From assembly GCF_030913635.1 (NCBI RefSeq), contig NZ_CP133188.1, forward strand, positions 3,162,001 to 3,226,000: 64,000 bases of DNA, written 5' to 3'. The DNA is from Sedimentibacter sp. MB35-C1. GTDB taxonomy: Bacteria > Bacillota > Clostridia > Tissierellales > Sedimentibacteraceae. Below are positions 1 through 64,000 of the stretch, piece after piece; position 1 is the first letter of the stretch; every line of letters begins with the position of its first letter. Position numbers and translations under genes: made by a program. The notes beneath the pieces were generated by a model that was not told the origin of the DNA, did no database searches, and was given only the letters and a program-made list of their open reading frames with translations.

Positions 1-1021
1 TTTCTTTGTATTTGGTCAATAATACGTATGCTATTATTCCAGTTGCTACGGATATACACAAACTAATTTTTAGAATTGTTCTCATGTTGTTTTTTTCATT
101 GGCTCCATGATAAAAACTTATTAAGGGCTGTAAACCTTCCGCCATACCTAAAAATACTGACAAAATTATTAAAGCTATATATCCAACTATACCAAACGCT
201 GCAAATTGTAAAGATCCCATGTGCATTCCAATTGCAATATTAACGCATAAAGTCGTTATACCCAATGCAAACTCCATAGCAAATGATGGTATTCCTTTTA
301 ATAACATCTCTGATATGATTTTTAAATCAATTTTTACTTTTTTAAGATATAAGTTGCCTTTTTTGGATATAAAATGCGGTAGCATCATTATTATGCTAAA
401 TACAGGGCCTATGCCAGTAGCTAATGCCGCTCCACTAATTCCCATTTTTAAAGGCCCCATAAAATACCAATCTAAAAATACATTTAATAATGATCCAACA
501 ATCTGAGCAATCATTACAAGTTTCGGCTGTGAATCATTTCTCAGCCATGTGCACATAGCGTAGCTAAACATAAAAAAAGGGCTAAATGTAAAGAAACAAG
601 TCAAATATTCAACTACCAAAGTCATTATATCCGAAGTTGCCCCCAGCATTTTTGCAATAGGATGTATAAATATCAAGCTTACCATTGCTATTAGTGCAGT
701 CACTACAGCTAATAGTCTAACAGATATATTAAAAATATCTCTTGCTTCTTTATGTTCTCCTCTGCCATTTTTGTTAGAAATCAGCACACCTGCTCCTACT
801 GATATAAGCATACTTAAAGCAAGCAATATTTCTACAACAGGTACACCTACGGTTACCGCAGCAAGTGACTCTCTCCCAAGCATTCTTGCCACGAAAAGTC
901 CGTCAACTACAATATATAGCGAGTTAAATATAAGACCTGCTATTCCGGGAACAATATAGGACAATAATTTCCTAAACAAATTTTTTGATTGATTCTTAAT
1001 TGCAGCTTCATTATTTTTCAT
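1..1021 (-). CDS. MATE family multidrug efflux transporter, partial (C-terminus beyond window)
   Basis: The minus strand reads from an ATG at 1021 through the window edge without a stop, about 340 of the usual 440-460 residues. The start is MKNNEAAIKNQ and a GGAGGAAGT ribosome site precedes it. Early in the protein comes a helix with YIVVDGLFVARMLG, the conserved N-terminal region of MepA/DinF-like MATE pumps, followed by AVTVGVPVVEI and repeated hydrophobic helices. The WLRNDSQPKL and NVFLDWYF segments are typical of the family, which exports cationic drugs in exchange for Na+ or H+. Expression is probably controlled by the leader and terminator at 1056-1141. The substrate cannot be told from sequence. 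Confidence 0.9.
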   Translation of the reverse strand, partial: MKNNEAAIKNQSKNLFRKLLSYIVPGIAGLIFNSLYIVVDGLFVARMLGRESLAAVTVGVPVVEILLALSMLISVGAGVLISNKNGRGEHKEARDIFNISVRLLAVVTALIAMVSLIFIHPIAKMLGATSDIMTLVVEYLTCFFTFSPFFMFSYAMCTWLRNDSQPKLVMIAQIVGSLLNVFLDWYFMGPLKMGISGAALATGIGPVFSIIMMLPHFISKKGNLYLKKVKIDLKIISEMLLKGIPSFAMEFALGITTLCVNIAIGMHMGSLQFAAFGIVGYIALIILSVFLGMAEGLQPLISFYHGANEKNNMRTILKISLCISVATGIIAYVLLTKYKE

Positions 1022-1055
1022 ACTTCCTCCACATCTTAAAATGCATATAAAAAAA

Positions 1056-1141
1056 GGTAGACCTGATGCAACCTCAGGCCTACCGATGCAATTTTGTTTT
1101 ATCTCTTTAAAGAGGTATTATTCCCCGGCGAGAACAATACC
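1056..1141 (-). promoter_or_regulatory. Structured leader with intrinsic terminator upstream of MATE (attenuator or riboswitch)
   Basis: Two hairpins lie in the leader of the MATE transcript. The first (1114-1141) pairs GGTATT with AATACC, with an inner TTCTC/GGGAA stem. The second (1056-1084) is an 11-bp stem, GGTAGGCCTGA with TCAGGTCTACC, followed directly by a run of seven T residues on the transcript strand, so it is a textbook intrinsic terminator. A terminator between promoter and start codon implies conditional readthrough. I could not match it to a known riboswitch class. Confidence 0.6.
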
Positions 1142-1170
1142 ATGAAATCTATTCATTTTATATTTGCCAT

Positions 1171-1199
1171 ATAATATCAAAATAAAACATCTTTGTCAA
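1171..1199 (-). promoter_or_regulatory. Sigma-A promoter for the partial MATE gene
   Basis: On the minus strand the -35 is TTGACA (1194-1199), followed by a 17-bp spacer and a -10 of TATTAT (1171-1176). The predicted start near 1163 gives a leader of about 140 nt before the ATG. Confidence 0.75.
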
Positions 1200-1399
1200 G
1201 ATATTTACAATGATTTTATTATTTGTGATATCTGTTTTTTCTAATTTTGTTTTACCATTTTTATTCAAGGTATTCCTCCAAGCAAATGCCTTGCTTGAAT
1301 ATTTCCTTGGCAGCTTACTCACCATCATACGCACATGTAGAAATATAGATCTGTTTGAGCATTATAAAAAGATTTTTATTATATAACGCACAAAACAAA

Positions 1400-1439
1400 A
1401 TCAGCCTCTTGATTTTTAAACTGATGTCAAGTGGCTGAT
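1400..1439 (-). terminator. Terminator after the GNAT gene
   Basis: An imperfect hairpin (ATCAGCC with GGCTGAT, inner CTTGA/TCAAG) is followed on the minus strand by TTTTGTTTTG. The rest of the stretch 1200-1450 holds only a small 7-bp dyad at 1279-1297. Confidence 0.55.
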
Positions 1440-1453
1440 ATATATATTGTAGT

Positions 1454-1948
1454 TTACAATGTTCGGGTAGTTTCTTTTGTTTTCAGTCTATACAACTTTT
1501 GAATGCCTGTCGGGGTAGTGTACGGATTGAAATATTCTATAAATTCCCAAGAGAAGTGTTCATAAAAATTATCAATATGGGTATAGAGATATATTTCTTT
1601 CAAATGTAATTCTTGTATTTTTTCAGGTACGGATTTCAAAAGATAACTACCAATTCCTTGTCCTCGGAATTTTTCATCAACAAATACATCAGTAAGCCAA
1701 GGGTAAATATCAGGTCGTGATTTGCAATCGCTCATTAGAATCTGGTACATTCCGGCCGGTTCACCGTCAACCAACGCAAGAAAAGTTTGAGGAATTTGAT
1801 CTTTTGATATGGCGTTTCTACAAAAAGAATATATTTCCTCCTTCGAATATCCTTCTATCGTACCCCACCAGTTATAAATCCAATTTGTAATAGTGTCGAT
1901 ATATGATGTATCGCCATGACATACTTTTATAATTTCCTTTTTCATCAT
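1454..1948 (-). CDS. GNAT family N-acetyltransferase
   Basis: This 164-residue protein transfers an acetyl group from acetyl-CoA to an unknown amine. The acetyl-CoA loop is visible as RGQGIGSYLL (about residues 94-103, the Q/R-x-x-G-x-G motif A), after DVFVDEKFRG on strand beta-4. The start has GGAGGTG five bases before the first of two adjacent ATG codons. The gene lies just downstream of the merR-type regulator and has its own MerR-type promoter inside the end of that gene, so it is probably co-regulated with the MATE pump at 2861. A role in resistance is inferred from that context only. Confidence 0.85.
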   Translation of the reverse strand: MMKKEIIKVCHGDTSYIDTITNWIYNWWGTIEGYSKEEIYSFCRNAISKDQIPQTFLALVDGEPAGMYQILMSDCKSRPDIYPWLTDVFVDEKFRGQGIGSYLLKSVPEKIQELHLKEIYLYTHIDNFYEHFSWEFIEYFNPYTTPTGIQKLYRLKTKETTRTL

Positions 1949-1965
1949 TTCACCTCCACTAAGGC

Positions 1966-1996
1966 ATTATATACTATGCCATAATGGCAGAGTCAA
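1966..1996 (-). promoter_or_regulatory. MerR-type promoter and operator for the GNAT gene
   Basis: On the minus strand this is TTGACT (-35, 1991-1996), a 19-bp spacer and TATAAT (-10, 1966-1971). The long 19-bp spacer is the hallmark of promoters that MerR proteins activate by untwisting DNA. The operator, TTGACTCTGCCATTATGG, is identical to the one at 2781-2798. The -35 and operator lie within the last codons of the merR-type gene (DSAIMA then stop). Confidence 0.75.
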
Positions 1997-2762
1997 GTAG
2001 TAAGGTGCGTTTCTGCACCTCAACCAATCCCGACTGAGGTTCCAATTTTAAGTCAAACAGTTCCTTGATAATGAGAGTGTCTGTGATTTCTTGCTCCAAA
2101 ATAGAGGTTAAGTCGGTATCCTTCATCACTTTGCATAAAAATTCCCCCTCGTTAATTATCACAAGGTTTTCCACACTCTCTATAAAATATGGGATTTCGA
2201 CAAAAACCTTTTTAATAATTTCTTGCTCCTGCATTAAGAATAACACACCTTGATTGAAGGTGTCGGGGATACAAAGCTCACTGCATTGCTTAAATATTTT
2301 AGAATACTTACCACTGATTTCTCTATAATCGGTAATATCACCATTCCAATCTACAGTTAAAAAATATCGTTTGGGGATATGCTGTGTAAATTCCTCTTTG
2401 TAATTTTTCACTTTGTTTGTTCTATCAATATGCTTTGACATGTTATCTAAAAATGCAACCGAATTTTTTAATTTTTCAACTTTCTCTTTCACAATCTTTT
2501 CCCCGTCAGCAAATAGTTTTCCAATATCCACACAGCCATCTTCGGTTAAATATTCTCTAAAGTTTTTAAGTGGTATCCCTAAATCCAGGCACACCATAAT
2601 CAAATCCACAATCACAAGCTGCTCCACACTGTAGTAGCGATAGCCTGTTTCCTCGTTGATGTAGATGGGAGGAAGTATTCCAAGCTTGCCATAGTATCGC
2701 AAGGATTTCACACTGACATCCTTGATTTTACTGACTTCTCCGATCGATAAATATTTTTTCAT
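1974..2762 (-). CDS. MerR family transcriptional activator
   Basis: The N-terminus has the MerR winged helix: YLSIGEVSKI, then LRYYGKLGILPP and the GYRYYSVEQL wing. A coiled-coil dimerisation helix follows (residues about 75-120), then a C-terminal region of about 140 residues, as in BmrR/TipA-type multidrug sensors. Total length is 262 residues. The start is ATG at 2762, with AGGAGG ten bases upstream; a GTG 12 bases earlier overlaps the ribosome site and is unlikely. It is divergent from the MATE gene at 2861. Two copies of its probable operator flank it, one in the intergenic region and one in its own 3' end. The ligand is probably a drug exported or modified by the flanking genes. Confidence 0.88.
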   Translation of the reverse strand: MKKYLSIGEVSKIKDVSVKSLRYYGKLGILPPIYINEETGYRYYSVEQLVIVDLIMVCLDLGIPLKNFREYLTEDGCVDIGKLFADGEKIVKEKVEKLKNSVAFLDNMSKHIDRTNKVKNYKEEFTQHIPKRYFLTVDWNGDITDYREISGKYSKIFKQCSELCIPDTFNQGVLFLMQEQEIIKKVFVEIPYFIESVENLVIINEGEFLCKVMKDTDLTSILEQEITDTLIIKELFDLKLEPQSGLVEVQKRTLLLDSAIMA

Positions 2763-2780
2763 AAAAGCGTACACCTCCTA

Positions 2781-2811
2781 TTGACTCTGCCATTATGGTA
2801 CAGTTTATACT
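2781..2811 (+). promoter_or_regulatory. MerR-type promoter for the MATE gene
   Basis: TTGACT (2781-2786), a 19-bp spacer, then TATACT (2806-2811). The spacer contains CCATTATGG, a 9-bp palindrome that is likely the centre of the MerR operator. The 18-bp block 2781-2798 recurs perfectly in inverted orientation at 1979-1996. Confidence 0.78.
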
Positions 2812-2860
2812 TTGCAGTATAACATAAGATTATTTTTTATTCCATAGGAGGTTTTTGCAT

Positions 2861-4153
2861 TTGAAAAATAAACAGTTTTATCAGTTTGTCATACCGTCCA
2901 TCGGCGCAATGCTTGTCACGGGCTTGTATTTCGTGGTGGATGGTATCTTTGTGGGCAGAGGAGTTGGAACCGAGGCACTTGCCGCTATTAACATCGCTGT
3001 TCCGTTTATCTCAATTTTAACATCTGTCAGTATGATGATTACCATGGGCGGAGCAACCATCACTTCCATTCATTTTGGCAGAGGGGAAAATGAAGAAGCT
3101 AACAGGAGCTTTCGTTTAAGCCTTGTGATGGTCTTAATTTTCTCTCTTATTATGACCATTGTTAGCTTTTTCTTTTCTAAAAATCTTGCAAGATTGCTTG
3201 GTGCAAGTGATTTGCTTTTGGAGGGGGCTGCCAATTATATTAAGTATTTTGTACTATTTGGCATTTTCTTTTGTAGTTCCAATACCTTGTCGGCTTTTGT
3301 AAGAAATGACAGCAATCCTCGTCTTGCTTTTTGGGGTATGATTATCGGTGCTGTCAGCAATGTATTTTTAGATTGGCTCTTTATCTTCCCACTGAAAATG
3401 GGACTTGTGGGAGCTGCCATTGCCTCGGGACTTGGTCAAGTGCTTGCCTGTCTTGTATTGTCCACACATTTTATACACAAAAAAAACAACCTTACCATTG
3501 GAATGCCCCAATTTTCTATGCAAATCATTGGTCAAATCATAAAAACGGGAACGCCCGAATTTATCACACAAATGAGCCAACCTGTCATTATATTGTGCTA
3601 TAACTTTATTGTGTTAGATATATTTGGTGAAATAGGAGTTTCTGCATTTTCTGTGATTTCCTATATTTTGGTTGTGGTCATCGGTGTATTTACAGGTCTT
3701 GCACAGGGTATCCAACCTCTTTTAAGCCGTAGCTTTGGTGAGAAAGACAGCGAAAGCGAAAAGTTCTTTTTCTGTAAGGGGTTAAGACTGAACATATTCC
3801 TCGCAACAGTTATCTACGGAATCATGCTTTTATTCGGCAAGGGAATTATCTCTATCTTTAATAGTGACAGTCAGCTTATTTCTTTAGGCTATGATTGTAT
3901 TAAGGTATACGGCATTTGCTTCTTGTTTGCAGCATGCAATATTGTTTATACGGTTTATTACCTTGCAACCAAAAGGACAAGGCAAGCCCTTATTATTTCA
4001 GTGCTGAGAAGTTTTGTGGCAAACATTGCTTTCATTTTCCTCATTCCTGCACTCTTTGGAGTAAACACAATTTGGGCAGGTATGATTGTGGCAGAGCTTG
4101 TGGTACTATTTGTCGCAATGATAATCAGTCGCTTACAAAGGAGGGTGGCCTAA
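2861..4153 (+). CDS. MATE family multidrug efflux transporter
   Basis: A complete pump of 430 residues with twelve predicted membrane helices. It begins MKNKQFYQFVIPSIGAM and carries YFVVDGIFVGRGVG and AAINIAVPFISI, the same family signature as the partial pump at the window start, but clearly diverged. The repeat in the second half (ISYILVVVIGVFTGLAQGIQ) matches the two-bundle MATE fold. The chosen start is TTG at 2861, nine bases after AGGAGG; a TTG at 2855 is too close. It should export cationic drugs using an ion gradient. The 19-bp-spacer promoter and the divergent MerR gene make it an inducible pump. Confidence 0.92.
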   Translation: MKNKQFYQFVIPSIGAMLVTGLYFVVDGIFVGRGVGTEALAAINIAVPFISILTSVSMMITMGGATITSIHFGRGENEEANRSFRLSLVMVLIFSLIMTIVSFFFSKNLARLLGASDLLLEGAANYIKYFVLFGIFFCSSNTLSAFVRNDSNPRLAFWGMIIGAVSNVFLDWLFIFPLKMGLVGAAIASGLGQVLACLVLSTHFIHKKNNLTIGMPQFSMQIIGQIIKTGTPEFITQMSQPVIILCYNFIVLDIFGEIGVSAFSVISYILVVVIGVFTGLAQGIQPLLSRSFGEKDSESEKFFFCKGLRLNIFLATVIYGIMLLFGKGIISIFNSDSQLISLGYDCIKVYGICFLFAACNIVYTVYYLATKRTRQALIISVLRSFVANIAFIFLIPALFGVNTIWAGMIVAELVVLFVAMIISRLQRRVA

Positions 4154-4163
4154 AGATGGTGGA

Positions 4164-4336
4164 GATCCCTTTATTGTTGTCCAAATATATGTAATATCAC
4201 TGCACCATACGGCAATTTTAAACTGCTTATCATATTGTTTTGCCATAATGAGTTCCTCCTTCTCTACGATACTTTCATTGTATCATACTTAATGTTTTTA
4301 TTTAGGATTTTCTCATTTTGACTTGTACTTTTTATA
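4164..4336 (-). mobile_element. IS3-family insertion sequence, internal deletion remnant A
   Basis: On the minus strand the first 97 bp (4336-4240) are the upstream end of an IS with promoter-like sequence and an AGGAGG before ATG 4246. The reading frame starts MAKQYDKQFK (OrfA start) and runs directly into VWCSDITYIWT, which resembles the first DDE aspartate region of IS3-family OrfB. The middle of the element is missing. The same 97 bp recur at 5802-5898. The 3' end of the MATE gene lies immediately beyond. Confidence 0.7.
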
Positions 4337-4428
4337 TTCTAACACCAAGGATTGTTTTTTAACAATCGGCTTCGTTGTAAAACGAGAAACAAGGAGTAAG
4401 ACTATGAACCAAGTAATAAGGAGTAATT

Positions 4429-4470
4429 AAAAAGAGTACTTTTATGCTTTTGCATCAGGTACTCTTTTTT
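4429..4470. terminator. Bidirectional terminator
   Basis: AAAAAGAGTAC pairs with GTACTCTTTTTT around a 19-nt loop, with A and T runs on both sides. It serves the minus-strand lipoprotein gene and could also stop plus-strand readthrough. Confidence 0.7.
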
Positions 4471-4507
4471 CTTTCGAAGAATTATAGTATAAGGTTTAGT
4501 TTGTAGT

Positions 4508-5533
4508 TTACAAGCTCCACAATTTATTTCCCTTTAGGTCTACAACTATTAAAAATGATTTGTTTTCTACAACAAATATATTAACTATAAAAATTTTGTC
4601 ATTTATAACATATAATATATCTTGTTTTTCTTGACGAAAATTTAAATAAGGTATGCTGCATATCTCAAGTAAATCACTTCCATCATGATTCATTTTAAAA
4701 ACGTTCAAGTTATTAGATTCTTTAGTTGAAAAGATAATTCCATTATTAGTAACATATAAACTCCTTATTTCTAATCCTTTATCATCTAGATAAATTATGT
4801 TATTTTGAAAGTTATTTACATCAAATTTATATATTTTATTCATATCAACACTATAAACATTACCATCAATTTCTTGTAGTTGTGAACCAATTATTGGTAC
4901 TTCTTTTATTTCTTTGGAACTTATGTCATACATAAACTTAGTGTAATTCATTCTATAATATATTTTATCTTCACATATAACAAAATCCCCCATTATATAT
5001 CCAGAATTTTCGTTGTCAAGTATGGTGATCTCCATGCTATCGATGTTTATACTCATTAAGTATCCTAGTGAGAATCCAGCATCAGGCTCAACATCGCCTT
5101 TATCGCCTATTGCATAGATATTATCTTCATATATAATAAAATTCCATATACTAATATTGTCAACTTCTTCGTCTATGAGTACTTTGTAGCCTGTGCCATC
5201 AGTATTTATGCAAGAAAAGGCAGAACTTGAATTATTATTCAAACGTTCAGTAAAGTATATTACTCCGTTATAATAAAATATTTTTATAAAACTGTTGTTG
5301 GCAATAATTTGGTTACCACTTCCATTTTCATTAATTTTATACAACTTACATCCATCATTATAATTAATATAGTACACAAACTGACCATCAGAAGTGAACA
5401 TACTTAGATTTGCAGCATTTGAACTTAAATTCATTTGATAAGTTTCAGTTTGAGGCATCTTTTCATCCACATCAGCACTACAACCTAAAAGCAATGATAC
5501 CAATATTATAATAGAAAACATAGTTTTGCTCAT
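4508..5533 (-). CDS. Lipoprotein with DUF5050-like beta-propeller repeats
   Basis: The start is MSKTMFSIIILVSLLLGCSA, a type II signal peptide with lipobox LLLGC, so the mature protein is tethered outside the membrane. The remaining 320 residues contain repeated segments such as GQFVYYINY, GVIYFTERL and NGIIFSTKE alternating with DGSG/DGTG turns, as in DUF5050 beta-propellers. ATG 5533 has GGAGG eight bases upstream; an earlier in-frame ATG overlaps that site. No enzyme motif is visible. It sits alone between two IS remnants, so it may be cargo. Function unknown; ligand or cell-wall binding is a guess. Confidence 0.75.
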   Translation of the reverse strand: MSKTMFSIIILVSLLLGCSADVDEKMPQTETYQMNLSSNAANLSMFTSDGQFVYYINYNDGCKLYKINENGSGNQIIANNSFIKIFYYNGVIYFTERLNNNSSSAFSCINTDGTGYKVLIDEEVDNISIWNFIIYEDNIYAIGDKGDVEPDAGFSLGYLMSINIDSMEITILDNENSGYIMGDFVICEDKIYYRMNYTKFMYDISSKEIKEVPIIGSQLQEIDGNVYSVDMNKIYKFDVNNFQNNIIYLDDKGLEIRSLYVTNNGIIFSTKESNNLNVFKMNHDGSDLLEICSIPYLNFRQEKQDILYVINDKIFIVNIFVVENKSFLIVVDLKGNKLWSL

Positions 5534-5654
5534 TGTACATTCCTCCATTAGATAATAAGCCGACCGACAAGGGTTGGCTTATACTTACTTAATACTCAAT
5601 ACTTAGTAACTCATTTATATTGTTCATAAAGTTCAGCATTATTCTTTAATAGTA

Positions 5655-5898
5655 ATGAGAATTTATATACATCTTCTTGTGCAATTCCAAATCTTTATGT
5701 ATTCAAATACAAACTTGTAAGCCTGTTGGTAACCCTGAATTTTAAATCTATTTAGCCATTCTCGTTTAATTATGGCATAAAACGATTCAATGCAGGCATT
5801 ATTGCCATAATGAGTTCCTTCTTCTCTACGATACTTTCATTGTATCATACTTAATGTTTTTATTTAGGATTTTCTCATTTTGACTTGTACTTTTTATA
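5655..5898 (-). mobile_element. IS3-family insertion sequence, internal deletion remnant B
   Basis: The 97-bp upstream end (5898-5802) matches remnant A with one or two differences, then jumps at the shared bases TATGGCA straight into the C-terminal part of OrfB: YGNNACIESFYAIIKREWLN and IQGYQQAYKFVFEYIK, the terminal DDE glutamate region of IS3/IS150-type transposases. The deletion therefore differs from that in remnant A. Neither copy can encode a transposase. Confidence 0.75.
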
Positions 5899-5910
5899 CA
5901 CCACTTCAAG

Positions 5911-6690
5911 TTATTTAATAATTTTTAGATCTCTTAAATACCCAAGAACTAGTTCTTTTCTATAGTCAGCATCTGAGTTTTGGTGAATATCTAAATTACA
6001 TGCAAAAAACCAAGTGTCATTTGCTGTTTCTACATATCCAACATACCATCCAATCTGAGGGTTAATCCGCTGTACCCATCCTGTTTTCCCTCTAAGAGTA
6101 TACTCAGCATTCTTTTCTTCAATCATAAGATCTTTTAGAATCTTGTAATAATCCTCTTTGAAATTATACTCTTCAGTATAAACTTTTTTTAAAAAATCTA
6201 TCTGTTCTTTTGCGGATATTCTAATATCACCTTCAAGCCAAAAATTATCAGCTCTTATTCCTACCTTTTTATTACCGTAATCTATTTGATTTAAGTACTC
6301 TGAATACTTTTCAATGCCAACCTTTTTAGCTAACTCCTGATAGAACCATATACAGCTTGAGGGTAAAGCCGTTTTCAAGTTCTGGTCTTTATTCCATTCA
6401 GGAAGTCCCTTATCTTTACCATCCCATTTGATAATTTCATTTTCATCATTGATGATACCTTCTTGTAAAACTATTAACGTGTTTGGAATTTTAAATGTTG
6501 ATGCTGGCAAAAACCTTTGTTCTGATCTTTCTTCATTAATAATGAATTCTTTTCCGGCAATTAGAGAAGAAACAACAATTGTTGCATCTATATTATTATC
6601 ATCTATAAAATTTTGGGTCACCGTACTATTATTACACCCACTTAAATTTAGTAATAATAAAAACATTAATAAAAACTTTATTATCTTCAT
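5911..6690 (-). CDS. Class D beta-lactamase (OXA/CDD-like), lipoprotein
   Basis: The protein hydrolyses beta-lactams with an active-site serine and a carboxylated lysine. The motifs are in order: S64-T-F-K67, S112-C-I, Y138-G-N140, W150 and K201-T-G203. A signal peptide ends LLLNLSGC, with the lipid-attached cysteine at residue 19, so the enzyme is anchored on the outer face of the membrane, as expected in a Gram-positive. Its 259 residues fit the family. The closest type known to me is the clostridial CDD group. The 3' end lies 12 bp from IS remnant B, which suggests past mobility. No adjacent BlaR/BlaI genes are present. Confidence 0.92.
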   Translation of the reverse strand: MKIIKFLLMFLLLLNLSGCNNSTVTQNFIDDNNIDATIVVSSLIAGKEFIINEERSEQRFLPASTFKIPNTLIVLQEGIINDENEIIKWDGKDKGLPEWNKDQNLKTALPSSCIWFYQELAKKVGIEKYSEYLNQIDYGNKKVGIRADNFWLEGDIRISAKEQIDFLKKVYTEEYNFKEDYYKILKDLMIEEKNAEYTLRGKTGWVQRINPQIGWYVGYVETANDTWFFACNLDIHQNSDADYRKELVLGYLRDLKIIK

Positions 6691-6905
6691 TTGTAGCTCC
6701 TCACCCTTTTTTTCTTAATTTATATAATTATAACTATATTTTTAAAGAAATACTTGATATTTTGTACTGTTTTTAAGGATATGTGGAGATTAACATTACT
6801 AGTAAAATTTATCTATATAGCAACTCTTAGATGATCACATACAGTATTCAACTTTAAAAAATTCTTCTTACGCTTGATATATCCAATTTACGACAGCTTT
6901 TGCTT

Positions 6906-7200
6906 CTACATGCTTGAGCAAGGAAAAAGAAGATACACGCCCCCTATACAATCGTATAAAAACATTATACACCAAAATTTTACAATGCTCAAACGCTTAA
7001 TAACTAGCAATAATGAGACCAATTCAATTTGCCAGACAGTGTCTGTCTGGCAAATGTCATATTTTAAATAAAGTACCCTCATATTTTTCATATTTGATCT
7101 GGAAAACCCTCTTCCAAACTCTTTTATCAGTTCTTTAGACAACATGTTATAATCAATACCGATTTTTCCCTCAGAACTGCAATCCTGCATCTGAACTACA
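6906..7200 (-). pseudogene. Fragment of a DUF1016 (YhcG-type) nuclease-family gene
   Basis: The frame contains LSKELIKEFGRGFSRSNMKN then MRVLYLKYDICQT, a good match to the DUF1016 N-terminal domain (consensus EFGKGFS...N...MRxFY). After CQT the frame breaks: the expected SGKLNWSHY continues in the +1 frame. The break is at a 25-bp perfect palindrome (7029-7053), consistent with a 4-bp insertion. Nothing of the C-terminal nuclease domain is left. The 5' end fuses in frame to a tail-like scar at 7203-7258. The rest of 6691-6905 shows no gene. Confidence 0.6.
7029..7053. repeat. Perfect inverted repeat, 11-bp arms with 3-bp loop
   Basis: TTGCCAGACAG, then TGT, then CTGTCTGGCAA. It lies exactly at the frameshift in the DUF1016 remnant and was probably created by a short templated insertion. 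Confidence 0.85.
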
Positions 7201-7202
7201 CG

Positions 7203-7258
7203 CTCCACATGCCTTGTGTGGACAATAATAATGTTGTGTGAATTTGTGGTTCCTTGGC
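7203..7258 (-). repeat. RlmD-tail-like scar, copy 1
   Basis: The blocks CTCCACATG (7203-7211) and CCTTGGC (7252-7258) are 40 bp apart. On the minus strand it reads VHTRHVERVVQM, like the C-terminal catalytic-base motif of TrmA/RlmD methyltransferases, fused in frame to the DUF1016 fragment. Confidence 0.55.
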
Positions 7259-7304
7259 GAAGGAGTATCTTTTTGAGTATGATTTTTACTGTCTTGACAA
7301 CGAG

Positions 7305-7383
7305 TTTCTCACCAATTTTCCATCATTTTTTCCATACTCATTTCTTCAAAATTCACATCACTTGGCGGTACAAAAAGAGACTC
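7305..7383. repeat. Direct repeat of about 80 bp, left copy
   Basis: This covers the last 25 or so codons of the lipoprotein gene at 7309-8094 and a few bases beyond. A nearly identical copy (about three mismatches) lies at 21098-21176 in the same orientation. Confidence 0.85.
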
Positions 7384-8094
7384 ATCAATGTTTACATTAT
7401 CGCTGATTTCCGTAACATTTAATTGCATCATGGTTTTTTCACCAATAGCAACTTCATATTTTAGAGGTGTTCCATATTTTTTGGAATACCACATTTTAAC
7501 AAGCACATCGCCTATCTCTTCATCAGTTTCTGTTGCCTCTATATAAATAACTTCTTCTCCTTCCAATTTTTCTACCCTTGCAATGACATCTTTTGAAGAT
7601 TCCTCAACTACTTCTGTCAAAAAATCGCTATTATCTACCATTAGCCCCATTTCTTCAGCATACGTAGTATTAGCACCAATCATTTTTACACCCTCTGTTT
7701 CTCCATAAACATAACTATACATTACACTCTCATTCGGCAAAAAGATTAAAATACTTTTTGACATTCCTGGAACATCCATTTCTGTCCTTGTCATATCTCC
7801 ATTGTAATAAGTAGCCATTTTGGTCGTAGTCCCATAAGATGTCATTTCAGATTTTATCATTAACTTTTCTGGCCTTTTGTTATCTATGGAATTAATTAAA
7901 TCAATACCCTCTAAATTTTCGTTAACATCCTCTTTTTCTTCAGTTTTAGAAACTTCTGTTTCATTGCTATTGGAAATATTCTCCTCAATTTTTTGCTCTG
8001 CTGGTTCTTCTGCCTGTTTATTATCGTTTGAACATGCTACACAACTCAGTGAAACCATAGCAATTATAAATATTGCTAAGAACTTTTTTTTCAT
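7309..8094 (-). CDS. Lipoprotein, LolA-like fold candidate
   Basis: 261 residues. The signal peptide ends LSCVAC, a lipobox, and an acidic, low-complexity linker of about 40 residues follows (Glu-rich). The rest (residues 65-261) alternates strands such as LMIKSEMTSYG, KMATYYNGDMTRTE and SILIFLPNESVMYSY, in the style of LolA/LppX half-barrels that bind acyl chains. It is the last gene of an apparent operon with the lipoprotein at 8108 (13 bp apart) and the AIM24 protein at 9126. Its 3' end is duplicated at 21.1 kb. The role is probably in the envelope; substrate unknown. Confidence 0.75.
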   Translation of the reverse strand: MKKKFLAIFIIAMVSLSCVACSNDNKQAEEPAEQKIEENISNSNETEVSKTEEKEDVNENLEGIDLINSIDNKRPEKLMIKSEMTSYGTTTKMATYYNGDMTRTEMDVPGMSKSILIFLPNESVMYSYVYGETEGVKMIGANTTYAEEMGLMVDNSDFLTEVVEESSKDVIARVEKLEGEEVIYIEATETDEEIGDVLVKMWYSKKYGTPLKYEVAIGEKTMMQLNVTEISDNVNIDESLFVPPSDVNFEEMSMEKMMENW

Positions 8095-8107
8095 AATTTA
8101 CTTCCTC

Positions 8108-9073
8108 CTACTCAACACTAAATACAATATTTTTTTTGTTCCCAAAATCATTTAAATCCGGCGTTACTGTCATATAGAAATCCTTTCGGCCTTCTTCAAT
8201 ATAGAATGAAGCAATTCCATTTATTGTTTGGTTTTCCTCAATTGTATTTTGTAACGTATAATCATTCACCGCTTCATTTAATCGAACTCCATCAGCAGTA
8301 TATACGCCATTAAAATTTAAACCCAGCATAAAATTTTGCGTTTCTTTTGTCTTATTTGTAATGTCAAGCTCACACAAAAGAATTTCTTTTCCCTCTTTAT
8401 CACTGGATTTTACATTAGCACTTTTCAATAAAATAGTAAGTTGTTTTGACTCTAATGGCACTCCTATGGTATATTCACTTTTTGTGCCACTTCCAGCAAA
8501 TTGTTCTAAAAAAGTTTTATCGATATCATTTTTTGTTATCTCAATGGCTGGTTTATATTCAAAATTATTACCTATATTCAAAACGAAATCTTCTTCATTA
8601 CTATCTGTAATTTCAAATGCTGTTTCACCCATAATCTTATTTTCTGGGGTGATAGTTCCAATCAAATCTGTTTCCACATCTGCCAAGATATTAAGGCCAT
8701 ATTCAACATCGTTTTTATCAAATACCGTGAGTCTATCAAAAGCAGAGAAGTTAATATCCTCGCTACTATGATTAAACACTTCAAGTTTTAAAATAAGATT
8801 TTTTACGCCATCACTATACTCTTTTGTTCTAACACCAATAATATTGTAACTTAATTGCGCTCCTTTATAGACTTCTCCGCATTTTTTTAATCCAAATATT
8901 TGACTTTCTCCTTCATTAGGTTGTGCATCTTCTTGTTCTTCAACTTCTTCCGCTTCTTCAATTTTTCCCGCTTCTTCAGCTTCTTCCGATATAGCATCTT
9001 TTTGACTAGAACATCCAACCATAGTCATTCCTAGTACCAAAATCACTAAAATCAACAAAAATTTACGTTTCAT
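8108..9073 (-). CDS. DUF4352-like lipoprotein
   Basis: 321 residues from ATG 9073 (AAAGGAG six bases upstream). An apparent longer frame upstream overlaps the AIM24 gene and is rejected. The signal peptide ends MTMVGC, with lipid-attached cysteine. A Glu/Ala-rich linker of about 30 residues is followed by two immunoglobulin-like repeats, each with a segment of the type NLILKLEVFNHSSEDINFSA and ILLCELDITNKTKETQNF, as in DUF4352 domains, which often act as extracytoplasmic sensors or adaptors. It lies between the AIM24 and LolA-like genes in one transcription unit. Confidence 0.8.
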   Translation of the reverse strand: MKRKFLLILVILVLGMTMVGCSSQKDAISEEAEEAGKIEEAEEVEEQEDAQPNEGESQIFGLKKCGEVYKGAQLSYNIIGVRTKEYSDGVKNLILKLEVFNHSSEDINFSAFDRLTVFDKNDVEYGLNILADVETDLIGTITPENKIMGETAFEITDSNEEDFVLNIGNNFEYKPAIEITKNDIDKTFLEQFAGSGTKSEYTIGVPLESKQLTILLKSANVKSSDKEGKEILLCELDITNKTKETQNFMLGLNFNGVYTADGVRLNEAVNDYTLQNTIEENQTINGIASFYIEEGRKDFYMTVTPDLNDFGNKKNIVFSVE

Positions 9074-9125
9074 AAAACACTCCTTTTGCAATAAAACATC
9101 ATAATTACCTATTCCTTTTATCCCT

Positions 9126-9938
9126 TTAATCTCTGCCAAATAAATTTGTAAGTCCGGATAGTTCCTCAATTGGATTATTAAATCCTTTGGATTCACCTTT
9201 ACCACCTCGGCCTGCCGCAGAATATACTTTATCAGCCATTCTACTAAATGGTAAAGACTGCAACCAAACAGTTCCCGGGCCTTTTAGAGTCGCAAGGAAC
9301 AGCCCCTCTCCACCAAATAATCCAGATTTAATACTTCCTGCAAATTGGACATCATACTCCACATCAGACGTCATAGCAACAAGACAACCTGTATCCAATT
9401 TTAGAACTTGGTTTTCCTGCAAATCTTTACGAATAATAGTTCCACCCGCATGTAAAAATGCCATACCATCCCCTTCTAATTTTTGCATAATAAATCCTTC
9501 ACCACCAAAGAAACCTGCACCAATTTTCTTTTGTATATGTATATCAATAGAAACTCCTTTAGCTGCACACAAAAAGGCATCTTTCTGACAAATAAGATTT
9601 CCTCCAAATTCTGTTAGTACAACTGGTATTATCTTTCCTGGATATGGTGCTGCAAAAGATACATGTGCCTTTTCCCCCACAGTATTCGTAAACACTGTCA
9701 TAAAAAGGCCTTCCCCCGTTATGACTCTTTTACCTGCACCCATTAACTTCCCCATAAGTCCCTTGCCATGACTGTTAGAACTTCCATCTCCAAAGATAGT
9801 TTCCATACTTATCTTTTCATCCATATACATCATTGCGCCCGCTTCTGCCACTACGCTTTCTCCACCATCCAATTCGATTTCTACAAACTGCATATCATCT
9901 CCATAAAGATTAAAATCAATTTCGTGTGATTTTGCCAT
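9126..9938 (-). CDS. AIM24/TIGR00266 family protein
   Basis: 270 residues beginning MAKSHEIDFNLYGDDMQFVE. The family signature is clear: VVAEAGAMMYMDEKISMET, a glycine-rich loop SHGKGLMGKLMGAGKRVITG, and two repeats of GFFGGEGFIMQKLEG / GLFGGEGLFLATLKG. The family forms a trimeric beta-prism of the tryptophan-RNA-binding attenuator-like fold; its bacterial role is not established. GGAGGGG precedes the start. It is the first gene of a three-gene unit with two lipoproteins, which suggests an envelope or stress function. Confidence 0.9.
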   Translation of the reverse strand: MAKSHEIDFNLYGDDMQFVEIELDGGESVVAEAGAMMYMDEKISMETIFGDGSSNSHGKGLMGKLMGAGKRVITGEGLFMTVFTNTVGEKAHVSFAAPYPGKIIPVVLTEFGGNLICQKDAFLCAAKGVSIDIHIQKKIGAGFFGGEGFIMQKLEGDGMAFLHAGGTIIRKDLQENQVLKLDTGCLVAMTSDVEYDVQFAGSIKSGLFGGEGLFLATLKGPGTVWLQSLPFSRMADKVYSAAGRGGKGESKGFNNPIEELSGLTNLFGRD

Positions 9939-10131
9939 GAAATCCCCTCCTAAATAATATAAAATACCTTTCTCTATTAAGTTTACTTGAAATTGGTAAA
10001 AAGTGTAATATACTAGTAGTCACTTTAAAAGTGACGATTGTAATCTCTTTTACTAAACAATTAGCCGAATGTCTTTTTTCTAATTAAAAAAAGACCCCGC
10101 CATAAGCTGAGTCTGAAATAAATATAATTTA

Positions 10132-11802
10132 TTAGGGAAGTGGTATGGTAATATTTGCAGTAAACCCTTCTCCTAACTCACTACTATATCTCGCTTTTCC
10201 ACCCACAAGAGCTAACCTGCTATCAATCCCTGTTAGTCCATTCCCTTTCATCAAATTTTTGAATCCTGTTCCATTATCCATTAACTGTATCATAACTTTT
10301 TCACCGTCAAAAGTAATAGATAACAATATACTGGTGGCATTGGCATGTTTTAATGTATTGGTAACAAGCTCTGTAGATATCTTTTTAATAATATCAAACA
10401 CTATTTCATCGATATTATCCTGTTTGCCTCTAAAATAGAAATTTGTCTTAACCCCACTAATTTCAACAGTTTTTAACATGCTTTTTATTTCTCTTTCTAA
10501 AATAGCAGATGTGCATATAATTATTGTCGGCTTACTTTTAAGTTGTTTCATTTCATCAAATCCATTTTTAACAGAAAATTTAGCTTTTTCAAAACTTTCA
10601 ATGGTTTTATCTCTATTTTTTTCTAGAGAAATTTTTGCCACCTCGAGAAGTTTCATTGTTATAACAAGCGAATGCCCTATAATATCATGTAATTCCCTAG
10701 CAACATAGTTTCTTGCACTAATATGTGAGGTTTGTTTAAGATTTTCTATTTGCTCTTTCAGTTTTTTATTGGCATTGGTAAGTTCATAATTCTCCTTTTC
10801 CATTTCCGCACTAATCATATGCAAACTAGTAATATCATGAAAAGATATAATAAATTTGGTACCGCCAATACTTTGATAATTGCTGATAGCATATCGATAA
10901 TATTTATTTTCGTATTGTAATATTTTTTCTCCTTGAGATGCAATGTTTTTTGTAAAATATTTTACCACCACTTGCAAATCCAAAAAAATTTCTTTTGCTT
11001 TCTCATTAGCATAAATTATAACACTGTCCTGATTCATAATCACAATAGGTGTATCCAACCTTTTGGTTACCTCATGCTTCATTAACGGTGTAAGGTCAAA
11101 AAACTCATATTTAAACGTAGCATATATAAATATTAAAATAGACCAGGTGTATACAATTGGTGTAATATCAAATATCTGTATCCCTATAATATCAAACAGC
11201 GATCCTAGTATTCGGGTAATATAAATAAAATTAAACACTAGTGGTAGCAGTATGGCAATATATATAATACTCTTTTCTATCCTTGATTTATCTTTAATTT
11301 GCTTTTTAAATTTATTTCCACACAATATCATACCTATGAAAGTAAACGAATAAGTAATCCCTATAAAAAAATAAAAAAGCTTTCCAAAATCATCGCCCCA
11401 AAAATGGTATACTCGATAAAATAAATAATGATATGGGTTTGTTAATACTATAATAAATTGTACGAGTGCAACAATATAAATTCCTACCCTAATTCCTTTT
11501 TTCAATGGTTTTCCTTTGTTATAAATATAAGCAAAATCCAAGAAACTTGCTCCTAACAAACAGATACCAAAGTAATACAAAACAATAAACCCCCATCGCA
11601 GTTCTACCGTTGGTGAAACTGTTTTAAACACTTTTCCAATCAACCATATGATCATAGAAAATTGTACAAGAAAAAAAGCCTTTAAAGAAATATTTCTATT
11701 TGCTTTCATATAAAGTATCATGAACGCTATGATATTTACTATTATTGCTGCAAAATTCCACAGCGTAATTGTTGCAACCTTAACACCTACGCTATATTCC
11801 AT
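10132..11802 (-). CDS. Membrane sensor histidine kinase (HisKA_3/NarX-DesK type) with PAS domain
   Basis: 556 residues. Residues about 1-225 contain seven hydrophobic helices, as in 7TM-sensor kinases. A PAS-like segment follows (LDTPIVIMNQDSVIIYANEK), then a coiled coil, and the phospho-acceptor region ARELHDIIGHSLVITMKLLE, where the histidine of ELHDIIGH is the likely phosphorylation site. The ATPase domain has LVTNTLKHANATS (N box), MDNGTGF (G1) and GNGLTGIDSRL (G2). It starts two bases after the response regulator stop, so translation is probably coupled. The signal is unknown. Confidence 0.93.
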   Translation of the reverse strand: MEYSVGVKVATITLWNFAAIIVNIIAFMILYMKANRNISLKAFFLVQFSMIIWLIGKVFKTVSPTVELRWGFIVLYYFGICLLGASFLDFAYIYNKGKPLKKGIRVGIYIVALVQFIIVLTNPYHYLFYRVYHFWGDDFGKLFYFFIGITYSFTFIGMILCGNKFKKQIKDKSRIEKSIIYIAILLPLVFNFIYITRILGSLFDIIGIQIFDITPIVYTWSILIFIYATFKYEFFDLTPLMKHEVTKRLDTPIVIMNQDSVIIYANEKAKEIFLDLQVVVKYFTKNIASQGEKILQYENKYYRYAISNYQSIGGTKFIISFHDITSLHMISAEMEKENYELTNANKKLKEQIENLKQTSHISARNYVARELHDIIGHSLVITMKLLEVAKISLEKNRDKTIESFEKAKFSVKNGFDEMKQLKSKPTIIICTSAILEREIKSMLKTVEISGVKTNFYFRGKQDNIDEIVFDIIKKISTELVTNTLKHANATSILLSITFDGEKVMIQLMDNGTGFKNLMKGNGLTGIDSRLALVGGKARYSSELGEGFTANITIPLP

Positions 11803-11804
11803 AT

Positions 11805-12440
11805 CTATACAATCCCATTTTCCATTGCAAATATTGCAATTTGCATTCTATCCGACATATTTAATTTGTATAGTATTTTGCTTACATAGTTTTTTATAGT
11901 TCCTTCTGAATAATTTAGATTCACAGCAATTTCTTTATTGCTGCTACCTGTGGCTATTAGCTTAATAATCTCGACTTCCTTTTCAGTCAAAATATCTTTG
12001 TATTGTGATTTATAGTTGCTTAACCCTTTAAATCTATCAATTATGATCTGTTTCACACTTTCATGTATTACCGTTAGCCCACTATAAACACATTTTACAG
12101 TCAAAATTAAGTCCTTATAACTAATATCTTTTACAATATATCCATCCGCTCTTGCAATGAAAGATTCCATTATATTGTCTGGATTCTCAAACGTGGTAAG
12201 GATAATAATTTTAATATTGCTATTCTTTTCTTTAATCTTTTTGGTAGCACTAACGCCATCTAAACCTGGCATTTCTATGTCCATAAGTATAACATCCGGA
12301 TTTAAATTTTCGCACAATGTTATTGCCTGAATTCCATCACTGGCTTGCCCGACTACATTGATTTCATCATCATGATTTAGTATGTACGCAATAGACTCCT
12401 TAAATAAATTTTGATCATCCGCAAGTACTACGTTTATCAT
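11805..12440 (-). CDS. NarL/FixJ-type response regulator
   Basis: 211 residues from ATG 12440 (GGAGG five bases upstream, overlapping the end of the sensor gene). The receiver domain has the acidic pair in VLADDQNLF, the phosphorylated aspartate in VILMDIEMPGLDG, and the switch residues in ILTTFENP and the lysine of YIVKD. The C-terminal LuxR helix-turn-helix is LTEKEVEIIKLIATGSSNKE then IAVNLNYSEGTIKNYVSKIL. It is the partner of the kinase at 10132. Its targets are not evident; the adjacent envelope operon at 7.3-9.9 kb is a plausible one. Confidence 0.95.
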   Translation of the reverse strand: MINVVLADDQNLFKESIAYILNHDDEINVVGQASDGIQAITLCENLNPDVILMDIEMPGLDGVSATKKIKEKNSNIKIIILTTFENPDNIMESFIARADGYIVKDISYKDLILTVKCVYSGLTVIHESVKQIIIDRFKGLSNYKSQYKDILTEKEVEIIKLIATGSSNKEIAVNLNYSEGTIKNYVSKILYKLNMSDRMQIAIFAMENGIV

Positions 12441-12441
12441 T

Positions 12442-13749
12442 TTAACCTCCATAGTGTTCTCTAAACGCTGATACAGCACTTCTTACATCTTCTAATATTT
12501 GACTATTATATTGAATCGTTTCATCAATTTTATCTTCTAAATCTTCGGAATCAATATCTTTTTCAAGGTTAACAATCTGAAAAATTAAATTTTCCATATC
12601 CTGTTCTCTTGTTGCAATAATTTCTTGCAACATAGAATTAATCTTTTTTTCCTTTTCCAAATGATACACAACTTGAGCATAATTTTTCAGACTGTCATTA
12701 GCTTCTTTGGATTTTTTTCTTTGTTCTTCCAATTGATACAGCATCTCCATCAGATGCGTGATTTCTGTTATTGTTATAATGTGTCCCAGCGTTTCATCAT
12801 TGGATTGTAAAAAAGAAATCTTATGAGAAAAATAATGTTTTTCACTTCCAATAGTCAGATAAACGTATTCTTTTTCAAAATATTTTTTTCGTTTTTGAAT
12901 ATTTCCTTCATACAAAGTATCGATATCCTGCACATTAATTTTATCTAGCTTTTTAAAATATTGAGACTTACTAGCACAATAATTTTTATATATTATACTT
13001 CCATTCACATCTGTTACATAAATGAAATCTGTCACCATATCTCCAATTTTATCAAAAAATATGCCTGTGACCCCAATTTGCACTTGATCATCACTTCCAA
13101 GACTTAATAGCAATCCCACCAAAAACATCAAAATATATTCTATGAAATCAAGATAGGAAAATTCAATGATTACACCAACAAAATAGATACATAACGGCAT
13201 AAATATTCCAATAAATGTCCATAAAGTAATCACCTTGTTCTTATAAACTCTATGTATATTTTCTTTGGCACTTTGGCATTTCACAATAACATATAAAACT
13301 CTTATTAAGAGCATTATAACACATACCTTATAAAACAAACTATAACTCGTTGAGAAAAATTCATAATGTTCTATCAACATTTTGTTCTGTATCAGAATGC
13401 TAATCAAAGCAAAAATAATGACCACTATTCCAAAGAAAATATTTTTTATCTCTTTTATTAATTGAATTTTTTTGCCAAACAAATAATTGATTAGCAAAAA
13501 ATAGGCAACTAAAAATAATATAGATGCCATACATTTAAAGCTACTAGCTAAACCTTTATTCGGAATAACTACCTCTATGACTCTAAGAATCAAATTTACA
13601 AAAGCGAGAGAAAGGATGGTCAATTCCTCTTTTTTATTCAAATGTTTATAATAAGCGGTGATGATAACCGCTAATGTAAACATCACAATAAAAACAAGTA
13701 CTACAACACTATAAAATTGATAAAAAGTATAATATCTTCCGTCACCCAT
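12442..13749 (-). CDS. Kinase-like membrane sensor lacking an ATPase domain
   Basis: 435 residues. Seven or eight hydrophobic helices fill residues 1-210, the same layout as the kinase at 10132. A PAS-like segment follows (MVTDFIYVTDVNGSIIYKN, ITITEITHLMEMLYQLEEQ), then a long coiled coil to the C-terminus. No N, G1 or G2 boxes and no HisKA_3 histidine motif are present, so it cannot act as an autonomous kinase. It is the first gene of the three-gene operon and overlaps the ribosome site of the regulator. A role as co-sensor or regulator of the full kinase is inferred. The start is taken at 13749, six bases after AAGGAG; 13752 is also possible. Confidence 0.8.
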   Translation of the reverse strand: MGDGRYYTFYQFYSVVVLVFIVMFTLAVIITAYYKHLNKKEELTILSLAFVNLILRVIEVVIPNKGLASSFKCMASILFLVAYFLLINYLFGKKIQLIKEIKNIFFGIVVIIFALISILIQNKMLIEHYEFFSTSYSLFYKVCVIMLLIRVLYVIVKCQSAKENIHRVYKNKVITLWTFIGIFMPLCIYFVGVIIEFSYLDFIEYILMFLVGLLLSLGSDDQVQIGVTGIFFDKIGDMVTDFIYVTDVNGSIIYKNYCASKSQYFKKLDKINVQDIDTLYEGNIQKRKKYFEKEYVYLTIGSEKHYFSHKISFLQSNDETLGHIITITEITHLMEMLYQLEEQRKKSKEANDSLKNYAQVVYHLEKEKKINSMLQEIIATREQDMENLIFQIVNLEKDIDSEDLEDKIDETIQYNSQILEDVRSAVSAFREHYGG

Positions 13750-14130
13750 CATAAACTCCTTAGATAATATATTTATGCTGGTAAAGTTTAAACGCTAGAT
13801 TAACAATAATTACTGCTTTTTCCGGTATCGTATCTACCTTAAATCAAGCAAATCATTCACTCTCCTATCTATGCTTATGAATCTACATATCTTCCCTGCC
13901 ATTTATAAACGTTTGCATCTTGCCTCAAACTTTTGTATATTTTTGTTGATTTGAAGAACCATATCAACAGCATTGTTAACGGTATTATATATAAATTGAC
14001 AACTTTAGTCAATTTACAAAAGGAGAATGATAAAAAAATATTATTCTTTTGCTGATAATTTATTAACAACCGCCGGAGATCTTTGCGAGACAAGCTTGAC
14101 AAAGCTTGCTATCAAAATTAGCACAATAAA

Positions 14131-14147
14131 TTACGCTGTTCCCAAGC
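14131..14147 (-). repeat. Short hsdS-derived sequence downstream of hsdM
   Basis: This matches the two WEQRKL-encoding sequences in hsdS (near 16340 and 16874), reading AWEQRN followed by LLC and a stop. All copies are in the same orientation. It may be the scar of a lost second hsdS. The remainder of 13750-14130 contains no gene that I can recognise. Confidence 0.5.
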
Positions 14148-14151
14148 AAAT

Positions 14152-14180
14152 GAGGGAAAGTGAATACCTCACTTTCCCTC
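14152..14180 (-). terminator. Hairpin downstream of hsdM
   Basis: 12-bp perfect stem GAGGGAAAGTGA / TCACTTTCCCTC with a 5-nt loop, 12 bp after the hsdM stop. The U tract is weak. Confidence 0.6.
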
Positions 14181-14191
14181 TATCAATAAAT

Positions 14192-15781
14192 TTAATTTTT
14201 TACACCTAAAATTTTCAATTGTTCATCAATCTTTGCTTCAAGTTCTGCAATTTCCTTATTATCTTGTTCCAACAGCTTATTTATTTCTTCTAAGTCAATC
14301 GGTTCTTCTTCCTCAAAAGTATCAACATAACGTGGTATGTTTAAATTAAAATAATTTTCTCTAATTTCCTCAATCGATGCCAAATGAGCATACTTTTCTA
14401 CATCTTTGCGTTCTTTATATGCTTTTATGATTTTATCAATATCTTTATCTCTTAAATTATTTTGATTTTTATTCTTTTCAAAATCATTACTTGCATCAAT
14501 AAATAGTATATCTTTATTTTCACGATTCTTCTTTAACACTAAAATTACTGTTGGAATACTTGTTCCATAAAATAAATTTGCTGGCAATCCAATTATTGTA
14601 TCAATACGATTTTTACCAATTAAAGTTTCTCTTATTTTTCCTTCTGCTGCACCTCTAAATAAAACTCCATGAGGTAAAACAATAGCCATTGTTCCAGTCT
14701 CATTTAAGTGATAAATACTATGCAATATAAAAGCGTAATCTGCCTTTGAAGCTGGTGCTAACTTTCCATATTCACTAAAACGTGGGTCTTTTAATTTAGT
14801 TTTATCATTATCCCATTTTGCTGAATATGGTGGATTTGCAACTACTGCATCAAATCTACGTGGATGATCTATACCTTTTGCATCTGGACCATCTGGCCAA
14901 TCACTTTCCAAAGTATCAGCATTACTTAATACCATATTGTTATAAGATATACCATGCATCATTAAATTCATACGTGCCAAGTTATATGTAGTTGTATTCA
15001 ATTCTTGACCAAAGTACTTCATGGGAATTCCTTTTGGTAATTCTTGACCTACAGTAAGTAATAAAGAACCAGATCCCATTGTCGGGTCATATACGCTAAA
15101 TAGTTCATCTGATTTTTCTACACCTTTTGTTACTACTTTGGCTAAAATCTTGCTTACTTGATGTGGTGTATAGAATTCTCCACCCTTTTTACCAGCACTA
15201 GCCGCAAATTGACCAATTAGGTATTCATATATTTCACCTAAAATGTCTTTCCCATCATCACCTTTGTATTCAATACTATCAACTAATTTTACTATGTTGT
15301 TAAGTGATTTAGCACGTTCGTTTGTAGAATTTCCAAGACGAGAATCTCCTAAATTAATATCATTAAATACTCCACGGAAATCTTTTACTGCTTCTTTATT
15401 TAATTCTGCATTTTTATTAAAGTTATCAAAAATAGTTTGATAATCACTAGGAATAACTTGTGAATCATTAATTTTATCAATCAATGACTGCCATGTATCC
15501 TTTGGAGCAATGGCATATCCTAAGCTTGCTGAAATATCTTGTAAATAATCTTCTAACTCCGACTTATCTACTTGTGAATTATAGGATTCATTAATAGACT
15601 TCCCCTCTATAACATCAATAACATTATTATTTAACAAATACTCCTCTTGATGTTCTGATAAATATCTATAAAACATAAATGCCAATATATAATTTTTGTA
15701 CTCTGATGCATCCATTGTTCCACGTAATTCATTTGCCATTGCCCATAATTTATTAGTAATTGATTGTATATTATTGCTCAT
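14192..15781 (-). CDS. hsdM: Type I restriction-modification system, methyltransferase subunit HsdM
   Basis: 529 residues. The N-terminal helical HsdM_N domain (LWAMANELRGTMDASEYKNY) is followed by the class I methyltransferase domain with D232-PTMGSGSLLL (SAM binding) and N316-PPY319 (catalytic N6-adenine motif). HsdM2-HsdS methylates adenines in a bipartite target, and HsdR joins to make the restriction complex. It is the last gene of the operon and starts 32 bp after hsdS. All motifs are intact. Length is normal. Confidence 0.97.
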   Translation of the reverse strand: MSNNIQSITNKLWAMANELRGTMDASEYKNYILAFMFYRYLSEHQEEYLLNNNVIDVIEGKSINESYNSQVDKSELEDYLQDISASLGYAIAPKDTWQSLIDKINDSQVIPSDYQTIFDNFNKNAELNKEAVKDFRGVFNDINLGDSRLGNSTNERAKSLNNIVKLVDSIEYKGDDGKDILGEIYEYLIGQFAASAGKKGGEFYTPHQVSKILAKVVTKGVEKSDELFSVYDPTMGSGSLLLTVGQELPKGIPMKYFGQELNTTTYNLARMNLMMHGISYNNMVLSNADTLESDWPDGPDAKGIDHPRRFDAVVANPPYSAKWDNDKTKLKDPRFSEYGKLAPASKADYAFILHSIYHLNETGTMAIVLPHGVLFRGAAEGKIRETLIGKNRIDTIIGLPANLFYGTSIPTVILVLKKNRENKDILFIDASNDFEKNKNQNNLRDKDIDKIIKAYKERKDVEKYAHLASIEEIRENYFNLNIPRYVDTFEEEEPIDLEEINKLLEQDNKEIAELEAKIDEQLKILGVKN

Positions 15782-15813
15782 TATTTTTATTTCCTCTCTT
15801 TTATTAATTTGCT

Positions 15814-16950
15814 TTATACAAACATCTGTTGCAAAAGTCCCTTCTTTTGTTGCTGTAAATGCTCTAGCTTACGTTGATGAAAGGTGATAAGGGTGTCGAG
15901 ACTCTCTATAAAATCACCAATCTTTTTCTGTTCATTTAGGGAAGTGAACGGAATGTTTATAGTCTTCATTCCTACCATATCAATACTTCGCCCATCTCTA
16001 ATACCATATACATGTGGTTTTAGTTTAACATTTATAAAGTTATGAGATCTAAAATATGCATAATAAAAGCGAGAGTCTGCACCATTACCATGTAATGTAT
16101 GATAGGCTGGACTTATGATTCCAGTAAAATTCGATTTTTCTAATCCACCTTCAAATGATCTTAAATGAACTATGAAATCATCTTTTTCTACCATCTTATA
16201 ATTTAATAAACTTTTTTTATCAAATTGCAGATTTCTATCTGATTCATCTCTCCTTATTGTTCCCTTGCCTTGAATAATTGTTAGCGGAGGAAGTTCTTCA
16301 TGGTTCTTTTCCGAATATTCCTCAAAAACATCTCCTAACTTACGCTGTTCCCAAGGGTCAGCAAATCCTGGAAAACGAAGTTCTGGAAATTTTTCACCAT
16401 TTTTAGGAAACATTTTTTGCAACAAACCTCTCTTCTTATCTTGTAAGTGATTTAACTTACGCTGATGAAGGGTGATAAGGTTGTCAAAATTATGAAAGAA
16501 TTTGCCAATTTGAATTTTTTCTTCTTCTGATACCGGTAACGTCAATTTAAGCTCTTTCAGTTCACTAGCTTTAACTAGTGGTTGTCCGGTTCCAAAAGAT
16601 AATTTTTTGATATCAAAGTTCATAAGCATATAATAGGTAAAATCCAAGTTTTCACCCTGAATAAATACGGTATTATCGCTTATTTTAACCTTTCCAGAGT
16701 GCCTATATAATTCTCCTGCATTTGCTCCAACTCTGGCGGTTAGTAAAAAATCTCCCTCATAGTCATAGTTATTATCATATCCAATAACAGATGTTGAACC
16801 TAAGATTTCATATTTTCCATCATTTTTAGATGAAAACTTGCTTTTACCAGTATCAATAGAATTGGTTTCATCGCTCAACTTACGCTGTTCCCAAGGGTCA
16901 GTAAATCCTGGGAACCTTATTTTAGGTACATTCTCTTTATTATTATCCAT
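15814..16950 (-). CDS. hsdS: Type I restriction-modification specificity subunit HsdS
   Basis: 378 residues with two target-recognition domains. Each is introduced by FPGFTDPWEQRKL / FPGFADPWEQRKL and followed by a conserved helix, TLHQRKLNHLQDKKRGLLQ / TFHQRKLEHLQQQKKGLLQ, the spacer that sets the distance between half-sites. TRD1 spans about 25-170 and TRD2 about 220-345. The start is ATG 16950 with AGGAG seven bases upstream; a frame extension of eight codons lacks a ribosome site. It is full length, so it can specify a complete bipartite site without the half-S protein at 20233. Confidence 0.95.
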   Translation of the reverse strand: MDNNKENVPKIRFPGFTDPWEQRKLSDETNSIDTGKSKFSSKNDGKYEILGSTSVIGYDNNYDYEGDFLLTARVGANAGELYRHSGKVKISDNTVFIQGENLDFTYYMLMNFDIKKLSFGTGQPLVKASELKELKLTLPVSEEEKIQIGKFFHNFDNLITLHQRKLNHLQDKKRGLLQKMFPKNGEKFPELRFPGFADPWEQRKLGDVFEEYSEKNHEELPPLTIIQGKGTIRRDESDRNLQFDKKSLLNYKMVEKDDFIVHLRSFEGGLEKSNFTGIISPAYHTLHGNGADSRFYYAYFRSHNFINVKLKPHVYGIRDGRSIDMVGMKTINIPFTSLNEQKKIGDFIESLDTLITFHQRKLEHLQQQKKGLLQQMFV

Positions 16951-17026
16951 TTTATCTCCTATCTTAACTGTCAATTCATAGTTGACGGCTTAATAATTAA
17001 TTTTGAAAAGTATAATTAGATATAAT

Positions 17027-20000
17027 TTAACTTTCAGCCTGATCATCAGCCAATTCATAAATAGCCTCACGCAAACCGTTGCGGTACTTGATTCTAGATA
17101 AAGCCTGTATATCTTCGTCATGTGCTAATGTCTTGTAATCCAAGCTTGCTTTTGCAATTATATCTCGAATTTGGCCAGTATCATCTAAATCTTGCATACC
17201 ATAACGATGACAACTAAATAATTCGCGCATCTGAGCACTTGTGATAATATCTGTGATTCCCCACTTTACTCTAAAATCTAAGAATAGTCTATCAAGACTT
17301 ACATTGTTAGCCGCTTGAATAATTTCTTCACTATCGTTAAGATTTACTGGATATTTAAGATTAGTACCCTCCGGCGGATAATACCCTTTGATAATAGCCA
17401 TTGCTGCATTCATAATTTTCATAGCATAATTTCTATCTTCTAAACCATTGGCAAATTGATCAATTTTTTCTTTTGTAGTTTGTGCTTCTTGGTTCTTACC
17501 CTCATGTACTTGATTTAATAATTGTTCTACCAATTCAGTTAAATAATCATAATCTATTTTCACATCCTTAACATGAGTCATTTTTAACTCAATTTGATAA
17601 AAAGGAATTTTCTTTTCTTTTGATATATGTTGTTTAAGCTCATTGGTTAAAACTGTAGTAAGCATAGTTTCCTCTTCACTTGTCATGCCTAATTTTTCAA
17701 CTAACTCATCAGGATTTTCGTAATCAAAGCCTACTGCATTTCCATTAACTTCTTCAGGTGCATATTGTTTTAATTTAGCCACACCAACATTATAATCACG
17801 CAATAAATCAAGCATATGTTCTTTTTGCTTCTCAGAAGGTGGTAACTGTTGAAATTTATTAGTTAAACTGTCTAATTTCTTAACAACATCTTTAACTTCA
17901 TTAAATACCTCTTCAAAAGGTTTAGCAATAATTCCATCCTCTTGGTTAGATTTACGCTTCTCATCTTCTGATAAAATTGCAGAAGCTTTATTAGCATAAA
18001 TTGCAAGAGCTTGATTCATCAACTTCTCATTTTGAGCAGGCCAACGATAGTTTACAATACGCCCCCAAGGTTTTTCTTGCATATCAGCAATACGATTTGT
18101 TCTTGAATAAGCTTGAATAAGTCCAGCTCCTTTAAGTGTTCTATCAACATAAAGGGTATTAAGTTCTGGTGCATCAAATCCAGTCAAAAGTTGATCTACC
18201 ACAATCACAATATCTAGAAAGTTTTTATCTGTAGCTGTTTTATTCAGACGACTAGTAACATCTTGTGTATATCCTGCTACATCATCCATACCAAAGCTTG
18301 TACTAAACTCTTTGTTATAGGCTTTAATGGCATCATGTAAATTTTGATTAGTGGCAAGCATGCTATCATTATTGGATGAATTTTGGCTAAATGTAACTGC
18401 TACTTTTAATGTTCGTCCACCGTTTTTCCTATTTTCAGCATTTACTCGTTGAAATTCATTAAAATACATCATTGCCATTGGAGTACTAGCTTTCCCACCA
18501 CCAACATGAGTGGTAAAAAGTGCATTATATTTTCCTTCGTTTGAACGATTTCGCCAATTCTTGAAAATATCTTTAACTACTAACTTGATGTGTTCCGAAT
18601 TTTCATCATAAAAACTTGGTTCAACCGCATCATCCATATCCTCTTGACTTAGATTATTAATCTTCTCTTGAATTTGTTTTTCTGTCCACTTTGGATAGCG
18701 TTCTTTATAAAAACTTGGTAGATATTTTAATTTCATTTGTTTTTCATCAATCGTTGTTTCAAAATCTACTTTAAATCCCAAAACATTTCTATCTGCTATT
18801 GCTTCACGAATGGTATAGGCGTGTAACAATGGCCCAAAAATATCTTCAGTGCGTAAGCCATTAGTAGTTTCATCAAACATTGGTGTTCCCGTATAGCCAA
18901 CCCAAGCAGACTTCTTGAAAGCTTTTTGTATTTTTTCAAAACTTTCACCACCAGTTGAACGATGTGCCTCATCCACTATAAATACAATATTTTTATCAGG
19001 TGATTTAAAAGATTTACGTTTTACTAAAGTATCAAGCTTTTGAACAGAAGTAACAACAATATTATTATCTTTGCTCTTTAATTTACGACTTAAATCATTA
19101 GTATTATATGTATTCTGAACACTACCTATCATATCTTCATTAGCATCTGGATCATAGGCCCTATAATTTTCATTTGTTTGTTTTGTTAAAGCAATTCTAT
19201 CTACTAAGAATACAACTTTATCAACTTTTGGCATACGACTTGCAAGCCAAGCTGTTTTAAAACTAGTGATTGTCTTACCTGAACCAGTAGTATGCCAGAT
19301 ATACCCTACTTTATTTATACTAAGCTCAAAATCAACTCGTTTTAAATTTTCAATTACATTCTGGGTAGCATATACTTGATATGGACGCATTACCTTTAGC
19401 ATTTGTTTGTTTTTTGTACCATCCAAAATCATATAATTAGTAGCCATTTGATGTGCCATTGGAATACTTAACATTGAATCAGCAAACTCTTTCCAATTAC
19501 GTACAATCGTATTATCACTTTTACGTTGCCAGTTAAAAGCAAAGTCCTTATTAAACTTATCTGATGTGGTATTAGCCATATATTTAACGTTATTTGGTGT
19601 AATTGCCACCAATATTTGTAGAGTAGAAAAAATATCTCGATATTGATTTTCTTTGGAATATTGATGCATTTGATTTAGTGCTTCATTGACATCATGTGTA
19701 TCACGTTTTTCTTCAATTTGTATTATAGGTAGACCATTGATAAGAAGTGTCGTATCAAAACGACGATTTTGTTTTCCAGTGATAACTGCAGGACGTTCAA
19801 TCTGATTAACTACTTGATACACTGTATCTCCAGCACCAATTTGTTTTTGATCAAAAACTGTTAAGAACACGTGACGACCATCATCTAAATCAATTTCGAT
19901 TTGCGATACACCATTAAGTCCATATAAAAATTGTCCAGCTTCATATGGTGTTTGAATATTGGATATAATTTTTTTGACTTGATTAAATTCTACAGTACTT

Positions 20001-20236
20001 AAAGGATGATCAAGTGTATTTTGATTGTGCCTCTCAAGAATCTCTTTAAAGTTATCCCAAAGCTTTTCTGTAGTTTTAATTTTTGGTTCATACTTCCACA
20101 GTTTTGTTTTTATACAGTAATCAGCAGGTTTTTCTCCAACAATAAAATCGCTGATTCCTTCTAAGTGTTCAGGTTTAGTTATTGTTCCACTTGTAATATA
20201 CTGTATTAACTCAGTTTCAAATTTCTCTTCATTCAT
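17027..20236 (-). CDS. hsdR: Type I restriction endonuclease subunit HsdR
   Basis: 1069 residues. The N-terminal nuclease has FDTTLLINGLPIIQIEEKR, with the D...E-x-K motif near residues 161-177. The translocase motor follows with Walker A HTTGSGKT (about 315-322), the DEAH box VDEAHRS, motif III GYTGTP, and motif VI-like AYSRTNR. A C-terminal helical domain contacts HsdM. It translocates DNA and cuts when motors collide at distant sites. ATG 20236 overlaps the half-S stop (ATGA), with GGAGG about nine bases upstream. No frameshift was seen. Confidence 0.97.
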   Translation of the reverse strand: MNEEKFETELIQYITSGTITKPEHLEGISDFIVGEKPADYCIKTKLWKYEPKIKTTEKLWDNFKEILERHNQNTLDHPLSTVEFNQVKKIISNIQTPYEAGQFLYGLNGVSQIEIDLDDGRHVFLTVFDQKQIGAGDTVYQVVNQIERPAVITGKQNRRFDTTLLINGLPIIQIEEKRDTHDVNEALNQMHQYSKENQYRDIFSTLQILVAITPNNVKYMANTTSDKFNKDFAFNWQRKSDNTIVRNWKEFADSMLSIPMAHQMATNYMILDGTKNKQMLKVMRPYQVYATQNVIENLKRVDFELSINKVGYIWHTTGSGKTITSFKTAWLASRMPKVDKVVFLVDRIALTKQTNENYRAYDPDANEDMIGSVQNTYNTNDLSRKLKSKDNNIVVTSVQKLDTLVKRKSFKSPDKNIVFIVDEAHRSTGGESFEKIQKAFKKSAWVGYTGTPMFDETTNGLRTEDIFGPLLHAYTIREAIADRNVLGFKVDFETTIDEKQMKLKYLPSFYKERYPKWTEKQIQEKINNLSQEDMDDAVEPSFYDENSEHIKLVVKDIFKNWRNRSNEGKYNALFTTHVGGGKASTPMAMMYFNEFQRVNAENRKNGGRTLKVAVTFSQNSSNNDSMLATNQNLHDAIKAYNKEFSTSFGMDDVAGYTQDVTSRLNKTATDKNFLDIVIVVDQLLTGFDAPELNTLYVDRTLKGAGLIQAYSRTNRIADMQEKPWGRIVNYRWPAQNEKLMNQALAIYANKASAILSEDEKRKSNQEDGIIAKPFEEVFNEVKDVVKKLDSLTNKFQQLPPSEKQKEHMLDLLRDYNVGVAKLKQYAPEEVNGNAVGFDYENPDELVEKLGMTSEEETMLTTVLTNELKQHISKEKKIPFYQIELKMTHVKDVKIDYDYLTELVEQLLNQVHEGKNQEAQTTKEKIDQFANGLEDRNYAMKIMNAAMAIIKGYYPPEGTNLKYPVNLNDSEEIIQAANNVSLDRLFLDFRVKWGITDIITSAQMRELFSCHRYGMQDLDDTGQIRDIIAKASLDYKTLAHDEDIQALSRIKYRNGLREAIYELADDQAES

Positions 20237-20808
20237 CTTTCGCATACCTCCTCTAACTTGGATAATCTGATTTTTGTTTCAAGTTCTGCTGCTCTATTTC
20301 TAAGGGATTGTAGCTTTAACTGATTAAAATAAACTTGTCCTATAATTATTTGCTTATCTATGCAAGGTATTTTGGGTATTTCAAGCTCTTTAAGTTGCTT
20401 TAGAGTATATTTTAAAACTTGAGAGCCTTGCAGTCCCAGCATAAACTGTTTCTTGATTGTTTTATTTTCATTAATAAGATAAACCAAAAACTTTGAATCA
20501 ATTTTATTGTTAGGTAATAACTTAACGTAGTTTTGCGTATAAATATATCCCTCATGCTCTTTTCTTACTATTGTTGAAACTCCCGTGATTAAACTAAATA
20601 CTACATCACCATCGCACAAGGTATTTAATTTATCATTGGTCCTGACTTGTTTGTTGTCCACAGTTTTTGAAATAATTCCTACCAAATCATCTGTTAAATC
20701 TGTCTGACTATAATAAGTAAAAAGCGGTGTTTTTTCATCAAACACTTCAGTAATTCTAAACTGAGGCGATCCACTTACTAACTCAACTAATTCACTTAAC
20801 TTTTTCAT
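20233..20808 (-). CDS. Half-length HsdS-like specificity protein (single TRD)
   Basis: 191 residues: one target-recognition domain starting MKKLSELVELVSGSPQFR, with LGLQGSQVLKYTLKQLKELE and IPCIDKQIIIGQVYFNQLKL, typical of the TRD-to-helix transition in S subunits. Only one TRD and one conserved helix are present, against two in the HsdS at 15814. It is the first gene of the operon and overlaps hsdR by 4 bp. Half-S proteins can dimerise to recognise a palindromic bipartite site, so it may provide a second specificity, or it may be inactive. TRD type differs from the full HsdS. Confidence 0.85.
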   Translation of the reverse strand: MKKLSELVELVSGSPQFRITEVFDEKTPLFTYYSQTDLTDDLVGIISKTVDNKQVRTNDKLNTLCDGDVVFSLITGVSTIVRKEHEGYIYTQNYVKLLPNNKIDSKFLVYLINENKTIKKQFMLGLQGSQVLKYTLKQLKELEIPKIPCIDKQIIIGQVYFNQLKLQSLRNRAAELETKIRLSKLEEVCER

Positions 20809-20851
20809 AAAATATCGTGCCTTTCTAAAATTACTTTATTTACCATAATGT

Positions 20852-20880
20852 AATCATATCACAAAAGGAATTTTATTGCA
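20852..20880 (-). promoter_or_regulatory. Promoter of the hsd operon
   Basis: On the minus strand TTGCAA (20875-20880), a 17-bp spacer, then TATGAT (20852-20857). Expected start near 20845, giving a leader of about 37 nt. Confidence 0.6.
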
Positions 20881-20884
20881 ACTG

Positions 20885-20918
20885 TTAAAAATGTAATTTT
20901 TTAAAATTACATTTTTAA
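20885..20918. repeat. Long AT-rich palindrome just upstream of the hsd promoter
   Basis: 16-bp perfect arms, TTAAAAATGTAATTTT and its complement, with a 2-bp centre. It sits 4 bp upstream of the -35. It may be an operator for a dimeric regulator, or a terminator that insulates the operon. Confidence 0.7.
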
Positions 20919-20971
20919 ACTTTATACTCAGTCCTTGCTTTTTAAACACTCATTCTCCCCAAAAATCACGA

Positions 20972-20994
20972 AAAGCCCCTGAAATCAGGGCTTT
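20972..20994 (-). terminator. Terminator downstream of the truncated DUF218 gene
   Basis: AAAGCCC pairs with GGGCTTT around a 9-nt loop, with A and T ends on both sides. Confidence 0.6.
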
Positions 20995-21097
20995 CTATTG
21001 TATCAATATTTGACTTCCTATATGGTGGAGTACAGGTGTTTTATATACTAGTCCGTTCCACTTTGCTCCATATGTTTTACTGCCTTGGCTCCAAGTT

Positions 21098-21176
21098 TCT
21101 TACCAATTTTCCATCATTTTTTCCATGCTCATTTCTTCAAAATTCACATCACTTGGCGGTACAAAAAAAGACTCAT
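21098..21176. repeat. Direct repeat of about 80 bp, right copy
   Basis: A copy of the 3' end of the lipoprotein gene at 7309, same orientation, with no gene body attached. It abuts the truncated DUF218 gene at 21178 exactly. Weaker similarity to the left copy continues to about 21070. Confidence 0.85.
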
Positions 21177-21177
21177 A

Positions 21178-21732
21178 TTAGAAACATATAGTTATAATCC
21201 ATTGCAAATCTTTTTCTGATATGTCTATCATTCTAAAAGAATATTTGAGATTTTCTACAGTGTCTCTTGATTGATTTTCTAACATAAGCCGGTCAACCGA
21301 GATGCCTTTTTTAACAAGGTAGCGCTTCATTGCCTCGGCTTCTGAGATATTTTCACCTTCTCCTTGTCCTCCTGATAAAATAGCTTGAGTATCTGGATTT
21401 TTAGATAAATAATCATAAGCTACATCTAAACAATATTTAAGTGTTAATGAAGGTGTTTCTCCCCGTACTCTTGCGCCAAAAACAATAAGGTAATCGCAGT
21501 TATTAACTGTATTAAATCCTATACCTTGAAACACAATAACACCCTCAATGATTACAAATATTAAGCATACCCCCAAAAATAATAGCTTAAAATATTTATT
21601 GGAAAACAAAAAATGAAATGGCTTTTTAAAGGATAATACAAGACTTCCAATAATGATAGCAACCCACACTATCCCCATGTCAGCGCCTCCATTTAATGTT
21701 ATTATGCTGATGAGATCTTTTAAGGCCTCCAT
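21178..21732 (-). pseudogene. Truncated DUF218 (YdcF/SanA/ElyC-type) membrane protein gene
   Basis: Two hydrophobic helices (residues about 20-35 and 48-70) precede a DUF218 domain: DYLIVFGARVRGETPSLTLK, AILSGGQGEGENISEAEAMK and LMLENQSRDTVENLKYS. The family is involved in envelope maintenance. Intact members continue with a conserved T-x-x-(F/Y)-H-(L/M)-x-R segment of 40 or more residues. Here the frame ends WIITICF where the 80-bp lipoprotein repeat begins, so the C-terminus was replaced at a recombination junction. It may be non-functional. Confidence 0.75.
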
Positions 21733-21980
21733 TATATTTTCTGCTGTTGGTCTCTTTGATATTTTGTAGCTTATTATCTCTCGTCTTGATAGCTGCTTAA
21801 ACTCTTTTTTTAATTGTCCTTGACATAGGGTCCATTTTAAAACATTATTTGTACTTGTTCTCTTTTCTTTTCTTTATCTTTACTCATCATGGTAAGCACC
21901 GCCCGAATTTTTATGATTTTATTATATATAAACTTCTCAAAAAGTCCATAATTTCAACGTTTTTATTATTTTATATACAA

Positions 21981-22016
21981 AAAGTCGTAAGATTTAGCAA
22001 AAAATTTTACGACTTT
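21981..22016 (-). terminator. Terminator of the catabolic operon
   Basis: AAAGTCGTAA pairs with TTACGACTTT, followed on the minus strand by TTTTTGTATAT. It lies about 210 bp after the aldolase stop. Confidence 0.6.
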
Positions 22017-22031
22017 GTCTACATTCTGATG

Positions 22032-22051
22032 GTACCAAGAATTCTTGGTAC
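22032..22051. repeat. 20-bp perfect palindrome
   Basis: GTACCAAGAATTCTTGGTAC, with no loop, in the 490-bp stretch between the truncated DUF218 gene and the aldolase gene. Such a loopless palindrome fits a protein-binding site better than an RNA hairpin. No gene was recognised in 21733-22224. Confidence 0.7.
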
Positions 22052-22224
22052 TATATTTATTTTCTGTTTCAATACTTTTTTTTCTGTTTCAGCTAAAATA
22101 TCTAAATATTTAAATTGATTGCATGATGCTATAAATAGTTTTGGAGTTTTCCTTTATCATTAGATTTTAGAATTATCCTTCAATTGGCTTAGAAGAAGCC
22201 GAGCAGAATCAATTACTCTACCCG

Positions 22225-23025
22225 CTATTTTCGAAGTCTTAACAGGGGTAACCCAAGCCCATCAGCTAATTCTTTTAATTTCTTAAATGCATTTGCAACA
22301 ACAGCTGTATCAGATCCATAAGCTATATATGTAGCTCCAAGGCTAACATATTTCTTTAATTCTATTGGAGATGTACAATTAATACCAACAGCTTTTCCCT
22401 TTGACAGAGTTTTTTTGAAAACATCTTCTATAACTGACAGCACCTCAGGATCATTTGCTTTACCTGGTTTACCCATAGATTGACTTAGATCAGCCGGACC
22501 TACAAAAATTACATCTAATTGTGGAATTTCCAATAAGTCATCTATTTTATCAGCCATTTCTTTATTTTCAACATGTACTACAACTAATGAATTTTTATTT
22601 GCATATTCAATATAAGGTTCATCCTTATTCCATGAACTGTACATTGCTGATCTTTGAGTAGTTGTAAATCCTCTGTTCCCTTCAGGATAATATTTTGACG
22701 ATTTACATACCACTTTTGCTGTTTCTATTGAAGTTATACTTGGAATCTGAATACCATCAGCACCTGAATCAAGTGCATGTAGAACATCTTCAGGTATAGC
22801 TTCTCTAACTCTAACCACAGTACTCATTCCTGCACATTCACTAGCTCTGATAATACCCTCAACATCATAGCTAGAATAATTTGAATGTTCAGCATCTATT
22901 ATAATAAAATCAAATCCTGAATTTCCTATCATTTCAGCAATAGCTTGACTATTAAACTTAACAAACATCCCAACTACTACTTCTTTATTGAATATCCTTT
23001 GTCTTAATGAATATTGCTTATTCAT
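22225..23025 (-). CDS. HpcH/HpaI-type aldolase
   Basis: 266 residues. This class II aldolase family cleaves 4-hydroxy-2-oxo acids to pyruvate and an aldehyde using a divalent metal. Visible signatures: GMFVKFNSQAIAEM, FDFIIIDAEHSNYS (catalytic histidine region), VVRVREAIPEDVLHALDSGA (with the conserved arginine), and IFVGPADLSQSMG with the metal-site aspartate. It is the last gene of the operon, after a tautomerase, a pairing usual in meta-cleavage and homoprotocatechuate-type pathways, where the tautomerase and aldolase make the final steps. The substrate is not defined by sequence. Confidence 0.9.
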   Translation of the reverse strand: MNKQYSLRQRIFNKEVVVGMFVKFNSQAIAEMIGNSGFDFIIIDAEHSNYSSYDVEGIIRASECAGMSTVVRVREAIPEDVLHALDSGADGIQIPSITSIETAKVVCKSSKYYPEGNRGFTTTQRSAMYSSWNKDEPYIEYANKNSLVVVHVENKEMADKIDDLLEIPQLDVIFVGPADLSQSMGKPGKANDPEVLSVIEDVFKKTLSKGKAVGINCTSPIELKKYVSLGATYIAYGSDTAVVANAFKKLKELADGLGLPLLRLRK

Positions 23026-23066
23026 ACTTTCACCACCTATTAAAAATACCGGAATAAAATATTATG

Positions 23067-23270
23067 TCACGAATTATTTTTTAACCTTCTTATACGCATT
23101 GATTCACCATCAATACCTAAATGTTCCGATTTCATTTCGTTTATCATAATTCTTATAGTTGATGTGGGACAACTTAACACTTCGGAAACAACATCTGTCA
23201 TTTTTCTAATTAATTTCTCTTTCTGTTCTAAAATTCTACCTTCAACCAAATTAACTTGAATTATCGGCAT
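23067..23270 (-). CDS. 4-oxalocrotonate tautomerase family protein
   Basis: 67 residues, the usual length of a 4-OT monomer. After Met removal the N-terminal proline (MPIIQVNLVEGR) is the catalytic base, and the arginine of EGR and the later TIRIMINEM strand match the family. It would interconvert enol and keto forms of a 2-oxo acid intermediate. Placed between the TRAP permease and the aldolase, with ribosome site GGGGTG. Confidence 0.9.
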   Translation of the reverse strand: MPIIQVNLVEGRILEQKEKLIRKMTDVVSEVLSCPTSTIRIMINEMKSEHLGIDGESMRIRRLKNNS

Positions 23271-23292
23271 ATATTCACCCCATTATTATTTT

Positions 23293-25182
23293 TTAATTTT
23301 CTGTAACGCTTAATTTTAAATTTTCTTTATACACTTTATATTTACATGAATAAATAATCCATATAAATAACAGCAAACCAATTATATCGGTATTTCCCTC
23401 TGGATATAATAATAAGAAAGCTGCTATAAAATTAATAATTCTATTTACAACACTTATTGGTTTTGATACAACACCTTCAATTCCCCACGTTAAAGCCATA
23501 CAGCCCAAAAGTGCAGTGGAAAAAGTCCATAATACAGCTATAAGATTCCCCTGCGACAATAGTATCGGATTTAAGACAAACAAAAATGGCACTATATAAG
23601 CAACAATACCTAATTTAACAGATTGAACACCAACCTTCATTGGATCTGCATCAGATATGGCAGCAGCCGCATATGATGCTATGGCAACTGGCGGGGTAAT
23701 ACAAGATATAACTGAAAAATACAAAACAAACATATGTGCCGCTATTGGAATCGCCCCCATCTGAATTAAAGCAGGAGCTACTAATGAAGACATTACAATA
23801 TATGCAGGAACAGTTGGCAGACCCATACCCAATATTATGGCAACAATCGCTGAGAAAAACATAGCTAATACTAAATTGCCATTAGAATATACAACTATCA
23901 GAGAAGTAAACTTTAATCCCAAACCTGTTAACATTATAACTCCAACTATAATACCAGCACAGGCACTTGTTACTGAAACACTTAATATGCTTTTAGCGCC
24001 ACCTTCTAAACCCAGCAACATCTTTTGCAACGTTAAAATTTTTCTGTTTTTTACTAAAAAAACTGCTATTAAAGTAACCAAGGCGTAAAAACCTGCTATC
24101 ATAGGAGTATATTTTGCCATCATTAAACCAACCAAAACTACAAAAGGAATTAACATATACCAACCATTAGATAAAACATCCTTGGTATTTGGCAAAGACT
24201 CCTTAGAAAGACCTTTAATATTCAACTTAACAGCTCTTGCATCAACCATAAAAAATAAGCAAAAATAATACAACAGTGCCGGTATCAATGCAGCTTTAAC
24301 TATAGCCATATAAGATACCCCTAAATAATCTGCCATTATAAAAGCTACAGCCGCCATAATCGGTGGCATTATTTGTCCCCCTGAAGAAGCAACTGCCTCA
24401 ACAGCACCTGCAAATACAGGTGAATAACCCACGCTTTTTATTAATGGTATTGTAAATGTTCCAGTACTTACAACATTTGCTACAGAACTACCGGATATAC
24501 TTCCAAAAAGTGCACTTGCTACTACTGCAACTTTTGCAGGTCCTCCTCTCTTAGAACCAGTTACTCCTGTTGAAAGGTCGATGAAAAATTGTCCCGCACC
24601 TGTTACTTCCAAAAATGATGCGAATATAATGAACATAATTACATATGTTGCGGTAATGCCTAATGCACTTCCAAAAATCCCTTCTGAAGTAAGTGCTAAT
24701 TGTTCTAATATCTTAGTAAACGAAAATCCGGTATGGGACAGCATACCTGGTAATCTGTCTCCAAATAAAGCATATAATAAAAATACTATACATACAATCG
24801 GTAAAGTCCAACCGGTTAATCTTCTAGTTGCTTCCAAAACAAGAACTAGTATTAATACAAAAGTAACCTTTTGAATAATTGTTAATGGTGTTACAAATAA
24901 AATTCTATTTTGCAGCACTTTGTATGTTACTATTAAATAACCTAAAGTAACTACTGACAATACAATCAAAACTATATCAAATATTTTGACTTTGCTGACT
25001 TTATCTCTTTTTATTGAAAATGATCCATAACTCAATATTAAAGCAAAAAGCAAGTGTATATATCTATGTACCTGGGATTCGGGAATCCCGAATGCCCCGG
25101 TATATAGATGATAGCAACTCATAACTATAGCTACGCTTTTAATTATAGACTTAAAATTCAAACTTTGTTTTTCAATTTTCAT
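23293..25182 (-). CDS. TRAP transporter fused permease (4TM/12TM, TAXI type)
   Basis: 629 residues, strongly hydrophobic, with the small (DctQ-like) and large (DctM-like) membrane subunits fused, as is usual in TAXI-TRAP systems. Signatures include GSISGSSVANVVSTGTFTIP and SSGGQIMPPIMAAVAF, the substrate/Na+ site segments, and MGLPTVPAYIVMSSLVAP in the second repeat. It takes up an organic acid with a Na+ gradient, using the binding protein encoded just upstream (20 bp gap). The substrate is presumably that of the surrounding catabolic operon. Confidence 0.95.
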   Translation of the reverse strand: MKIEKQSLNFKSIIKSVAIVMSCYHLYTGAFGIPESQVHRYIHLLFALILSYGSFSIKRDKVSKVKIFDIVLIVLSVVTLGYLIVTYKVLQNRILFVTPLTIIQKVTFVLILVLVLEATRRLTGWTLPIVCIVFLLYALFGDRLPGMLSHTGFSFTKILEQLALTSEGIFGSALGITATYVIMFIIFASFLEVTGAGQFFIDLSTGVTGSKRGGPAKVAVVASALFGSISGSSVANVVSTGTFTIPLIKSVGYSPVFAGAVEAVASSGGQIMPPIMAAVAFIMADYLGVSYMAIVKAALIPALLYYFCLFFMVDARAVKLNIKGLSKESLPNTKDVLSNGWYMLIPFVVLVGLMMAKYTPMIAGFYALVTLIAVFLVKNRKILTLQKMLLGLEGGAKSILSVSVTSACAGIIVGVIMLTGLGLKFTSLIVVYSNGNLVLAMFFSAIVAIILGMGLPTVPAYIVMSSLVAPALIQMGAIPIAAHMFVLYFSVISCITPPVAIASYAAAAISDADPMKVGVQSVKLGIVAYIVPFLFVLNPILLSQGNLIAVLWTFSTALLGCMALTWGIEGVVSKPISVVNRIINFIAAFLLLYPEGNTDIIGLLLFIWIIYSCKYKVYKENLKLSVTEN

Positions 25183-25201
25183 TGCTATATCCTTTCAAGT
25201 T

Positions 25202-26200
25202 TTACTTAATCACACCTATTTCCTTATAATATCTTTCTGCTCCAGGGTGCAATCCAATTCCTGTGCTACAACCATATTCAGGTTTCATGTGTTCTAAAGA
25301 CTTGTTAACAGTCAATAATTGATCATAATTTTCGTACATTATTTTAGTCATATTATATACAACATCTTCTGATGTTTCAGTATTTGCAAATAATATAGTC
25401 TTGCATCCTATAGCTGATACATTTTCATCTGAACCCTTGTATATACCTCCCGGAATCACTACCTTATCATAAGCTGGACTTATTTCCAATAATTTTTCTA
25501 TGTGTTCATCATCTAAACTTAACAGTTTAACTCCTTTAGATTCAGCTAAGTCCTGCATTGCGGCATATGGGTAAGTGCTCATGTAGGCAATTGCATCCGC
25601 ATGTCCATCCTTAACTAAATCTACTGCATCAGTAAAACCTACAAAGTTAACTTTACCTAAGTCATCGTATGACATATCATAAACTTCTAATACTTTACGA
25701 ATCATTTTTTCAGCAGAATTACCTTTTTGTTGTGTACATAAAACCTTGCCTTTTAAATCTTCTATTGAATTAATATCAGAGCCCTCAGCTGTGGCAATGT
25801 GCAATACTCCAGGATATAATGCAGTAACACCTTTTACATTTGTTAATTTGTTGCCTTCAAAATCCCCTACACCTGCTTCTGCATCCAATACATCATCCGG
25901 GAAACCAAAACCTAATTGAGCTTCATTACTAGAAACACTAAATATGTTTGAAATTCCTCCGCCTGGGCCAACTGAAGTTACAGAGTTAGAAATATTTGTT
26001 TTAAATAATTCAGCAAGCGCACCTCCAATTGAATACCAGGCACCTCCAGAACTTGCTGAAACAATATTAATTTTTATATCTTCTGATGTTGATTGACTTG
26101 ATTGATTATTACCTTCTGTATCAGAAGGTGCAGAACATCCAACTACCGTAAATATTAACATCACTAACAATAAAGCTGATAAAATTCTCTTGATTTTCAT
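25202..26200 (-). CDS. TAXI family TRAP transporter solute-binding lipoprotein
   Basis: 332 residues from ATG 26200 (GAGGT six bases upstream). A signal peptide ends FTVVGC (lipobox). The TAXI signature is seen in INIVSASSGGAWYSIGGALA, near residue 45, and in FGFPDDVLDA and ATAEGSDINSIEDLKGKVLC. It captures the ligand outside the membrane and delivers it to the fused permease next door. TAXI proteins bind dicarboxylates or amino acids such as glutamate; specificity here is unknown. Confidence 0.95.
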   Translation of the reverse strand: MKIKRILSALLLVMLIFTVVGCSAPSDTEGNNQSSQSTSEDIKINIVSASSGGAWYSIGGALAELFKTNISNSVTSVGPGGGISNIFSVSSNEAQLGFGFPDDVLDAEAGVGDFEGNKLTNVKGVTALYPGVLHIATAEGSDINSIEDLKGKVLCTQQKGNSAEKMIRKVLEVYDMSYDDLGKVNFVGFTDAVDLVKDGHADAIAYMSTYPYAAMQDLAESKGVKLLSLDDEHIEKLLEISPAYDKVVIPGGIYKGSDENVSAIGCKTILFANTETSEDVVYNMTKIMYENYDQLLTVNKSLEHMKPEYGCSTGIGLHPGAERYYKEIGVIK

Positions 26201-26214
26201 AAAATTACCTCTCT

Positions 26215-27411
26215 TTAGTTTATTGTTTTTATTTGAACAGCATTTTTGTCGCATACATGCTCACATATGCAACAACCGCTGCAAAAATCTTCATTATATT
26301 GCATTTTCCCATCTTGCAATTTTAAACCACCAAAATAGCATCTGCTTATACACTGTTTTTCATCACAACTATCACATACTTCTTTATTAAACAATGCCTT
26401 TCTGCTTGGTATGTCGCAAAGATGTTTATATGAAATTATCTTATCTGCAGTTTTACCTTTCAAATCTTGTATGTTCTTAACATTTCTTTTTGTTAACTGA
26501 CATTTTAAATCATCCAACAAAACATTTACATATTCAGCTCCCCGGAGCATTAAAGTTGAACCTATTTGCACTAAGCCTGCACCACACAATATAAAATCAA
26601 TAATGTCTCTTGCAGAATCAACTCCATTTCCTCCGCAAATCTCAATGCCTGTGTTTTTGTAAACTTTTGATAAATTAGCCAATGTAATAGGTTTCATCCA
26701 GGGTCCGCCTATTGCAGCCCACCCCCCTATAATAGGCTCATCCGTTTCTTCATCAATCATCAATCCTTGATATCTATGCATTATAGTAACTGCCTTAACA
26801 CCGGCATCCTTTAATTCTTTTACCAAAGATGTCATATCTGATATTTGAGGAGTTAACTTAACAATGATAGGAATTTTAACTTCTTTCATTATTTCTTTAA
26901 CTATCTCAACACATAATTCCTTTGATTGTCCTATTAAAAAACCTAATTTCCCGTCTGCAGCTTCACCATGTGGATTTCCGAAATTCAGTTCTATCATGGT
27001 AAATCCTAATTCTTCAAAAGTTTTTGCATAATTCACCCAATTTTCAACTTTACTTGCTGATATGCTTCCAATCAGTACAACATTATTTTCTTTTGCAAAT
27101 TTTAATTGTTGAATAGCTTTGGGAATATATTCTTCCATGGTAAGCATGGAACCACCCCTTGAAAAAAAGTAATAACTTTTTGGTATTTCTCCGTATATTT
27201 TATTTTGATTCATGTCGCGGATATCCATCATAGTTATCTTTGCAGTTTGTAAAGCTTTAGCATCAGTAACAGATTTTGTTATGATACCCCCTACTCCGGA
27301 TTTTGCAAACAATTTAAAGCTGTCCATTTCTCTTGATATATCTGTTGATGCAACAATGATTGGGTTCTTAAATTTAATTCCTAAGAATTTCGTTTGGAAC
27401 ATTTTGTTCAT
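26215..27411 (-). CDS. PreA-like dihydroorotate/dihydropyrimidine dehydrogenase with ferredoxin domain
   Basis: About 399 residues. An FMN-binding TIM barrel starts FLGIKFKNPIIVAST and contains IGSISASKVENWVNYAKTFE, LNFGNPHG, IIVKLTPQISDM, GAGLVQIGSTLM. The C-terminus holds two Cys clusters, CDSCDEKQCISRC and CSGCCICEHVC, for iron-sulfur clusters. This layout matches PreA, the catalytic subunit of bacterial dihydropyrimidine dehydrogenase, and related enzymes. No PreT-like partner gene is visible. The start could be ATG 27411 or ATG 27429, which overlaps the cupin gene. It probably reduces or oxidises a ring or enoate in the pathway. Confidence 0.85.
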   Translation of the reverse strand: MNKMFQTKFLGIKFKNPIIVASTDISREMDSFKLFAKSGVGGIITKSVTDAKALQTAKITMMDIRDMNQNKIYGEIPKSYYFFSRGGSMLTMEEYIPKAIQQLKFAKENNVVLIGSISASKVENWVNYAKTFEELGFTMIELNFGNPHGEAADGKLGFLIGQSKELCVEIVKEIMKEVKIPIIVKLTPQISDMTSLVKELKDAGVKAVTIMHRYQGLMIDEETDEPIIGGWAAIGGPWMKPITLANLSKVYKNTGIEICGGNGVDSARDIIDFILCGAGLVQIGSTLMLRGAEYVNVLLDDLKCQLTKRNVKNIQDLKGKTADKIISYKHLCDIPSRKALFNKEVCDSCDEKQCISRCYFGGLKLQDGKMQYNEDFCSGCCICEHVCDKNAVQIKTIN

Positions 27412-27418
27412 TTTATTC

Positions 27419-27811
27419 TCATTCCTCATTTTTATTTTTTAATTCTGCTATAAAATTACTATATGACACCGTATATTCAGGTCTAACGGGAAAGAAAATG
27501 TCCATTTGCATACATGGAACCGGACTGTCATAAACATGTATATAATGCTCAATATTTGCCGGTACACTAACCCATGAACCCGGTGTCAATCTGTATGCTT
27601 TCCCATCTACATAGTAATCACATTCGCCTTTCACAACTAATGCAATCTGTTCATTTGGATGACTATGAGGTCTAACCTCATTGCCATTATCCACTTTATT
27701 AATTGTACAACTAATATTATCCACTCCTGTACCAAATACAACTCTTGAAATTCCTTCTCTTACTTCTTGCCAAGGAAGTTTATTCCAATTTCCTGATTCG
27801 ATTCTTGCCAT
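27419..27811 (-). CDS. Cupin domain protein
   Basis: 130 residues, a single small cupin barrel. Motif 1 is RPHSHPNEQIALVVKGECDY, with metal-ligand histidines and a glutamate or glutamine, and motif 2 is PGSWVSVPANIEHYIH, with the third histidine. Such proteins act as small isomerases, dioxygenases or lyases. AGGAGG lies six bases before ATG. It is the second gene of the operon, between the amidohydrolase and the PreA-like enzyme; its reaction cannot be assigned. Confidence 0.88.
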   Translation of the reverse strand: MARIESGNWNKLPWQEVREGISRVVFGTGVDNISCTINKVDNGNEVRPHSHPNEQIALVVKGECDYYVDGKAYRLTPGSWVSVPANIEHYIHVYDSPVPCMQMDIFFPVRPEYTVSYSNFIAELKNKNEE

Positions 27812-27864
27812 TATATGCCTCCTAATAATGTAATATCATTTAATATATAAAATCTAATTATAAT

Positions 27865-28740
27865 TTATAAATTTAACAAAATAGCAGGATTGTGTTTTGT
27901 CATAAGATTGATTTGTTCTTCAGTTACTCCATACTTGTCCATTAACAAATTAATAAAGTTATACATTCCTTCCACCGGCATAGTGTTTCCATACTGTCCT
28001 AAATCCGAATCTAAAATTATATGTTCGGCACCGCAAATATCAATCATTTTTTTTGCTACTATGTCTTCTACGTTTCCAATTTTTGAGCCACTTTCAAACA
28101 CACATACATTCAGCTCAATAAAAGCGCCTAAATTCACCCATCTTAGCATATCTTCATATGAAGCTCCTACGTTATAATGAGGATGATTTACAAGTATCCT
28201 TTTTACTCCTAATTCAACCGCCTTATGAACTAAATGATCTACTTCCCACAAAGTACCATGTCCTGTTCCCAGCACCATATCATTTTCAGCTATGTATTTT
28301 AAACACTCAACAGCAAATTCATCCATTTTACCATTTTCATCTACATAAACAACAGGTTTTTCATCAACTTTTGATTTTCCTGCTCCCACAAAAGCTGCTT
28401 TACTATGATCATCTATATGTTTTTTTGTTGATACAGTCGGAAAATATATAATTTTCGCATCCATTTGCTTTGCAGTATCCAATGCCTTTAGATTGAAAAG
28501 ACCTATTGAATTGTTTAAAGCTATAGAACCATATACTTTACAACTTCCTTTACCTAAGTGTTTTTCAATCATCTTAGTACCAAGCATACTTGGAAAATAA
28601 TGATCTTTAACCAAAAATCCGGCATATCCTGCTTCCTCAGCTTGCTTAAGCATCTCTGCAGCATCGACAGACCGACTGGCTACTGAGGGTCCTGCATGGA
28701 CATGTATGTCTATAATGCCTTTAAGTATATCTCTTTTCAT
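27865..28740 (-). CDS. DUF6282-type metal-dependent hydrolase (amidohydrolase fold)
   Basis: 291 residues from ATG 28740 (GGAG about seven bases upstream; an ATG four codons earlier overlaps that site). The N-terminal metal motif is IDIHVHAGPS, followed by EAGYAGFLVKDHYFPS, TGHGTLWEVDHLVHK, ILVNHPHYN and the final HIILDSDLGQYGN aspartate: all ligands of an amidohydrolase-type binuclear site. It is the first gene of the operon, 44 bp downstream of a sigma-54 promoter. It likely opens a ring or cleaves an amide or lactone. Confidence 0.85.
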   Translation of the reverse strand: MKRDILKGIIDIHVHAGPSVASRSVDAAEMLKQAEEAGYAGFLVKDHYFPSMLGTKMIEKHLGKGSCKVYGSIALNNSIGLFNLKALDTAKQMDAKIIYFPTVSTKKHIDDHSKAAFVGAGKSKVDEKPVVYVDENGKMDEFAVECLKYIAENDMVLGTGHGTLWEVDHLVHKAVELGVKRILVNHPHYNVGASYEDMLRWVNLGAFIELNVCVFESGSKIGNVEDIVAKKMIDICGAEHIILDSDLGQYGNTMPVEGMYNFINLLMDKYGVTEEQINLMTKHNPAILLNL

Positions 28741-28783
28741 ACTTTTCTCCATTCATTTAAAAATGTTTTACAATATTATATAT

Positions 28784-28800
28784 AGCAATCGGTGTGCCAA
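28784..28800 (-). promoter_or_regulatory. Sigma-54 (-24/-12) promoter of the catabolic operon
   Basis: On the minus strand TTGGCAC (28794-28800), five bases, then TTGC (28785-28788 with the preceding T): a perfect fit to TGGCAC-N5-TTGC. The divergent neighbour is a sigma-54 activator, which supports it. Confidence 0.88.
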
Positions 28801-28848
28801 TTTTATAATTTAAAGTATAATTATGTTATTTAAAACAAAAAGCACTGT

Positions 28849-28882
28849 ATGTTGTGTTTTTCGGAAGAAATGAACACAATAT
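28849..28882. promoter_or_regulatory. Candidate upstream activator site
   Basis: A dyad, TTGTGTT (28852-28858) and AACACAA (28873-28879), extendable to 10-bp arms with one mismatch. Its centre is about 70 bp upstream of the sigma-54 promoter, a normal distance for an enhancer-binding protein. Binding by the protein encoded at 29016 is inferred. Confidence 0.5.
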
Positions 28883-29015
28883 ATAGATTAGTTAAAACTA
28901 AAAGCAATCTGACAATTTATTTTAATAATTCAGTTGATTCATTTTTGTATTATTGATATAATATTGTATTGTTATTTTTAATAAATAACTTATAATAACT
29001 TAGGAGGTTGGTATT

Positions 29016-30512
29016 TTGATATATAATTATAGTTTTCCTGAAAGTTATAAATACTTAAATGCTTTTTTGGTTTCTGATTTAGTTGATCATCCTATACATA
29101 TAATAAATAATAAAGGCCAAATAATATTTGTTAATAAAGCTTGGTGTAAAACTTATAATATGAAAAAGGAAGAAGCCTTCGGAAAACATATTCAGGATAT
29201 AATGAGTCTTCAATTAAAATATTTTCTTTCTATTAATGAAAAAAATCATATGAATGATGATTTTTTTGTAGATTATCACTTGTTTGATGAAACTTCTTCT
29301 CAATCAACTGCTATATTGGCATTAAAAGACCGAAAAAAAGTGTCAATGGTAACAAATTCGTCTGACGACAGAAAACTAATGGTTACCAGTACACCTATAT
29401 TTAATGGATTAAATGAAATAGAATATGTATTTACATTAGTGCAAGACCTAACTAAAATTTCAGATTGGAAGGAGAGGTTAGATTCTGAAATAGAAAAAAA
29501 TAAAATCCTAAATGAAAAAATTAAATTTCTTAAGGAAAGCAAAGATAACTCCAAAATAATTGGCACCTCTAAAAAAATCAAAGAGCTTAAATCATTAATT
29601 CCGTCTATTGCAAAAACAGATGCATCTGTTTTAATATTAGGCGAAAGCGGTGTAGGTAAAGAGGTGTTGTCAAAAGAAATTTATACAAATAGCTCAAGAA
29701 ATACCAAACCTTTTATTACAGTTAATTGTGCGGCTATTCCAGAAAATCTCCTTGAATCTGAAATGTTTGGATATGAAAAAGGTGCATTCACAGGTGCAGT
29801 TACATCAAAAGAAGGATTGTTCGAACTTGCCAATGGTGGTACTATTTTGCTTGATGAAATCGGCTCAATGCCACTCAGCTTGCAGCCTAAATTGTTGAGA
29901 GTGTTACAAGAAAATGAATTCATGAGAGTAGGAGGAACAAAAAAAATAAAATTAGATGTAAGAGTAATATCTGCAACAAATGAAAATTTATTTAATTCTA
30001 TTAAATCGGGAGCTTTTCGTCAAGACTTATATTATAGATTAAATGTATTACCATTAAAAATACCACCATTAAGAGAAAGAAAAGAAGATATAAAACTATT
30101 TTGTTTAAAGTTTTTAGAGGAATTCAACATAAAATATGATAAAAATAATTTTTTTAATGATAAAGCGTTGTTTTATTTAGAACAATATGACTGGCCAGGT
30201 AACATAAGAGAGTTGAAAAATGCTATCGAAAGATTAGTTATAGTTGGAGAAAAAGACGTAATAAATGCAAATCAAGTTCTTGCTATCACAAATCCCAACG
30301 AAGTAATTAAATTAGAATTTGAAGATAGCTTTCAAGAGGAAGAAGGCATTTCACTTAAAGCAGCAGTGCAGTCATTAGAACGAAAATTAATAAAAAATGC
30401 CCTTAAAAAATATAAAACCACTTATAAAGCAGCTATAGCATTAAAAACCACACAACCAACTATAGTAAGAAAAGCAAAACAGCTTGGTATTGAAAAAACT
30501 TGGGAGCAATAA
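29016..30512 (+). CDS. Sigma-54-dependent transcriptional activator (PAS, AAA+, TyrR-type HTH)
   Basis: 498 residues from TTG 29016 (GGAGG eight bases upstream). The N-terminal PAS domain (about 12-150, IINNKGQIIFVNKAWCKTYN) senses a ligand. The AAA+ domain has Walker A GESGVGKE (209-216), the sigma-54 contact loop G256-AFTGA261, Walker B GGTILLDEIG, and the arginine-finger region FRQDLYYRLNVLPL. The C-terminal helix-turn-helix is TYKAAIALKTTQPTIVRKAK, as in the TyrR/PrdR/RocR-like group. It is divergent from the catabolic operon and should activate its -24/-12 promoter when the substrate is present. Confidence 0.96.
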   Translation: MIYNYSFPESYKYLNAFLVSDLVDHPIHIINNKGQIIFVNKAWCKTYNMKKEEAFGKHIQDIMSLQLKYFLSINEKNHMNDDFFVDYHLFDETSSQSTAILALKDRKKVSMVTNSSDDRKLMVTSTPIFNGLNEIEYVFTLVQDLTKISDWKERLDSEIEKNKILNEKIKFLKESKDNSKIIGTSKKIKELKSLIPSIAKTDASVLILGESGVGKEVLSKEIYTNSSRNTKPFITVNCAAIPENLLESEMFGYEKGAFTGAVTSKEGLFELANGGTILLDEIGSMPLSLQPKLLRVLQENEFMRVGGTKKIKLDVRVISATNENLFNSIKSGAFRQDLYYRLNVLPLKIPPLRERKEDIKLFCLKFLEEFNIKYDKNNFFNDKALFYLEQYDWPGNIRELKNAIERLVIVGEKDVINANQVLAITNPNEVIKLEFEDSFQEEEGISLKAAVQSLERKLIKNALKKYKTTYKAAIALKTTQPTIVRKAKQLGIEKTWEQ

Positions 30513-30615
30513 AGAAATTACAATAATTAATCATTATGCATTATGTTGCTTAAATTTACGTCATGACACCTTAGAACTAAGTGACATAACCACAAGGAAG
30601 GAATCCTCTATGCCT

Positions 30616-31352
30616 TTATTGGTGATCTTGGTCAATAAGTTGGATTGACAATTTGCGGGACGGTTCTTTTTGATTGATGTAAAATATAAACTGACAATAA
30701 AAAAGCACGGTACATTTAATAAAACCATTTGCATCTAGTTCTTTTTGTAATTTACATAAATTTCCAAAACAAGCATCGACTGAAAATCCAGGAAATTCCC
30801 ATTCAATTATTTTTGCGAAATATACCAATGCACCTACATCATAAAAATACATTGGAGTAAATACTTCTCCAGATTTCAGTATTGTAAAACCATTGTTTTC
30901 CAGTTATCTAACATTGTTATCCAATGTATGATTTGGAAAAAAGCAATCTTTTTTTAATAAGTGACTTACTTCATAAGCATCAAACGATTCATAACGGTTG
31001 ATTATTATGTCAAAGGAATTATTCTCATAGGGCAATTTATCATCTTCATATACTTGTCTGACAGTAATTCCAAGTGGCTCAATGTTTTCTATGCATATTT
31101 TTACATTTGGTGGATATGCCTCAGTAACGTAAGTCAAGGCATATGGATGTTCAAGTGTTAGCACAAATTCTCCACCTCCAGTTCCCACATCCAAAATCTT
31201 ATCAGTATCTTTAAGAAACGATAAAACAATTGAATGATAATCCCAATGTAAATCCTCACTATCCCATCTATCATAATATATGAAAAATCCCATCCCTTGA
31301 ACGCATGTGCTTCTTCAGATTTCCACTTACTTCTTAACTCTTTTAAATTCAT
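30616..31352 (-). pseudogene. Class I SAM-dependent methyltransferase, broken
   Basis: Three pieces in order on the minus strand. The N-terminus MNLKELRSKWKSEEAHAFKG then WDFSY is in one frame (from 31352). A shift near 31280 leads to RWDSEDLHWDYHSIV, then ILDVGTGGGEFVL (SAM-binding motif I) and FDIIINRYESFD. A stop at 30904 follows, after which LENNGFTILKSGEVFTPMYF and GALVYFAKIIEWEFPGF continue in the same frame. So there is one frameshift, one stop and a probable internal deletion. It resembles methyltransferase_11/25 enzymes. Between 30513 and 30615 only an imperfect dyad and a GGGACGGTTC-type repeat are seen. Confidence 0.75.
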
Positions 31353-31620
31353 TATAACTACTCCTTTTATTTAGTATAAGCCGATAAACGGTGCAGTTAA
31401 CTGATAACAAATTTATTTATCCTCTGTGCAATCTGCTATAAGATTATACTAACTGCCCCGAGCAATTAATTAGCTGTATTCTAAAGACGAGTTCGCTCCT
31501 TTCAAAGATTATATTAATTTTCCCCAAATCAGAAAAATATTTTATATCTTATTCAACCTTCATTTACCCATTTTAACCTTGTCATCACTCAATTTAGCCT
31601 ATGTCATCTATAAATCACGC

Positions 31621-31665
31621 CAAAAATAGGGGTCAAAAAACGGTGTTTTTTGACCCCTATTTTTG
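31621..31665. terminator. Strong bidirectional terminator
   Basis: Perfect 21-bp arms, beginning CAAAAATAGGGGTC, with a 3-bp loop. It carries A and T runs within the stem, so it can terminate in both directions. It separates the broken methyltransferase from the defence island. The remainder of 31353-31620 shows no gene. Confidence 0.85.
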
Positions 31666-31707
31666 CTCCAAAATCATCCTCAAACCACTATATGTTTGAG
31701 CCAACTT

Positions 31708-31811
31708 CTACTTTTTGTCCTCTGAGCCACAATACGTCATCAGAATTATACTCTCAACGTGCCTTGAGTGTGTAAAAAAGATGTCGCATCCCTCTGGTAT
31801 ACCCTTGGCGG
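31708..31811 (-). repeat. RlmD-tail-like scar, copy 2 (right end of defence element)
   Basis: CTCAACGTG (31753-31761) and CCTTGGC (31803-31809), 41 bp apart. On the minus strand: AKGIPEGCDIFFTHSRHVES then IILMTYCGSEDKK and stop, like the C-terminus of RlmD/TrmA-family enzymes. Confidence 0.6.
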
Positions 31812-31864
31812 AAAGGTTGCAAGCAAACCGCAGGACGATAGTTCTCCCTTGTCCTCTTACTATG

Positions 31865-33670
31865 TTAATCTTGGTGTACTAAGCTTTCAGGCAACCATCT
31901 ATCTAGCCGATATTTAACATAGAATGCCATATTTTTTCGTTGGTTGTTATCTAAATATATAGACTTAATAAGGTTATGATAGATATTTTCTACTTTAGCT
32001 ATTACTTCTTGCGTGGATTGGGTTATTAAAGGTTGTACTTCTAAAATTACATCCGTAATATCTTCATATGGATCATAATACAGATTAAAGTGTTTGCATA
32101 TCTCTTTTAGATTTTGCTCAGCTACCTTAAAGCCTTCATCATATTCAACTATATTAGTAGGCTCGATATATGTAATAAATCGAATAAGTCTTTCGTTATG
32201 ACACAGTGCTTCTGAATGCAATGCTTGAGAATAGCGCAATAAGCATAGATCAGAAATTCGTTCGTTATGCTGAAAATACTTGTTAAAGATTCTTTGCTTT
32301 TCTATTATGTCTACTGGATTGCCATGTGGTAACTTATTAAAAAATTCTTCAGAATCAAAATTAAGCGCGTCCCATTCCTTCCATGTTGAGGTTCCTGGCA
32401 ACAATGTTCCGAAACTACCTGGTTCAAAAAACATATGAGAAATTACAATTCTATCTTTATCATCAGCAAGTTCTATAAAACGATAATTGCTTTCATTACA
32501 CCAACCTGCAATAGCACCAACTTCTACTGGACTATATTTAGAAATATCTAATATGCAAAAAGATTTGCTGTGTAAAGTATCCATCAGTTGAAAATCTGCT
32601 TTCCGGGTAAAAAATGAAAATCCAGTTGAAAAAACCTCTACCGCAAAATCGCCGCTGCTATGTACAAAAAATTCTTGATCATCTGATGTCGCTCGTACCT
32701 TCTCGCTATAAATATAGTTGGGGCTTAAATTATAAGTATAATCAAAATCTGAAACAATATTATTTCCAACTACAGAAAAACACGACCAATCCGTGATATT
32801 AGAAATTTTTCTATTATCTATTTCTGAAATTAATTCTACAGGGCTGATGATATATGATATCCATTCATTACCAGGTAAAGTCAATTTACTTCCAGCTATA
32901 AAGTCATTAACTTCTGTCCAAAACTGCTCAAGAGATTGAGCTTTGTTAGAGTATTCAATACCAGCATGAAAACTTCCAAGATTACAATTATGATATGAAG
33001 ATAAAAATGCTGGAAGCATATCAGCCATATGATATACAGCTTTTGCTTTAGTATTATTGTCTGAAACAATCTTATAAGTTTCCATTGAAGTGAAAAGTCT
33101 ATATCCAGGCATCCAAACAGGATAAATATTACATTGATATTTAGCTTTATCAATTTTATACATATTGTTATAATATAATTCTACTTGTTCCCTAATCCTT
33201 TGTACGCCACTGTTGTTAAAGGCATTGTTTAATTCTACTGAAATGCTTAAAGTTTCATTTTCTAAACCAGAGGTTTCAATTTGCTCTGTTGGAAAGCACC
33301 AGAATCCAGTGTCGCTTGAACTTTCCCACATAACTAAAACTACAGGATAATAGCTTTGCTCCCATATTTTTAAGAGACCCGTCGGCAAAGATATTGAAAG
33401 TCCTTTGGCTATTCTACGAATATATCCCTCTTTTTTTATATCTTCAGTTGTTTTTACTTGTGTTCTGAAAGAAAATTGTGTTCGTATACTTACTTTATTA
33501 TCCTTAGATAGAGAAAAAATATCACATAGTAAATCCTCGCCAAAATCAGAAGTTCCTAAAGGAGTGCAAACAATATTATTCTTTTGGTATATCAAATTTA
33601 CAGACAATTCGCCAATATTACCTGTAAAATAACTATTTAATGCTTTAACATCTTTACTCAACTTACTCAC
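31865..33670 (-). CDS. DUF4365-type nuclease-like protein in the defence island
   Basis: 601 residues. The first 130 resemble DUF4365, a PD-(D/E)XK-like domain: FTGNIGELSVNLIYQK (E21), SDFGEDLLCDIF (D46) and FRTQVKTTED (Q71-x-K73), a plausible active site. The remaining 470 residues match nothing I recognise; they are mixed alpha/beta without membrane segments. The start is GTG 33670 or TTG 33661. It lies downstream of the Kiwa pair and may be an independent effector. A nuclease role is inferred from the N-terminal motif only. Confidence 0.65.
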   Translation of the reverse strand: MSKLSKDVKALNSYFTGNIGELSVNLIYQKNNIVCTPLGTSDFGEDLLCDIFSLSKDNKVSIRTQFSFRTQVKTTEDIKKEGYIRRIAKGLSISLPTGLLKIWEQSYYPVVLVMWESSSDTGFWCFPTEQIETSGLENETLSISVELNNAFNNSGVQRIREQVELYYNNMYKIDKAKYQCNIYPVWMPGYRLFTSMETYKIVSDNNTKAKAVYHMADMLPAFLSSYHNCNLGSFHAGIEYSNKAQSLEQFWTEVNDFIAGSKLTLPGNEWISYIISPVELISEIDNRKISNITDWSCFSVVGNNIVSDFDYTYNLSPNYIYSEKVRATSDDQEFFVHSSGDFAVEVFSTGFSFFTRKADFQLMDTLHSKSFCILDISKYSPVEVGAIAGWCNESNYRFIELADDKDRIVISHMFFEPGSFGTLLPGTSTWKEWDALNFDSEEFFNKLPHGNPVDIIEKQRIFNKYFQHNERISDLCLLRYSQALHSEALCHNERLIRFITYIEPTNIVEYDEGFKVAEQNLKEICKHFNLYYDPYEDITDVILEVQPLITQSTQEVIAKVENIYHNLIKSIYLDNNQRKNMAFYVKYRLDRWLPESLVHQD

Positions 33671-33759
33671 CCGCCTTTTATTATTTTGTATCTAAGATAT
33701 TTTTGATATTTCATAAACACCAAATAGGTAAAGCCTTAACTATTGATGAAACCTAATAT

Positions 33760-33985
33760 TTATTCTACTGGTTTATAGTCCAATTTTACAATATAATTAG
33801 ACAATACATTCTGTATACCTTGAGGAGACAAAATGATGCCATAGGGAGTTGGTAGCCTCCTTGCAGTGTAATATCTTTTATGAATAATTGACTCTGAAAT
33901 CTTTTTTTCAAAGATTTTGCTTCACCAATAAAAAGCAATATCACCAATATTCTGCTCCACTTTCCTTGCTGCTTTTATTTTCACT
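33760..33985 (-). pseudogene. Gene fragment between kwaB and the DUF4365 gene
   Basis: On the minus strand a frame ends ESIIHKRYYTARRLPTPYGI then ILSPQGIQNVLSNYIVKLDY and stop at 33760. Upstream the sense seems to continue in another frame (KWSRILVILLFIGEAKSLKK). This looks like the C-terminus of a frameshifted gene of unknown family, filling most of the 397-bp gap. Confidence 0.35.
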
Positions 33986-34067
33986 TAGTTTCTAATTGCA
34001 CGCAATAAAACTTTCAAATATAGTGCCTTTTAAAAACTTTATAAGGCACTATATATATAATTATTTT

Positions 34068-35057
34068 TTAGATTTTATTTATGTCATCTTTTGATCCTGA
34101 AAGATATTTACTTGATGTTAGTTGAGAATATAAGAACGAATCATCCAACAGTTGCAAAAAGACTGTTCTTGACACTTTAGTATCAAGCTTAATATATTGT
34201 CCTGATTCATCGAATTTAAATTTTTTCTTTAATGTTTCATCATAGGTATCGATAAAATTAATTATATCTTTTTTATCACATTTTCTTAATACCACAGATC
34301 TTGAAGCTACTTTCACCACTTTTCTCGCAAAACTCACATCGTTTATTCCTTGTTCTAGCTTAGTAATATCTTGCACCAAATCAAGCACACCAATTTCGTG
34401 AATACTCTCGATTGCTTTCTTTTTGACAACTTCGACAAAACCGAATTTTGATTCTAACTTTTTCAAGTCCTTCACAAATAACTCTCCCTCAACCACCATA
34501 AAGTCAAAGTCATAGTTTAGTCTAAAAATTGAATCATCAAATTCCTTTAACTGATTAGAACCTGTAAGCAATATATTGATTTTCTCTGAAGGCTTTTCAC
34601 CTGTATTCTTTTTTACCATCATAACTTCATAATTTTCTTTGTATAAAGTAACTCGAATATTTTTATGTACATATGCAAATATAAAACCTTTAATTTCAGA
34701 TAGCTTGTCCTTCTTTATATCATACTCTTGTACTGAAGTTTCAGTTTGAACAGAATTGATTAGTTCAAACTCTTGAATAGGTTGCTCATAATCGTACTTG
34801 TACAGAACATCTTTTCTATCATCAGCCTCTGTGAGTCCCATTATCTTTAGCTCATCATTTAATAAATAATTAACAGTATGTCTGTAAAAATTTTCTGTTA
34901 ATTTTACTTGTGTCCCTGCATCCAAATCTCCTTTTCTTATCTCTAAACGATCATCTTTTTTTAACAAGAAAAAGAGTTCTCCATTTACCTTGTTAACTTC
35001 AATCTTCTGTATTAAATTTAATAATTTTGTACGACTATTAGTGCTGTTTTCACTCAT
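34068..35057 (-). CDS. kwaB: Kiwa anti-phage system protein KwaB (DUF4868)
   Basis: 329 residues, the length typical of KwaB. The DUF4868 core is visible in the region FRLNYDFDFMVVEGELFVKD followed by LKKLESKFGFVEVVKKKA, and in VSFARKVVKVASRSVVLRKC. In Kiwa, KwaB is the cytosolic DNA-binding effector that works with the membrane protein KwaA against phage. The start overlaps the kwaA end by 8 bp (AAGGAGAAGG upstream), showing a two-gene operon. The pair was recognised from domain family plus arrangement. Confidence 0.88.
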   Translation of the reverse strand: MSENSTNSRTKLLNLIQKIEVNKVNGELFFLLKKDDRLEIRKGDLDAGTQVKLTENFYRHTVNYLLNDELKIMGLTEADDRKDVLYKYDYEQPIQEFELINSVQTETSVQEYDIKKDKLSEIKGFIFAYVHKNIRVTLYKENYEVMMVKKNTGEKPSEKINILLTGSNQLKEFDDSIFRLNYDFDFMVVEGELFVKDLKKLESKFGFVEVVKKKAIESIHEIGVLDLVQDITKLEQGINDVSFARKVVKVASRSVVLRKCDKKDIINFIDTYDETLKKKFKFDESGQYIKLDTKVSRTVFLQLLDDSFLYSQLTSSKYLSGSKDDINKI

Positions 35058-35643
35058 GTACCTTCTCCTTCACAAAAAATATTTCATCATCTATTTGCAA
35101 ATATTCCAATTTACTATTCTGTTTAATTTTATCTCGTGTAATTAAAATGCAACTTTCATGTACTTTTTCGTCTCTAAGTTCTACATCTGCTTCATAAAGA
35201 TGATATCCCAAGATTGCTAATGTTGGATTCGTGTAGTATATGTCAGTCTTTACATAAATAATTGCAATGACGATAAGAAGCAATAAGAGTACCAGCGTAT
35301 AGCGAAATTTGGATAAATCAAAACATATTAAGGGGATGATATATGTAGTTAAGAAAGTTAAATGTTCATAAGTCTTATTTTTTATCTTCTTTATCTCAAA
35401 ATACTCCTGTGTACCAGAAGATATCTTATGGTTAAAAGTTTTTATAAATGTTGTACTTATTCCTAACATTATAATACTTATACAAGGAATAATATTTCTT
35501 TTTAAAAGTGGGACTAATCCTATAAAACTAGCTTCTTTGCTAAAGTCAATCGGAATATCGACATTGACTACAATTAGCATTAAAAAAAGAAGCCATAATG
35601 ATGATAAATACATTTGAAATTTCATCCAAGTATTCTTATACAC
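35050..35643 (-). CDS. kwaA: Kiwa anti-phage system membrane protein KwaA
   Basis: 197 residues with four hydrophobic segments (about 12-28, 43-64, 95-108 and 113-131), then a soluble C-terminal domain of 60 residues, the KwaA layout. The start is GTG 35643, with GGAGG six bases upstream. KwaA senses phage at the envelope and signals to KwaB, its 8-bp-overlapping neighbour. Sequence identity to characterised KwaA proteins is likely low; the call rests on the partner, size and topology. Confidence 0.82.
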   Translation of the reverse strand: MYKNTWMKFQMYLSSLWLLFLMLIVVNVDIPIDFSKEASFIGLVPLLKRNIIPCISIIMLGISTTFIKTFNHKISSGTQEYFEIKKIKNKTYEHLTFLTTYIIPLICFDLSKFRYTLVLLLLLIVIAIIYVKTDIYYTNPTLAILGYHLYEADVELRDEKVHESCILITRDKIKQNSKLEYLQIDDEIFFVKEKVHE

Positions 35644-35755
35644 TTACGTCCTCCTTTAATATATTCTATAAATTTGATAGCAAGTTTTATCCTCTTGGAC
35701 TTATGTTTACTCCATCTACAGAAATTCAATATCTTTATGAGATTGCATGTTAAGC

Positions 35756-37084
35756 TTATTTCAATGTGTCTCTTACAAAATCTTGAAGTATTTTTGCAGA
35801 TGGATAATTAGACATGGAGGCGATTCCGTTCACCAACTCTATTGGATATAGTGCCCCCTCATATTTTCTGCTTACTAACGATGGCAATGTAGCCAATATT
35901 CTACCTAATCCCATTATATCTTCTGATTTAGGAAAATCTGAGGATGAAATATATTCACCCGGCGACATATTTAAGACCATTTGAGTGTTTTTATCTAATA
36001 TGACAAATACTTTTTCTCCATAATTAGTTCTTGAACCATAAGGGTTTATATGTTCAGGTGCCCGTTGAATTTCTTTTCTAATATAATCATGACTTAATAC
36101 GGCATATTTAATTTCTCCATCATTTAATGGTATAAACCTTTCTATCGTATGTAAATAATCAAAGTACTTTCCTGATTTTTCACACCCCATTATATGTATA
36201 GGACGCCCTATCCGTTTAGCATGATCAAGAAAATTTCTTATACAAGGAACCAATTTAGCATATTGTCCACCAAGTGTCATCGGACCATCCTTGATATATA
36301 ATGTTTCCGACACAAGATTTTTATCTTTGCTTTCCCAATGTAAACGAATAACTGTGAATAGCATTAACGTTTCCATTATCATCATGTACGAGGATGCAAC
36401 AGTTACAGGAGCACTATCCTCGCTCATATCTAAATGAAAACCTATCATATCCGTGAGAAGAACTTCTTTACCGCAGAATTTACAGTTATCTACATCCTTA
36501 TCATAGCCTATGCCATCATCTATTTTGAGTCCGCAATGTGGACATTGAAAATCTGGCGAGTTTTTATGAACCATATTCCATTTTTCATATACAAGCCACT
36601 TCAATGTCTCAAAATATAATCCTTGTTCTTCAATTTTAATTGAGTCAAAAATAGAATGTCTTACAGTATCATATATGTTTCCCTTACCGCTTTTAATGTT
36701 TTTTAAAGGAAAGACAGTTGAGTGAAAAAGTGCACTATTCTTCATAATATCTTGGAGCTGTAATGGGTGCGGAAATTCTTTATCTATTTTTGCGATTTTG
36801 GATTGCTCGATAGTCATCAATGCAGTTTTAACAAACGCAACTTCTTTATTGTTCTCCTGCACAGGAACATATGAACCATCAACTACCCAAATGTGCTGAA
36901 GCACTTTTTCTTTATTTCTGTCATATGTATCCCATATACTATCATTTATATCACTACCCAAACCTAGATCGTCAATTTCAAAATCATCAATTAATGATTT
37001 TACCCATTCGCTTTCGATAACATTTAGATGTCCTAATTTTGAAGCAGATTCAAAAGGCAACCTATTTCCAGCTGAATACGCCAT
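35756..37084 (-). CDS. NurA-like nuclease with inserted zinc ribbon
   Basis: 442 residues. NurA-family nucleases use conserved aspartates; here WVVDGSYVPV (D69-G-S71) and YIKDGPMTLGG (D266-G-P) match the first and second metal-site motifs. A zinc ribbon, C181-P-H-C184 and C201-K-F-C204, is inserted between them, which classical archaeal NurA lacks. The gene starts 3 bp after the HerA stop. HerA-NurA pairs resect or degrade DNA. Next to a DNA adenine methylase this suggests self/non-self DNA discrimination. C-terminal segment (about 400-442) is unassigned. Confidence 0.75.
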   Translation of the reverse strand: MAYSAGNRLPFESASKLGHLNVIESEWVKSLIDDFEIDDLGLGSDINDSIWDTYDRNKEKVLQHIWVVDGSYVPVQENNKEVAFVKTALMTIEQSKIAKIDKEFPHPLQLQDIMKNSALFHSTVFPLKNIKSGKGNIYDTVRHSIFDSIKIEEQGLYFETLKWLVYEKWNMVHKNSPDFQCPHCGLKIDDGIGYDKDVDNCKFCGKEVLLTDMIGFHLDMSEDSAPVTVASSYMMIMETLMLFTVIRLHWESKDKNLVSETLYIKDGPMTLGGQYAKLVPCIRNFLDHAKRIGRPIHIMGCEKSGKYFDYLHTIERFIPLNDGEIKYAVLSHDYIRKEIQRAPEHINPYGSRTNYGEKVFVILDKNTQMVLNMSPGEYISSSDFPKSEDIMGLGRILATLPSLVSRKYEGALYPIELVNGIASMSNYPSAKILQDFVRDTLK

Positions 37085-37087
37085 GAT

Positions 37088-39070
37088 TTATTCCCCTTTC
37101 TTAGGTTGATATAACTTTGCATATACAGGGATAACAAACCTATGTGACATTGTGAGCATTCTCATGTATCCAGGAGTTCTTGACCTTAAAATATCTTCCT
37201 CTATTCCCGAAAAAGCTATCTGCATTCTTGTTAATGCCTTTGTTTCATCCTGAGAAGATAAATGTCCTACAAAGAAATTTTCTGTTTGTACTAAAAGTTC
37301 TCTATTTATTGTAGATGGTGATTGAGTAGAATAAACCATTCCAATATGGAATTTTGCTCCTTCTTTTGCAAATCTTGAATAAACATCTGTTAAATCTTTA
37401 GATTCAGGTGGAAAAAGATTGTGTGCTTCTTCAAAATATAATTGAATATAACTATCACCAAGTTTATTTTCAACAAATTTTCTTTCTTGAGCTGAGAATA
37501 TTTCCTGAGAAAGTATATCTGAGAAATATTTTCTAATACGATCTGTTGCATTTCCCAAATCTAATATAACGGTTTTACCAGCATTCAATAATTTAACAAT
37601 ATCGGTTAAAAAATCGGTTGCTTGTGATGAATGGTATTCTTTATATTTCGCCAATACAATTGGCCCACTACTGCCTGTGGAGGGAAATAAGAAATTAAGT
37701 AAGGCCCAGTCTTCTTTATCAAAAAGAGGTTCCTTATCACTATTGGGAAGTTGATCATTACTTTCTCTTATGTAATTAACAAATATCCGGAGCTCTTGAA
37801 CTAGCTCAGGCAACGTAATAGGTTGTTTAGGAACATTACCCTTATACGCTTTGTTTCTAAAGTCTTTATTAAAATGAGGCTCAAGAGGCTTTATATAATT
37901 ACATACCAATCCACTTGCTTTAAGTCTTTTTTCATCCGCTTTAAAACCAGCTTCAAATAATATTGCCCAATATATTTGTATTCTTCTAATTGCTCTCGTT
38001 TTATCACCATTATCAGAAATAGTTTTTATTTCTTCAAAAGAGGGTAAGGTTACACTTGAAAAATTATTTATATAGTTTGAATTTTTATTATCCTCTTTTA
38101 GGAATCCACTCAGTATATCTTTGCAAGTATCTGGATTTTCATAAAAATTCAATTTTAATTGCTTAGAAGGTGTTTCTGCTCGTGGAGTCAACGCATAGAC
38201 ATCACACCTATCCCTATTGGCAGAATAAATTGAAGAGTTTCCATCTTGATTATTGTCATTTGCGTATTCACCATTAGTATCAAAAATGAGTTGGCCTACA
38301 TTTTTAGTTTCTGCTGTAGCATCTAACATACCCTGTGCAAGTAGCTTTACAACATTAGATTTACCTAGCCTTGTTTTTCCAAACATTGCCGTTCTACAAC
38401 CCATAAAATCTTTCATAGAAATATCTACAGGAATATTTTCGGAAGCTTGTTCTTCAACCCCAAATTGACATTCCATTGTGCGTAATTTTCCTATATTCTC
38501 CCTAAACTCTGTTTTAACAGTTCCATTAACTATGATATTAAGTAGTTCTTCGTCCGGTGCATATACTTCATATCGATGTGGACTTACTATATTATTTACA
38601 TCTCCTGAAAAAGCAAGCTTATCTACATTAAATGGGTCTGCATAAAACATTCCCAGAACATCACATTCAAGTGCTCCCCATTGCAAATCAGACTGTGTCC
38701 ATAAATCAAGTTCTGGCATAGATCGCTTATGCATTTCAAAATAAGTCTGTTGTACTTGAGCAGTTAATGGTGTAGGAGCAATACCTTTTACCCGTAGCAA
38801 TGTAAAATGTGATTTAGTTTGCTTATAATTTGATGGAAGTAAAATCAAATAAGAGCCTCTTGGTATCCCTCCAACTTCCATCTTATATGTGTCATTAGTT
38901 ATTATTTTAGCTCCATTATAGCCTAATTCTAATACATAACCCACAAAACGCCATTTACCATATTCATTCGCGATTTTATACTTTTCTTGCCTCTCCATAA
39001 ATTCCTTTACTTTTGTAATAGGATTATTCTCTACATTTGAACTGTCAACCAAATTTTGTAACCCTGCCAT
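37088..39070 (-). CDS. HerA-like ATPase/DNA translocase
   Basis: 660 residues. An N-terminal beta-rich domain of about 200 residues (HAS-barrel-like position) precedes the FtsK/HerA core: Walker A MFGKTRLGKSNVVKL (G231-S238), LIFDTNGEYAND just after it as in HerA, VILDLGNATD, and Walker B IQLYFEEAHNLFPP near residue 560, followed by YSTQSPSTINRELL, the sensor segment. HerA forms hexamers that pump DNA into an associated nuclease. The NurA-like gene follows after 3 bp and the methylase precedes by 18 bp, so the three form one operon. Confidence 0.9.
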   Translation of the reverse strand: MAGLQNLVDSSNVENNPITKVKEFMERQEKYKIANEYGKWRFVGYVLELGYNGAKIITNDTYKMEVGGIPRGSYLILLPSNYKQTKSHFTLLRVKGIAPTPLTAQVQQTYFEMHKRSMPELDLWTQSDLQWGALECDVLGMFYADPFNVDKLAFSGDVNNIVSPHRYEVYAPDEELLNIIVNGTVKTEFRENIGKLRTMECQFGVEEQASENIPVDISMKDFMGCRTAMFGKTRLGKSNVVKLLAQGMLDATAETKNVGQLIFDTNGEYANDNNQDGNSSIYSANRDRCDVYALTPRAETPSKQLKLNFYENPDTCKDILSGFLKEDNKNSNYINNFSSVTLPSFEEIKTISDNGDKTRAIRRIQIYWAILFEAGFKADEKRLKASGLVCNYIKPLEPHFNKDFRNKAYKGNVPKQPITLPELVQELRIFVNYIRESNDQLPNSDKEPLFDKEDWALLNFLFPSTGSSGPIVLAKYKEYHSSQATDFLTDIVKLLNAGKTVILDLGNATDRIRKYFSDILSQEIFSAQERKFVENKLGDSYIQLYFEEAHNLFPPESKDLTDVYSRFAKEGAKFHIGMVYSTQSPSTINRELLVQTENFFVGHLSSQDETKALTRMQIAFSGIEEDILRSRTPGYMRMLTMSHRFVIPVYAKLYQPKKGE

Positions 39071-39088
39071 AATAATTCCTCCTTCAAA

Positions 39089-39895
39089 TCATATATTAGC
39101 ACTTACTATTAATTCGTTATATTGTTGTCGGCCTCTAGCCAAACCAGAAATTGAACTATATCTATTAGCCTCTGCCAAATAATAGCCTTCCACATTTTCA
39201 TACAATGCTCGGACAGCTGGGTGATTGACATTTGTCATAATGATCTTTACATTTCTATCTTTTGCTCTATGAAGTGATTGAGCTAATCTAACTTGATCAT
39301 TCCAATTAAATAGCTGGGCAGTATAATTAACAAACCTATTATTTTCATCTTGTACTGAATATGGAGGATCACAAAACAAAAAGTCCTCTGCCTCTGCCAT
39401 GTCAATGATTTCTTCAAAATCCTGACAAAATATTTGTGCATTTTGTAAAATTGCTGATCGTTGTTCAAAATTATCAGTACTTAGTATCACGTTATTATGA
39501 GTACCTATTGGTACATTAAATCCCCCGCTCCTATTTACTCTATATATCCCGTTAAAGCAAGTCCTATTTAAATAAATCATTCTTGCAGCTATTGTAGCTG
39601 GTGTTCTAGGACGCATAGAACGTATTTGATAATAATACTCTTGGCTGTGACGTCTACTATGAACTACTAAAGCTCTTTCTACCCTTTGCCAATCATCTCG
39701 TATCGCAGAAAATGTCGTAATTAATTCTCGATTTATATCATTTATTATTGCAATAGGTGGCTCTAAAAAAAAATATAACGAACCTCCGCCCAAAAATGGA
39801 TCTATGTATCTATGATATTGTGCTGGAAGTCTATGTTGTTCATGACTTATAAACCAATTTTTTCCTCCTGCCCATTTTAAAAATGTTTTATCCAT
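39089..39895 (-). CDS. D12-class DNA adenine methyltransferase (Dam type)
   Basis: 268 residues. Motif order fits D12 N6-adenine methylases: FLKWAGGKNWF and DPFLGGGSLYF (SAM site), IINDINRELI, YLNRTCFNGIYRVNRSGGFN (family signature), and the catalytic FCDPPYS. It would methylate adenine in a short site. As first gene of the methylase-HerA-NurA operon it may mark host DNA. The ribosome site is weak (AGGAG 12 bases before ATG). It has no frameshift and normal length. Confidence 0.93.
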   Translation of the reverse strand: MDKTFLKWAGGKNWFISHEQHRLPAQYHRYIDPFLGGGSLYFFLEPPIAIINDINRELITTFSAIRDDWQRVERALVVHSRRHSQEYYYQIRSMRPRTPATIAARMIYLNRTCFNGIYRVNRSGGFNVPIGTHNNVILSTDNFEQRSAILQNAQIFCQDFEEIIDMAEAEDFLFCDPPYSVQDENNRFVNYTAQLFNWNDQVRLAQSLHRAKDRNVKIIMTNVNHPAVRALYENVEGYYLAEANRYSSISGLARGRQQYNELIVSANI

Positions 39896-39956
39896 ATTGA
39901 TAATAGGCTCCTAAATTCGATTGAAAATAAAAAATCTTCATCAAATATACTTCCTT

Positions 39957-40199
39957 TCATAAACTATTTTCTTTCCTGTATTTTTGTTGCCCTGAAGAAG
40001 TCTTTTCAATAGATACAACACATATGTCATTCGATTTAATATAATTTAGAAATAAGGTGCCTAACAGTAGCCGATTACTACGTGATATTCGATTCCATTC
40101 ATAGCCTTTAAAAAGATCACGAAGCAAAAATACTTCACCTGATTTAAGATTCTTTATTTCATCTTTCGCAGTTTCTAACAACTCATTAGCATTCTGCAT
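39957..40199 (-). CDS. DUF1413 family small protein
   Basis: 80 residues from ATG 40199 (GGAGGT six bases upstream). The DUF1413 pattern is clear: NLKSGEVFLLRDLFKGYEWN, then RLLLGTLFLNYIKS and KTSSGQQKY. These proteins are frequent on mobile elements and near plasmid genes; function unknown. It lies between the serine recombinase remnant and the methylase. The frame could be extended by 13 codons but without a ribosome site. Confidence 0.8.
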   Translation of the reverse strand: MQNANELLETAKDEIKNLKSGEVFLLRDLFKGYEWNRISRSNRLLLGTLFLNYIKSNDICVVSIEKTSSGQQKYRKENSL

Positions 40200-40287
40200 A
40201 AGTGTACCTCCAAAACAGAATAACATTATAAACAACATTGTTATTCTAATTGTATAACTTTTCCTGTTTCATTTCAACATTAAAATA

Positions 40288-41582
40288 TTATTTCAGACAC
40301 ATATCTACAGAACATTTGATGCTGTGTTTGTTTTCATTCCTGCAACATATTTCTAAATGCTCATTAAAAATCAAAATCTTTACGACATTATTTCTAACTA
40401 TCCCTTCATTATATGTGCTATTCTCACAAACTATTTCGCCTAAAGCTTTCTGAATCCACTCCTCATTCAATGTGGGAGAATCAGCACACATTTCTTTCCC
40501 TTTCTCAATTCTTGTAGAACATCTCCAAACTACCTTACCTCTTTCCGTTCGCCTCCGGTAAGATGCCCCGCAATCACCACACACAAGCAAATTTCCCAAA
40601 AGATATTTGCCATTATATTTGCTGGTGCTGGATTCCATTGTGCCATCTTCTTTACGGACTAGCCTTGCGCGTCTAGACATTTCTTCCTGAACCTTATCAA
40701 ATACTTCGGCAGTAATAATAGCCGGATGACTATTCTTTATATAGTTACGTTCTCTTTGACCAGCATTTTTGCTTTTGCTTCCTGTTATAAAATCTTCCGT
40801 ATAGGTCTTCTGTAATAAAGAATCACCCTTATATTTCTCATTCTTCAGTATCTTTTGAATAACAGCTGTTGCCCATGCTTCTTTCCCTGTAGCAGTTTTA
40901 ATCTGATGTTCTTCCAGATACTCTTTTATTTGTTGCAGTGTGCTGCCTTCCAAATACAACTGATAGATTTTCTTCATCATATAGGCTTCTTCCGGCACGA
41001 TCATCCATTCATCATTGTCACGCTTGTAGCCCATAGGTATTTTGCCTACAAAGTCATCCCCGCTTTCAAATTTGCGTTTGTATCCCCATTGAACCTTTTC
41101 GCTTAAATTCCTGCTCTCTTCCTGTGCTAAAACTCCATTAAATGCAATATCTATTTCTTTTTCTGCTTCAAGTGAATTTAAATCTTCCTTTTCAAAATAT
41201 ATATTTATACCTTTTGCTTTTAACTTCGGTTAATAGTTAACGTATCTAACACATTTCTGGACAATCTGCTGATAGACTTGGTAATGATATAATCAATTTC
41301 ACCACGATATGCCTTCTTAAGCATAGTATCCAAACCATTCCGTTTCTCTTTTTTAAGCCCACTTTCATAATTATAAAACACGCCTGAAAGTTCCCATTCA
41401 GAATTCTTTTGAATCAAATCGGTATAATACCTGATTTGAATGTCTATACTGCTTCGCTGACTTTCACGCTCGGTACTGACCCTGCAATATGCCGTAACCT
41501 TTAGTTTTCCGATATTCTTTAAAGAGCTTCTTGCGGGAATAAACGTAATCTTTTTCAAAATCATATCCTCCTTCACATTCAA
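40288..41582 (-). pseudogene. Large serine recombinase (TndX/TnpX type), frameshifted
   Basis: The N-terminal resolvase domain (41582-41220) has VTAYCRVSTERESQRSS, with the catalytic serine of RVS, and YIITKSISRLSRN with the conserved arginines. It then hits a stop after LDTLTINRS. The sense resumes in another frame as LKAKGINIYFEKED and continues through the recombinase domain (IPMGYKRDND...), the zinc ribbon CGDCGASYRRR...CSTR and a short C-terminus. One missing base near 41223 explains the break. This would be the integrase of the defence-bearing element, now inactive unless suppressed. Confidence 0.85.
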
Positions 41583-41612
41583 ATCTTTTTAGTGACTTAA
41601 TAATATAGAAAT

Positions 41613-41638
41613 GGCGTAAAAGTAAAAAACTCTTACGC
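41613..41638. terminator. Terminator upstream of the recombinase remnant
   Basis: GGCGTAA and TTACGCC stem around an A-rich 12-nt loop, between the DUF7695-like gene and the recombinase. Confidence 0.4.
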
Positions 41639-41651
41639 CTCAAAGTAATCT

Positions 41652-41862
41652 TTATTCATTTTCAACTATTGATAAATCAACATAACTGCCTTTCTCAGCG
41701 GATCGGCATAAATATTCCTCCGTCTACACTGCATCTGCCACAAGAACACGTTACAAAATCATGCACAGTTTTCGATTCAATGATATCACCGCAGCATTCG
41801 CATTGTATACTATTTTTCAATATTTTCTCCCATTTTAACTTCTTGATATCGCACATACTCAT
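41652..41862 (-). pseudogene. Small DUF7695-like zinc-ribbon protein, frameshifted
   Basis: Starting MSMCDIKKLKWEKILKNSIQ, the frame shows CECCGDIIESKTVHDFVTCS then CGRCSVDGG, a two-Cys-pair zinc ribbon of the DUF7695 kind. The frame then ends MPIR, while the +1 frame continues CRSAEKGSYVDLSIVENE to a stop at 41652. Such proteins are common cargo of clostridial elements. Either a frameshift or a short functional version is possible. Confidence 0.55.
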
Positions 41863-41872
41863 CTCTTTTGTA

Positions 41873-42609
41873 TTATACTTTCTGCTGCAACAGGACTACA
41901 ACCTCTGTATGCCCAGTACCCGGGAACATATCAACAGGTACTGCTGTCTTTGCTTCATAGCCCCTTTTTGTGAAATAGGCTAAATCTCTTTCTAATGTGA
42001 CGGGGTTGCAGGAAATATAGACTATCTTTTTGGGATTGATTGAAATCATCGAATCTAAAAACTGCTCCGTGCTACCTGACCTTGGAGGATCTAGGAATAC
42101 AACGTCTGCTGATTGCTTTTCGCTGGCCATCTGATTCATAAATTCGCCGGCGTCACAGTTGTAGAAAAATATATATTTTTTGATTTATTTCTTTTTGCAT
42201 TTGTTATAGCTTCCTTGAAAGCATCTCTGTTAAGTTCGACTCCAAGTACTTTTTTTACATGGTCTCCTGCAATTATTCCGATTGTGCCTATTCCGCAATA
42301 GGCTTCTATTACAGTTTCACTTCCCTTAAGCTCCGCAAGCTCGATTGCCTTTCCATAAAGAATTTCTGTCTGGACGGGATTAATCTGGTAAAATGATTTT
42401 GGGGAAATTCTAAAAACTTTTCCGCACAGAGTATCCTCTATGAATCCTCTGCCGTACAGTACCTGTTCTCTTTCTCCCAATACCATGCTTGTTTTTTTAT
42501 TGTTAACATTCATTACTATTGTTGTAATTTCAGGATGTTTTTTTAAGAGCGCTTTGATAAAATTGTTCTTTGAAGGGAATATGTGTGAGGCAAGCACCAA
42601 CACAACCAT
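41873..42609 (-). pseudogene. RlmD-type 23S rRNA (uracil-5-)-methyltransferase, N-truncated and frameshifted
   Basis: The family is clear: ITTIVMNVNNKKTSMVLGER, FRISPKSFYQINPVQTEILY, VIEAYCGIGTIGI (SAM motif), VVFLDPPRSGSTEQFLD with the DPPR motif, IVYISCNPVTLERDL with the catalytic cysteine, and the C-terminal VDMFPGTGHTEVVVLL. The first 200 or so residues (TRAM domain and Fe-S cysteines) are absent upstream of 42609, and the frame shifts near 42150 between NIYF and YNCDAGEFM. A scar of the same family tail lies right at the truncation point (42624-42715). Confidence 0.85.
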
Positions 42610-42623
42610 TATTTTCAGCCCCG

Positions 42624-42715
42624 CTATTTACCTAACCTTGTTATCAATACTACCGTCTCTACATGTGTTGAGCGGGAGATAATGATGCCTCTTAAAACTA
42701 ATGATTCCTTGGCGG
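42624..42715 (-). repeat. RlmD-tail-like scar, copy 3
   Basis: CTCTACATG (42657-42665) and CCTTGGCGG (from 42708), about 42 bp apart. Minus-strand reading ISRSTHVETVVLITRLGK then stop. Directly adjacent to the truncated 5' end of the rlmD-like pseudogene. Confidence 0.6.
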
Positions 42716-42757
42716 AGCATCAATTTATAGGCTTATGAAGACATAGATAGATAAGAA

Positions 42758-43738
42758 TTACTCCATATTCATTACTTTTCTAAACAAGTCCTTTGTTTCA
42801 ATGATTGATTTAAGCGTTGGCCTATGACCAACTTTTTTATACAATCTAAATTGTACATTCGCATCAATACTTTCATAAATACTCTCCGCTATGCCCCACC
42901 GTGCCACAGGAGTATCGCCAAATAAACCATTTACCAGTTCCTGGTCTGCCTGATCAAAGCTTTCATCATAAGGTACAGAATCATTTGTATCTTCATCGCC
43001 CAAGAAAAACAACTGAGGTATTCTTTTATATCCTTCCAGATTTATACTGTCACCAGTTAAAATGTCCAAATCAGCTATTCCTACCGGATATCGCAATATT
43101 TTTCCTTCCCATGTTTTACTTGGAGCTATTGGCCAGCCCCCCGGTGAACCGATTGATACAGCCTGTACTCTATCCGGATGAATGATTGAAAACCTGTTTA
43201 CATACATAGCACTGGCTGAAAACCCCCACATCAACACTTTACTTTCAATATTCCAACCATCTTTTTTATATATTTCTGTCACATCATCTATCATAGCTAA
43301 TAATTGCAAATCCAATCTATATAATTCTGAAACGTCAGTAGTAAATACATCTCTATCCAGAGCATGCGTATAAATTAAGTTATGCTCCATCGGCCTTGGA
43401 AATATGGGTACAAGAATGATTGTATTCAAATCTCCAAACACTGTCTTCCCAAAAATAGCAGTAAATTTCGCCATAAAATCATCCTTTTTGAAATCATCCG
43501 TAACTCCCATACTATTATTGGGAAGTACTAATATATTGACCTTTTCACCTGACAAAGCCTGTCTCTTAACATTGTTATTTATATATAGATAATACGGCCA
43601 TTTAAAACTTGAATCGGAATCTGGATTGATTTTAGTTAACTGAAGAGATGAATATAAAATATAGATACCTATAGCAACTATAGTAATTACAAACATTAAT
43701 AAAATAGCTTTGATTGAAATCTTAATTTTCTTCTTCAT
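42758..43738 (-). CDS. Membrane-anchored or secreted alpha/beta hydrolase
   Basis: 326 residues. One N-terminal hydrophobic helix (about 10-30) anchors or exports it. The alpha/beta hydrolase triad is visible: nucleophile serine in VLMWGFSASAMYVNRFSI (G-F-S-A-S), an acid in LFFLGDEDTND, and the histidine of KKVGHRPT. VNILVLPNNSMGVTDDF precedes as the strand with oxyanion residues. Substrate unknown; esterase or peptidase are both possible. It stands alone between scar copy 3 and the AraC remnant. Confidence 0.8.
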   Translation of the reverse strand: MKKKIKISIKAILLMFVITIVAIGIYILYSSLQLTKINPDSDSSFKWPYYLYINNNVKRQALSGEKVNILVLPNNSMGVTDDFKKDDFMAKFTAIFGKTVFGDLNTIILVPIFPRPMEHNLIYTHALDRDVFTTDVSELYRLDLQLLAMIDDVTEIYKKDGWNIESKVLMWGFSASAMYVNRFSIIHPDRVQAVSIGSPGGWPIAPSKTWEGKILRYPVGIADLDILTGDSINLEGYKRIPQLFFLGDEDTNDSVPYDESFDQADQELVNGLFGDTPVARWGIAESIYESIDANVQFRLYKKVGHRPTLKSIIETKDLFRKVMNME

Positions 43739-43883
43739 TCATTTCATTTACCTTTCTTTCATATACTTTTGACATTGAGCGCTTTACCAATGTAATGCAT
43801 GCTTATATTTACCATAATTCACTACTTTGTTATTATATCAAATTGGTAATTTTTTTCAATAATTTTTAGACATTCGTTAATGA

Positions 43884-43922
43884 CAAAAAGAACCGTCCCT
43901 GTTGGACGGTCCTGTTGGACAT
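43884..43922. repeat. GGGACGGTTC-type palindromic repeat
   Basis: AAAAAGAACCGTCC, a short loop, then GGACGGTC. A related half (GGGACGGTTCTTTTTG) lies at 30658-30673. This sort of terminator-like palindrome recurs in clostridial genomes. Confidence 0.5.
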
Positions 43923-44115
43923 CAATTACCTTTTCATCAGATTTAGATAGTTCCTGCCCAGCCATAGATAATCTTCTATTCCTAATATTCGTTAGCTGTA
44001 ATACCAGTCACTAAGCCAAATGTTCTATGAAAATAATAGCTTAACACATATATATGCTTTGCAACATCTTCATAATTAATAGGTTCTACCCCTTTAGTTT
44101 TATATTCAGCAATAA
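43905..44115 (-). pseudogene. AraC-family regulator fragment
   Basis: The minus strand reads INYEDVAKHIYVLSYYFHRT, then FGLVTGITANEY and a stop; the +1 frame continues RNRRLSMAGQELSKSDEK. Together these are the first helix-turn-helix of an AraC/XylS regulator (family pattern VAKHVYVSSYYFQR...GEYIRNRRLSLAG). The second HTH is gone. The rest of the 43739-44212 gap has no gene. Confidence 0.7.
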
Positions 44116-44212
44116 TGATTCTCCTCCTTTATTACGGAAGCTTTTCGGTTTCTCTTTATGCTCATAACTTTGAATTTTAAAAAGGCATTAATTTTCGAAA
44201 TTCAATGTTAAA

Positions 44213-44704
44213 TTATTCAATAACTAATGCTACTTCTGTATTGAGACTCTTGATAACCGGTGATGCTGAAAGAGCAAGATTTGCTATTTCTTGTACCTTC
44301 TCCTTAGAAGCAGAAGTACTAGCCTTTAATTTGACAACAGGATTCAAAATTCCAAGGTCACCTTCTTCTATTCCTAAAAATACGGCTACATTTAAATCCG
44401 CTTCAATGTCTACAGATACTTCTTCAAGTTTAATATCTGCCTTACTAGCAAAAACCTCAAAAGTAATCGCAAAGCAACTTACGGCCGCTGCAATTAAGTG
44501 CTCAACTGGGTTAGCCCCTTTATCCGTACCTCCTAGTTGACTTGGCTCATCAATGACTAATGGCGCAAAATCTCTTAGAAAAACTGTATTTTCTGTGCCA
44601 TCTTTCCATTTAAGGTGAGCAGTCCATTTCTTCAATCCAAGTTCTGGGTTTTCTTTTATTCCAGTTGCAACTTGTTCCATTGCCTTAAAATTTATGTTAT
44701 TCAT
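44213..44704 (-). CDS. OsmC/Ohr family protein
   Basis: 163 residues. The OsmC pattern is seen in GTDKGANPVEHLIAAAVSCF, with the conserved active-site cysteine in AVSC, and in the late ALSASPVIKSL segment. The other cysteine of peroxidatic Ohr/OsmC pairs, expected near residue 60, is not seen, so thiol peroxidase activity is uncertain. Start ATG 44704 is ten bases after GGAGG; ATG 44710 is the alternative. It may help against oxidative stress; the Crp/Fnr regulator gene lies just upstream. Confidence 0.85.
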   Translation of the reverse strand: MNNINFKAMEQVATGIKENPELGLKKWTAHLKWKDGTENTVFLRDFAPLVIDEPSQLGGTDKGANPVEHLIAAAVSCFAITFEVFASKADIKLEEVSVDIEADLNVAVFLGIEEGDLGILNPVVKLKASTSASKEKVQEIANLALSASPVIKSLNTEVALVIE

Positions 44705-44885
44705 TATCATATACCTCCAACAGCTAAGTTTTTTACAATTGAAATTTTAACATTAGATGCTGCCTATGTATGTAATGCAGCTTACATTTCAAGTAAATAT
44801 TTAAATTTTTTTGCTACTATCATACTGAATAAACTTAAATATAAAGACAGTTAGCAATGACACCTCAATTATAATGTATAACACT

Positions 44886-45548
44886 TCAATTTTCTTCCTG
44901 CATTTGAATCCAGAGTCTACCATCGTGGTGACGGATTACCTTCTCTTTCGAAAGTTTATTAAGCGTTGCTGTTACCGTCTCTCGAGTCGAAGCAATCATA
45001 CCAGCTATATCTTTATGCGCAATAGAAACCGGAATGGGATGCCACCCGTTATCATCTTCCTGCGGATCACTCAAACTTTTTAATAAAAAGACAATTCGGC
45101 TTTTAATTGTTCCATAACCGATTTGCTCCAAAATTTCAACCATATCCAAATATTTTTCCGAGATATAATTCAGCAAAACCATTGCTACTGATGGATTTTC
45201 CTCAACAAACTTTCTAATTTCTTGTTTAGAAACTGCAACAACCGTTACATCTGTCAAAGCTCTTACAAACTCTCTGTTTTCCTTTAAAGTAAAAACATCC
45301 ATTAAGCCTATAAAATCTCCAACACACAACAATCCAATAATACACTCTTTTCCATCTATATGAATATGAAATTTACTTGCATTTCCTTCCTTGATAATAA
45401 AAACGTCATTCTCTAGTTTCTCTGGTACAGTAATATATTCACCTTTTTTGAAAATCAATTCATTACTACTGTTCTTCCACTTATTAGAATTGTTTTCTAA
45501 AAATAATTGAACAACTTTATTATGAAAAACTTCATTTTCATATTTCAT
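44886..45548 (-). CDS. Crp/Fnr family transcriptional regulator
   Basis: 220 residues. The cyclic-nucleotide-like domain (about 20-140) has NDVFIIKEGNASKFHIHIDG and LLCVGDFIGLMDVF, with a dimerisation helix VAMVLLNYISEKYLDMVEIL. The C-terminal winged helix is HKDIAGMIASTRETVTATLN, with the recognition helix of the HTH_CRP type. No N-terminal Fe-S cysteines of FNR are seen. AAGGAG is eight bases before ATG. Effector and targets unknown; OsmC downstream is a plausible target. Confidence 0.92.
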   Translation of the reverse strand: MKYENEVFHNKVVQLFLENNSNKWKNSSNELIFKKGEYITVPEKLENDVFIIKEGNASKFHIHIDGKECIIGLLCVGDFIGLMDVFTLKENREFVRALTDVTVVAVSKQEIRKFVEENPSVAMVLLNYISEKYLDMVEILEQIGYGTIKSRIVFLLKSLSDPQEDDNGWHPIPVSIAHKDIAGMIASTRETVTATLNKLSKEKVIRHHDGRLWIQMQEEN

Positions 45549-45564
45549 CTAGCATTCTCCTTAA

Positions 45565-45830
45565 ATTTCATTTGTTTTTAAATATAATTCGTTTGTTTCT
45601 TCAAAGCAGGAAACTATATCTATTTGTCCTGCTTTTAGGATAACAACTTTATTTGCAATTGCTTTTTCTCTATCATGGGTGACAAAAATAGATGTGATAC
45701 CCGCTTGTTTTATTATACTTTTTAATTATTCCCTAATTTTAGCCTGTAATTCCCAGCTAAATTACTAAAAGGTTCATCTAATAACAAAACCGACGGATTT
45801 GGAGCTAAAGCTATTGCATTTTTTTTATCT
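45565..45830 (-). pseudogene. ABC transporter ATPase, C-terminal fragment
   Basis: Reading ALAPNPSVLLLDEPFSNLA (Walker B and D loop), then after a frame change SIFVTHDREKAIANKVVILK (H loop) and AGQIDIVSCFEETNELYL. The Walker A part is missing and there is at least one frameshift. The end pattern resembles molybdate/thiamine/iron-type importers. Confidence 0.75.
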
Positions 45831-45832
45831 AT

Positions 45833-46525
45833 TTATAAAGAAATTATTTTACTTAATCGGTTAATATCCATTACCGTTATTGTTCTTTTTTGAAACGATA
45901 GTATACCTTGAGCTTCCAGCTTTCGCAGTTCTCTTGATAGAGAAGTTCTTGAGACATCCATATACTCCGCCCAAGCTTTTTTTGAGAAAGGAAGTATAAC
46001 TATATTTGTATTTTTGTCCTCGCTTTCGTGCTGAAGGTAATGAACCAAATATCCGGCGATCTTCTCCTGGATGGAATCTAATGACAATATGCCGATTTTA
46101 TGTTTTAACATCAATGTTGAATTTGAAGTCGATTCAAGAAAATTAAGCATAAATTGGCTATCAAGCGCAAAAAGTCGCAGTAAATCAGATTTTGTTATAA
46201 ATAAAACTTTTGTAGGTTTACATGCACAGATATTATCAGGATAATATTCATATTTTGAAAAAATAGAAGATTCTCCAATCACTTCAGAATCTCTTTTCCT
46301 TTCAATAATAACCACCTTGCCATTGGGGAAAATCTTCTGAACATCCACTGCTCCTGAAAGTAAAATTCCTATTCTATTCGCATTTTGGACAGGCGAAAAA
46401 ATGATTTCATTTTCGGCTATATTTTCTTCCCTAAAATTGATTTTTAATAGCAAAGCTTCAATTTCATCAAAACTCTTATTCTTAAACAAAGTACATTTTT
46501 GAAGTGCAAATAATTTATGATTCAT
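45833..46525 (-). CDS. Crp/Fnr family transcriptional regulator, second copy
   Basis: 230 residues, not closely similar to the one at 44886. Sensor domain: FSPVQNANRIGILLSGAVDV and VVIIERKRDSEVIGESSIFS. DNA-binding domain: SKKAWAEYMDVSRTSLSREL, a clear HTH_CRP. AAGGAG lies six bases before ATG. It borders the ABC fragment and may once have controlled a transporter that is now lost. Confidence 0.92.
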   Translation of the reverse strand: MNHKLFALQKCTLFKNKSFDEIEALLLKINFREENIAENEIIFSPVQNANRIGILLSGAVDVQKIFPNGKVVIIERKRDSEVIGESSIFSKYEYYPDNICACKPTKVLFITKSDLLRLFALDSQFMLNFLESTSNSTLMLKHKIGILSLDSIQEKIAGYLVHYLQHESEDKNTNIVILPFSKKAWAEYMDVSRTSLSRELRKLEAQGILSFQKRTITVMDINRLSKIISL

Positions 46526-46648
46526 TTTAATCTCCTTTATAAATTTTGCAAATAGTGTATCTCAAGATACTCTTTATATGGATTTAGTATACTATAATAC
46601 AAATGTAATGTAAAATGATGCGCAATTGTAGTTTGGAGGTGATAATGC

Positions 46649-46891
46649 TTTGGACGTCAATACAATAGAATTCAAGAAAATTATTCATACATACGGATAT
46701 AAGCTGACAGCACAGAGAAAGGCAATACTCGAGATTATTCGGGATGAAAAAAAGCTTATCCCGGAATAGGGCTTGCAACAGTTTACCGTACCCTGCAGCT
46801 GTTTGAAAAGCTTGGACTTGTACATCACATATTGCTGGATGATAGCTGCATGCGATTTCAGATCATCGACTCTAAAGAAAGCTATCTTTAA
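46649..46891 (+). pseudogene. Fur family regulator, internally deleted
   Basis: The frame starts LDVNTIEFKKIIHTYGYKLT then AQRKAILEIIRDE, the Fur N-terminal helix-turn-helix start. It hits a stop after EKKLIPE, then in another frame continues IGLATVYRTLQLFEKLGLVH and LLDDSCMRFQIID. The recognition region is damaged and the metal-binding C-terminus after about residue 80 is absent. It sits just before the methyltransferase gene. Confidence 0.8.
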
Positions 46892-46907
46892 TTAGGAGGA
46901 AAAATCA

Positions 46908-47522
46908 ATGAATAGTAAAAATTGCAACAACGGGCATAGACAAGAGCAGCATTGCCGAAATAACAGATCGCGCCGTGGACCCAGCAGCTTCCATATGCAG
47001 GATTGCGATCTTGTATTTGAGAAATTAGCCCTAAAACAAGGCGATACACTTTTAGACTTAGGTTGTGGTGCCGGAGATTATTCCATTCATGCGGCTGGAA
47101 TAGTCGGAGAAACCGGAAACATATATGCGGTAGATCTATGGCAGGAAATGTTAGATAAAATTTGCGAAGATGCTATGACACGGGGAATTCATAATATCCA
47201 TCCCGTGGTTTCAGATATTCGTAAGAAAATTAACCTCTCTGATGACAGTATGGATGTTTGTTTGATTGCTACTGTACTTCATATAATGGATTTTAAAACA
47301 GAAACTGACCGCCTATTTGCTGAAGTTAAGCGGGTATTAAAGTCAGGAGGTAAACTTGCTGTTATTGAATGCAAGAAAGAAAATAGTTCATTTGGCCCTC
47401 CTATACAAGCTAGAATCTCACCTAATGAGCTTGAAAAAGGCCTTGTTAAGTTTGGTTTTTCAAAAACAGATTATATTGATTTGGGCTCCAATTATATGGT
47501 GATATTTGCTTTAAGTCAATGA
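46908..47522 (+). CDS. Class I SAM-dependent methyltransferase
   Basis: 204 residues. After a His/Arg/Asn-rich head of about 25 residues come GDTLLDLGCGAGDYSIHAAG (motif I) and YAVDLWQEMLDKI (motif II acid), VVSDIRKKINLSDDSMDVCL (motif IV position) and VLKSGGKLAVIECKKE. This resembles UbiE/arsenite-type methyltransferases of clostridial metal-stress clusters, but the cysteines of ArsM are missing. AGGAGG precedes ATG. It is the only intact gene among the Fur and DtxR fragments, which suggests a former metal-responsive operon. Confidence 0.85.
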   Translation: MNSKNCNNGHRQEQHCRNNRSRRGPSSFHMQDCDLVFEKLALKQGDTLLDLGCGAGDYSIHAAGIVGETGNIYAVDLWQEMLDKICEDAMTRGIHNIHPVVSDIRKKINLSDDSMDVCLIATVLHIMDFKTETDRLFAEVKRVLKSGGKLAVIECKKENSSFGPPIQARISPNELEKGLVKFGFSKTDYIDLGSNYMVIFALSQ

Positions 47523-47539
47523 AAGTACGGGTAATCACA

Positions 47540-47662
47540 ATGATAATTACTCCTGCTTTGGAAAACTATTTGAAAATAATATTGGAGCTGAATGAAAACG
47601 GCGGCGAGGCAAGAGTTGATAAAATCAGCGATGAAGAGAAAAAATCTATATTTCTTCGTTAA
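47540..47662 (+). pseudogene. DtxR/MntR family regulator, N-terminal fragment
   Basis: 40 codons: MIITPALENYLKIILELNEN then GGEARVDKISD, typical of the first helices of DtxR-type metalloregulators (ITPALENYLKxIxEL). It then diverges and ends at a stop before the recognition helix. Confidence 0.7.
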
Positions 47663-47680
47663 TCAAAGAAATATAGATTT
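47642..47680 (+). terminator. Terminator after the DtxR fragment
   Basis: 15-bp perfect stem AAATCTATATTTCTT / AAGAAATATAGATTT with a 9-nt loop, followed by TT. Confidence 0.7.
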
Positions 47681-47735
47681 TTCCATGTGACGAGGCAGAG
47701 TTGCCTTTGAAGTCAATTTTATTTAATTTTCCGGT

Positions 47736-47850
47736 TTATAAAGACGGTGGAGATGTTTGTGGGTTTTTGTGGGACAAAAGTACACACGTCTCAACGTGTC
47801 TTGAGGTGACAAAAATGATGGCGTAAGGACCTGGTATCCCCTTAAAGGCT
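47736..47850 (-). repeat. RlmD-tail-like scar, copy 4
   Basis: CTCAACGTG (47790-47798) and a CCTTAAAGG block near 47840, about 41 bp apart. Minus-strand reading: FKGIPGPYAIIFVTSRHVET then CVLLSHKNPQTSPPSL and stop. Confidence 0.6.
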
Positions 47851-47934
47851 GAATATCTTGCTGAATAATTAAGGGGCTTGTCATTTTATACTCCCATTTC
47901 AGTAATGACAAATTCAATCAAGTGAAACCAAATC

Positions 47935-48414
47935 CTAAACAATCAACAGCTTTTTATAAATCTCTGTCTCCTTGTCGTATCGAAATCCATTTGTCTCCAA
48001 TACCTTAATTGAAGCTACATTTACTCTTTCTTCTTCGATTGTTGGATCAGCGACTAACTGAATGGCATCAGGTTGGTCTTCAATTAGCTTATCACATATC
48101 AGTCTAACTAATTTTTTCCCAAGACCTTTTCCTAAGAGGTGCTCTTCACCAATCATATAGTCAATTCCATAGGTTCCTGCTGGTTCACAATCTTCCTTAA
48201 ACGCCTTCTTCCAATCGTAGTACTGACAGAAACCAATCGGCACACCATCTTCCTCCACAATAAAATGTTTGATGAAATCAAATTCGTCCTCCCGGTGCTC
48301 GATTTCATACAACCACTCAGACTCATCACCAAACCATTTTGCAACATACTCTTTCTCAAGCCATTTTTTCACAATAACCACATCTTCATTTTTTAATCTA
48401 CGCAAAACAAACAT
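47935..48414 (-). CDS. GNAT acetyltransferase, AAC(6')-like
   Basis: 159 residues. The pattern WLEKEYVAKWFGDESEW, then FIVEEDGVPIGFCQYYDW, GTYGIDYMIGEEHLLGKGLG (acetyl-CoA loop) and VLETNGFRYDKE matches the aminoglycoside 6'-N-acetyltransferase AAC(6')-Ib/Ie branch of GNAT enzymes. Aminoglycoside modification is possible but not proved; many relatives act on other amines. AAGGAG lies ten bases before ATG. It is the first intact gene after scar copy 4. Confidence 0.82.
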   Translation of the reverse strand: MFVLRRLKNEDVVIVKKWLEKEYVAKWFGDESEWLYEIEHREDEFDFIKHFIVEEDGVPIGFCQYYDWKKAFKEDCEPAGTYGIDYMIGEEHLLGKGLGKKLVRLICDKLIEDQPDAIQLVADPTIEEERVNVASIKVLETNGFRYDKETEIYKKLLIV

Positions 48415-48540
48415 ATCATATGATCTCCTTCTCCAATCGGTTCATTTTATTTGTAACATTGGTAATGTAATTAAAAACCGTAATACAAGCTTCTTGAAAT
48501 AATTCTTGCCACTGTTTTATTCATAGTTAAGTTCACAAAT

Positions 48541-48566
48541 ATACCCTTCCGCCAAGGGGGGATATA
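48541..48566. repeat. Inverted partial copy of the scar core
   Basis: The minus strand reads CCCCCCTTGGCGGAAGGGTA, closely like the block at 50676-50695 (CCCCCTTGGCGTCAGGGTA) but in opposite orientation. The companion CTCAACGTG block was not found. The rest of 48415-48681 shows no gene. Confidence 0.4.
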
Positions 48567-48681
48567 ATTTTTGCATTACAATATCTACCAATACACATTT
48601 TGGTCACTTATAATTTTTGATTCTAATGTACTGAAAGTTTTATATTTATATAGGTTATTAATTAAGGTTTTATTAATATCT

Positions 48682-49215
48682 TTAACTTTCCAAAAATGAT
48701 AATAATGGTTTTATCATATTTTTATCAGTAAAATCTACTTTTTTTCCGTATGTAGCTAAAAGTTCTCTATCATCATCAGATAATTCATCAGAACCCTTCT
48801 TAGAAATTATAATTTTCAGCATTGCCATCATGGATTTATGAATTATTCCTAACTTCTTATAATTAATTCCACCTCGTAAATGAAAAAACTTTATATTATC
48901 ACGCATCTCTTTTGAAAAGTTTTTTTCTATAATGGGAAGAAAAACCTCCTCTTTATCAGTTGAAGCCAGCCCGACAGTAAAAACTATTATTTTTTTATCT
49001 TTTAAAATTTCAAAGTTTTTAGTTATGATGGAAATTCCAGCAATTCCACTTGCATACAATCCACCACCATAAATAATAGTATCATACTCCTTTAGTTTCT
49101 TAACTTCTATTTCTGAGCATTCAAAACAATCTGCTTTAGCTTCTTCAGCTATCCACTGAGCATACCTTTTAGTACTACCATATTTAGACTTATATACTAT
49201 AGCTATATTATTCAT
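48682..49215 (-). CDS. Flavodoxin-domain protein (HemG-like)
   Basis: 177 residues. The FMN phosphate loop is IVYKSKYGSTKRYAQWIAEE near the N-terminus, then YDTIIYGGGLYASGIAG and IIVFTVGLASTDKEE. The length and the C-terminal FHLRGGINYKKLG fit flavodoxin-like proteins related to menaquinone-dependent protoporphyrinogen oxidase. It is the last gene of a TetR, FMN-binding, flavodoxin operon and may accept electrons from the FMN-binding partner. Confidence 0.88.
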   Translation of the reverse strand: MNNIAIVYKSKYGSTKRYAQWIAEEAKADCFECSEIEVKKLKEYDTIIYGGGLYASGIAGISIITKNFEILKDKKIIVFTVGLASTDKEEVFLPIIEKNFSKEMRDNIKFFHLRGGINYKKLGIIHKSMMAMLKIIISKKGSDELSDDDRELLATYGKKVDFTDKNMIKPLLSFLES

Positions 49216-49272
49216 ATATTTTCACTCCTCATCTTTATATTTACTTAATACATTCATTTAATTGTCCCAATT

Positions 49273-49659
49273 TTAATTATTTAATGCATTTTCTATTGAC
49301 TTAAGATAAGCTTTAGATGTCACTGTGGCTTGTGATATTGCATCTACTTTAGTATTTTGCGCTTCAATAACTTTATTGAATAACTCAACACTTACATCAG
49401 ACTTTGCAAAAGTAACATCATCTTCTATATTAATTTTTGTTATTTTATGGTCCCTTACTGTAACATTGAGCAGATTTGACCATCTTCCAGCATTATATTT
49501 TCCACTATATACCCCATCATTTAGATCTGATATATTTATTCCGTTTACTTCAATAATCCTTCCCTCTCTAAGTCCTCGAGATAGATAAAATATTCCACTT
49601 GCAAAAACCAGTATAAATGCACATAATATTGCAATTATTATTTTGAATATCCCCTTCAA
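49273..49659 (-). CDS. FMN-binding domain protein, membrane-anchored
   Basis: 128 residues from TTG 49659 (GGAG five bases upstream). One N-terminal helix (about 5-27) anchors it outside the membrane. The FMN_bind domain follows with GVYSGKYNAGRW, TVRDHKITKINI and the flavinylation-type sequence DAISQATVTSKAYL, where the threonine of AT is the expected covalent FMN site. It probably passes electrons at the outer face, with the flavodoxin encoded next. An ApbE flavin transferase is not seen in the window. Confidence 0.87.
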   Translation of the reverse strand: MKGIFKIIIAILCAFILVFASGIFYLSRGLREGRIIEVNGINISDLNDGVYSGKYNAGRWSNLLNVTVRDHKITKINIEDDVTFAKSDVSVELFNKVIEAQNTKVDAISQATVTSKAYLKSIENALNN

Positions 49660-49674
49660 TTCTCTCCACCCTTC

Positions 49675-50304
49675 CTAATTTAATGTATTTCCATTAGCTA
49701 TTCTTAATACTATTTCATTTGAATAAAAGCTAATCAAATTATCTCTTTGTTCATCACCAATGTCTTTTTCTATTATGATCTTGAAAATAAGACCTAAGGT
49801 CGATACTACAATCATTTGAGCGATCAATTCAATTGTATTTTCATCTACATCTTTATCCTTATATATTTCTTTTAAGCATTGGTATAGTGCGGACAAAGCT
49901 GGCTTTTCTTTTGAGGCACCTTCAAATAATAAAGAAGTATGTTTTAATGCCACTTTTGATTGGTTTAACTGGGCTGCCATAAATTCTTCTGGCATACTTA
50001 ATGCTACTTTTATATAATTTTGGGTCATTTTTATTAATTTTTCTTCAGGTGTGCTACTCTCTATTTTCATAGAAGATACTGCTGATACTATTTTTTTATA
50101 GCCTCTTTGCATTACAACATTCAATATTTCTTCCTTATCATCGAAATAATGATAAATTATAGAAGGAGAATATTCAATTTTTTTAGCAATTTTTCTAATC
50201 GACAGTTTATCAAATCCCTCAGAAGCTATGATGTCACTTGCTGCTGAAAGGATAAGCTCCTTCATTTCCTCTACCTCTCGTTCTCTTCTTTTTTCTATAG
50301 TCAT
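49675..50304 (-). CDS. TetR family transcriptional regulator
   Basis: 209 residues. N-terminal helix-turn-helix: ILSAASDIIASEGFDKLSIR then KIAKKIEYSPSIIYHYFDDK, the standard TetR fold. The C-terminal ligand domain is helical and unassigned. It is the first gene of the operon, 15 bp before the FMN-binding gene, and likely represses it. AAGGAG is seven bases before ATG. Confidence 0.94.
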   Translation of the reverse strand: MTIEKRREREVEEMKELILSAASDIIASEGFDKLSIRKIAKKIEYSPSIIYHYFDDKEEILNVVMQRGYKKIVSAVSSMKIESSTPEEKLIKMTQNYIKVALSMPEEFMAAQLNQSKVALKHTSLLFEGASKEKPALSALYQCLKEIYKDKDVDENTIELIAQMIVVSTLGLIFKIIIEKDIGDEQRDNLISFYSNEIVLRIANGNTLN

Positions 50305-50521
50305 TGTTTCACTCCTTGTTCTTGTTTAACACCATTTAATTATTGTACGATGTTCAATAACTAAAATATAACACTTAACATGATTATTGTCAAAATAAAA
50401 ATTAGGTATAAAGCATTAGTCAGCCCATTCTACTACTTCTCTAGGAGAGATTCCTTAATTAAAACCAATATCCTCATCCTTGCAATCTTGCTTTTATGTA
50501 CACAATAGTTTTTAAAGATAA

Positions 50522-50550
50522 ATTCCCTTAAACCTATAGTCTAAGGGAAT
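50522..50550. terminator. Hairpin upstream of the TetR operon
   Basis: ATTCCCTTA pairs with TAAGGGAAT around an 11-nt loop, followed on the plus strand by an A-rich run. Confidence 0.5.
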
Positions 50551-50602
50551 AAAAACACACTATATTTTTATCAAAATCTTCTAAAAAACCAGCAATTCCA
50601 AT

Positions 50603-50688
50603 CTATTCCTTCTCTATCAACACAGCTACCTCAACGTGCCTTGTTGCTGCAATTCTGATGACCATCGGGCCTGGTACCCCCTTGGCGT
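50603..50688 (-). repeat. RlmD-tail-like scar, copy 5
   Basis: CTCAACGTG (50630-50638) and CCTTGGCG (from 50680), 41 bp apart. Minus-strand reading: AKGVPGPMVIRIAATRHVEV then AVLIEKE and stop. Confidence 0.6.
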
Positions 50689-50795
50689 CAGGGTATATTT
50701 CCAATAACTCCAGCGCTAAACACTTGTTTTTACAAAATAGTTTTGCTAATTATAACATGGCAACTCTTGTTTTTGACATTTGATTTAACAAAGAT

Positions 50796-50853
50796 AAAAG
50801 CTGCCAACAATAAAACCCTCAGAGCACTGAAGGTTTTAGTCTTAGCAGTTTTT
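50796..50853. repeat. 58-bp hairpin element, left copy
   Basis: An imperfect palindrome with TAAAACCCTCAG and GGTTTTAGTC blocks inside TGCC/GGCA-like and CTGCTAAG-like ends. A homologous copy is at 52969-53025, on the other side of a three-gene cassette. It could be a terminator or a mobile palindromic element. Confidence 0.7.
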
Positions 50854-50872
50854 AATACAACCAACTAATTGT

Positions 50873-51037
50873 TCATTCATAAAGATGTGCATCTTTCTTT
50901 GGTACTGATTTTGCCACACCAGCATCTTTATCAAAAACTATAACATGCGTATATTCATCTTTGTCATTAGAGCAAAACGGGCATTTTGCATATTCAGATT
51001 CATCATAAACTTTCATGCAGTTCCCACACATTTGCAT
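50873..51037 (-). CDS. Small zinc-ribbon protein
   Basis: 54 residues from ATG 51037 (AAGGGAG nine bases upstream); the frame is open to GTG 51106 but without a ribosome site. MCGNCMKVYDESEYAKCPFC is a zinc ribbon with C-x-x-C pairs. A short C-terminal tail follows (VPKKDAHLYE). No family assigned. It is the last of three genes in the cassette. Confidence 0.65.
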   Translation of the reverse strand: MQMCGNCMKVYDESEYAKCPFCSNDKDEYTHVIVFDKDAGVAKSVPKKDAHLYE

Positions 51038-51122
51038 TTTCTCACACTCCCTTCCGTTGATTTCATCACAATCATCGAACTCGTTATTAACCTTTATTGA
51101 TGACACTGTTTCAAATTAATAA

Positions 51123-51794
51123 CTAGTTCTCACAATCTTCCTCGACACCAAACAAAGCCTGCAAATCGAAGAAATTGTATGGATAAGAATTATCCCCATC
51201 AAAACGAACCTTCCTGTGTCCGTTGTCATATTCAATTTCAATTTCCCATTGTGTACCGTCTAAAACCATGTGGCCAAAACGCTCCGGGGAATAGCTTCTC
51301 TTCCATTCTCCCATATGCAGCTTTCGAATTCCTTCGAGAAAACTTTCCTTTGTCAGAGGCTCACCATCTTTATTGAAAACCTTCATCGGTGTTGAAGCCT
51401 CTCCTTGTTTTGATTCAAATTTTAGTTCATTGCCAGATAAGTCAGCAATGTATGTATTATATCCACCGAAGAATCCTCCAATGGAAAATGTAAACTTGCT
51501 GATATGGTTAACATTGCTTATAAAATCCAATGTGCGAAGTTCCGTTCGCGAAGGGTTGTAGGTGCCGCCCACTTCGACAAGTGCCTGTTTTGCTCGTTCA
51601 AGGTATTCACGGGTGCACGATAATCTGACTGATTCACTTGGGCACACTTTTGACTCAGTGCCATAATCCGGATGTTCCATGATATTCTTTAAATGACCCA
51701 TTTCGTTTTTTAATCCACGGATAATGGATAAGATTTGCTTAGCATCCTTTTCTCTTAGATACTCTTCACAATAGTTTTCTGGACTTATCATCAT
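51123..51794 (-). CDS. Conserved hypothetical protein
   Basis: 223 residues from ATG 51794 (GGAGG ten bases upstream). I recognise no domain of known function. An N-terminal helical part (IRGLKNEMGHLKNIMEHPDY, ESVRLSCTREYLERAKQALV) is followed by a beta-rich part: GGFFGGYNTYIADLSGNEL, and a C-terminal GTQWEIEIEYDNGHRKVRFD then GDNSYPYNF. Similar architecture occurs as single genes in other Clostridia as far as I recall. The middle gene of the cassette, 34 bp after the 51828 gene. Confidence 0.7.
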   Translation of the reverse strand: MMISPENYCEEYLREKDAKQILSIIRGLKNEMGHLKNIMEHPDYGTESKVCPSESVRLSCTREYLERAKQALVEVGGTYNPSRTELRTLDFISNVNHISKFTFSIGGFFGGYNTYIADLSGNELKFESKQGEASTPMKVFNKDGEPLTKESFLEGIRKLHMGEWKRSYSPERFGHMVLDGTQWEIEIEYDNGHRKVRFDGDNSYPYNFFDLQALFGVEEDCEN

Positions 51795-51827
51795 AGTCGG
51801 CACACCTCCTTTATTTCTTGCACCACA

Positions 51828-52778
51828 TTACTTAATTTTCTTTGTAGCTTCCTTTGCTCTGCGTTCCTCGATTTTGGTAATATAGCTGTTAGCCTTATTT
51901 GAATAGTAAGACCCCTTGGTTTTCTTTATTTTTTGCACAATGGCTATAGCATCATCATATCTTTTGGCCTTGATGTACAAATCCGGCAGCCTGAACATCC
52001 ATCCAGAGCCTTCAAACTTGGGACCACCATCCTTCCATATTTCCTCCCAAAAGTTGATAATCCAATCAATATCTTTATCTTCAGCATACTTCTCATCAGT
52101 AGCCTGAACAGCTTTTATCTGCTTGTCCTGACTTTTCAACAACCTATAGCCTTCCGGATCAATCACTTTCAATTCTTTCATGAAAGACTTATTGCTATCT
52201 TCATTTCCGTTATCAATATCAGCATGTTTTTTCTCTATGATTTCCATATAATTGCTTTTATTGCCAGTGCCTAACAATTGATTCAAATCCCATACGGTAA
52301 ATGTAGTATATTTGCTGTGACGGTGCATATACGGTACATATGCATTCTCTTCAAGTTCAGTTTTACCGAGATTTGTAAGCTCGTATTTACCTGTTTTATC
52401 ATTAATAATTAGGAAACCACGATCCACTAAGGATTCATAAACAGAACCTACATCCCGAATGCCATATTTATACCACCAATACCCGGGGTATCCTCCCTTG
52501 GGATTAGGATATTTCTTACAAAAATGAAGCATCAAGATTTCAGGAACGTACAATCCGTTATTAGATGGAATAGACGTATTTTTCCTCTGTTCAAAAGATA
52601 CTACTTCACTTTCAAAAGGTGTTCCATCGTGTGATTTTGCCTTATAATAGGAATCCGGCTGATAATATTTCTTCTCTGAATCAGGTATAGTAGCTGTCTG
52701 CTTTAATAACGCTTCCTGTGCTGTGGGTACTAAACTCCTTTCTTTGGTTTTCTTTTTGAATATATCAAATAATCCCAT
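51828..52778 (-). CDS. Conserved hypothetical protein with a winged-helix-like centre
   Basis: 316 residues. The start is MGLFDIFKKKTKE, a short amphipathic head seen in many cytosolic housekeeping-like proteins of unknown role. Residues about 80-150 (EILMLHFCKKYPNPKGGYPG, DVGSVYESLVDRGFLIINDK, YELTNLGKTELEEN) look like a winged helix. The C-terminal part has TPR-like helices (PDLYIKAKRYDDAIAIVQKI). No enzyme motif. It is first of the three-gene cassette flanked by the hairpin copies. Confidence 0.7.
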   Translation of the reverse strand: MGLFDIFKKKTKERSLVPTAQEALLKQTATIPDSEKKYYQPDSYYKAKSHDGTPFESEVVSFEQRKNTSIPSNNGLYVPEILMLHFCKKYPNPKGGYPGYWWYKYGIRDVGSVYESLVDRGFLIINDKTGKYELTNLGKTELEENAYVPYMHRHSKYTTFTVWDLNQLLGTGNKSNYMEIIEKKHADIDNGNEDSNKSFMKELKVIDPEGYRLLKSQDKQIKAVQATDEKYAEDKDIDWIINFWEEIWKDGGPKFEGSGWMFRLPDLYIKAKRYDDAIAIVQKIKKTKGSYYSNKANSYITKIEERRAKEATKKIK

Positions 52779-52968
52779 TTTTCCACCTCATAGTTTTGCA
52801 CCTGTAATGACAATTATCGCAACTTATTTGACTAAAATTAAATCAATATTCTAAAGATAATGTCCGCAATTGCTTTATTGAAATCTATAACGGATAAATC
52901 TTATTACACTATTTCCATATTAATTATAACACAATAATTACCATATCTCGATGTATTATTTGTAAAGA

Positions 52969-53025
52969 AAAAACTACTAACAGTAAAACCCTCAGCGGAC
53001 CGAGGATTTTAGTCTTAGTAGTTTT
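52969..53025. repeat. 57-bp hairpin element, right copy
   Basis: AAAAACTACTAA, TAAAACCCTC, then GAGGATTTTA and TTAGTAGTTTT: a long near-perfect hairpin. It matches the copy at 50796-50853 at most positions. The other bases of 52779-53097 show no gene. Confidence 0.75.
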
Positions 53026-53097
53026 CAGCAGGAGTGGGAACCCCACCCCTGCCTAATTCTACACACCGGAGCATCCATTAAGGCCTTCATCATCGTA

Positions 53098-54744
53098 TTA
53101 ATCTTCATAAAACGAAATTTCTTGTTCCATAATGATGCCATATTTAAAGTGGATTTCAATTTTGGATTCATTTATTACCTTGATTCTAAGTATCAAGCGT
53201 CTGATTAAATTCTCATCAAACTCTCCGACCCTGCAGCTTACCCTGCCAAGGCAAGAGTCCATTCCATCCACCCTTTGCTCATAATCATCGGCCAACTTCT
53301 GTTCCCTTGCCTGCTTTAATTTTTTCATCTTAAGGGATTGTATTTCTTCTGCAATTTTTCTATACTGCTCATCAAAATCTTCATTGACGGCTCCTTGCTT
53401 TGCATTTTCTTCGATTAAGTTAAGGAGCTGCTTTTGCAGTTTGTTAATTTCCTCATCAAACTCTGTTTTTATGTTTTTTGTTGTGTAGTTACCGATCACC
53501 CGGATCACATTCTCCCTGAATGCTCCTACAAGCTCCCTTTGATTTTCAACTACACTATCCACAGCCTTCATAATTGCTTCCTGTAGGGGTTTTTCTTTCA
53601 AGGTGGCGGAATGCTTGCATTTTTTTGTTCCATTTAATAATCTGCTTTCACATCGCCACACGGGAGTAAGATTTCCATTCCTTGACCAGGTCTGCCTTCG
53701 ATAAGGGTGGGAGCATTCTCCGCAGACAAGAATGTCTGAGAGTACATATTTAGAACTGTACTTACTTTTTTCTTTTTTAGCTCGCCTGGCAATGGACGGC
53801 TTATGAAGGCTTGCTCGCCTTGCTCTTTCTTCTTGCACTTGGTAAAAAAGCTCCTTTGGGATAATTGCTTCATGGTTATCCTCAATATAATACTGAGGCA
53901 CGATGCCGTCATTTTTTACCCTCTTTTTTGTAAGAAAATCCACCGTATATGTCTTTTGTTGCAGTACATCGCCCATGTATTTTTCGTTCTGGAGTATCTT
54001 TGCGATGACAGTATCATGCCATTTATCCTTTCCAGTCACTGTCTTGATACCTTCTTCCATAAAGGTATTCGCTATCTGCTGTGTGCTAAGCCCCTCAAGA
54101 TAAAGACGATAGATTCTTCTGACAAGCTTCGCTTGTTCCGGTACGATGACCAGCTCGCCATCCTCATCTTTTGTGTATCCTAAAAACTTTTTGTGATTGA
54201 CTAGCACTACACCATTTTCATATTTTCTTGCGATTCCCCAGCGTGTGTTTTCACTTAAGTTACGGCTTTCTTCTTGTGCTTGGCTGCTTAAGATGGTGAT
54301 TAAAAGTTCGCCTGTCGCCTCCAGTGTATTGATGCCTTCCTTTTCAAAAATGATGCCGATATTTTTCTCCTTCAGTTTTCTTATGGTTTGCAGGGAGTCT
54401 ACTGTATTTCTTGCAAAACGGCTGACTGATTTAGTCAATATTAAGTCGATTTTTCCTGCCATGCAGTCATCAATCATGGAGTTAAAGTCATCTCTTTTTT
54501 TCATATTGGTTGCAGACTTCCCGTCATCTGCGTAAATGCCCGCCAGTTTCCAGTTTGGATTCTGCTGAATTTTCTCTGTATAATAAGATATCTGAGCATC
54601 GTAACTGCTTTCCTGCTGTTCCAGCAAAGTGCTGACTCTACAGTAAGCTGCAACCCTTAATGCTTTTAACTGTACCTTGATGCTCCTGTCATATGCTGGT
54701 TGTGAAGGTATGATAGATACATTTTTCTTTTTAACTGCTTGCAT
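53098..54744 (-). CDS. Large serine recombinase (TndX/TnpX type), third of three
   Basis: 548 residues from ATG 54744 (GGGGG six bases upstream). The resolvase domain has VAAYCRVSTLLEQQESS (catalytic serine), DLILTKSVSRFARNTVDSLQ and ITILSSQAQEESRNLSENTR. The recombinase domain, the zinc ribbon (CGECSHPYRRQ ... WRCESR) and a long coiled coil (about 425-490) follow in normal order. It catalyses strand exchange for excision or integration of an element. Its start overlaps the end of the middle recombinase by 14 bp. Confidence 0.94.
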   Translation of the reverse strand: MQAVKKKNVSIIPSQPAYDRSIKVQLKALRVAAYCRVSTLLEQQESSYDAQISYYTEKIQQNPNWKLAGIYADDGKSATNMKKRDDFNSMIDDCMAGKIDLILTKSVSRFARNTVDSLQTIRKLKEKNIGIIFEKEGINTLEATGELLITILSSQAQEESRNLSENTRWGIARKYENGVVLVNHKKFLGYTKDEDGELVIVPEQAKLVRRIYRLYLEGLSTQQIANTFMEEGIKTVTGKDKWHDTVIAKILQNEKYMGDVLQQKTYTVDFLTKKRVKNDGIVPQYYIEDNHEAIIPKELFYQVQEERARRASLHKPSIARRAKKEKSKYSSKYVLSDILVCGECSHPYRRQTWSRNGNLTPVWRCESRLLNGTKKCKHSATLKEKPLQEAIMKAVDSVVENQRELVGAFRENVIRVIGNYTTKNIKTEFDEEINKLQKQLLNLIEENAKQGAVNEDFDEQYRKIAEEIQSLKMKKLKQAREQKLADDYEQRVDGMDSCLGRVSCRVGEFDENLIRRLILRIKVINESKIEIHFKYGIIMEQEISFYED

Positions 54745-55654
54745 ATTTATCCCCCTTTCTATAAGTTTCATGGACAATCAGTCCATTAATAAATTCTATT
54801 TCAACTCGTCCATCTTTATAGATGACCAGTTTTTTGACTGTCTGTAAAAATAATTCTTCATTAAATTCGGTTTGCTGTTCCCTGCCTGAAAGGGCTTGCA
54901 TTATGTTTTTCGTATGATGTTCGTAGTCATGCACCTGTGCAGTTTGATAAAGGAGTGCTGCCCTTTGGAAAATCATCGTCGCCAGCTCTTTGGAGGAAAA
55001 TTGTTCGTCTGCTTCCATGTCTTTAATCTTTTGATCAAGCTTCCGAAATTCTGGTGAATAACACTTTGGAATCTCTCTTTGTTTTTTCTGCAGCAAAGAA
55101 GGAGTTCTTATTACCTTGTTTACCGCAAGAATAAAAACTTCTTTGATCTGTTCATCTGTAATTACCCCACAGTTGCAACGAACTCTGTTTTTATAAATAT
55201 AATGCTTGCACTTCCATTTGCTTTTTTCAGAGGGTTTGCCACTATTCTCTATATATTTTCTGAATACCTCTCCGCACTCGCCGCACCAAAGTCTGCCACT
55301 GGATGAGCTTTGATTGTTCATGCTATTTGGCTGCATAACCCTTCCGAGTTTTTTACGTTGCTCTTGCCTTCGGTTCTGTACCTGTTCAAAAATTTCTGTT
55401 TCTATCATCTGCGGATACATCTCATCGCCCAAATACTTTATGTTTTCTAAAATCTTGCCGACAGAGCCATGGTTCCAGGATGGTTTGTTGTTTGCATTTG
55501 GAAATCCCTTTGCTGTAAGTTCCTTTGCTATTGCATAGGTAGAGAGCCCCGAAAGATAATCAACAAAAACCTTTCTTACTACCTTTGCTTTTTCTTCTTC
55601 AACATATATCTTTCCGTTTCGCATCCGGAACCCTATCGGTGTATGTCTTTGCAT
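54731..55654 (-). CDS. Serine recombinase-like protein lacking the catalytic domain, second of three
   Basis: 307 residues from ATG 55654 (GGAGG nine bases upstream). It starts in the recombinase domain (IGFRMRNGKIYVEEEKAKVV, LSTYAIAKELTAKGFPN) and has the zinc ribbon CGECGEVFRKY, then a C-terminal coiled-coil region. No resolvase domain with RVS precedes it: upstream sequence is the end of the next recombinase in another frame. A dedicated start suggests a working DNA-binding partner rather than decay. Confidence 0.88.
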   Translation of the reverse strand: MQRHTPIGFRMRNGKIYVEEEKAKVVRKVFVDYLSGLSTYAIAKELTAKGFPNANNKPSWNHGSVGKILENIKYLGDEMYPQMIETEIFEQVQNRRQEQRKKLGRVMQPNSMNNQSSSSGRLWCGECGEVFRKYIENSGKPSEKSKWKCKHYIYKNRVRCNCGVITDEQIKEVFILAVNKVIRTPSLLQKKQREIPKCYSPEFRKLDQKIKDMEADEQFSSKELATMIFQRAALLYQTAQVHDYEHHTKNIMQALSGREQQTEFNEELFLQTVKKLVIYKDGRVEIEFINGLIVHETYRKGDKYASS

Positions 55655-57269
55655 CTTTGTTATCCTCCTTTCCACAGGCTTCTGAAAATTCCAGCATATT
55701 CTTTAGTCGGAAGGTTACAGTCTTTCCTTCCTTTATAATAATCTGATCCACTGTTTCTAAAAACAAATCCTCACGGTATGTATCCTGTATCCCCGGATTG
55801 TTTTCCAACAGTCCTATAAGCTGTTCAGTATAAAAAATCTCTGTTTCAAACCCACTGTCATCAAGCAGGGCTTTCCTCTTTTTTCGCATGGCATCCAACT
55901 CTATTTGCAGGGCAGTCTGTTTCTCTATAAAAATAGCAGAGTCAAGATATCCCTTTGCAGCTACACCGCTTAAGATATGACTCTGCTTCGACAGTTCCAT
56001 TATTTTTTCATTACACTCTCTGATGTCCTTTTCCTGCTGTTCATCTGCACGCAACTTTCGTAAAGATTCCAGCATGGGAGAAAGGATTTCCAGGTAATTG
56101 CCGGAGAGCTTATTCCACATCAGGGTAAATGCTTCTTGTATAATATCCTCCCTAATTGCTACCATACTGCATTTTTCTTTATCCTCGATATGCTGGATAC
56201 AAGACCATTGCACTTTCTCATAAGTCTTCCCGATATAAATTTTCTGCCTTCTAAACACCTTTCCGCATTCCCCGCATATAATCTTACTGCTGTAAGCATA
56301 TCTGTTCAGCGATTTTGTAGTATCAGTTTTCATCTGCTTACGACGGTATTCATAAATTTCCTTAACCGCTTCCGCTTCCTCCGCACTGATGATGGGTTCA
56401 TGATTCTCAGAAATAAAATACTGAGGTAGCTCACCCTTATTTCTTTTTCGCTTGAAGGGGATTACCTCAGTAGTAAATGTCTTTTGCAATATTAAGTTTC
56501 CTGTATAGATTGGGTTAAGAAGAATTTCCTTTATCACTCCATCTGACCATTTTTCAGCGCCTCGAATGGTTTGTGTTCCTTTCTCAGTCAATTCCCTTGC
56601 AATAACATAGGAGCCTTTGCCGTTTAAATACTGTTTGAAAATATAGCGGACGGTTTCTGCCTCCTGTTCATCAATAACCAGCTCACCCCCTCCATCTTTA
56701 ATATATCCGAGGGCGGGTGTTCCTATTTTAAAGCTGCCGTCTTGAAACCGTTTAATTGCTGCCCATTTATTGTTGGTTGAAATGCTTTCTGCCTCTCCTT
56801 GTGCCAGAGAGCTTAAGATGGTCAAGAGCATCTCACTGCTTTCGAATAAGGTGTTGATATTTTCTTTCTCGAAAAACACTGCAATGCCAAGCAGTTTTAG
56901 CTTACGGATTGCCTTTATACTGTCAACGGTATTTCTTGCAAAGCGGGTTACCGATTTTGTGATGATCATATCTATTTTTCCTGCTTCACAATCTTTTATC
57001 ATGCGCAAAAAGTCATCTCTTTTTTGCAGCTTCGTTCCACTTCGTGCTTCATCCGCATAAACCCCGACATACTGCCAATCACTTCTTTTGCTAATCAGTT
57101 CTTCGTAATAGGCTGTCTGTGCAATAAATGAATTCTGTTGTTCTCTGGAATCCGTACTGACACGGCAGTAGGCGCAGACGCGTTTTGTAGGCTGAAGCTG
57201 CATCATTACCTGAGGTTTTACAGGGTTTATTTTTGTTATCTTTTTTACTTTTTTCTGCTTGCCCGCCAT
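55599..57269 (-). CDS. Large serine recombinase (TndX/TnpX type), first of three
   Basis: 556 residues from ATG 57269 (AGGAGG eight bases upstream). Catalytic domain: CAYCRVSTDSREQQNSF, MIITKSVTRFARNTVDSIKA, MLLTILSSLAQGEAESIS. Then the recombinase domain (LGYIKDGGGELVIDEQEA), zinc ribbon (CGECGKVFRRQ) and a coiled coil. Its 3' end overlaps the middle gene by 56 bp. All three are one transcription unit and probably move the surrounding element together. Confidence 0.94.
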   Translation of the reverse strand: MAGKQKKVKKITKINPVKPQVMMQLQPTKRVCAYCRVSTDSREQQNSFIAQTAYYEELISKRSDWQYVGVYADEARSGTKLQKRDDFLRMIKDCEAGKIDMIITKSVTRFARNTVDSIKAIRKLKLLGIAVFFEKENINTLFESSEMLLTILSSLAQGEAESISTNNKWAAIKRFQDGSFKIGTPALGYIKDGGGELVIDEQEAETVRYIFKQYLNGKGSYVIARELTEKGTQTIRGAEKWSDGVIKEILLNPIYTGNLILQKTFTTEVIPFKRKRNKGELPQYFISENHEPIISAEEAEAVKEIYEYRRKQMKTDTTKSLNRYAYSSKIICGECGKVFRRQKIYIGKTYEKVQWSCIQHIEDKEKCSMVAIREDIIQEAFTLMWNKLSGNYLEILSPMLESLRKLRADEQQEKDIRECNEKIMELSKQSHILSGVAAKGYLDSAIFIEKQTALQIELDAMRKKRKALLDDSGFETEIFYTEQLIGLLENNPGIQDTYREDLFLETVDQIIIKEGKTVTFRLKNMLEFSEACGKEDNKDAKTYTDRVPDAKRKDIC

Positions 57270-57349
57270 GATCGTTTCCTCCTTTCTAACAGATTTTTCC
57301 TCTGTTAGCAACACACATTACCACACAAGTTTTAGAATAGCTACTGTTA

Positions 57350-57511
57350 TTACACATATACTTTTGCAAGTTGGGGAAGAAAGGTCTGGCGGTTCAAAGC
57401 ATCGATTTCTTCATATTCTTCATTGGTTATTAGGCCGTTACGAAGCAGAATTCCCAAGTACTTCAATGTGATTTTATATTTTACTTCATTAGCTGTTTGT
57501 TCCTTTGACAT
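57350..57511 (-). CDS. Small SHOCT-like protein
   Basis: 53 residues from ATG 57511 (GGGAGG nine bases upstream). After MSKEQTANEVKYKITLKYLG comes LLRNGLITNEEYEEIDAL, a SHOCT-like pattern (helix, L-x-x-G-x-I-T-x-x-E-(F/Y)). Small SHOCT proteins are frequent beside recombinases on clostridial elements. It lies between mazF and the recombinases; it does not resemble MazE. Confidence 0.7.
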   Translation of the reverse strand: MSKEQTANEVKYKITLKYLGILLRNGLITNEEYEEIDALNRQTFLPQLAKVYV

Positions 57512-57560
57512 AAATATATCCTCCCTGTATCTAATGTGATTTTTCCTTTTCATAACCGCA

Positions 57561-57938
57561 TTATTTTGTCCGTATAACTTTAGCCGTTGTTAGCCCTAAA
57601 CTAAGAGACAATGCCTGGTCAATTGAATTCATCCGCAACTCACTTAGGCTTCCTATGTATTCCAAAAGCCGGATGCGATCAATAGTGCGTATCTGCTCCA
57701 GCAGTACCACCGAATTTTTCTGTAACGGCTCCATACACCCAATTTCCACATGAGTGGGCAGCTCCTTTTTAAGCTTGCTGGTTATAGCTACGACAATGAC
57801 CGTGGGGCTGTAACGGTTTCCTATATCATTCTGTATAATAAGCACGGGTCGGATACCACCCTGCTCACAGCCCACAACTGGACTTAAATCAGCATAGAAA
57901 ACATCTCCACGTCTTATAATTCTTTTTTGTTCCTGCAA
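57561..57938 (-). CDS. mazF: MazF/PemK-type endoribonuclease toxin
   Basis: 125 residues from TTG 57938 (GGAGG eight bases upstream; a GTG three codons earlier overlaps it). The PemK/MazF barrel is clear: [35 protein letters not shown] (catalytic arginine), [12 protein letters not shown] and [16 protein letters not shown]. These toxins cleave mRNA. The antitoxin normally lies just upstream; here that space is a structured non-coding region, so mazE is absent or unrecognisable. Confidence 0.92.
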
Positions 57939-57979
57939 AATGTTCACCTCCTTTTATCTGCTTAATGGCACAAAAATAC

Positions 57980-58026
57980 AAACCGCTCTGCTTGTGATTA
58001 CTCTGTTTACGTATACAGAGCGGTTT
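57980..58026 (-). terminator. Hairpin upstream of mazF
   Basis: 11-bp stem AAACCGCTCTG / CAGAGCGGTTT around a 25-nt loop, followed on the minus strand by TTTGTATTTTTG. It would terminate a transcript that comes through 58.0-58.5 kb, or bind a regulator of mazF. Confidence 0.55.
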
Positions 58027-58059
58027 GCATGGCTTCTGACATTAAGTTTTTTTCTATGT

Positions 58060-58545
58060 GCTTAATTCGACACTACTTCCCAAGCACTAATGGCAATAAC
58101 CTAAACTGCGGTTAGCTATACCGCATCATGGGACTTTCACCCTCGCCGGGATCTCCGCCGACTGCCCTCATTGCGTGATCCCCCATTTAAGGGGGGCTGT
58201 GACTGGACAGAAGTATCATTATAGGCTGACGGGATTATTGCGAAACAGACTGCTACAGCCTGTTTGACCGTCGGATGGGTACCGCTTAGCACCTTATTTG
58301 GCCGTCTTTGATAGGTTTATAAATGGGAAGAAATTAACAAAACAGAAAAGAAAAAAGATAGATAGTAGGTTCATTTTCCCATTAAAATCCTACAGGTGGT
58401 CTTGGCGCATCCTCGGAAGTCGCTTTGCCTTTTAAAGCACCGTCAGCTAAAGTATTTAGGTTATCGGATATGAAGTTTTCAAAGAACAATTGGGGTATAA
58501 ATAACCCCCTCACTACTAATCCGGTTTCGTGAGGGGGTCTACAAA
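58060..58545 (-). ncRNA. Possible structured RNA region
   Basis: This stretch has no convincing gene but several stems: CCCCC/GGGGG at 58180-58195, GACGG/CCGTC with an inner AAACAG/CTGTTT at 58228-58272, and ACCCCCTCAC/GTGAGGGGGT at 58504-58538. On the minus strand the piece GAGGGTGAAAGTCCC resembles a segment of group II intron RNA, but no intron domain V or reverse transcriptase was found. The minus strand ends in the hairpin at 57980-58026. The strand and the limits are guesses. Confidence 0.35.
58382..58489 (-). CDS. Possible small protein or C-terminal remnant
   Basis: 35 codons from TTG 58489: FFENFISDNLNTLADGALKG, then a stop after EDAPRPPVGF. The composition looks protein-like, and the frame stays open a few codons upstream, but there is no ribosome site. 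It may be the tail of a lost mobile-element gene. Confidence 0.25.
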   Translation of the reverse strand: MFFENFISDNLNTLADGALKGKATSEDAPRPPVGF

Positions 58546-58676
58546 AAATATTTTTATTTTTTCAATCTTTGGTTTCAATCGAGTGTGAAGATTCCTGTAG
58601 CTGATGGTTTACTGTTTGACACTGTTTTTCCCTGTTTCTGGAAAACGGTCGTTCCATAGGTTTTCTTCGCGAAAAA

Positions 58677-58714
58677 AAAGTTAGTATTTCACTCCTGGCA
58701 AAATACTGACTTTT
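58677..58714. terminator. Terminator-like hairpin
   Basis: AAAAGTTAGTATTT pairs with AAATACTGACTTTT around a 10-nt loop, with flanking A and T runs. Confidence 0.6.
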
Positions 58715-58883
58715 TTATAAGAGCAATATAAAATTGTATTGGTAGAAGGCGGTATATATGGACTGCACCGTCTTTCTCGCAAAGAAATAAAAACAGAAAA
58801 CAATGCTTATAGGAGTACCCTTTTTTCACAGAGAGTTGCAAAAGCTGGTATTATGTCGCCTGAATCATCCCTTAAAAACCGCA

Positions 58884-58925
58884 AAAGCCCGCCCCCATGA
58901 GAGAGGGCAGGCTTTGTGTCCCACC
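58884..58925 (-). terminator. Terminator of the zinc-ribbon operon
   Basis: AAAGCCCGCCC pairs with GGGCAGGCTTT. It lies about 70 bp after the stop of the 58993 gene. The sequence between 58715 and 58883 has no gene I can support. Confidence 0.6.
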
Positions 58926-58992
58926 TTTTGATGGGTTTGCATTTGGCTGTATTCATTTCGTTATTCTGGTCTATAACGGTTCTTCCGTGTTT

Positions 58993-59355
58993 CTAATTAA
59001 GTTTCACGCCGCAGGCTCCGCAAAAGCGAGCGCCCAGAATAACCCCGTTTCCACATTTCAAGCAGAATTTGATTTGTGAAGCAGTCTGAAGCGTGGCGGG
59101 TAAATCCTCATCTGTACTGGAGCCTGTCAGAAACAGCCAGTCAATGTCCTCGCCATCCTCGCATAAACCGATGGCTCCGGCAGGCGATACCACATAAAAG
59201 CTGTCCTCGTCGATGGGATTTTCACTGTCGCTTGTCTCAGCAAGCACCAGCAAGCCTTTTACGTCGTATCTATCATTGGAAGTGGCAAAGTTCCAGCTAT
59301 TACAGCGTGTTACGGCGCATTCCGCCGCCTTCAGCAATGTGTTGAATTGTTCCAT
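58993..59355 (-). CDS. Hypothetical protein with C-terminal zinc ribbon
   Basis: 120 residues from ATG 59355 (AGGAGG seven bases upstream). An unrecognised acidic domain (VKGLLVLAETSDSENPIDED, DGEDIDWLFLTGSSTDED) is followed by a zinc ribbon CLKCGNGVILGARFCGACG at the very C-terminus. The same ribbon type recurs in the two other zinc-ribbon genes of this operon. Base composition is clearly GC-rich, unlike everything before 58 kb. Confidence 0.75.
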   Translation of the reverse strand: MEQFNTLLKAAECAVTRCNSWNFATSNDRYDVKGLLVLAETSDSENPIDEDSFYVVSPAGAIGLCEDGEDIDWLFLTGSSTDEDLPATLQTASQIKFCLKCGNGVILGARFCGACGVKLN

Positions 59356-59371
59356 TACAGATCCTCCTTCT

Positions 59372-60691
59372 TTATTTGAACAGCAGATTATTACACCGCT
59401 TGCAGCGATCATTCTGTATGGGATTCATCATGGAACACACGTTGCAGTAGATGATGCGGTCTTTCGATTTATCGTATTTCTCGTATGTACCAAACTTCGG
59501 ATGAAAACGCACCTTGTCGCCTACATCCAGATAGTCATACATATCCCGCCTGCTGTCTTTTTCAACAATAGTCTTTTTTTTACCCGCATCGGTAGTGATT
59601 GCCACCGTGTATTCCGTATAAGTTTTTGACGCATCGTCTTTATGCTCGTACTTCTCTTTGCTGAATTTGTTGGTGACGATGCCCTCCCACATGGGCAGTT
59701 TGGCTCTTCGTAGAGCAAATACATTGATGATCAGCATCACAAGGGCAATACCGACACCTATGACCGCCGATTCTCCAAAAGGGAAATCATCCATCAGCAG
59801 ACCAGCGATGGGAAAGCCGATGAGCGGTACGAAAACCAATATCCACATACAGCCGATGGATGATTTTTTGTTTTTCTGCGCGGCGGCCAGTATCTCCGGC
59901 GAATTACACCTATCGGAAAAGCCGACCAGTCCCGCGTCGCCCTGTGAGGGAGCGGAAGATGCCGCTTGGCTTACCTCCATCGGCTCCGGCGTTCTCAAAT
60001 TCACCGCCTTGCCGCACCCAATGCAAAATTCAGCTCCTTCCGGCAGCTTTGCGCCGCAGGCCGTACACACGTCGGGGGCGCTGGCCTGTGTTTTTACGCC
60101 GCAGCCCGAACAGAAAACCGCGCCCTCCGGCAGCTTGTTTCCGCAGTTGGGACAAAACATATCCGTATCACTCCTTACTTCGAATATTTGAGGCGCGGCG
60201 GGTTTCCTCGCCGCTGTTTTCTTCTTTTTCCCGCCTCTGGCTGTGCGTATGACAAGCAGCAGCAAAAGCAGATAACCGATGGGGGCGAGGATATGGTAAA
60301 TGATCGCCACCTCACCCATCTCCCTGAATTCGCACAACATGGCGGGTTTGTTGACGTAGGGGAAGAAGGACAGATAGCGGATGCGCTCGGAGCGTGTTTC
60401 ACCTTCATCCAAGCTCGGCCACGCCTCGTCGCTGCTATATATCACATAACCCCGGTATTCCTTGCTGTTTACCATGAACCAATAGCCCTTGGAAACGGTG
60501 CGGGAGCGGTTTTGCTCCGCTTTTGTGTCGTCCAGACGGCTGTCATAGCTGTCCACCGTACCCATTACGCTGTCGCCCCATATCGCCAGAGCCAGCGTAG
60601 ATAGGCTCAAATACATGGCAAACAGCAGCACGGCGTAAATCAGGATGAGGATGGGCAGGGGGATGCTTTTGCTCGTTTTCTTCTTTGTCAT
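59372..60691 (-). CDS. Membrane protein with three zinc ribbons
   Basis: 439 residues from ATG 60691 (AAGGAG about seven bases upstream). Order: one helix (about 10-32), an extracytoplasmic DUF3592-like stretch (GTVDSYDSRLDDTKAEQNRS), a second helix near 120, then tandem zinc ribbons (FCPNCGNKLPEGAVFCSGCG, CTACGAKLPEGAEFCIGCGK), two helices (LVFVPLIGFPIAGLLM and the next) and a C-terminal beta domain ending in CNVCSMMNPIQNDRCKRCNN. Ribbons of this kind are common in poorly studied Clostridia envelope proteins. Role unknown. Confidence 0.75.
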   Translation of the reverse strand: MTKKKTSKSIPLPILILIYAVLLFAMYLSLSTLALAIWGDSVMGTVDSYDSRLDDTKAEQNRSRTVSKGYWFMVNSKEYRGYVIYSSDEAWPSLDEGETRSERIRYLSFFPYVNKPAMLCEFREMGEVAIIYHILAPIGYLLLLLLVIRTARGGKKKKTAARKPAAPQIFEVRSDTDMFCPNCGNKLPEGAVFCSGCGVKTQASAPDVCTACGAKLPEGAEFCIGCGKAVNLRTPEPMEVSQAASSAPSQGDAGLVGFSDRCNSPEILAAAQKNKKSSIGCMWILVFVPLIGFPIAGLLMDDFPFGESAVIGVGIALVMLIINVFALRRAKLPMWEGIVTNKFSKEKYEHKDDASKTYTEYTVAITTDAGKKKTIVEKDSRRDMYDYLDVGDKVRFHPKFGTYEKYDKSKDRIIYCNVCSMMNPIQNDRCKRCNNLLFK

Positions 60692-60704
60692 CTCAACGCT
60701 CCTT

Positions 60705-61088
60705 TCATTGTTGTTCGCAATCCCGCTTCTCGCGCCAGCCCACGCCGACCAAATACAGGACGGTCGATAGGAAAAGCGGCGGTAACGTGATCGTGGCATA
60801 GGAGCGAAGCGAATATACCAGCAACACTCCCGCCGCCAGTTGGATATAGCCAAGCGTCCGGCACCAGCGATATCGGTGGTGCAGCCCTGCAAAGGCCAGA
60901 CCCGCGATGGCCGTTACCATAGAGAAGATGTACACGATTCCGGCCGCGAAGCACCCAGCTCCGGCGTAAGTATAATCCAGCGCCGCATTGTCAATGAGAT
61001 TCAAGCACCACAGCAGCATGGGCAGGGCGGCAAGCAGCATCAGTACAGATGAAATCCGCAGAAGAATCCGTTTCGGTTTGCTATTCAT
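60705..61088 (-). CDS. Small integral membrane protein
   Basis: 127 residues with four hydrophobic helices (about 8-30, 38-64, 74-92 and 98-117). No family assigned. Its start overlaps the end of the 61081 frame (ATGTATGAATAG), and the zinc-ribbon gene follows after 13 bp, so it is part of the operon. Confidence 0.75.
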   Translation of the reverse strand: MNSKPKRILLRISSVLMLLAALPMLLWCLNLIDNAALDYTYAGAGCFAAGIVYIFSMVTAIAGLAFAGLHHRYRWCRTLGYIQLAAGVLLVYSLRSYATITLPPLFLSTVLYLVGVGWREKRDCEQQ

Positions 61089-61278
61089 ACATTTTTCCTT
61101 TCGGGCAGAGGGTTATGATATACTGCCGGATAAAATCGAACTGCTCGGGCGGGGCGTATATCCTGTTTTGCACAAACCCGCCGTTTACCCGTATCAGGTT
61201 TTGCCTTCTCACGGCTTTTACCACCCTGAACTGTGCAAACCGTGAGTAAAAGCCCTGACTTGTGGCGGCGAGTCCCAT
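61081..61278 (-). CDS. Small hypothetical protein or 5'-truncated gene
   Basis: 65 residues from ATG 61278, though the frame is open back to 61329 with no good start or ribosome site. The C-terminal part (FRVVKAVRRQNLIRVNGGFV, YAPPEQFDFIRQYIITLCPK) looks like a folded protein. It overlaps the next gene by 8 bp. It may be the C-terminus of a gene whose start was lost. Confidence 0.4.
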   Translation of the reverse strand: MGLAATSQGFYSRFAQFRVVKAVRRQNLIRVNGGFVQNRIYAPPEQFDFIRQYIITLCPKGKMYE

Positions 61279-61344
61279 AGCGCCGGGATAACCGGCGGCA
61301 GTACCGGCTACTGCGGCGGCAGCGCATAACTACCTTACCTTTAC

Positions 61345-63678
61345 TTATTTCATGCGAATTATATCTTCCATTGCCATATATTGGTATCCTTCACCTTTTC
61401 TTGCTTTTATATAATCCGCTCCATAATCGCCTTCAGACTTGTCGCGTGCGATTAGCATAATACCGCCCGGCTGTCCGTAAGAGTTTTCAATGATTAATGT
61501 TCGTGCTGCCGAATCAAATATATAGCTGCTTGTTCTGTAATCTTCCTCGTCAAGTTCCATTTTTCTATTCATAATACCGATAAAATATGCACAATTTTTC
61601 CCGTCCAATATCTTGATGCCTACATCCGGATACGAGTCATATTCTGGGTCCGTAGACCAGTAACCTTCAAACCATTTAACATCAAATTCCGGTTCTTTTT
61701 CCGCTGCAATCACAAGTTCCATTGTCTTTGCACGATCCGTAGTGTTTACCACTAACACCAGATAGCGATATTTCTTTTCCAATGAATTTGAAAATGCCGG
61801 GACGGAAACAGTTGTACCTTGCTGAGTCGTCGTCTCCTTTGAAAGCGACTTCAAAAGCACCAGCTCCTCGCCATTTTTGGCGCTAATGCTGACTGCAGCA
61901 TCCTTATCCAGCTTTTCCCGTTCCTTTTCAGTCATATCAAGTGCAACGACTCTCGCACCGCAGGCGGGAACGTTAAGCTCAAATTTCTGCCCATCCTCAC
62001 TGATGAGCTTATCGGCTTTCAGTGAAAGCACCGATGTAAAAAGTGATACGGCATAGTTGGGGTCAAGCTTTGAGGAAAAGTCTTTTGCGGATTTTCCTGC
62101 ATTTTCTACGATGGTCTGGTGGAGGATATACGGCTTATACGCATATTCCGCCCAGACGCTCTCCTCGCCCATCAGGAGCTTTGTGAAGAAATCTATTGCA
62201 TATTCCGAGGGTGCTCCCACACAGCCGTCTATCCAGCTTTGCCATTTGCTCACCTGCAAATAACCGCCGGTGGAATAGATGTCGATTAGTCCCGACATCT
62301 TATCGTTGCCGGAAAGGGCGTCCGCGCCGTCATACCAGCCGTCCCGGCTCGCCCAGTAAGCGACCAGCGCGCCGCGGGCGTATCCGGCGCTCGCGGAGTC
62401 GGAGGCAGGATATATGCCGTCGTAAAGCTCATATTGACGGGCACTGTGATCGCCTGTGCCGCCGAAATATTTTTCGAGAAATACCGCCGTCGCTTCGTCC
62501 AGCCAATTGAGGCGTTTATACTGGGTCGTAACATAGCACTCCTGCACAAAGTGCATAAGCTCATGTGCGAATATGCTCGTGACCGAATCGAGGTTGAAAT
62601 TCGTAAACAGCAGGCGGCTGAAATTCATGTAACCGCTGTCAATGCCCCACCAGCTTGAAACATATTGCGCGTAGGTGGGTGTGGCGGCGTCGGCGCTTTT
62701 TAGCGTTGTTACATGGATATCCATAGGCCATTCGGTGCGCCTCGACATATCGAAGCCGAACTCCCCGTATTTCGCATAGACCTGCTCCATACGCGAGAGC
62801 AGCGCCTCTACGTCGCCCGGCTCCACCGTGGTTGCCATAAACCGCGAGCGGTCAAAAATGAGATTGAAGCGTTGGCTTTGCGAGGCGCTTACGAGCTTGA
62901 CCTTGAACTGGATGTCAAAGCGCATTTTGTCGCTGTAGGTCGGGGAAACGAAGCCCTTGCCCTTCAAGTAGACGTTGCCGGACAGCTCGCCGTAGCCTGA
63001 GGGGGTTATCTTTGCGGTCAGCTCTCCGTCCTGCTCCGAGGCCACGATATGGTCGTAAACCATGACCTTCTCGCCCGTCTCGTCCTGCATGGAAAAACCG
63101 ATATCGAGATACAAACGCTCATTTTCCGCAAGGGTCAGATCATCCGGCATTGGCGCGGACAGCGTCACTTCGCCCTCGGGTATGTCCGCAAACGCCAGCT
63201 CATAACCGACGGAGACAGCCCCCTCATCTAAGTCGATAGGGGCGGTTTTGGCATTTTCAAGCGTCGCCCCGCCGTATGCGCCGCCGAAATACACGCTCAT
63301 TCCAGAAAGCTCCGCCACGCCGTTTTCGACGCGGATGTTGCCAAGTTTTTGCGGTCTGTCCTTCACCATAAACCCCGGCCAGCCGTAGAGCGCCACCGCC
63401 GCGATCTGTATGACAAGCAATACGGAAAGCCCGATGCACAATGTATTGCGCCCGCCGTTTCTTTTCGGTGCTGCGGCACTTTTTCTTTTTGGCGCCGCAA
63501 CGGGCGGAGTATATTCTTGAGGCTGCACCTCGGTTTTAGTCTGCGTCTGCGGCACAGGTTTCGGCTGTGCTGCGGGGACAGGATTCGCGGGCGCGTCAAG
63601 CACCGCTGCGCCGCATTTGGCGCAGAAGCGAGCGGCGGTATGAAGTTCATTGCCGCAATTCGTACAATATTTCCCCAT
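61345..63678 (-). CDS. Zinc-ribbon membrane protein with a gluzincin metallopeptidase domain
   Basis: 777 residues. N-terminal ribbon YCTNCGNELHTAARFCAKCG, a Pro/Gln-rich linker, one helix (about 80-100), then a large external region. The zinc protease motif is SIFAHELMHFVQECY (H372-E-x-x-H376), with a downstream glutamate in NWLDEATAVFLEKYFGG, the third ligand. This matches peptidase families with a single-pass anchor. The ribbon side should be cytoplasmic and the protease outside. Substrate unknown. It heads the complete genes of the GC-rich operon. Confidence 0.82.
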   Translation of the reverse strand: MGKYCTNCGNELHTAARFCAKCGAAVLDAPANPVPAAQPKPVPQTQTKTEVQPQEYTPPVAAPKRKSAAAPKRNGGRNTLCIGLSVLLVIQIAAVALYGWPGFMVKDRPQKLGNIRVENGVAELSGMSVYFGGAYGGATLENAKTAPIDLDEGAVSVGYELAFADIPEGEVTLSAPMPDDLTLAENERLYLDIGFSMQDETGEKVMVYDHIVASEQDGELTAKITPSGYGELSGNVYLKGKGFVSPTYSDKMRFDIQFKVKLVSASQSQRFNLIFDRSRFMATTVEPGDVEALLSRMEQVYAKYGEFGFDMSRRTEWPMDIHVTTLKSADAATPTYAQYVSSWWGIDSGYMNFSRLLFTNFNLDSVTSIFAHELMHFVQECYVTTQYKRLNWLDEATAVFLEKYFGGTGDHSARQYELYDGIYPASDSASAGYARGALVAYWASRDGWYDGADALSGNDKMSGLIDIYSTGGYLQVSKWQSWIDGCVGAPSEYAIDFFTKLLMGEESVWAEYAYKPYILHQTIVENAGKSAKDFSSKLDPNYAVSLFTSVLSLKADKLISEDGQKFELNVPACGARVVALDMTEKEREKLDKDAAVSISAKNGEELVLLKSLSKETTTQQGTTVSVPAFSNSLEKKYRYLVLVVNTTDRAKTMELVIAAEKEPEFDVKWFEGYWSTDPEYDSYPDVGIKILDGKNCAYFIGIMNRKMELDEEDYRTSSYIFDSAARTLIIENSYGQPGGIMLIARDKSEGDYGADYIKARKGEGYQYMAMEDIIRMK

Positions 63679-63690
63679 ATCTGCACCTCC

Positions 63691-64000
63691 TTATGGCCGC
63701 ACCAGCGCAACAAGCGCCGGTGTCCCGTCGGGCGTATCCATCGTACCGACGGCGTATTGCTTCCCATTAAGCTCGTAGAACTGCGTCAGGTGTATGGTTC
63801 CCGCACCGGACGCCCACAGGCCGCCCTTTTCCCACTTGCCCAGAAATACGCTGTCTTCCATATCCGTTTCATCGAAGCTCTCTCCTTCGTTGGCCCAAAA
63901 AATCTGATACCAGTCGAGAGTGAGGCTCAGGCTCTCCGCCGTACCTGCAAGGGCGACATTGAGAAACTCCATAGCGCCCGCGTCGTATTCGTTATTGGGG
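63691..64000 (-). CDS. Hypothetical protein, partial (N-terminus beyond window)
   Basis: The frame is open to the window edge. Visible part: VALAGTAESLSLTLDWYQIF, EDSVFLGKWEKGGLWASGAG and IHLTQFYELNGKQYAVGTMD. It has no motif I recognise. It ends 12 bp before the metallopeptidase start and is GC-rich, so it belongs to the same operon. Confidence 0.6.
   Translation of the reverse strand, partial: PNNEYDAGAMEFLNVALAGTAESLSLTLDWYQIFWANEGESFDETDMEDSVFLGKWEKGGLWASGAGTIHLTQFYELNGKQYAVGTMDTPDGTPALVALVRP

Follow-up and report, generated by a model that had tools for sequence, protein, structure and literature searches.

Three adjacent genes of Sedimentibacter sp. MB35-C1, encoding a DNA adenine methylase, a HerA-like ATPase and a NurA-like nuclease, probably form an ATP-driven restriction-modification (R-M) system of the Tdp type, with base methylation as the self-mark. 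They lie in a 64,000-nucleotide stretch of contig NZ_CP133188.1 (the window), whose numbering is used throughout. Protein families were scanned in ten open reading frames (ORFs) around the trio, 30904-41582. The features are as follows:

39089-39895, minus strand: D12 (Dam-family) N6-adenine DNA methylase, 268 amino acids (aa); proposed maker of the self-mark
37088-39070, minus strand: HerA/TdpA-like DNA-translocase ATPase, 660 aa; proposed motor
35756-37084, minus strand: NurA/TdpB-like nuclease with a zinc-ribbon insert (C181, C184, C201, C204), 442 aa; proposed cutter
35050-35643, minus strand: kwaA of Kiwa, 197 aa (NCBIfam NF041622, 214.7 bits, cut-off 100); neighbour, judged outside the trio
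34068-35057, minus strand: kwaB of Kiwa, 329 aa (NCBIfam NF041623, 282.1 bits, cut-off 200); neighbour, judged outside the trio
39957-40199, minus strand: small DUF1413-family protein, 80 aa when started at the likely ATG (PF07205, E 1.7e-22)
40288-41582, minus strand: serine recombinase, broken into two ORFs at 40288-41034 and 41220-41582 (PF07508, PF13408, PF00239)

By ORF coordinates, the methylase and HerA genes are 18 bp apart and the HerA and NurA genes 3 bp apart, reproducing both gaps given in an earlier sequence-only reading. The DUF1413 gene may be the first gene of the operon. Its counterpart in L002, a locus with a close copy of the trio, is an 80-aa ORF that is 97.5% identical; no match was found in loci L045-L047. 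Four minus-strand promoter-like sequences (10 of 12 positions matched) occur in the region, a number not higher than expected by chance, and one of them is directly upstream of the DUF1413 gene. The ORF listing gives this gene 93 aa if the start is taken at 40238. The serine recombinase, which is a single 464-aa ORF in L002 (92.7% DNA identity to the window), is probably the mover of the island.

The D12 adenine methylase with a DPPY motif described in the sequence-only reading is confirmed: the protein matches PF02086 (E 4.6e-47) and TIGR00571 dam (230.4 bits, cut-off 114.85). Its best match in the PDB is M.DpnII-1 (2dpm, 164.4 bits), and both the DPPY motif and a hairpin, NRTCFNGIYRVN..FNVPIG, align with the DpnII and E. 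coli Dam methylases. From this homology, the enzyme is predicted to methylate GATC. GATC occurs in the window at 0.51 of expectation and is, jointly with CTAG, the rarest 4-base palindrome, a weak indication from a single window.

The HerA protein matches PF01935 (E 1.2e-12) and generic HerA models (3.5e-21). TdpA is its best PDB sequence match (E 2e-26; runner-up 2.2e-8), and the six best matches to its predicted fold are TdpAB chains of TdpA size. Walker A K237, which had been singled out beforehand as an active-site residue, is kept in 25/25 loci, as is Walker B E547/E548; these and the following residue counts over 25 loci include five same-lineage duplicates.

The window NurA-like protein alone matches no NurA model of PADLOC, Pfam or NCBIfam. 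Its identity is nonetheless borne out by its family, 8 of whose 14 aligned members match PF09376 (best E 2.2e-21), and by its predicted fold (pLDDT 73.3, pTM 0.79). The best fold match is chain G of TdpAB 8wfd (E 1.6e-8, TM 0.52/0.62), which we take to be TdpB, followed by archaeal NurA of Thermococcus, Sulfolobus and Pyrococcus. PDB sequence-profile searches gave no convincing match, TdpB included; the likeness appears by fold search. The two catalytic aspartates proposed from the sequence are well conserved: D69 is kept in 25/25 loci and D266 in 23/25, with N in L038 and S in L050. The zinc ribbon is also real, though as a family trait and not as a peculiarity of the window locus: its cysteines are widespread (C181 in 22/25, C184 in 15/25, C201 in 23/25 and C204 in 22/25 loci), and we rejected the idea of a locus-specific feature.

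Both proteins thus have their best fold matches in the Thermus TdpC-TdpAB system (PDB 8wet, 8wfd), with which the window shares a HerA-type motor and a NurA-type nuclease, at fold-alignment identities of about 20% (HerA) and about 10% (NurA). Thermus TdpAB reportedly restricts DNA that lacks phosphorothioate, the mark being made by TdpC. A paper on the system is An T et al. (Nat Chem Biol, 2025). The D12 methylase of the window stands where Tdp has TdpC, and no TdpC-like or sulfur-transfer family was matched among the ten ORFs at the listed thresholds.

Relatives of the trio occur in bacteria, a haloarchaeon, plasmids, phage records and viral contigs. The two core proteins, HerA and NurA, are of a single distinctive family and are kept as a pair; their trees show the same main groups. 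In the phylum, the NurA profile (E 1e-3) matched 12/398 genomes and the HerA profile (E 1e-40) matched 8/398, all inside these 12; since most of the sequences behind the HerA profile come from the same loci, what it adds is that it detected no such HerA elsewhere among the 398. Of the remaining four genomes, two have decayed copies and two match NurA weakly and in part. Among 199 relatives, only the window's own genome carries the pair. Scanning genome contigs returned only L002 and L003, and scans of viral contigs with single NurA proteins returned no relatives.

Counting ORFs of 200 aa or more, the immediate neighbour is a DNA methylase in 21/25 loci, or in 19/23 without the near-copies L042 and L043 (the L043 methylase is identical to that of L030, and the L042 one very close to that of L031). 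With HerA and NurA linked and a methylase beside them, the trio is a conserved unit across loci, in agreement with the earlier proposal that its genes act together. Methylase profiles matched 21/45 adjacent ORFs versus 6/149 non-adjacent ones (Fisher p 6.7e-11), a value that overstates the case because the profiles were built from the adjacent methylases, type I methylases were not caught (there is one in L029) and loci within clades are related. From the neighbour count we dropped L002, L008, L009, L041 and L044 as same-lineage duplicates and L035 as having no core ORF of 100 aa; it also left out the short-match loci (L001, L004, L005, L012-L027) and L003, L039 and L040, which were screened apart and held only a part of NurA, nothing and a short NurA-like ORF, respectively. 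Weak NurA matches in genomes G1027, G136, G201, G242 and G283 lie outside the analysis.

The type of methylase is exchanged while HerA-NurA stays. The window and L045-L047 have a Dam-like D12 enzyme; L010, L029, L030, L031, L034 and L037 have a D12 enzyme of another branch (PF02086); and PF01555 methylases are found with SPPY in L007, L011, L032 and L033 and with SPPF in L028 and L038. The position of the gene also differs among loci (before, after or convergent). In L048 the sole D12 methylase is 2.1 kb distant on the opposite strand, and cyanobacterial plasmids (L006, L008, L009) carry XRE-HerA-NurA with no methylase neighbour; both cases count against the restriction model. For two of these plasmids, the stretches read, which cover part of each, contain no annotated DNA methylase. 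A protein with an unspecified 'methyltransferase domain' is found 7 kb away in L008.

HerA and NurA are also the two protein families of the archaeal HerA-NurA pair, which is not known to be methylase-linked. That the window encodes a DNA repair pair of this kind with a passenger methylase would agree with the NurA family and fold and with the HerA motifs and fold, but we regard it as very improbable: the ten ORFs scanned hold no mre11 or rad50 match, and the distribution is patchy while the methylase recurs as a neighbour. According to the available part of a 2026 study, an end-resection role is doubtful even for archaeal HerA-NurA (PMC12977600).

The family matches also led us to reject filing the trio under R-M types I-III. 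Among the listed matches, there is no HsdR, HsdM or HsdS match for the trio (type I); the methylase is present but no restriction-enzyme model matches the trio (type II); and in place of Mod and an SF2-helicase Res (type III), both absent, there are a D12 methylase and a HerA-class ATPase. Type II systems of the DpnII kind have a related Dam-family methylase (2dpm) and the same predicted GATC site, but where they have a site-specific restriction enzyme the window has a motor plus NurA. Type IV systems act on modified DNA and lack a cognate methylase; the methylase in the window operon argues against this class. The window trio is best read as related to Tdp and probably outside types I-IV.

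Other systems share single components with the trio. Sir2-HerA (Nezha) and DUF4297-HerA combine a HerA motor with an effector, Sir2 or DUF4297, and are not known to have a methylase guard; their HerA folds rank below TdpA, and no Sir2 or DUF4297 partner was matched among the ten ORFs, the window partner being NurA-like. The window HerA weakly matches PADLOC mad8 of the methylation-associated defence system (MADS), at 5.1e-10 (relatives up to 5.6e-13), below the generic HerA models; the trio matches none of the other mad models, and a weak mad2 match lies outside it (30904-31293). The L029 methylase matches PADLOC PD-Lambda-5_B at 7.6e-115, whereas the window methylase does so only at 1.5e-10, and the accessible portion of the PD-Lambda-5 account mentions no HerA or NurA (PMC9519451).

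The strongest rival to the restriction model is drawn from the Thermus ICETh1 NurA-TdtA-methylase donation operon: HerA-NurA would pump and trim DNA for export as TdtA-NurA does, and the methylase would protect or mark the transferred DNA. The ICETh1 operon of Thermus thermophilus is Tth111II-NurA-TdtA-TTC1880 in the excerpts available (PMC5365140, PMC7767461). It resembles the window operon, in architecture only, in joining NurA, a HerA-family ATPase and an N4/N6 methylase. As the same excerpts have it, NurA, TdtA and the PF01555 methylase are co-transcribed on a mobile element and donation falls by 4-5 orders of magnitude in a nurA mutant (PMC5365140); the window locus, too, adjoins a recombinase. 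Loss of the ICETh1 methylase reportedly has only minor effects on transfer, and the mutant appears in the strain list (PMC7767461, PMC5365140, in part), which counts against the restriction model. The operons differ, however, in gene order, in the part shown for ICETh1 in DNA donation, for which its methylase is nearly dispensable, and in the type IIG enzyme that ICETh1 also needs (PMC5365140, in the part available) and that is missing from the ten ORFs. No transfer gene was recognised among these ORFs, and relatives occur in phage records and viral contigs. We consider donation unlikely for the window trio.

Defence genes adjoin several loci, in favour of the restriction model: L029 has type I R-M plus a UvrD/Gabija-like helicase, L030 an AlwI-kind type II restriction enzyme, L032 SoFic, and the window Kiwa. 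These neighbours would also suit an abortive defence, in which HerA-NurA, set off by infection, would degrade all DNA, with the methylase acting as a brake or sensor instead of making a self-mark, and other defence systems do couple HerA to an effector, as described in the available parts of two papers (PMC12948488, PMC11291478). Exchange among methylase types, however, would be more easily explained if what matters is the methylated DNA that all of them make than if the methylase braked its partners by protein contact, and abortive defence seems to us quite unlikely.

The adjacent kwaA and kwaB that define Kiwa are present, and the assignment covers these two genes (34068-35643) only. The pair follows the trio as the sequence-only reading said, both proteins matching their models, except that the gap is 112 bp and not 113 bp; the two kwa genes share 8 bp. 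The further suggestion that Kiwa and the trio work jointly did not hold up. The common strand and close spacing would fit one system, but in L002 the trio is kept (95.5-98.4% protein identity to the window) while the end of kwaA is lost and kwaB has no match in 21,326 bases. Against L002, dN/dS is 0.111, 0.066 and 0.084 for the trio genes and 0.413 for kwaA. In the other loci screened, blastp with the window KwaA and KwaB (E 1e-3) gave no match, although divergent Kiwa genes could be missed. On the L002 evidence we rejected a single Kiwa-trio system, which is extremely improbable, and judge Kiwa to be a neighbour of the trio and not a part of it.

Decayed copies bear on the roles within the trio. 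Genome G958 has one intact locus and two (L042, L043) that keep the methylase but have lost HerA and retain only the C-terminal part of NurA; survival of the methylase would be expected of a system whose harmful component is the nuclease. In L003, L035 and L036, NurA pieces remain without a methylase, and with two of five decayed loci in its favour we rejected the rule that the methylase always outlives the nuclease.

Methylation-guarded restriction is a model drawn from the operon, its conserved active sites, the pairing of HerA with NurA, a methylase neighbour that recurs but changes type, and the resemblance of both subunits to TdpAB. The Dam-family methylase would mark host DNA at its site, predicted from homology to be GATC. 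HerA, as a TdpA-like ATPase ring, would load on double-stranded DNA and pump it, to judge from its conserved motifs and fold, and the pumped DNA would pass to the TdpB/NurA-like nuclease and be cut there. Methylated DNA may resist loading, pumping or cutting, so that unmethylated phage or plasmid DNA would be degraded; this is the least certain step. It is modelled on phosphorothioate, which reportedly makes TdpA hold DNA less firmly. A methylation-guarded translocating nuclease outside types I-IV, as proposed from the sequence, accounts best for the comparative evidence; the accompanying remark that a methylase with HerA and zinc-ribbon NurA is, as far as its author knew, not characterised has to be corrected, since Thermus TdpAB and the ICETh1 operon are precedents. 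No paper on a methylase-HerA-NurA defence system was recognised among the matches listed, which are mainly from the open literature and are not proof of absence.

Against the model, Pfam matched no domain for target recognition or for reading methyl groups in the trio proteins, which raises the question of how the motor-nuclease would distinguish methylated DNA from unmethylated DNA. One HerA-NurA translocating nuclease could accept different marks (phosphorothioate, N6-adenine or N4/N6 methylation) by swapping its modifier, with the motor itself sensing the mark, and so constitute a separate R-M class, a proposal that we hold tentatively, at slightly less than an even chance. If true, this class would unite Tdp and the methylase-linked operons of bacteria, archaea and phages, and a mark-reading DNA pump would be a general strategy with exchangeable marks, not limited to phosphorothioate.

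The methylase, HerA and NurA genes lie at the positions and with the spacing claimed by the sequence-only reading (minus-strand ORFs with gaps of 18 and 3 bp), and two overlapping minus-strand ORFs, KwaA and KwaB, start 112 bp past the trio. L002 below is the island's second copy, in Clostridium sp. Marseille-P2415.

39089-39895, minus strand: D12/Dam-family methylase
37088-39070, minus strand: HerA
35756-37084, minus strand: NurA-like nuclease (442 aa)
35050-35643, minus strand: kwaA
34068-35057, minus strand: kwaB
31865-33670: DUF4365 protein (PF14280), 601 aa, kept beside the trio in L002 (84% protein identity)
40288-41582: serine recombinase, broken into two ORFs here; L002 has it whole, as one ORF of 464 aa
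58126-58222: pemK cis-regulatory RNA (RF02913, 68.7 bits)

The proposed PADLOC check, run with Pfam and NCBIfam, named the ORFs as Dam-family/type II methylase, HerA, KwaA and KwaB; the 442-aa protein had no NurA family match of its own in these scans. Proteins annotated as NurA align along its length, and Pfam NurA is matched by 8 of the 14 aligned members of its family (best E 2.2e-21). A search with this protein finds one copy in its own genome. Five NurAs scanned against PADLOC-DB 2.0.0 gave a sole, weak match (PDC-M04B, 0.0015). A DUF1413 gene is directly upstream of the trio, also in L002. Elsewhere in the window, ORFs at 14192-20808 resemble a type I restriction-modification (R-M) system by size and start (hsdM, hsdS and hsdR, plus another piece resembling hsdS), and GC content climbs from approximately 33% to 50-55% toward 59-64 kb.

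Identity to L002 at the DNA level is 96.9% over 35174-40207, 92.7% over 40205-41584 (recombinase) and 88.6% over 31791-33742 (DUF4365 gene). The L002 trio is complete (protein identities: methylase 95.5%, HerA 98.3%, NurA 98.4%), while kwaB and the end of kwaA are unmatched in the available L002 sequence, where kwaA runs on into the DUF4365 gene region. In L002 the trio is thus kept without an intact Kiwa, which speaks against joint action of the two. Window-L002 dN/dS values are 0.111 for the methylase, 0.066 for HerA, 0.084 for NurA and 0.413 for kwaA (first 156 codons). From these comparisons, selection maintains the trio, which is only loosely tied to Kiwa. The DUF4365 protein weakly matches a PADLOC Argonaute-linked nuclease model (5.7e-5) and is possibly another candidate defence nuclease. 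The island seems to be mobile, since the sequence on either side of it in L002 has no match in the window. Adjoining the recombinase, two ORF pieces at 41873-42609 look by eye like an RlmD/RumA-like 23S rRNA uracil methylase, a possible candidate for the insertion site.

The earlier view of the trio as uncharacterised stands in part: among the literature matches listed, no methylase-guarded HerA-NurA defence system was found, but its parts are not new and two relatives have already been published. Both HerA and NurA are absent from a 2025 R-M review (PMC12707154, term search).

In PDB sequence searches, the best match of the window HerA is TdpA, the motor of the Thermus Tdp system (E 2e-26; next 2.2e-8), as it is for the HerA family profile (6e-39; next 5.2e-21). 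AlphaFold models of HerA (pLDDT 70.6, pTM 0.69) and NurA (pLDDT 73.3, pTM 0.79; other four models 57-58) are of moderate quality, with 8 and 10 sequences behind them. The six best Foldseek matches of the HerA model are TdpAB chains (E from 1.8e-22), by size TdpA; the best match of the NurA model is chain G of the TdpAB complex (E 1.6e-8), which we take to be TdpB, followed by NurA of Thermococcus, Pyrococcus and Sulfolobus. TdpAB degrades phosphorothioate-free DNA: driven by ATP, it translocates and cuts it. Phosphorothioate is reported to loosen TdpA's hold on DNA. The trio carries the same two machines, motor and nuclease, but has a methylase where Tdp has TdpC and falls outside a membership defined by TdpC; by analogy, we propose that it may work like Tdp. 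The methylase retains the hairpin NRTCFNGIYRVN..FNVPIG, aligned to the GATC enzymes M.DpnII and E. coli Dam. GATC occurs 95 times in the window (1-64000) versus 185 expected and, at 0.51 of Markov expectation, is tied with CTAG as the scarcest 4-base palindrome. Given this hairpin and this scarcity, GATC methylation is proposed as what would guard the cell's own DNA.

A nine-member NurA profile matched 12 of 398 phylum genomes (E 1e-3). A 13-member HerA profile (E 1e-40) matched eight, all within those 12 and seven of them profile members; the informative outcome is that no additional HerA of the same kind was found in the 398. The remaining four hold decayed copies (G790, G791) or weak partial matches (G803, G872). 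Single-protein searches matched 3/391 class genomes and, among 199 relatives, only the window's own genome. The own class sample yielded 7/391 (four weak and partial), and class samples around other carriers 4/37, 1/22, 3/59, 1/72, 1/10 and 1/20. Plasmid records matching NurA number four for the window protein and five for each of two other queries (including the query's own source if a plasmid); two near-identical Vibrio phage records match, and IMG/VR has 8 loci. Window HerA matched 59 plasmid records, five of them NurA-bearing: the four at at least 80% coverage and a Deferribacter plasmid whose HerA is interrupted by an insertion (others, at most 31% coverage).

The window and 30 further loci were screened with methylase, HerA and NurA profiles; leaving out L035, which lacks a core ORF, and five duplicates from the same lineages gave 25 loci, and a neighbour was an adjacent ORF of at least 200 aa. 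As anticipated, the trio is kept together elsewhere: a methylase is the adjacent ORF in 21/25 loci (window, L007, L010, L011, L028-L034, L037, L038, L042, L043, L045-L047, L049, L050, L052), or 19/23 without L042 and L043. The adjacent ORF is not a methylase in L006 (cyanobacterial plasmid), L036 (decayed) or L048, whose D12 methylase is 2.1 kb off on the opposite strand; none was found in L051, which ends within NurA. Where HerA and NurA are complete and uninterrupted, 16 of 18 loci have the neighbour, including L038 (masked stretch in NurA) and L050, whose NurAs lack D266; outside the 18 are L007 (split HerA), L028 (truncated HerA), L036, L042 and L043 (decayed), and L051 and L052 (sequence ends). 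Per ORF, methylase profiles matched 21/45 adjacent versus 6/149 non-adjacent ORFs (Fisher p 6.7e-11, with profiles built from these same adjacent genes, type I methylases missed and loci inside clades sharing kinship). On a viral contig (L049), XRE-like and ImmA/IrrE-like ORFs, identified by eye at 5085-6052, are directly upstream of the trio.

Several points count against a methylase guard. Cyanobacterial plasmids L006, L008 and L009 share a conserved XRE regulator-HerA-NurA set in which the regulator stands in place of a methylase neighbour, none being found; it may act like an R-M C protein. DNA methylase annotation is absent in the parts examined of the Nostoc and Tolypothrix plasmids, but PLSDB annotation is incomplete, and in L008 a protein with an unspecified methyltransferase domain is encoded 7 kb away. 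According to two reports (PMC5365140, PMC7767461), the T. thermophilus NurA-TdtA-methylase operon serves DNA donation, with NurA required and the methylase nearly dispensable; the restriction-methylation enzyme of this ICETh1 operon could mask the effect of methylase loss. The methylase is kept in two and missing from three of five decayed loci. Genome G958 holds one intact (L041) and two decayed copies (L042, L043), the latter with the methylase intact, HerA gone and NurA reduced to its C-terminal part. At L003, 9821-10684 encodes a NurA C-terminal half 71% identical to that of the window, its ORF start differing over approximately 60 aa; no HerA or methylase match was found within the locus.

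The methylase itself is exchanged: PF02086 enzymes occur in L010, L029, L030, L031, L034 and L037, PF01555 enzymes in L007, L011, L032 and L033, another kind of PF01555 enzyme in L028 and L038, and Dam-like D12 enzymes in the window and in L045, L046 and L047 (43-50% identity with the window enzyme). Gene placement also varies (before, after or convergent to the HerA-NurA pair), and HerA and NurA trees agree in their main groups but differ inside them. Since unlike methylases fill one role, it would be their shared product that matters, and these exchanges point to methylated DNA as the common denominator.
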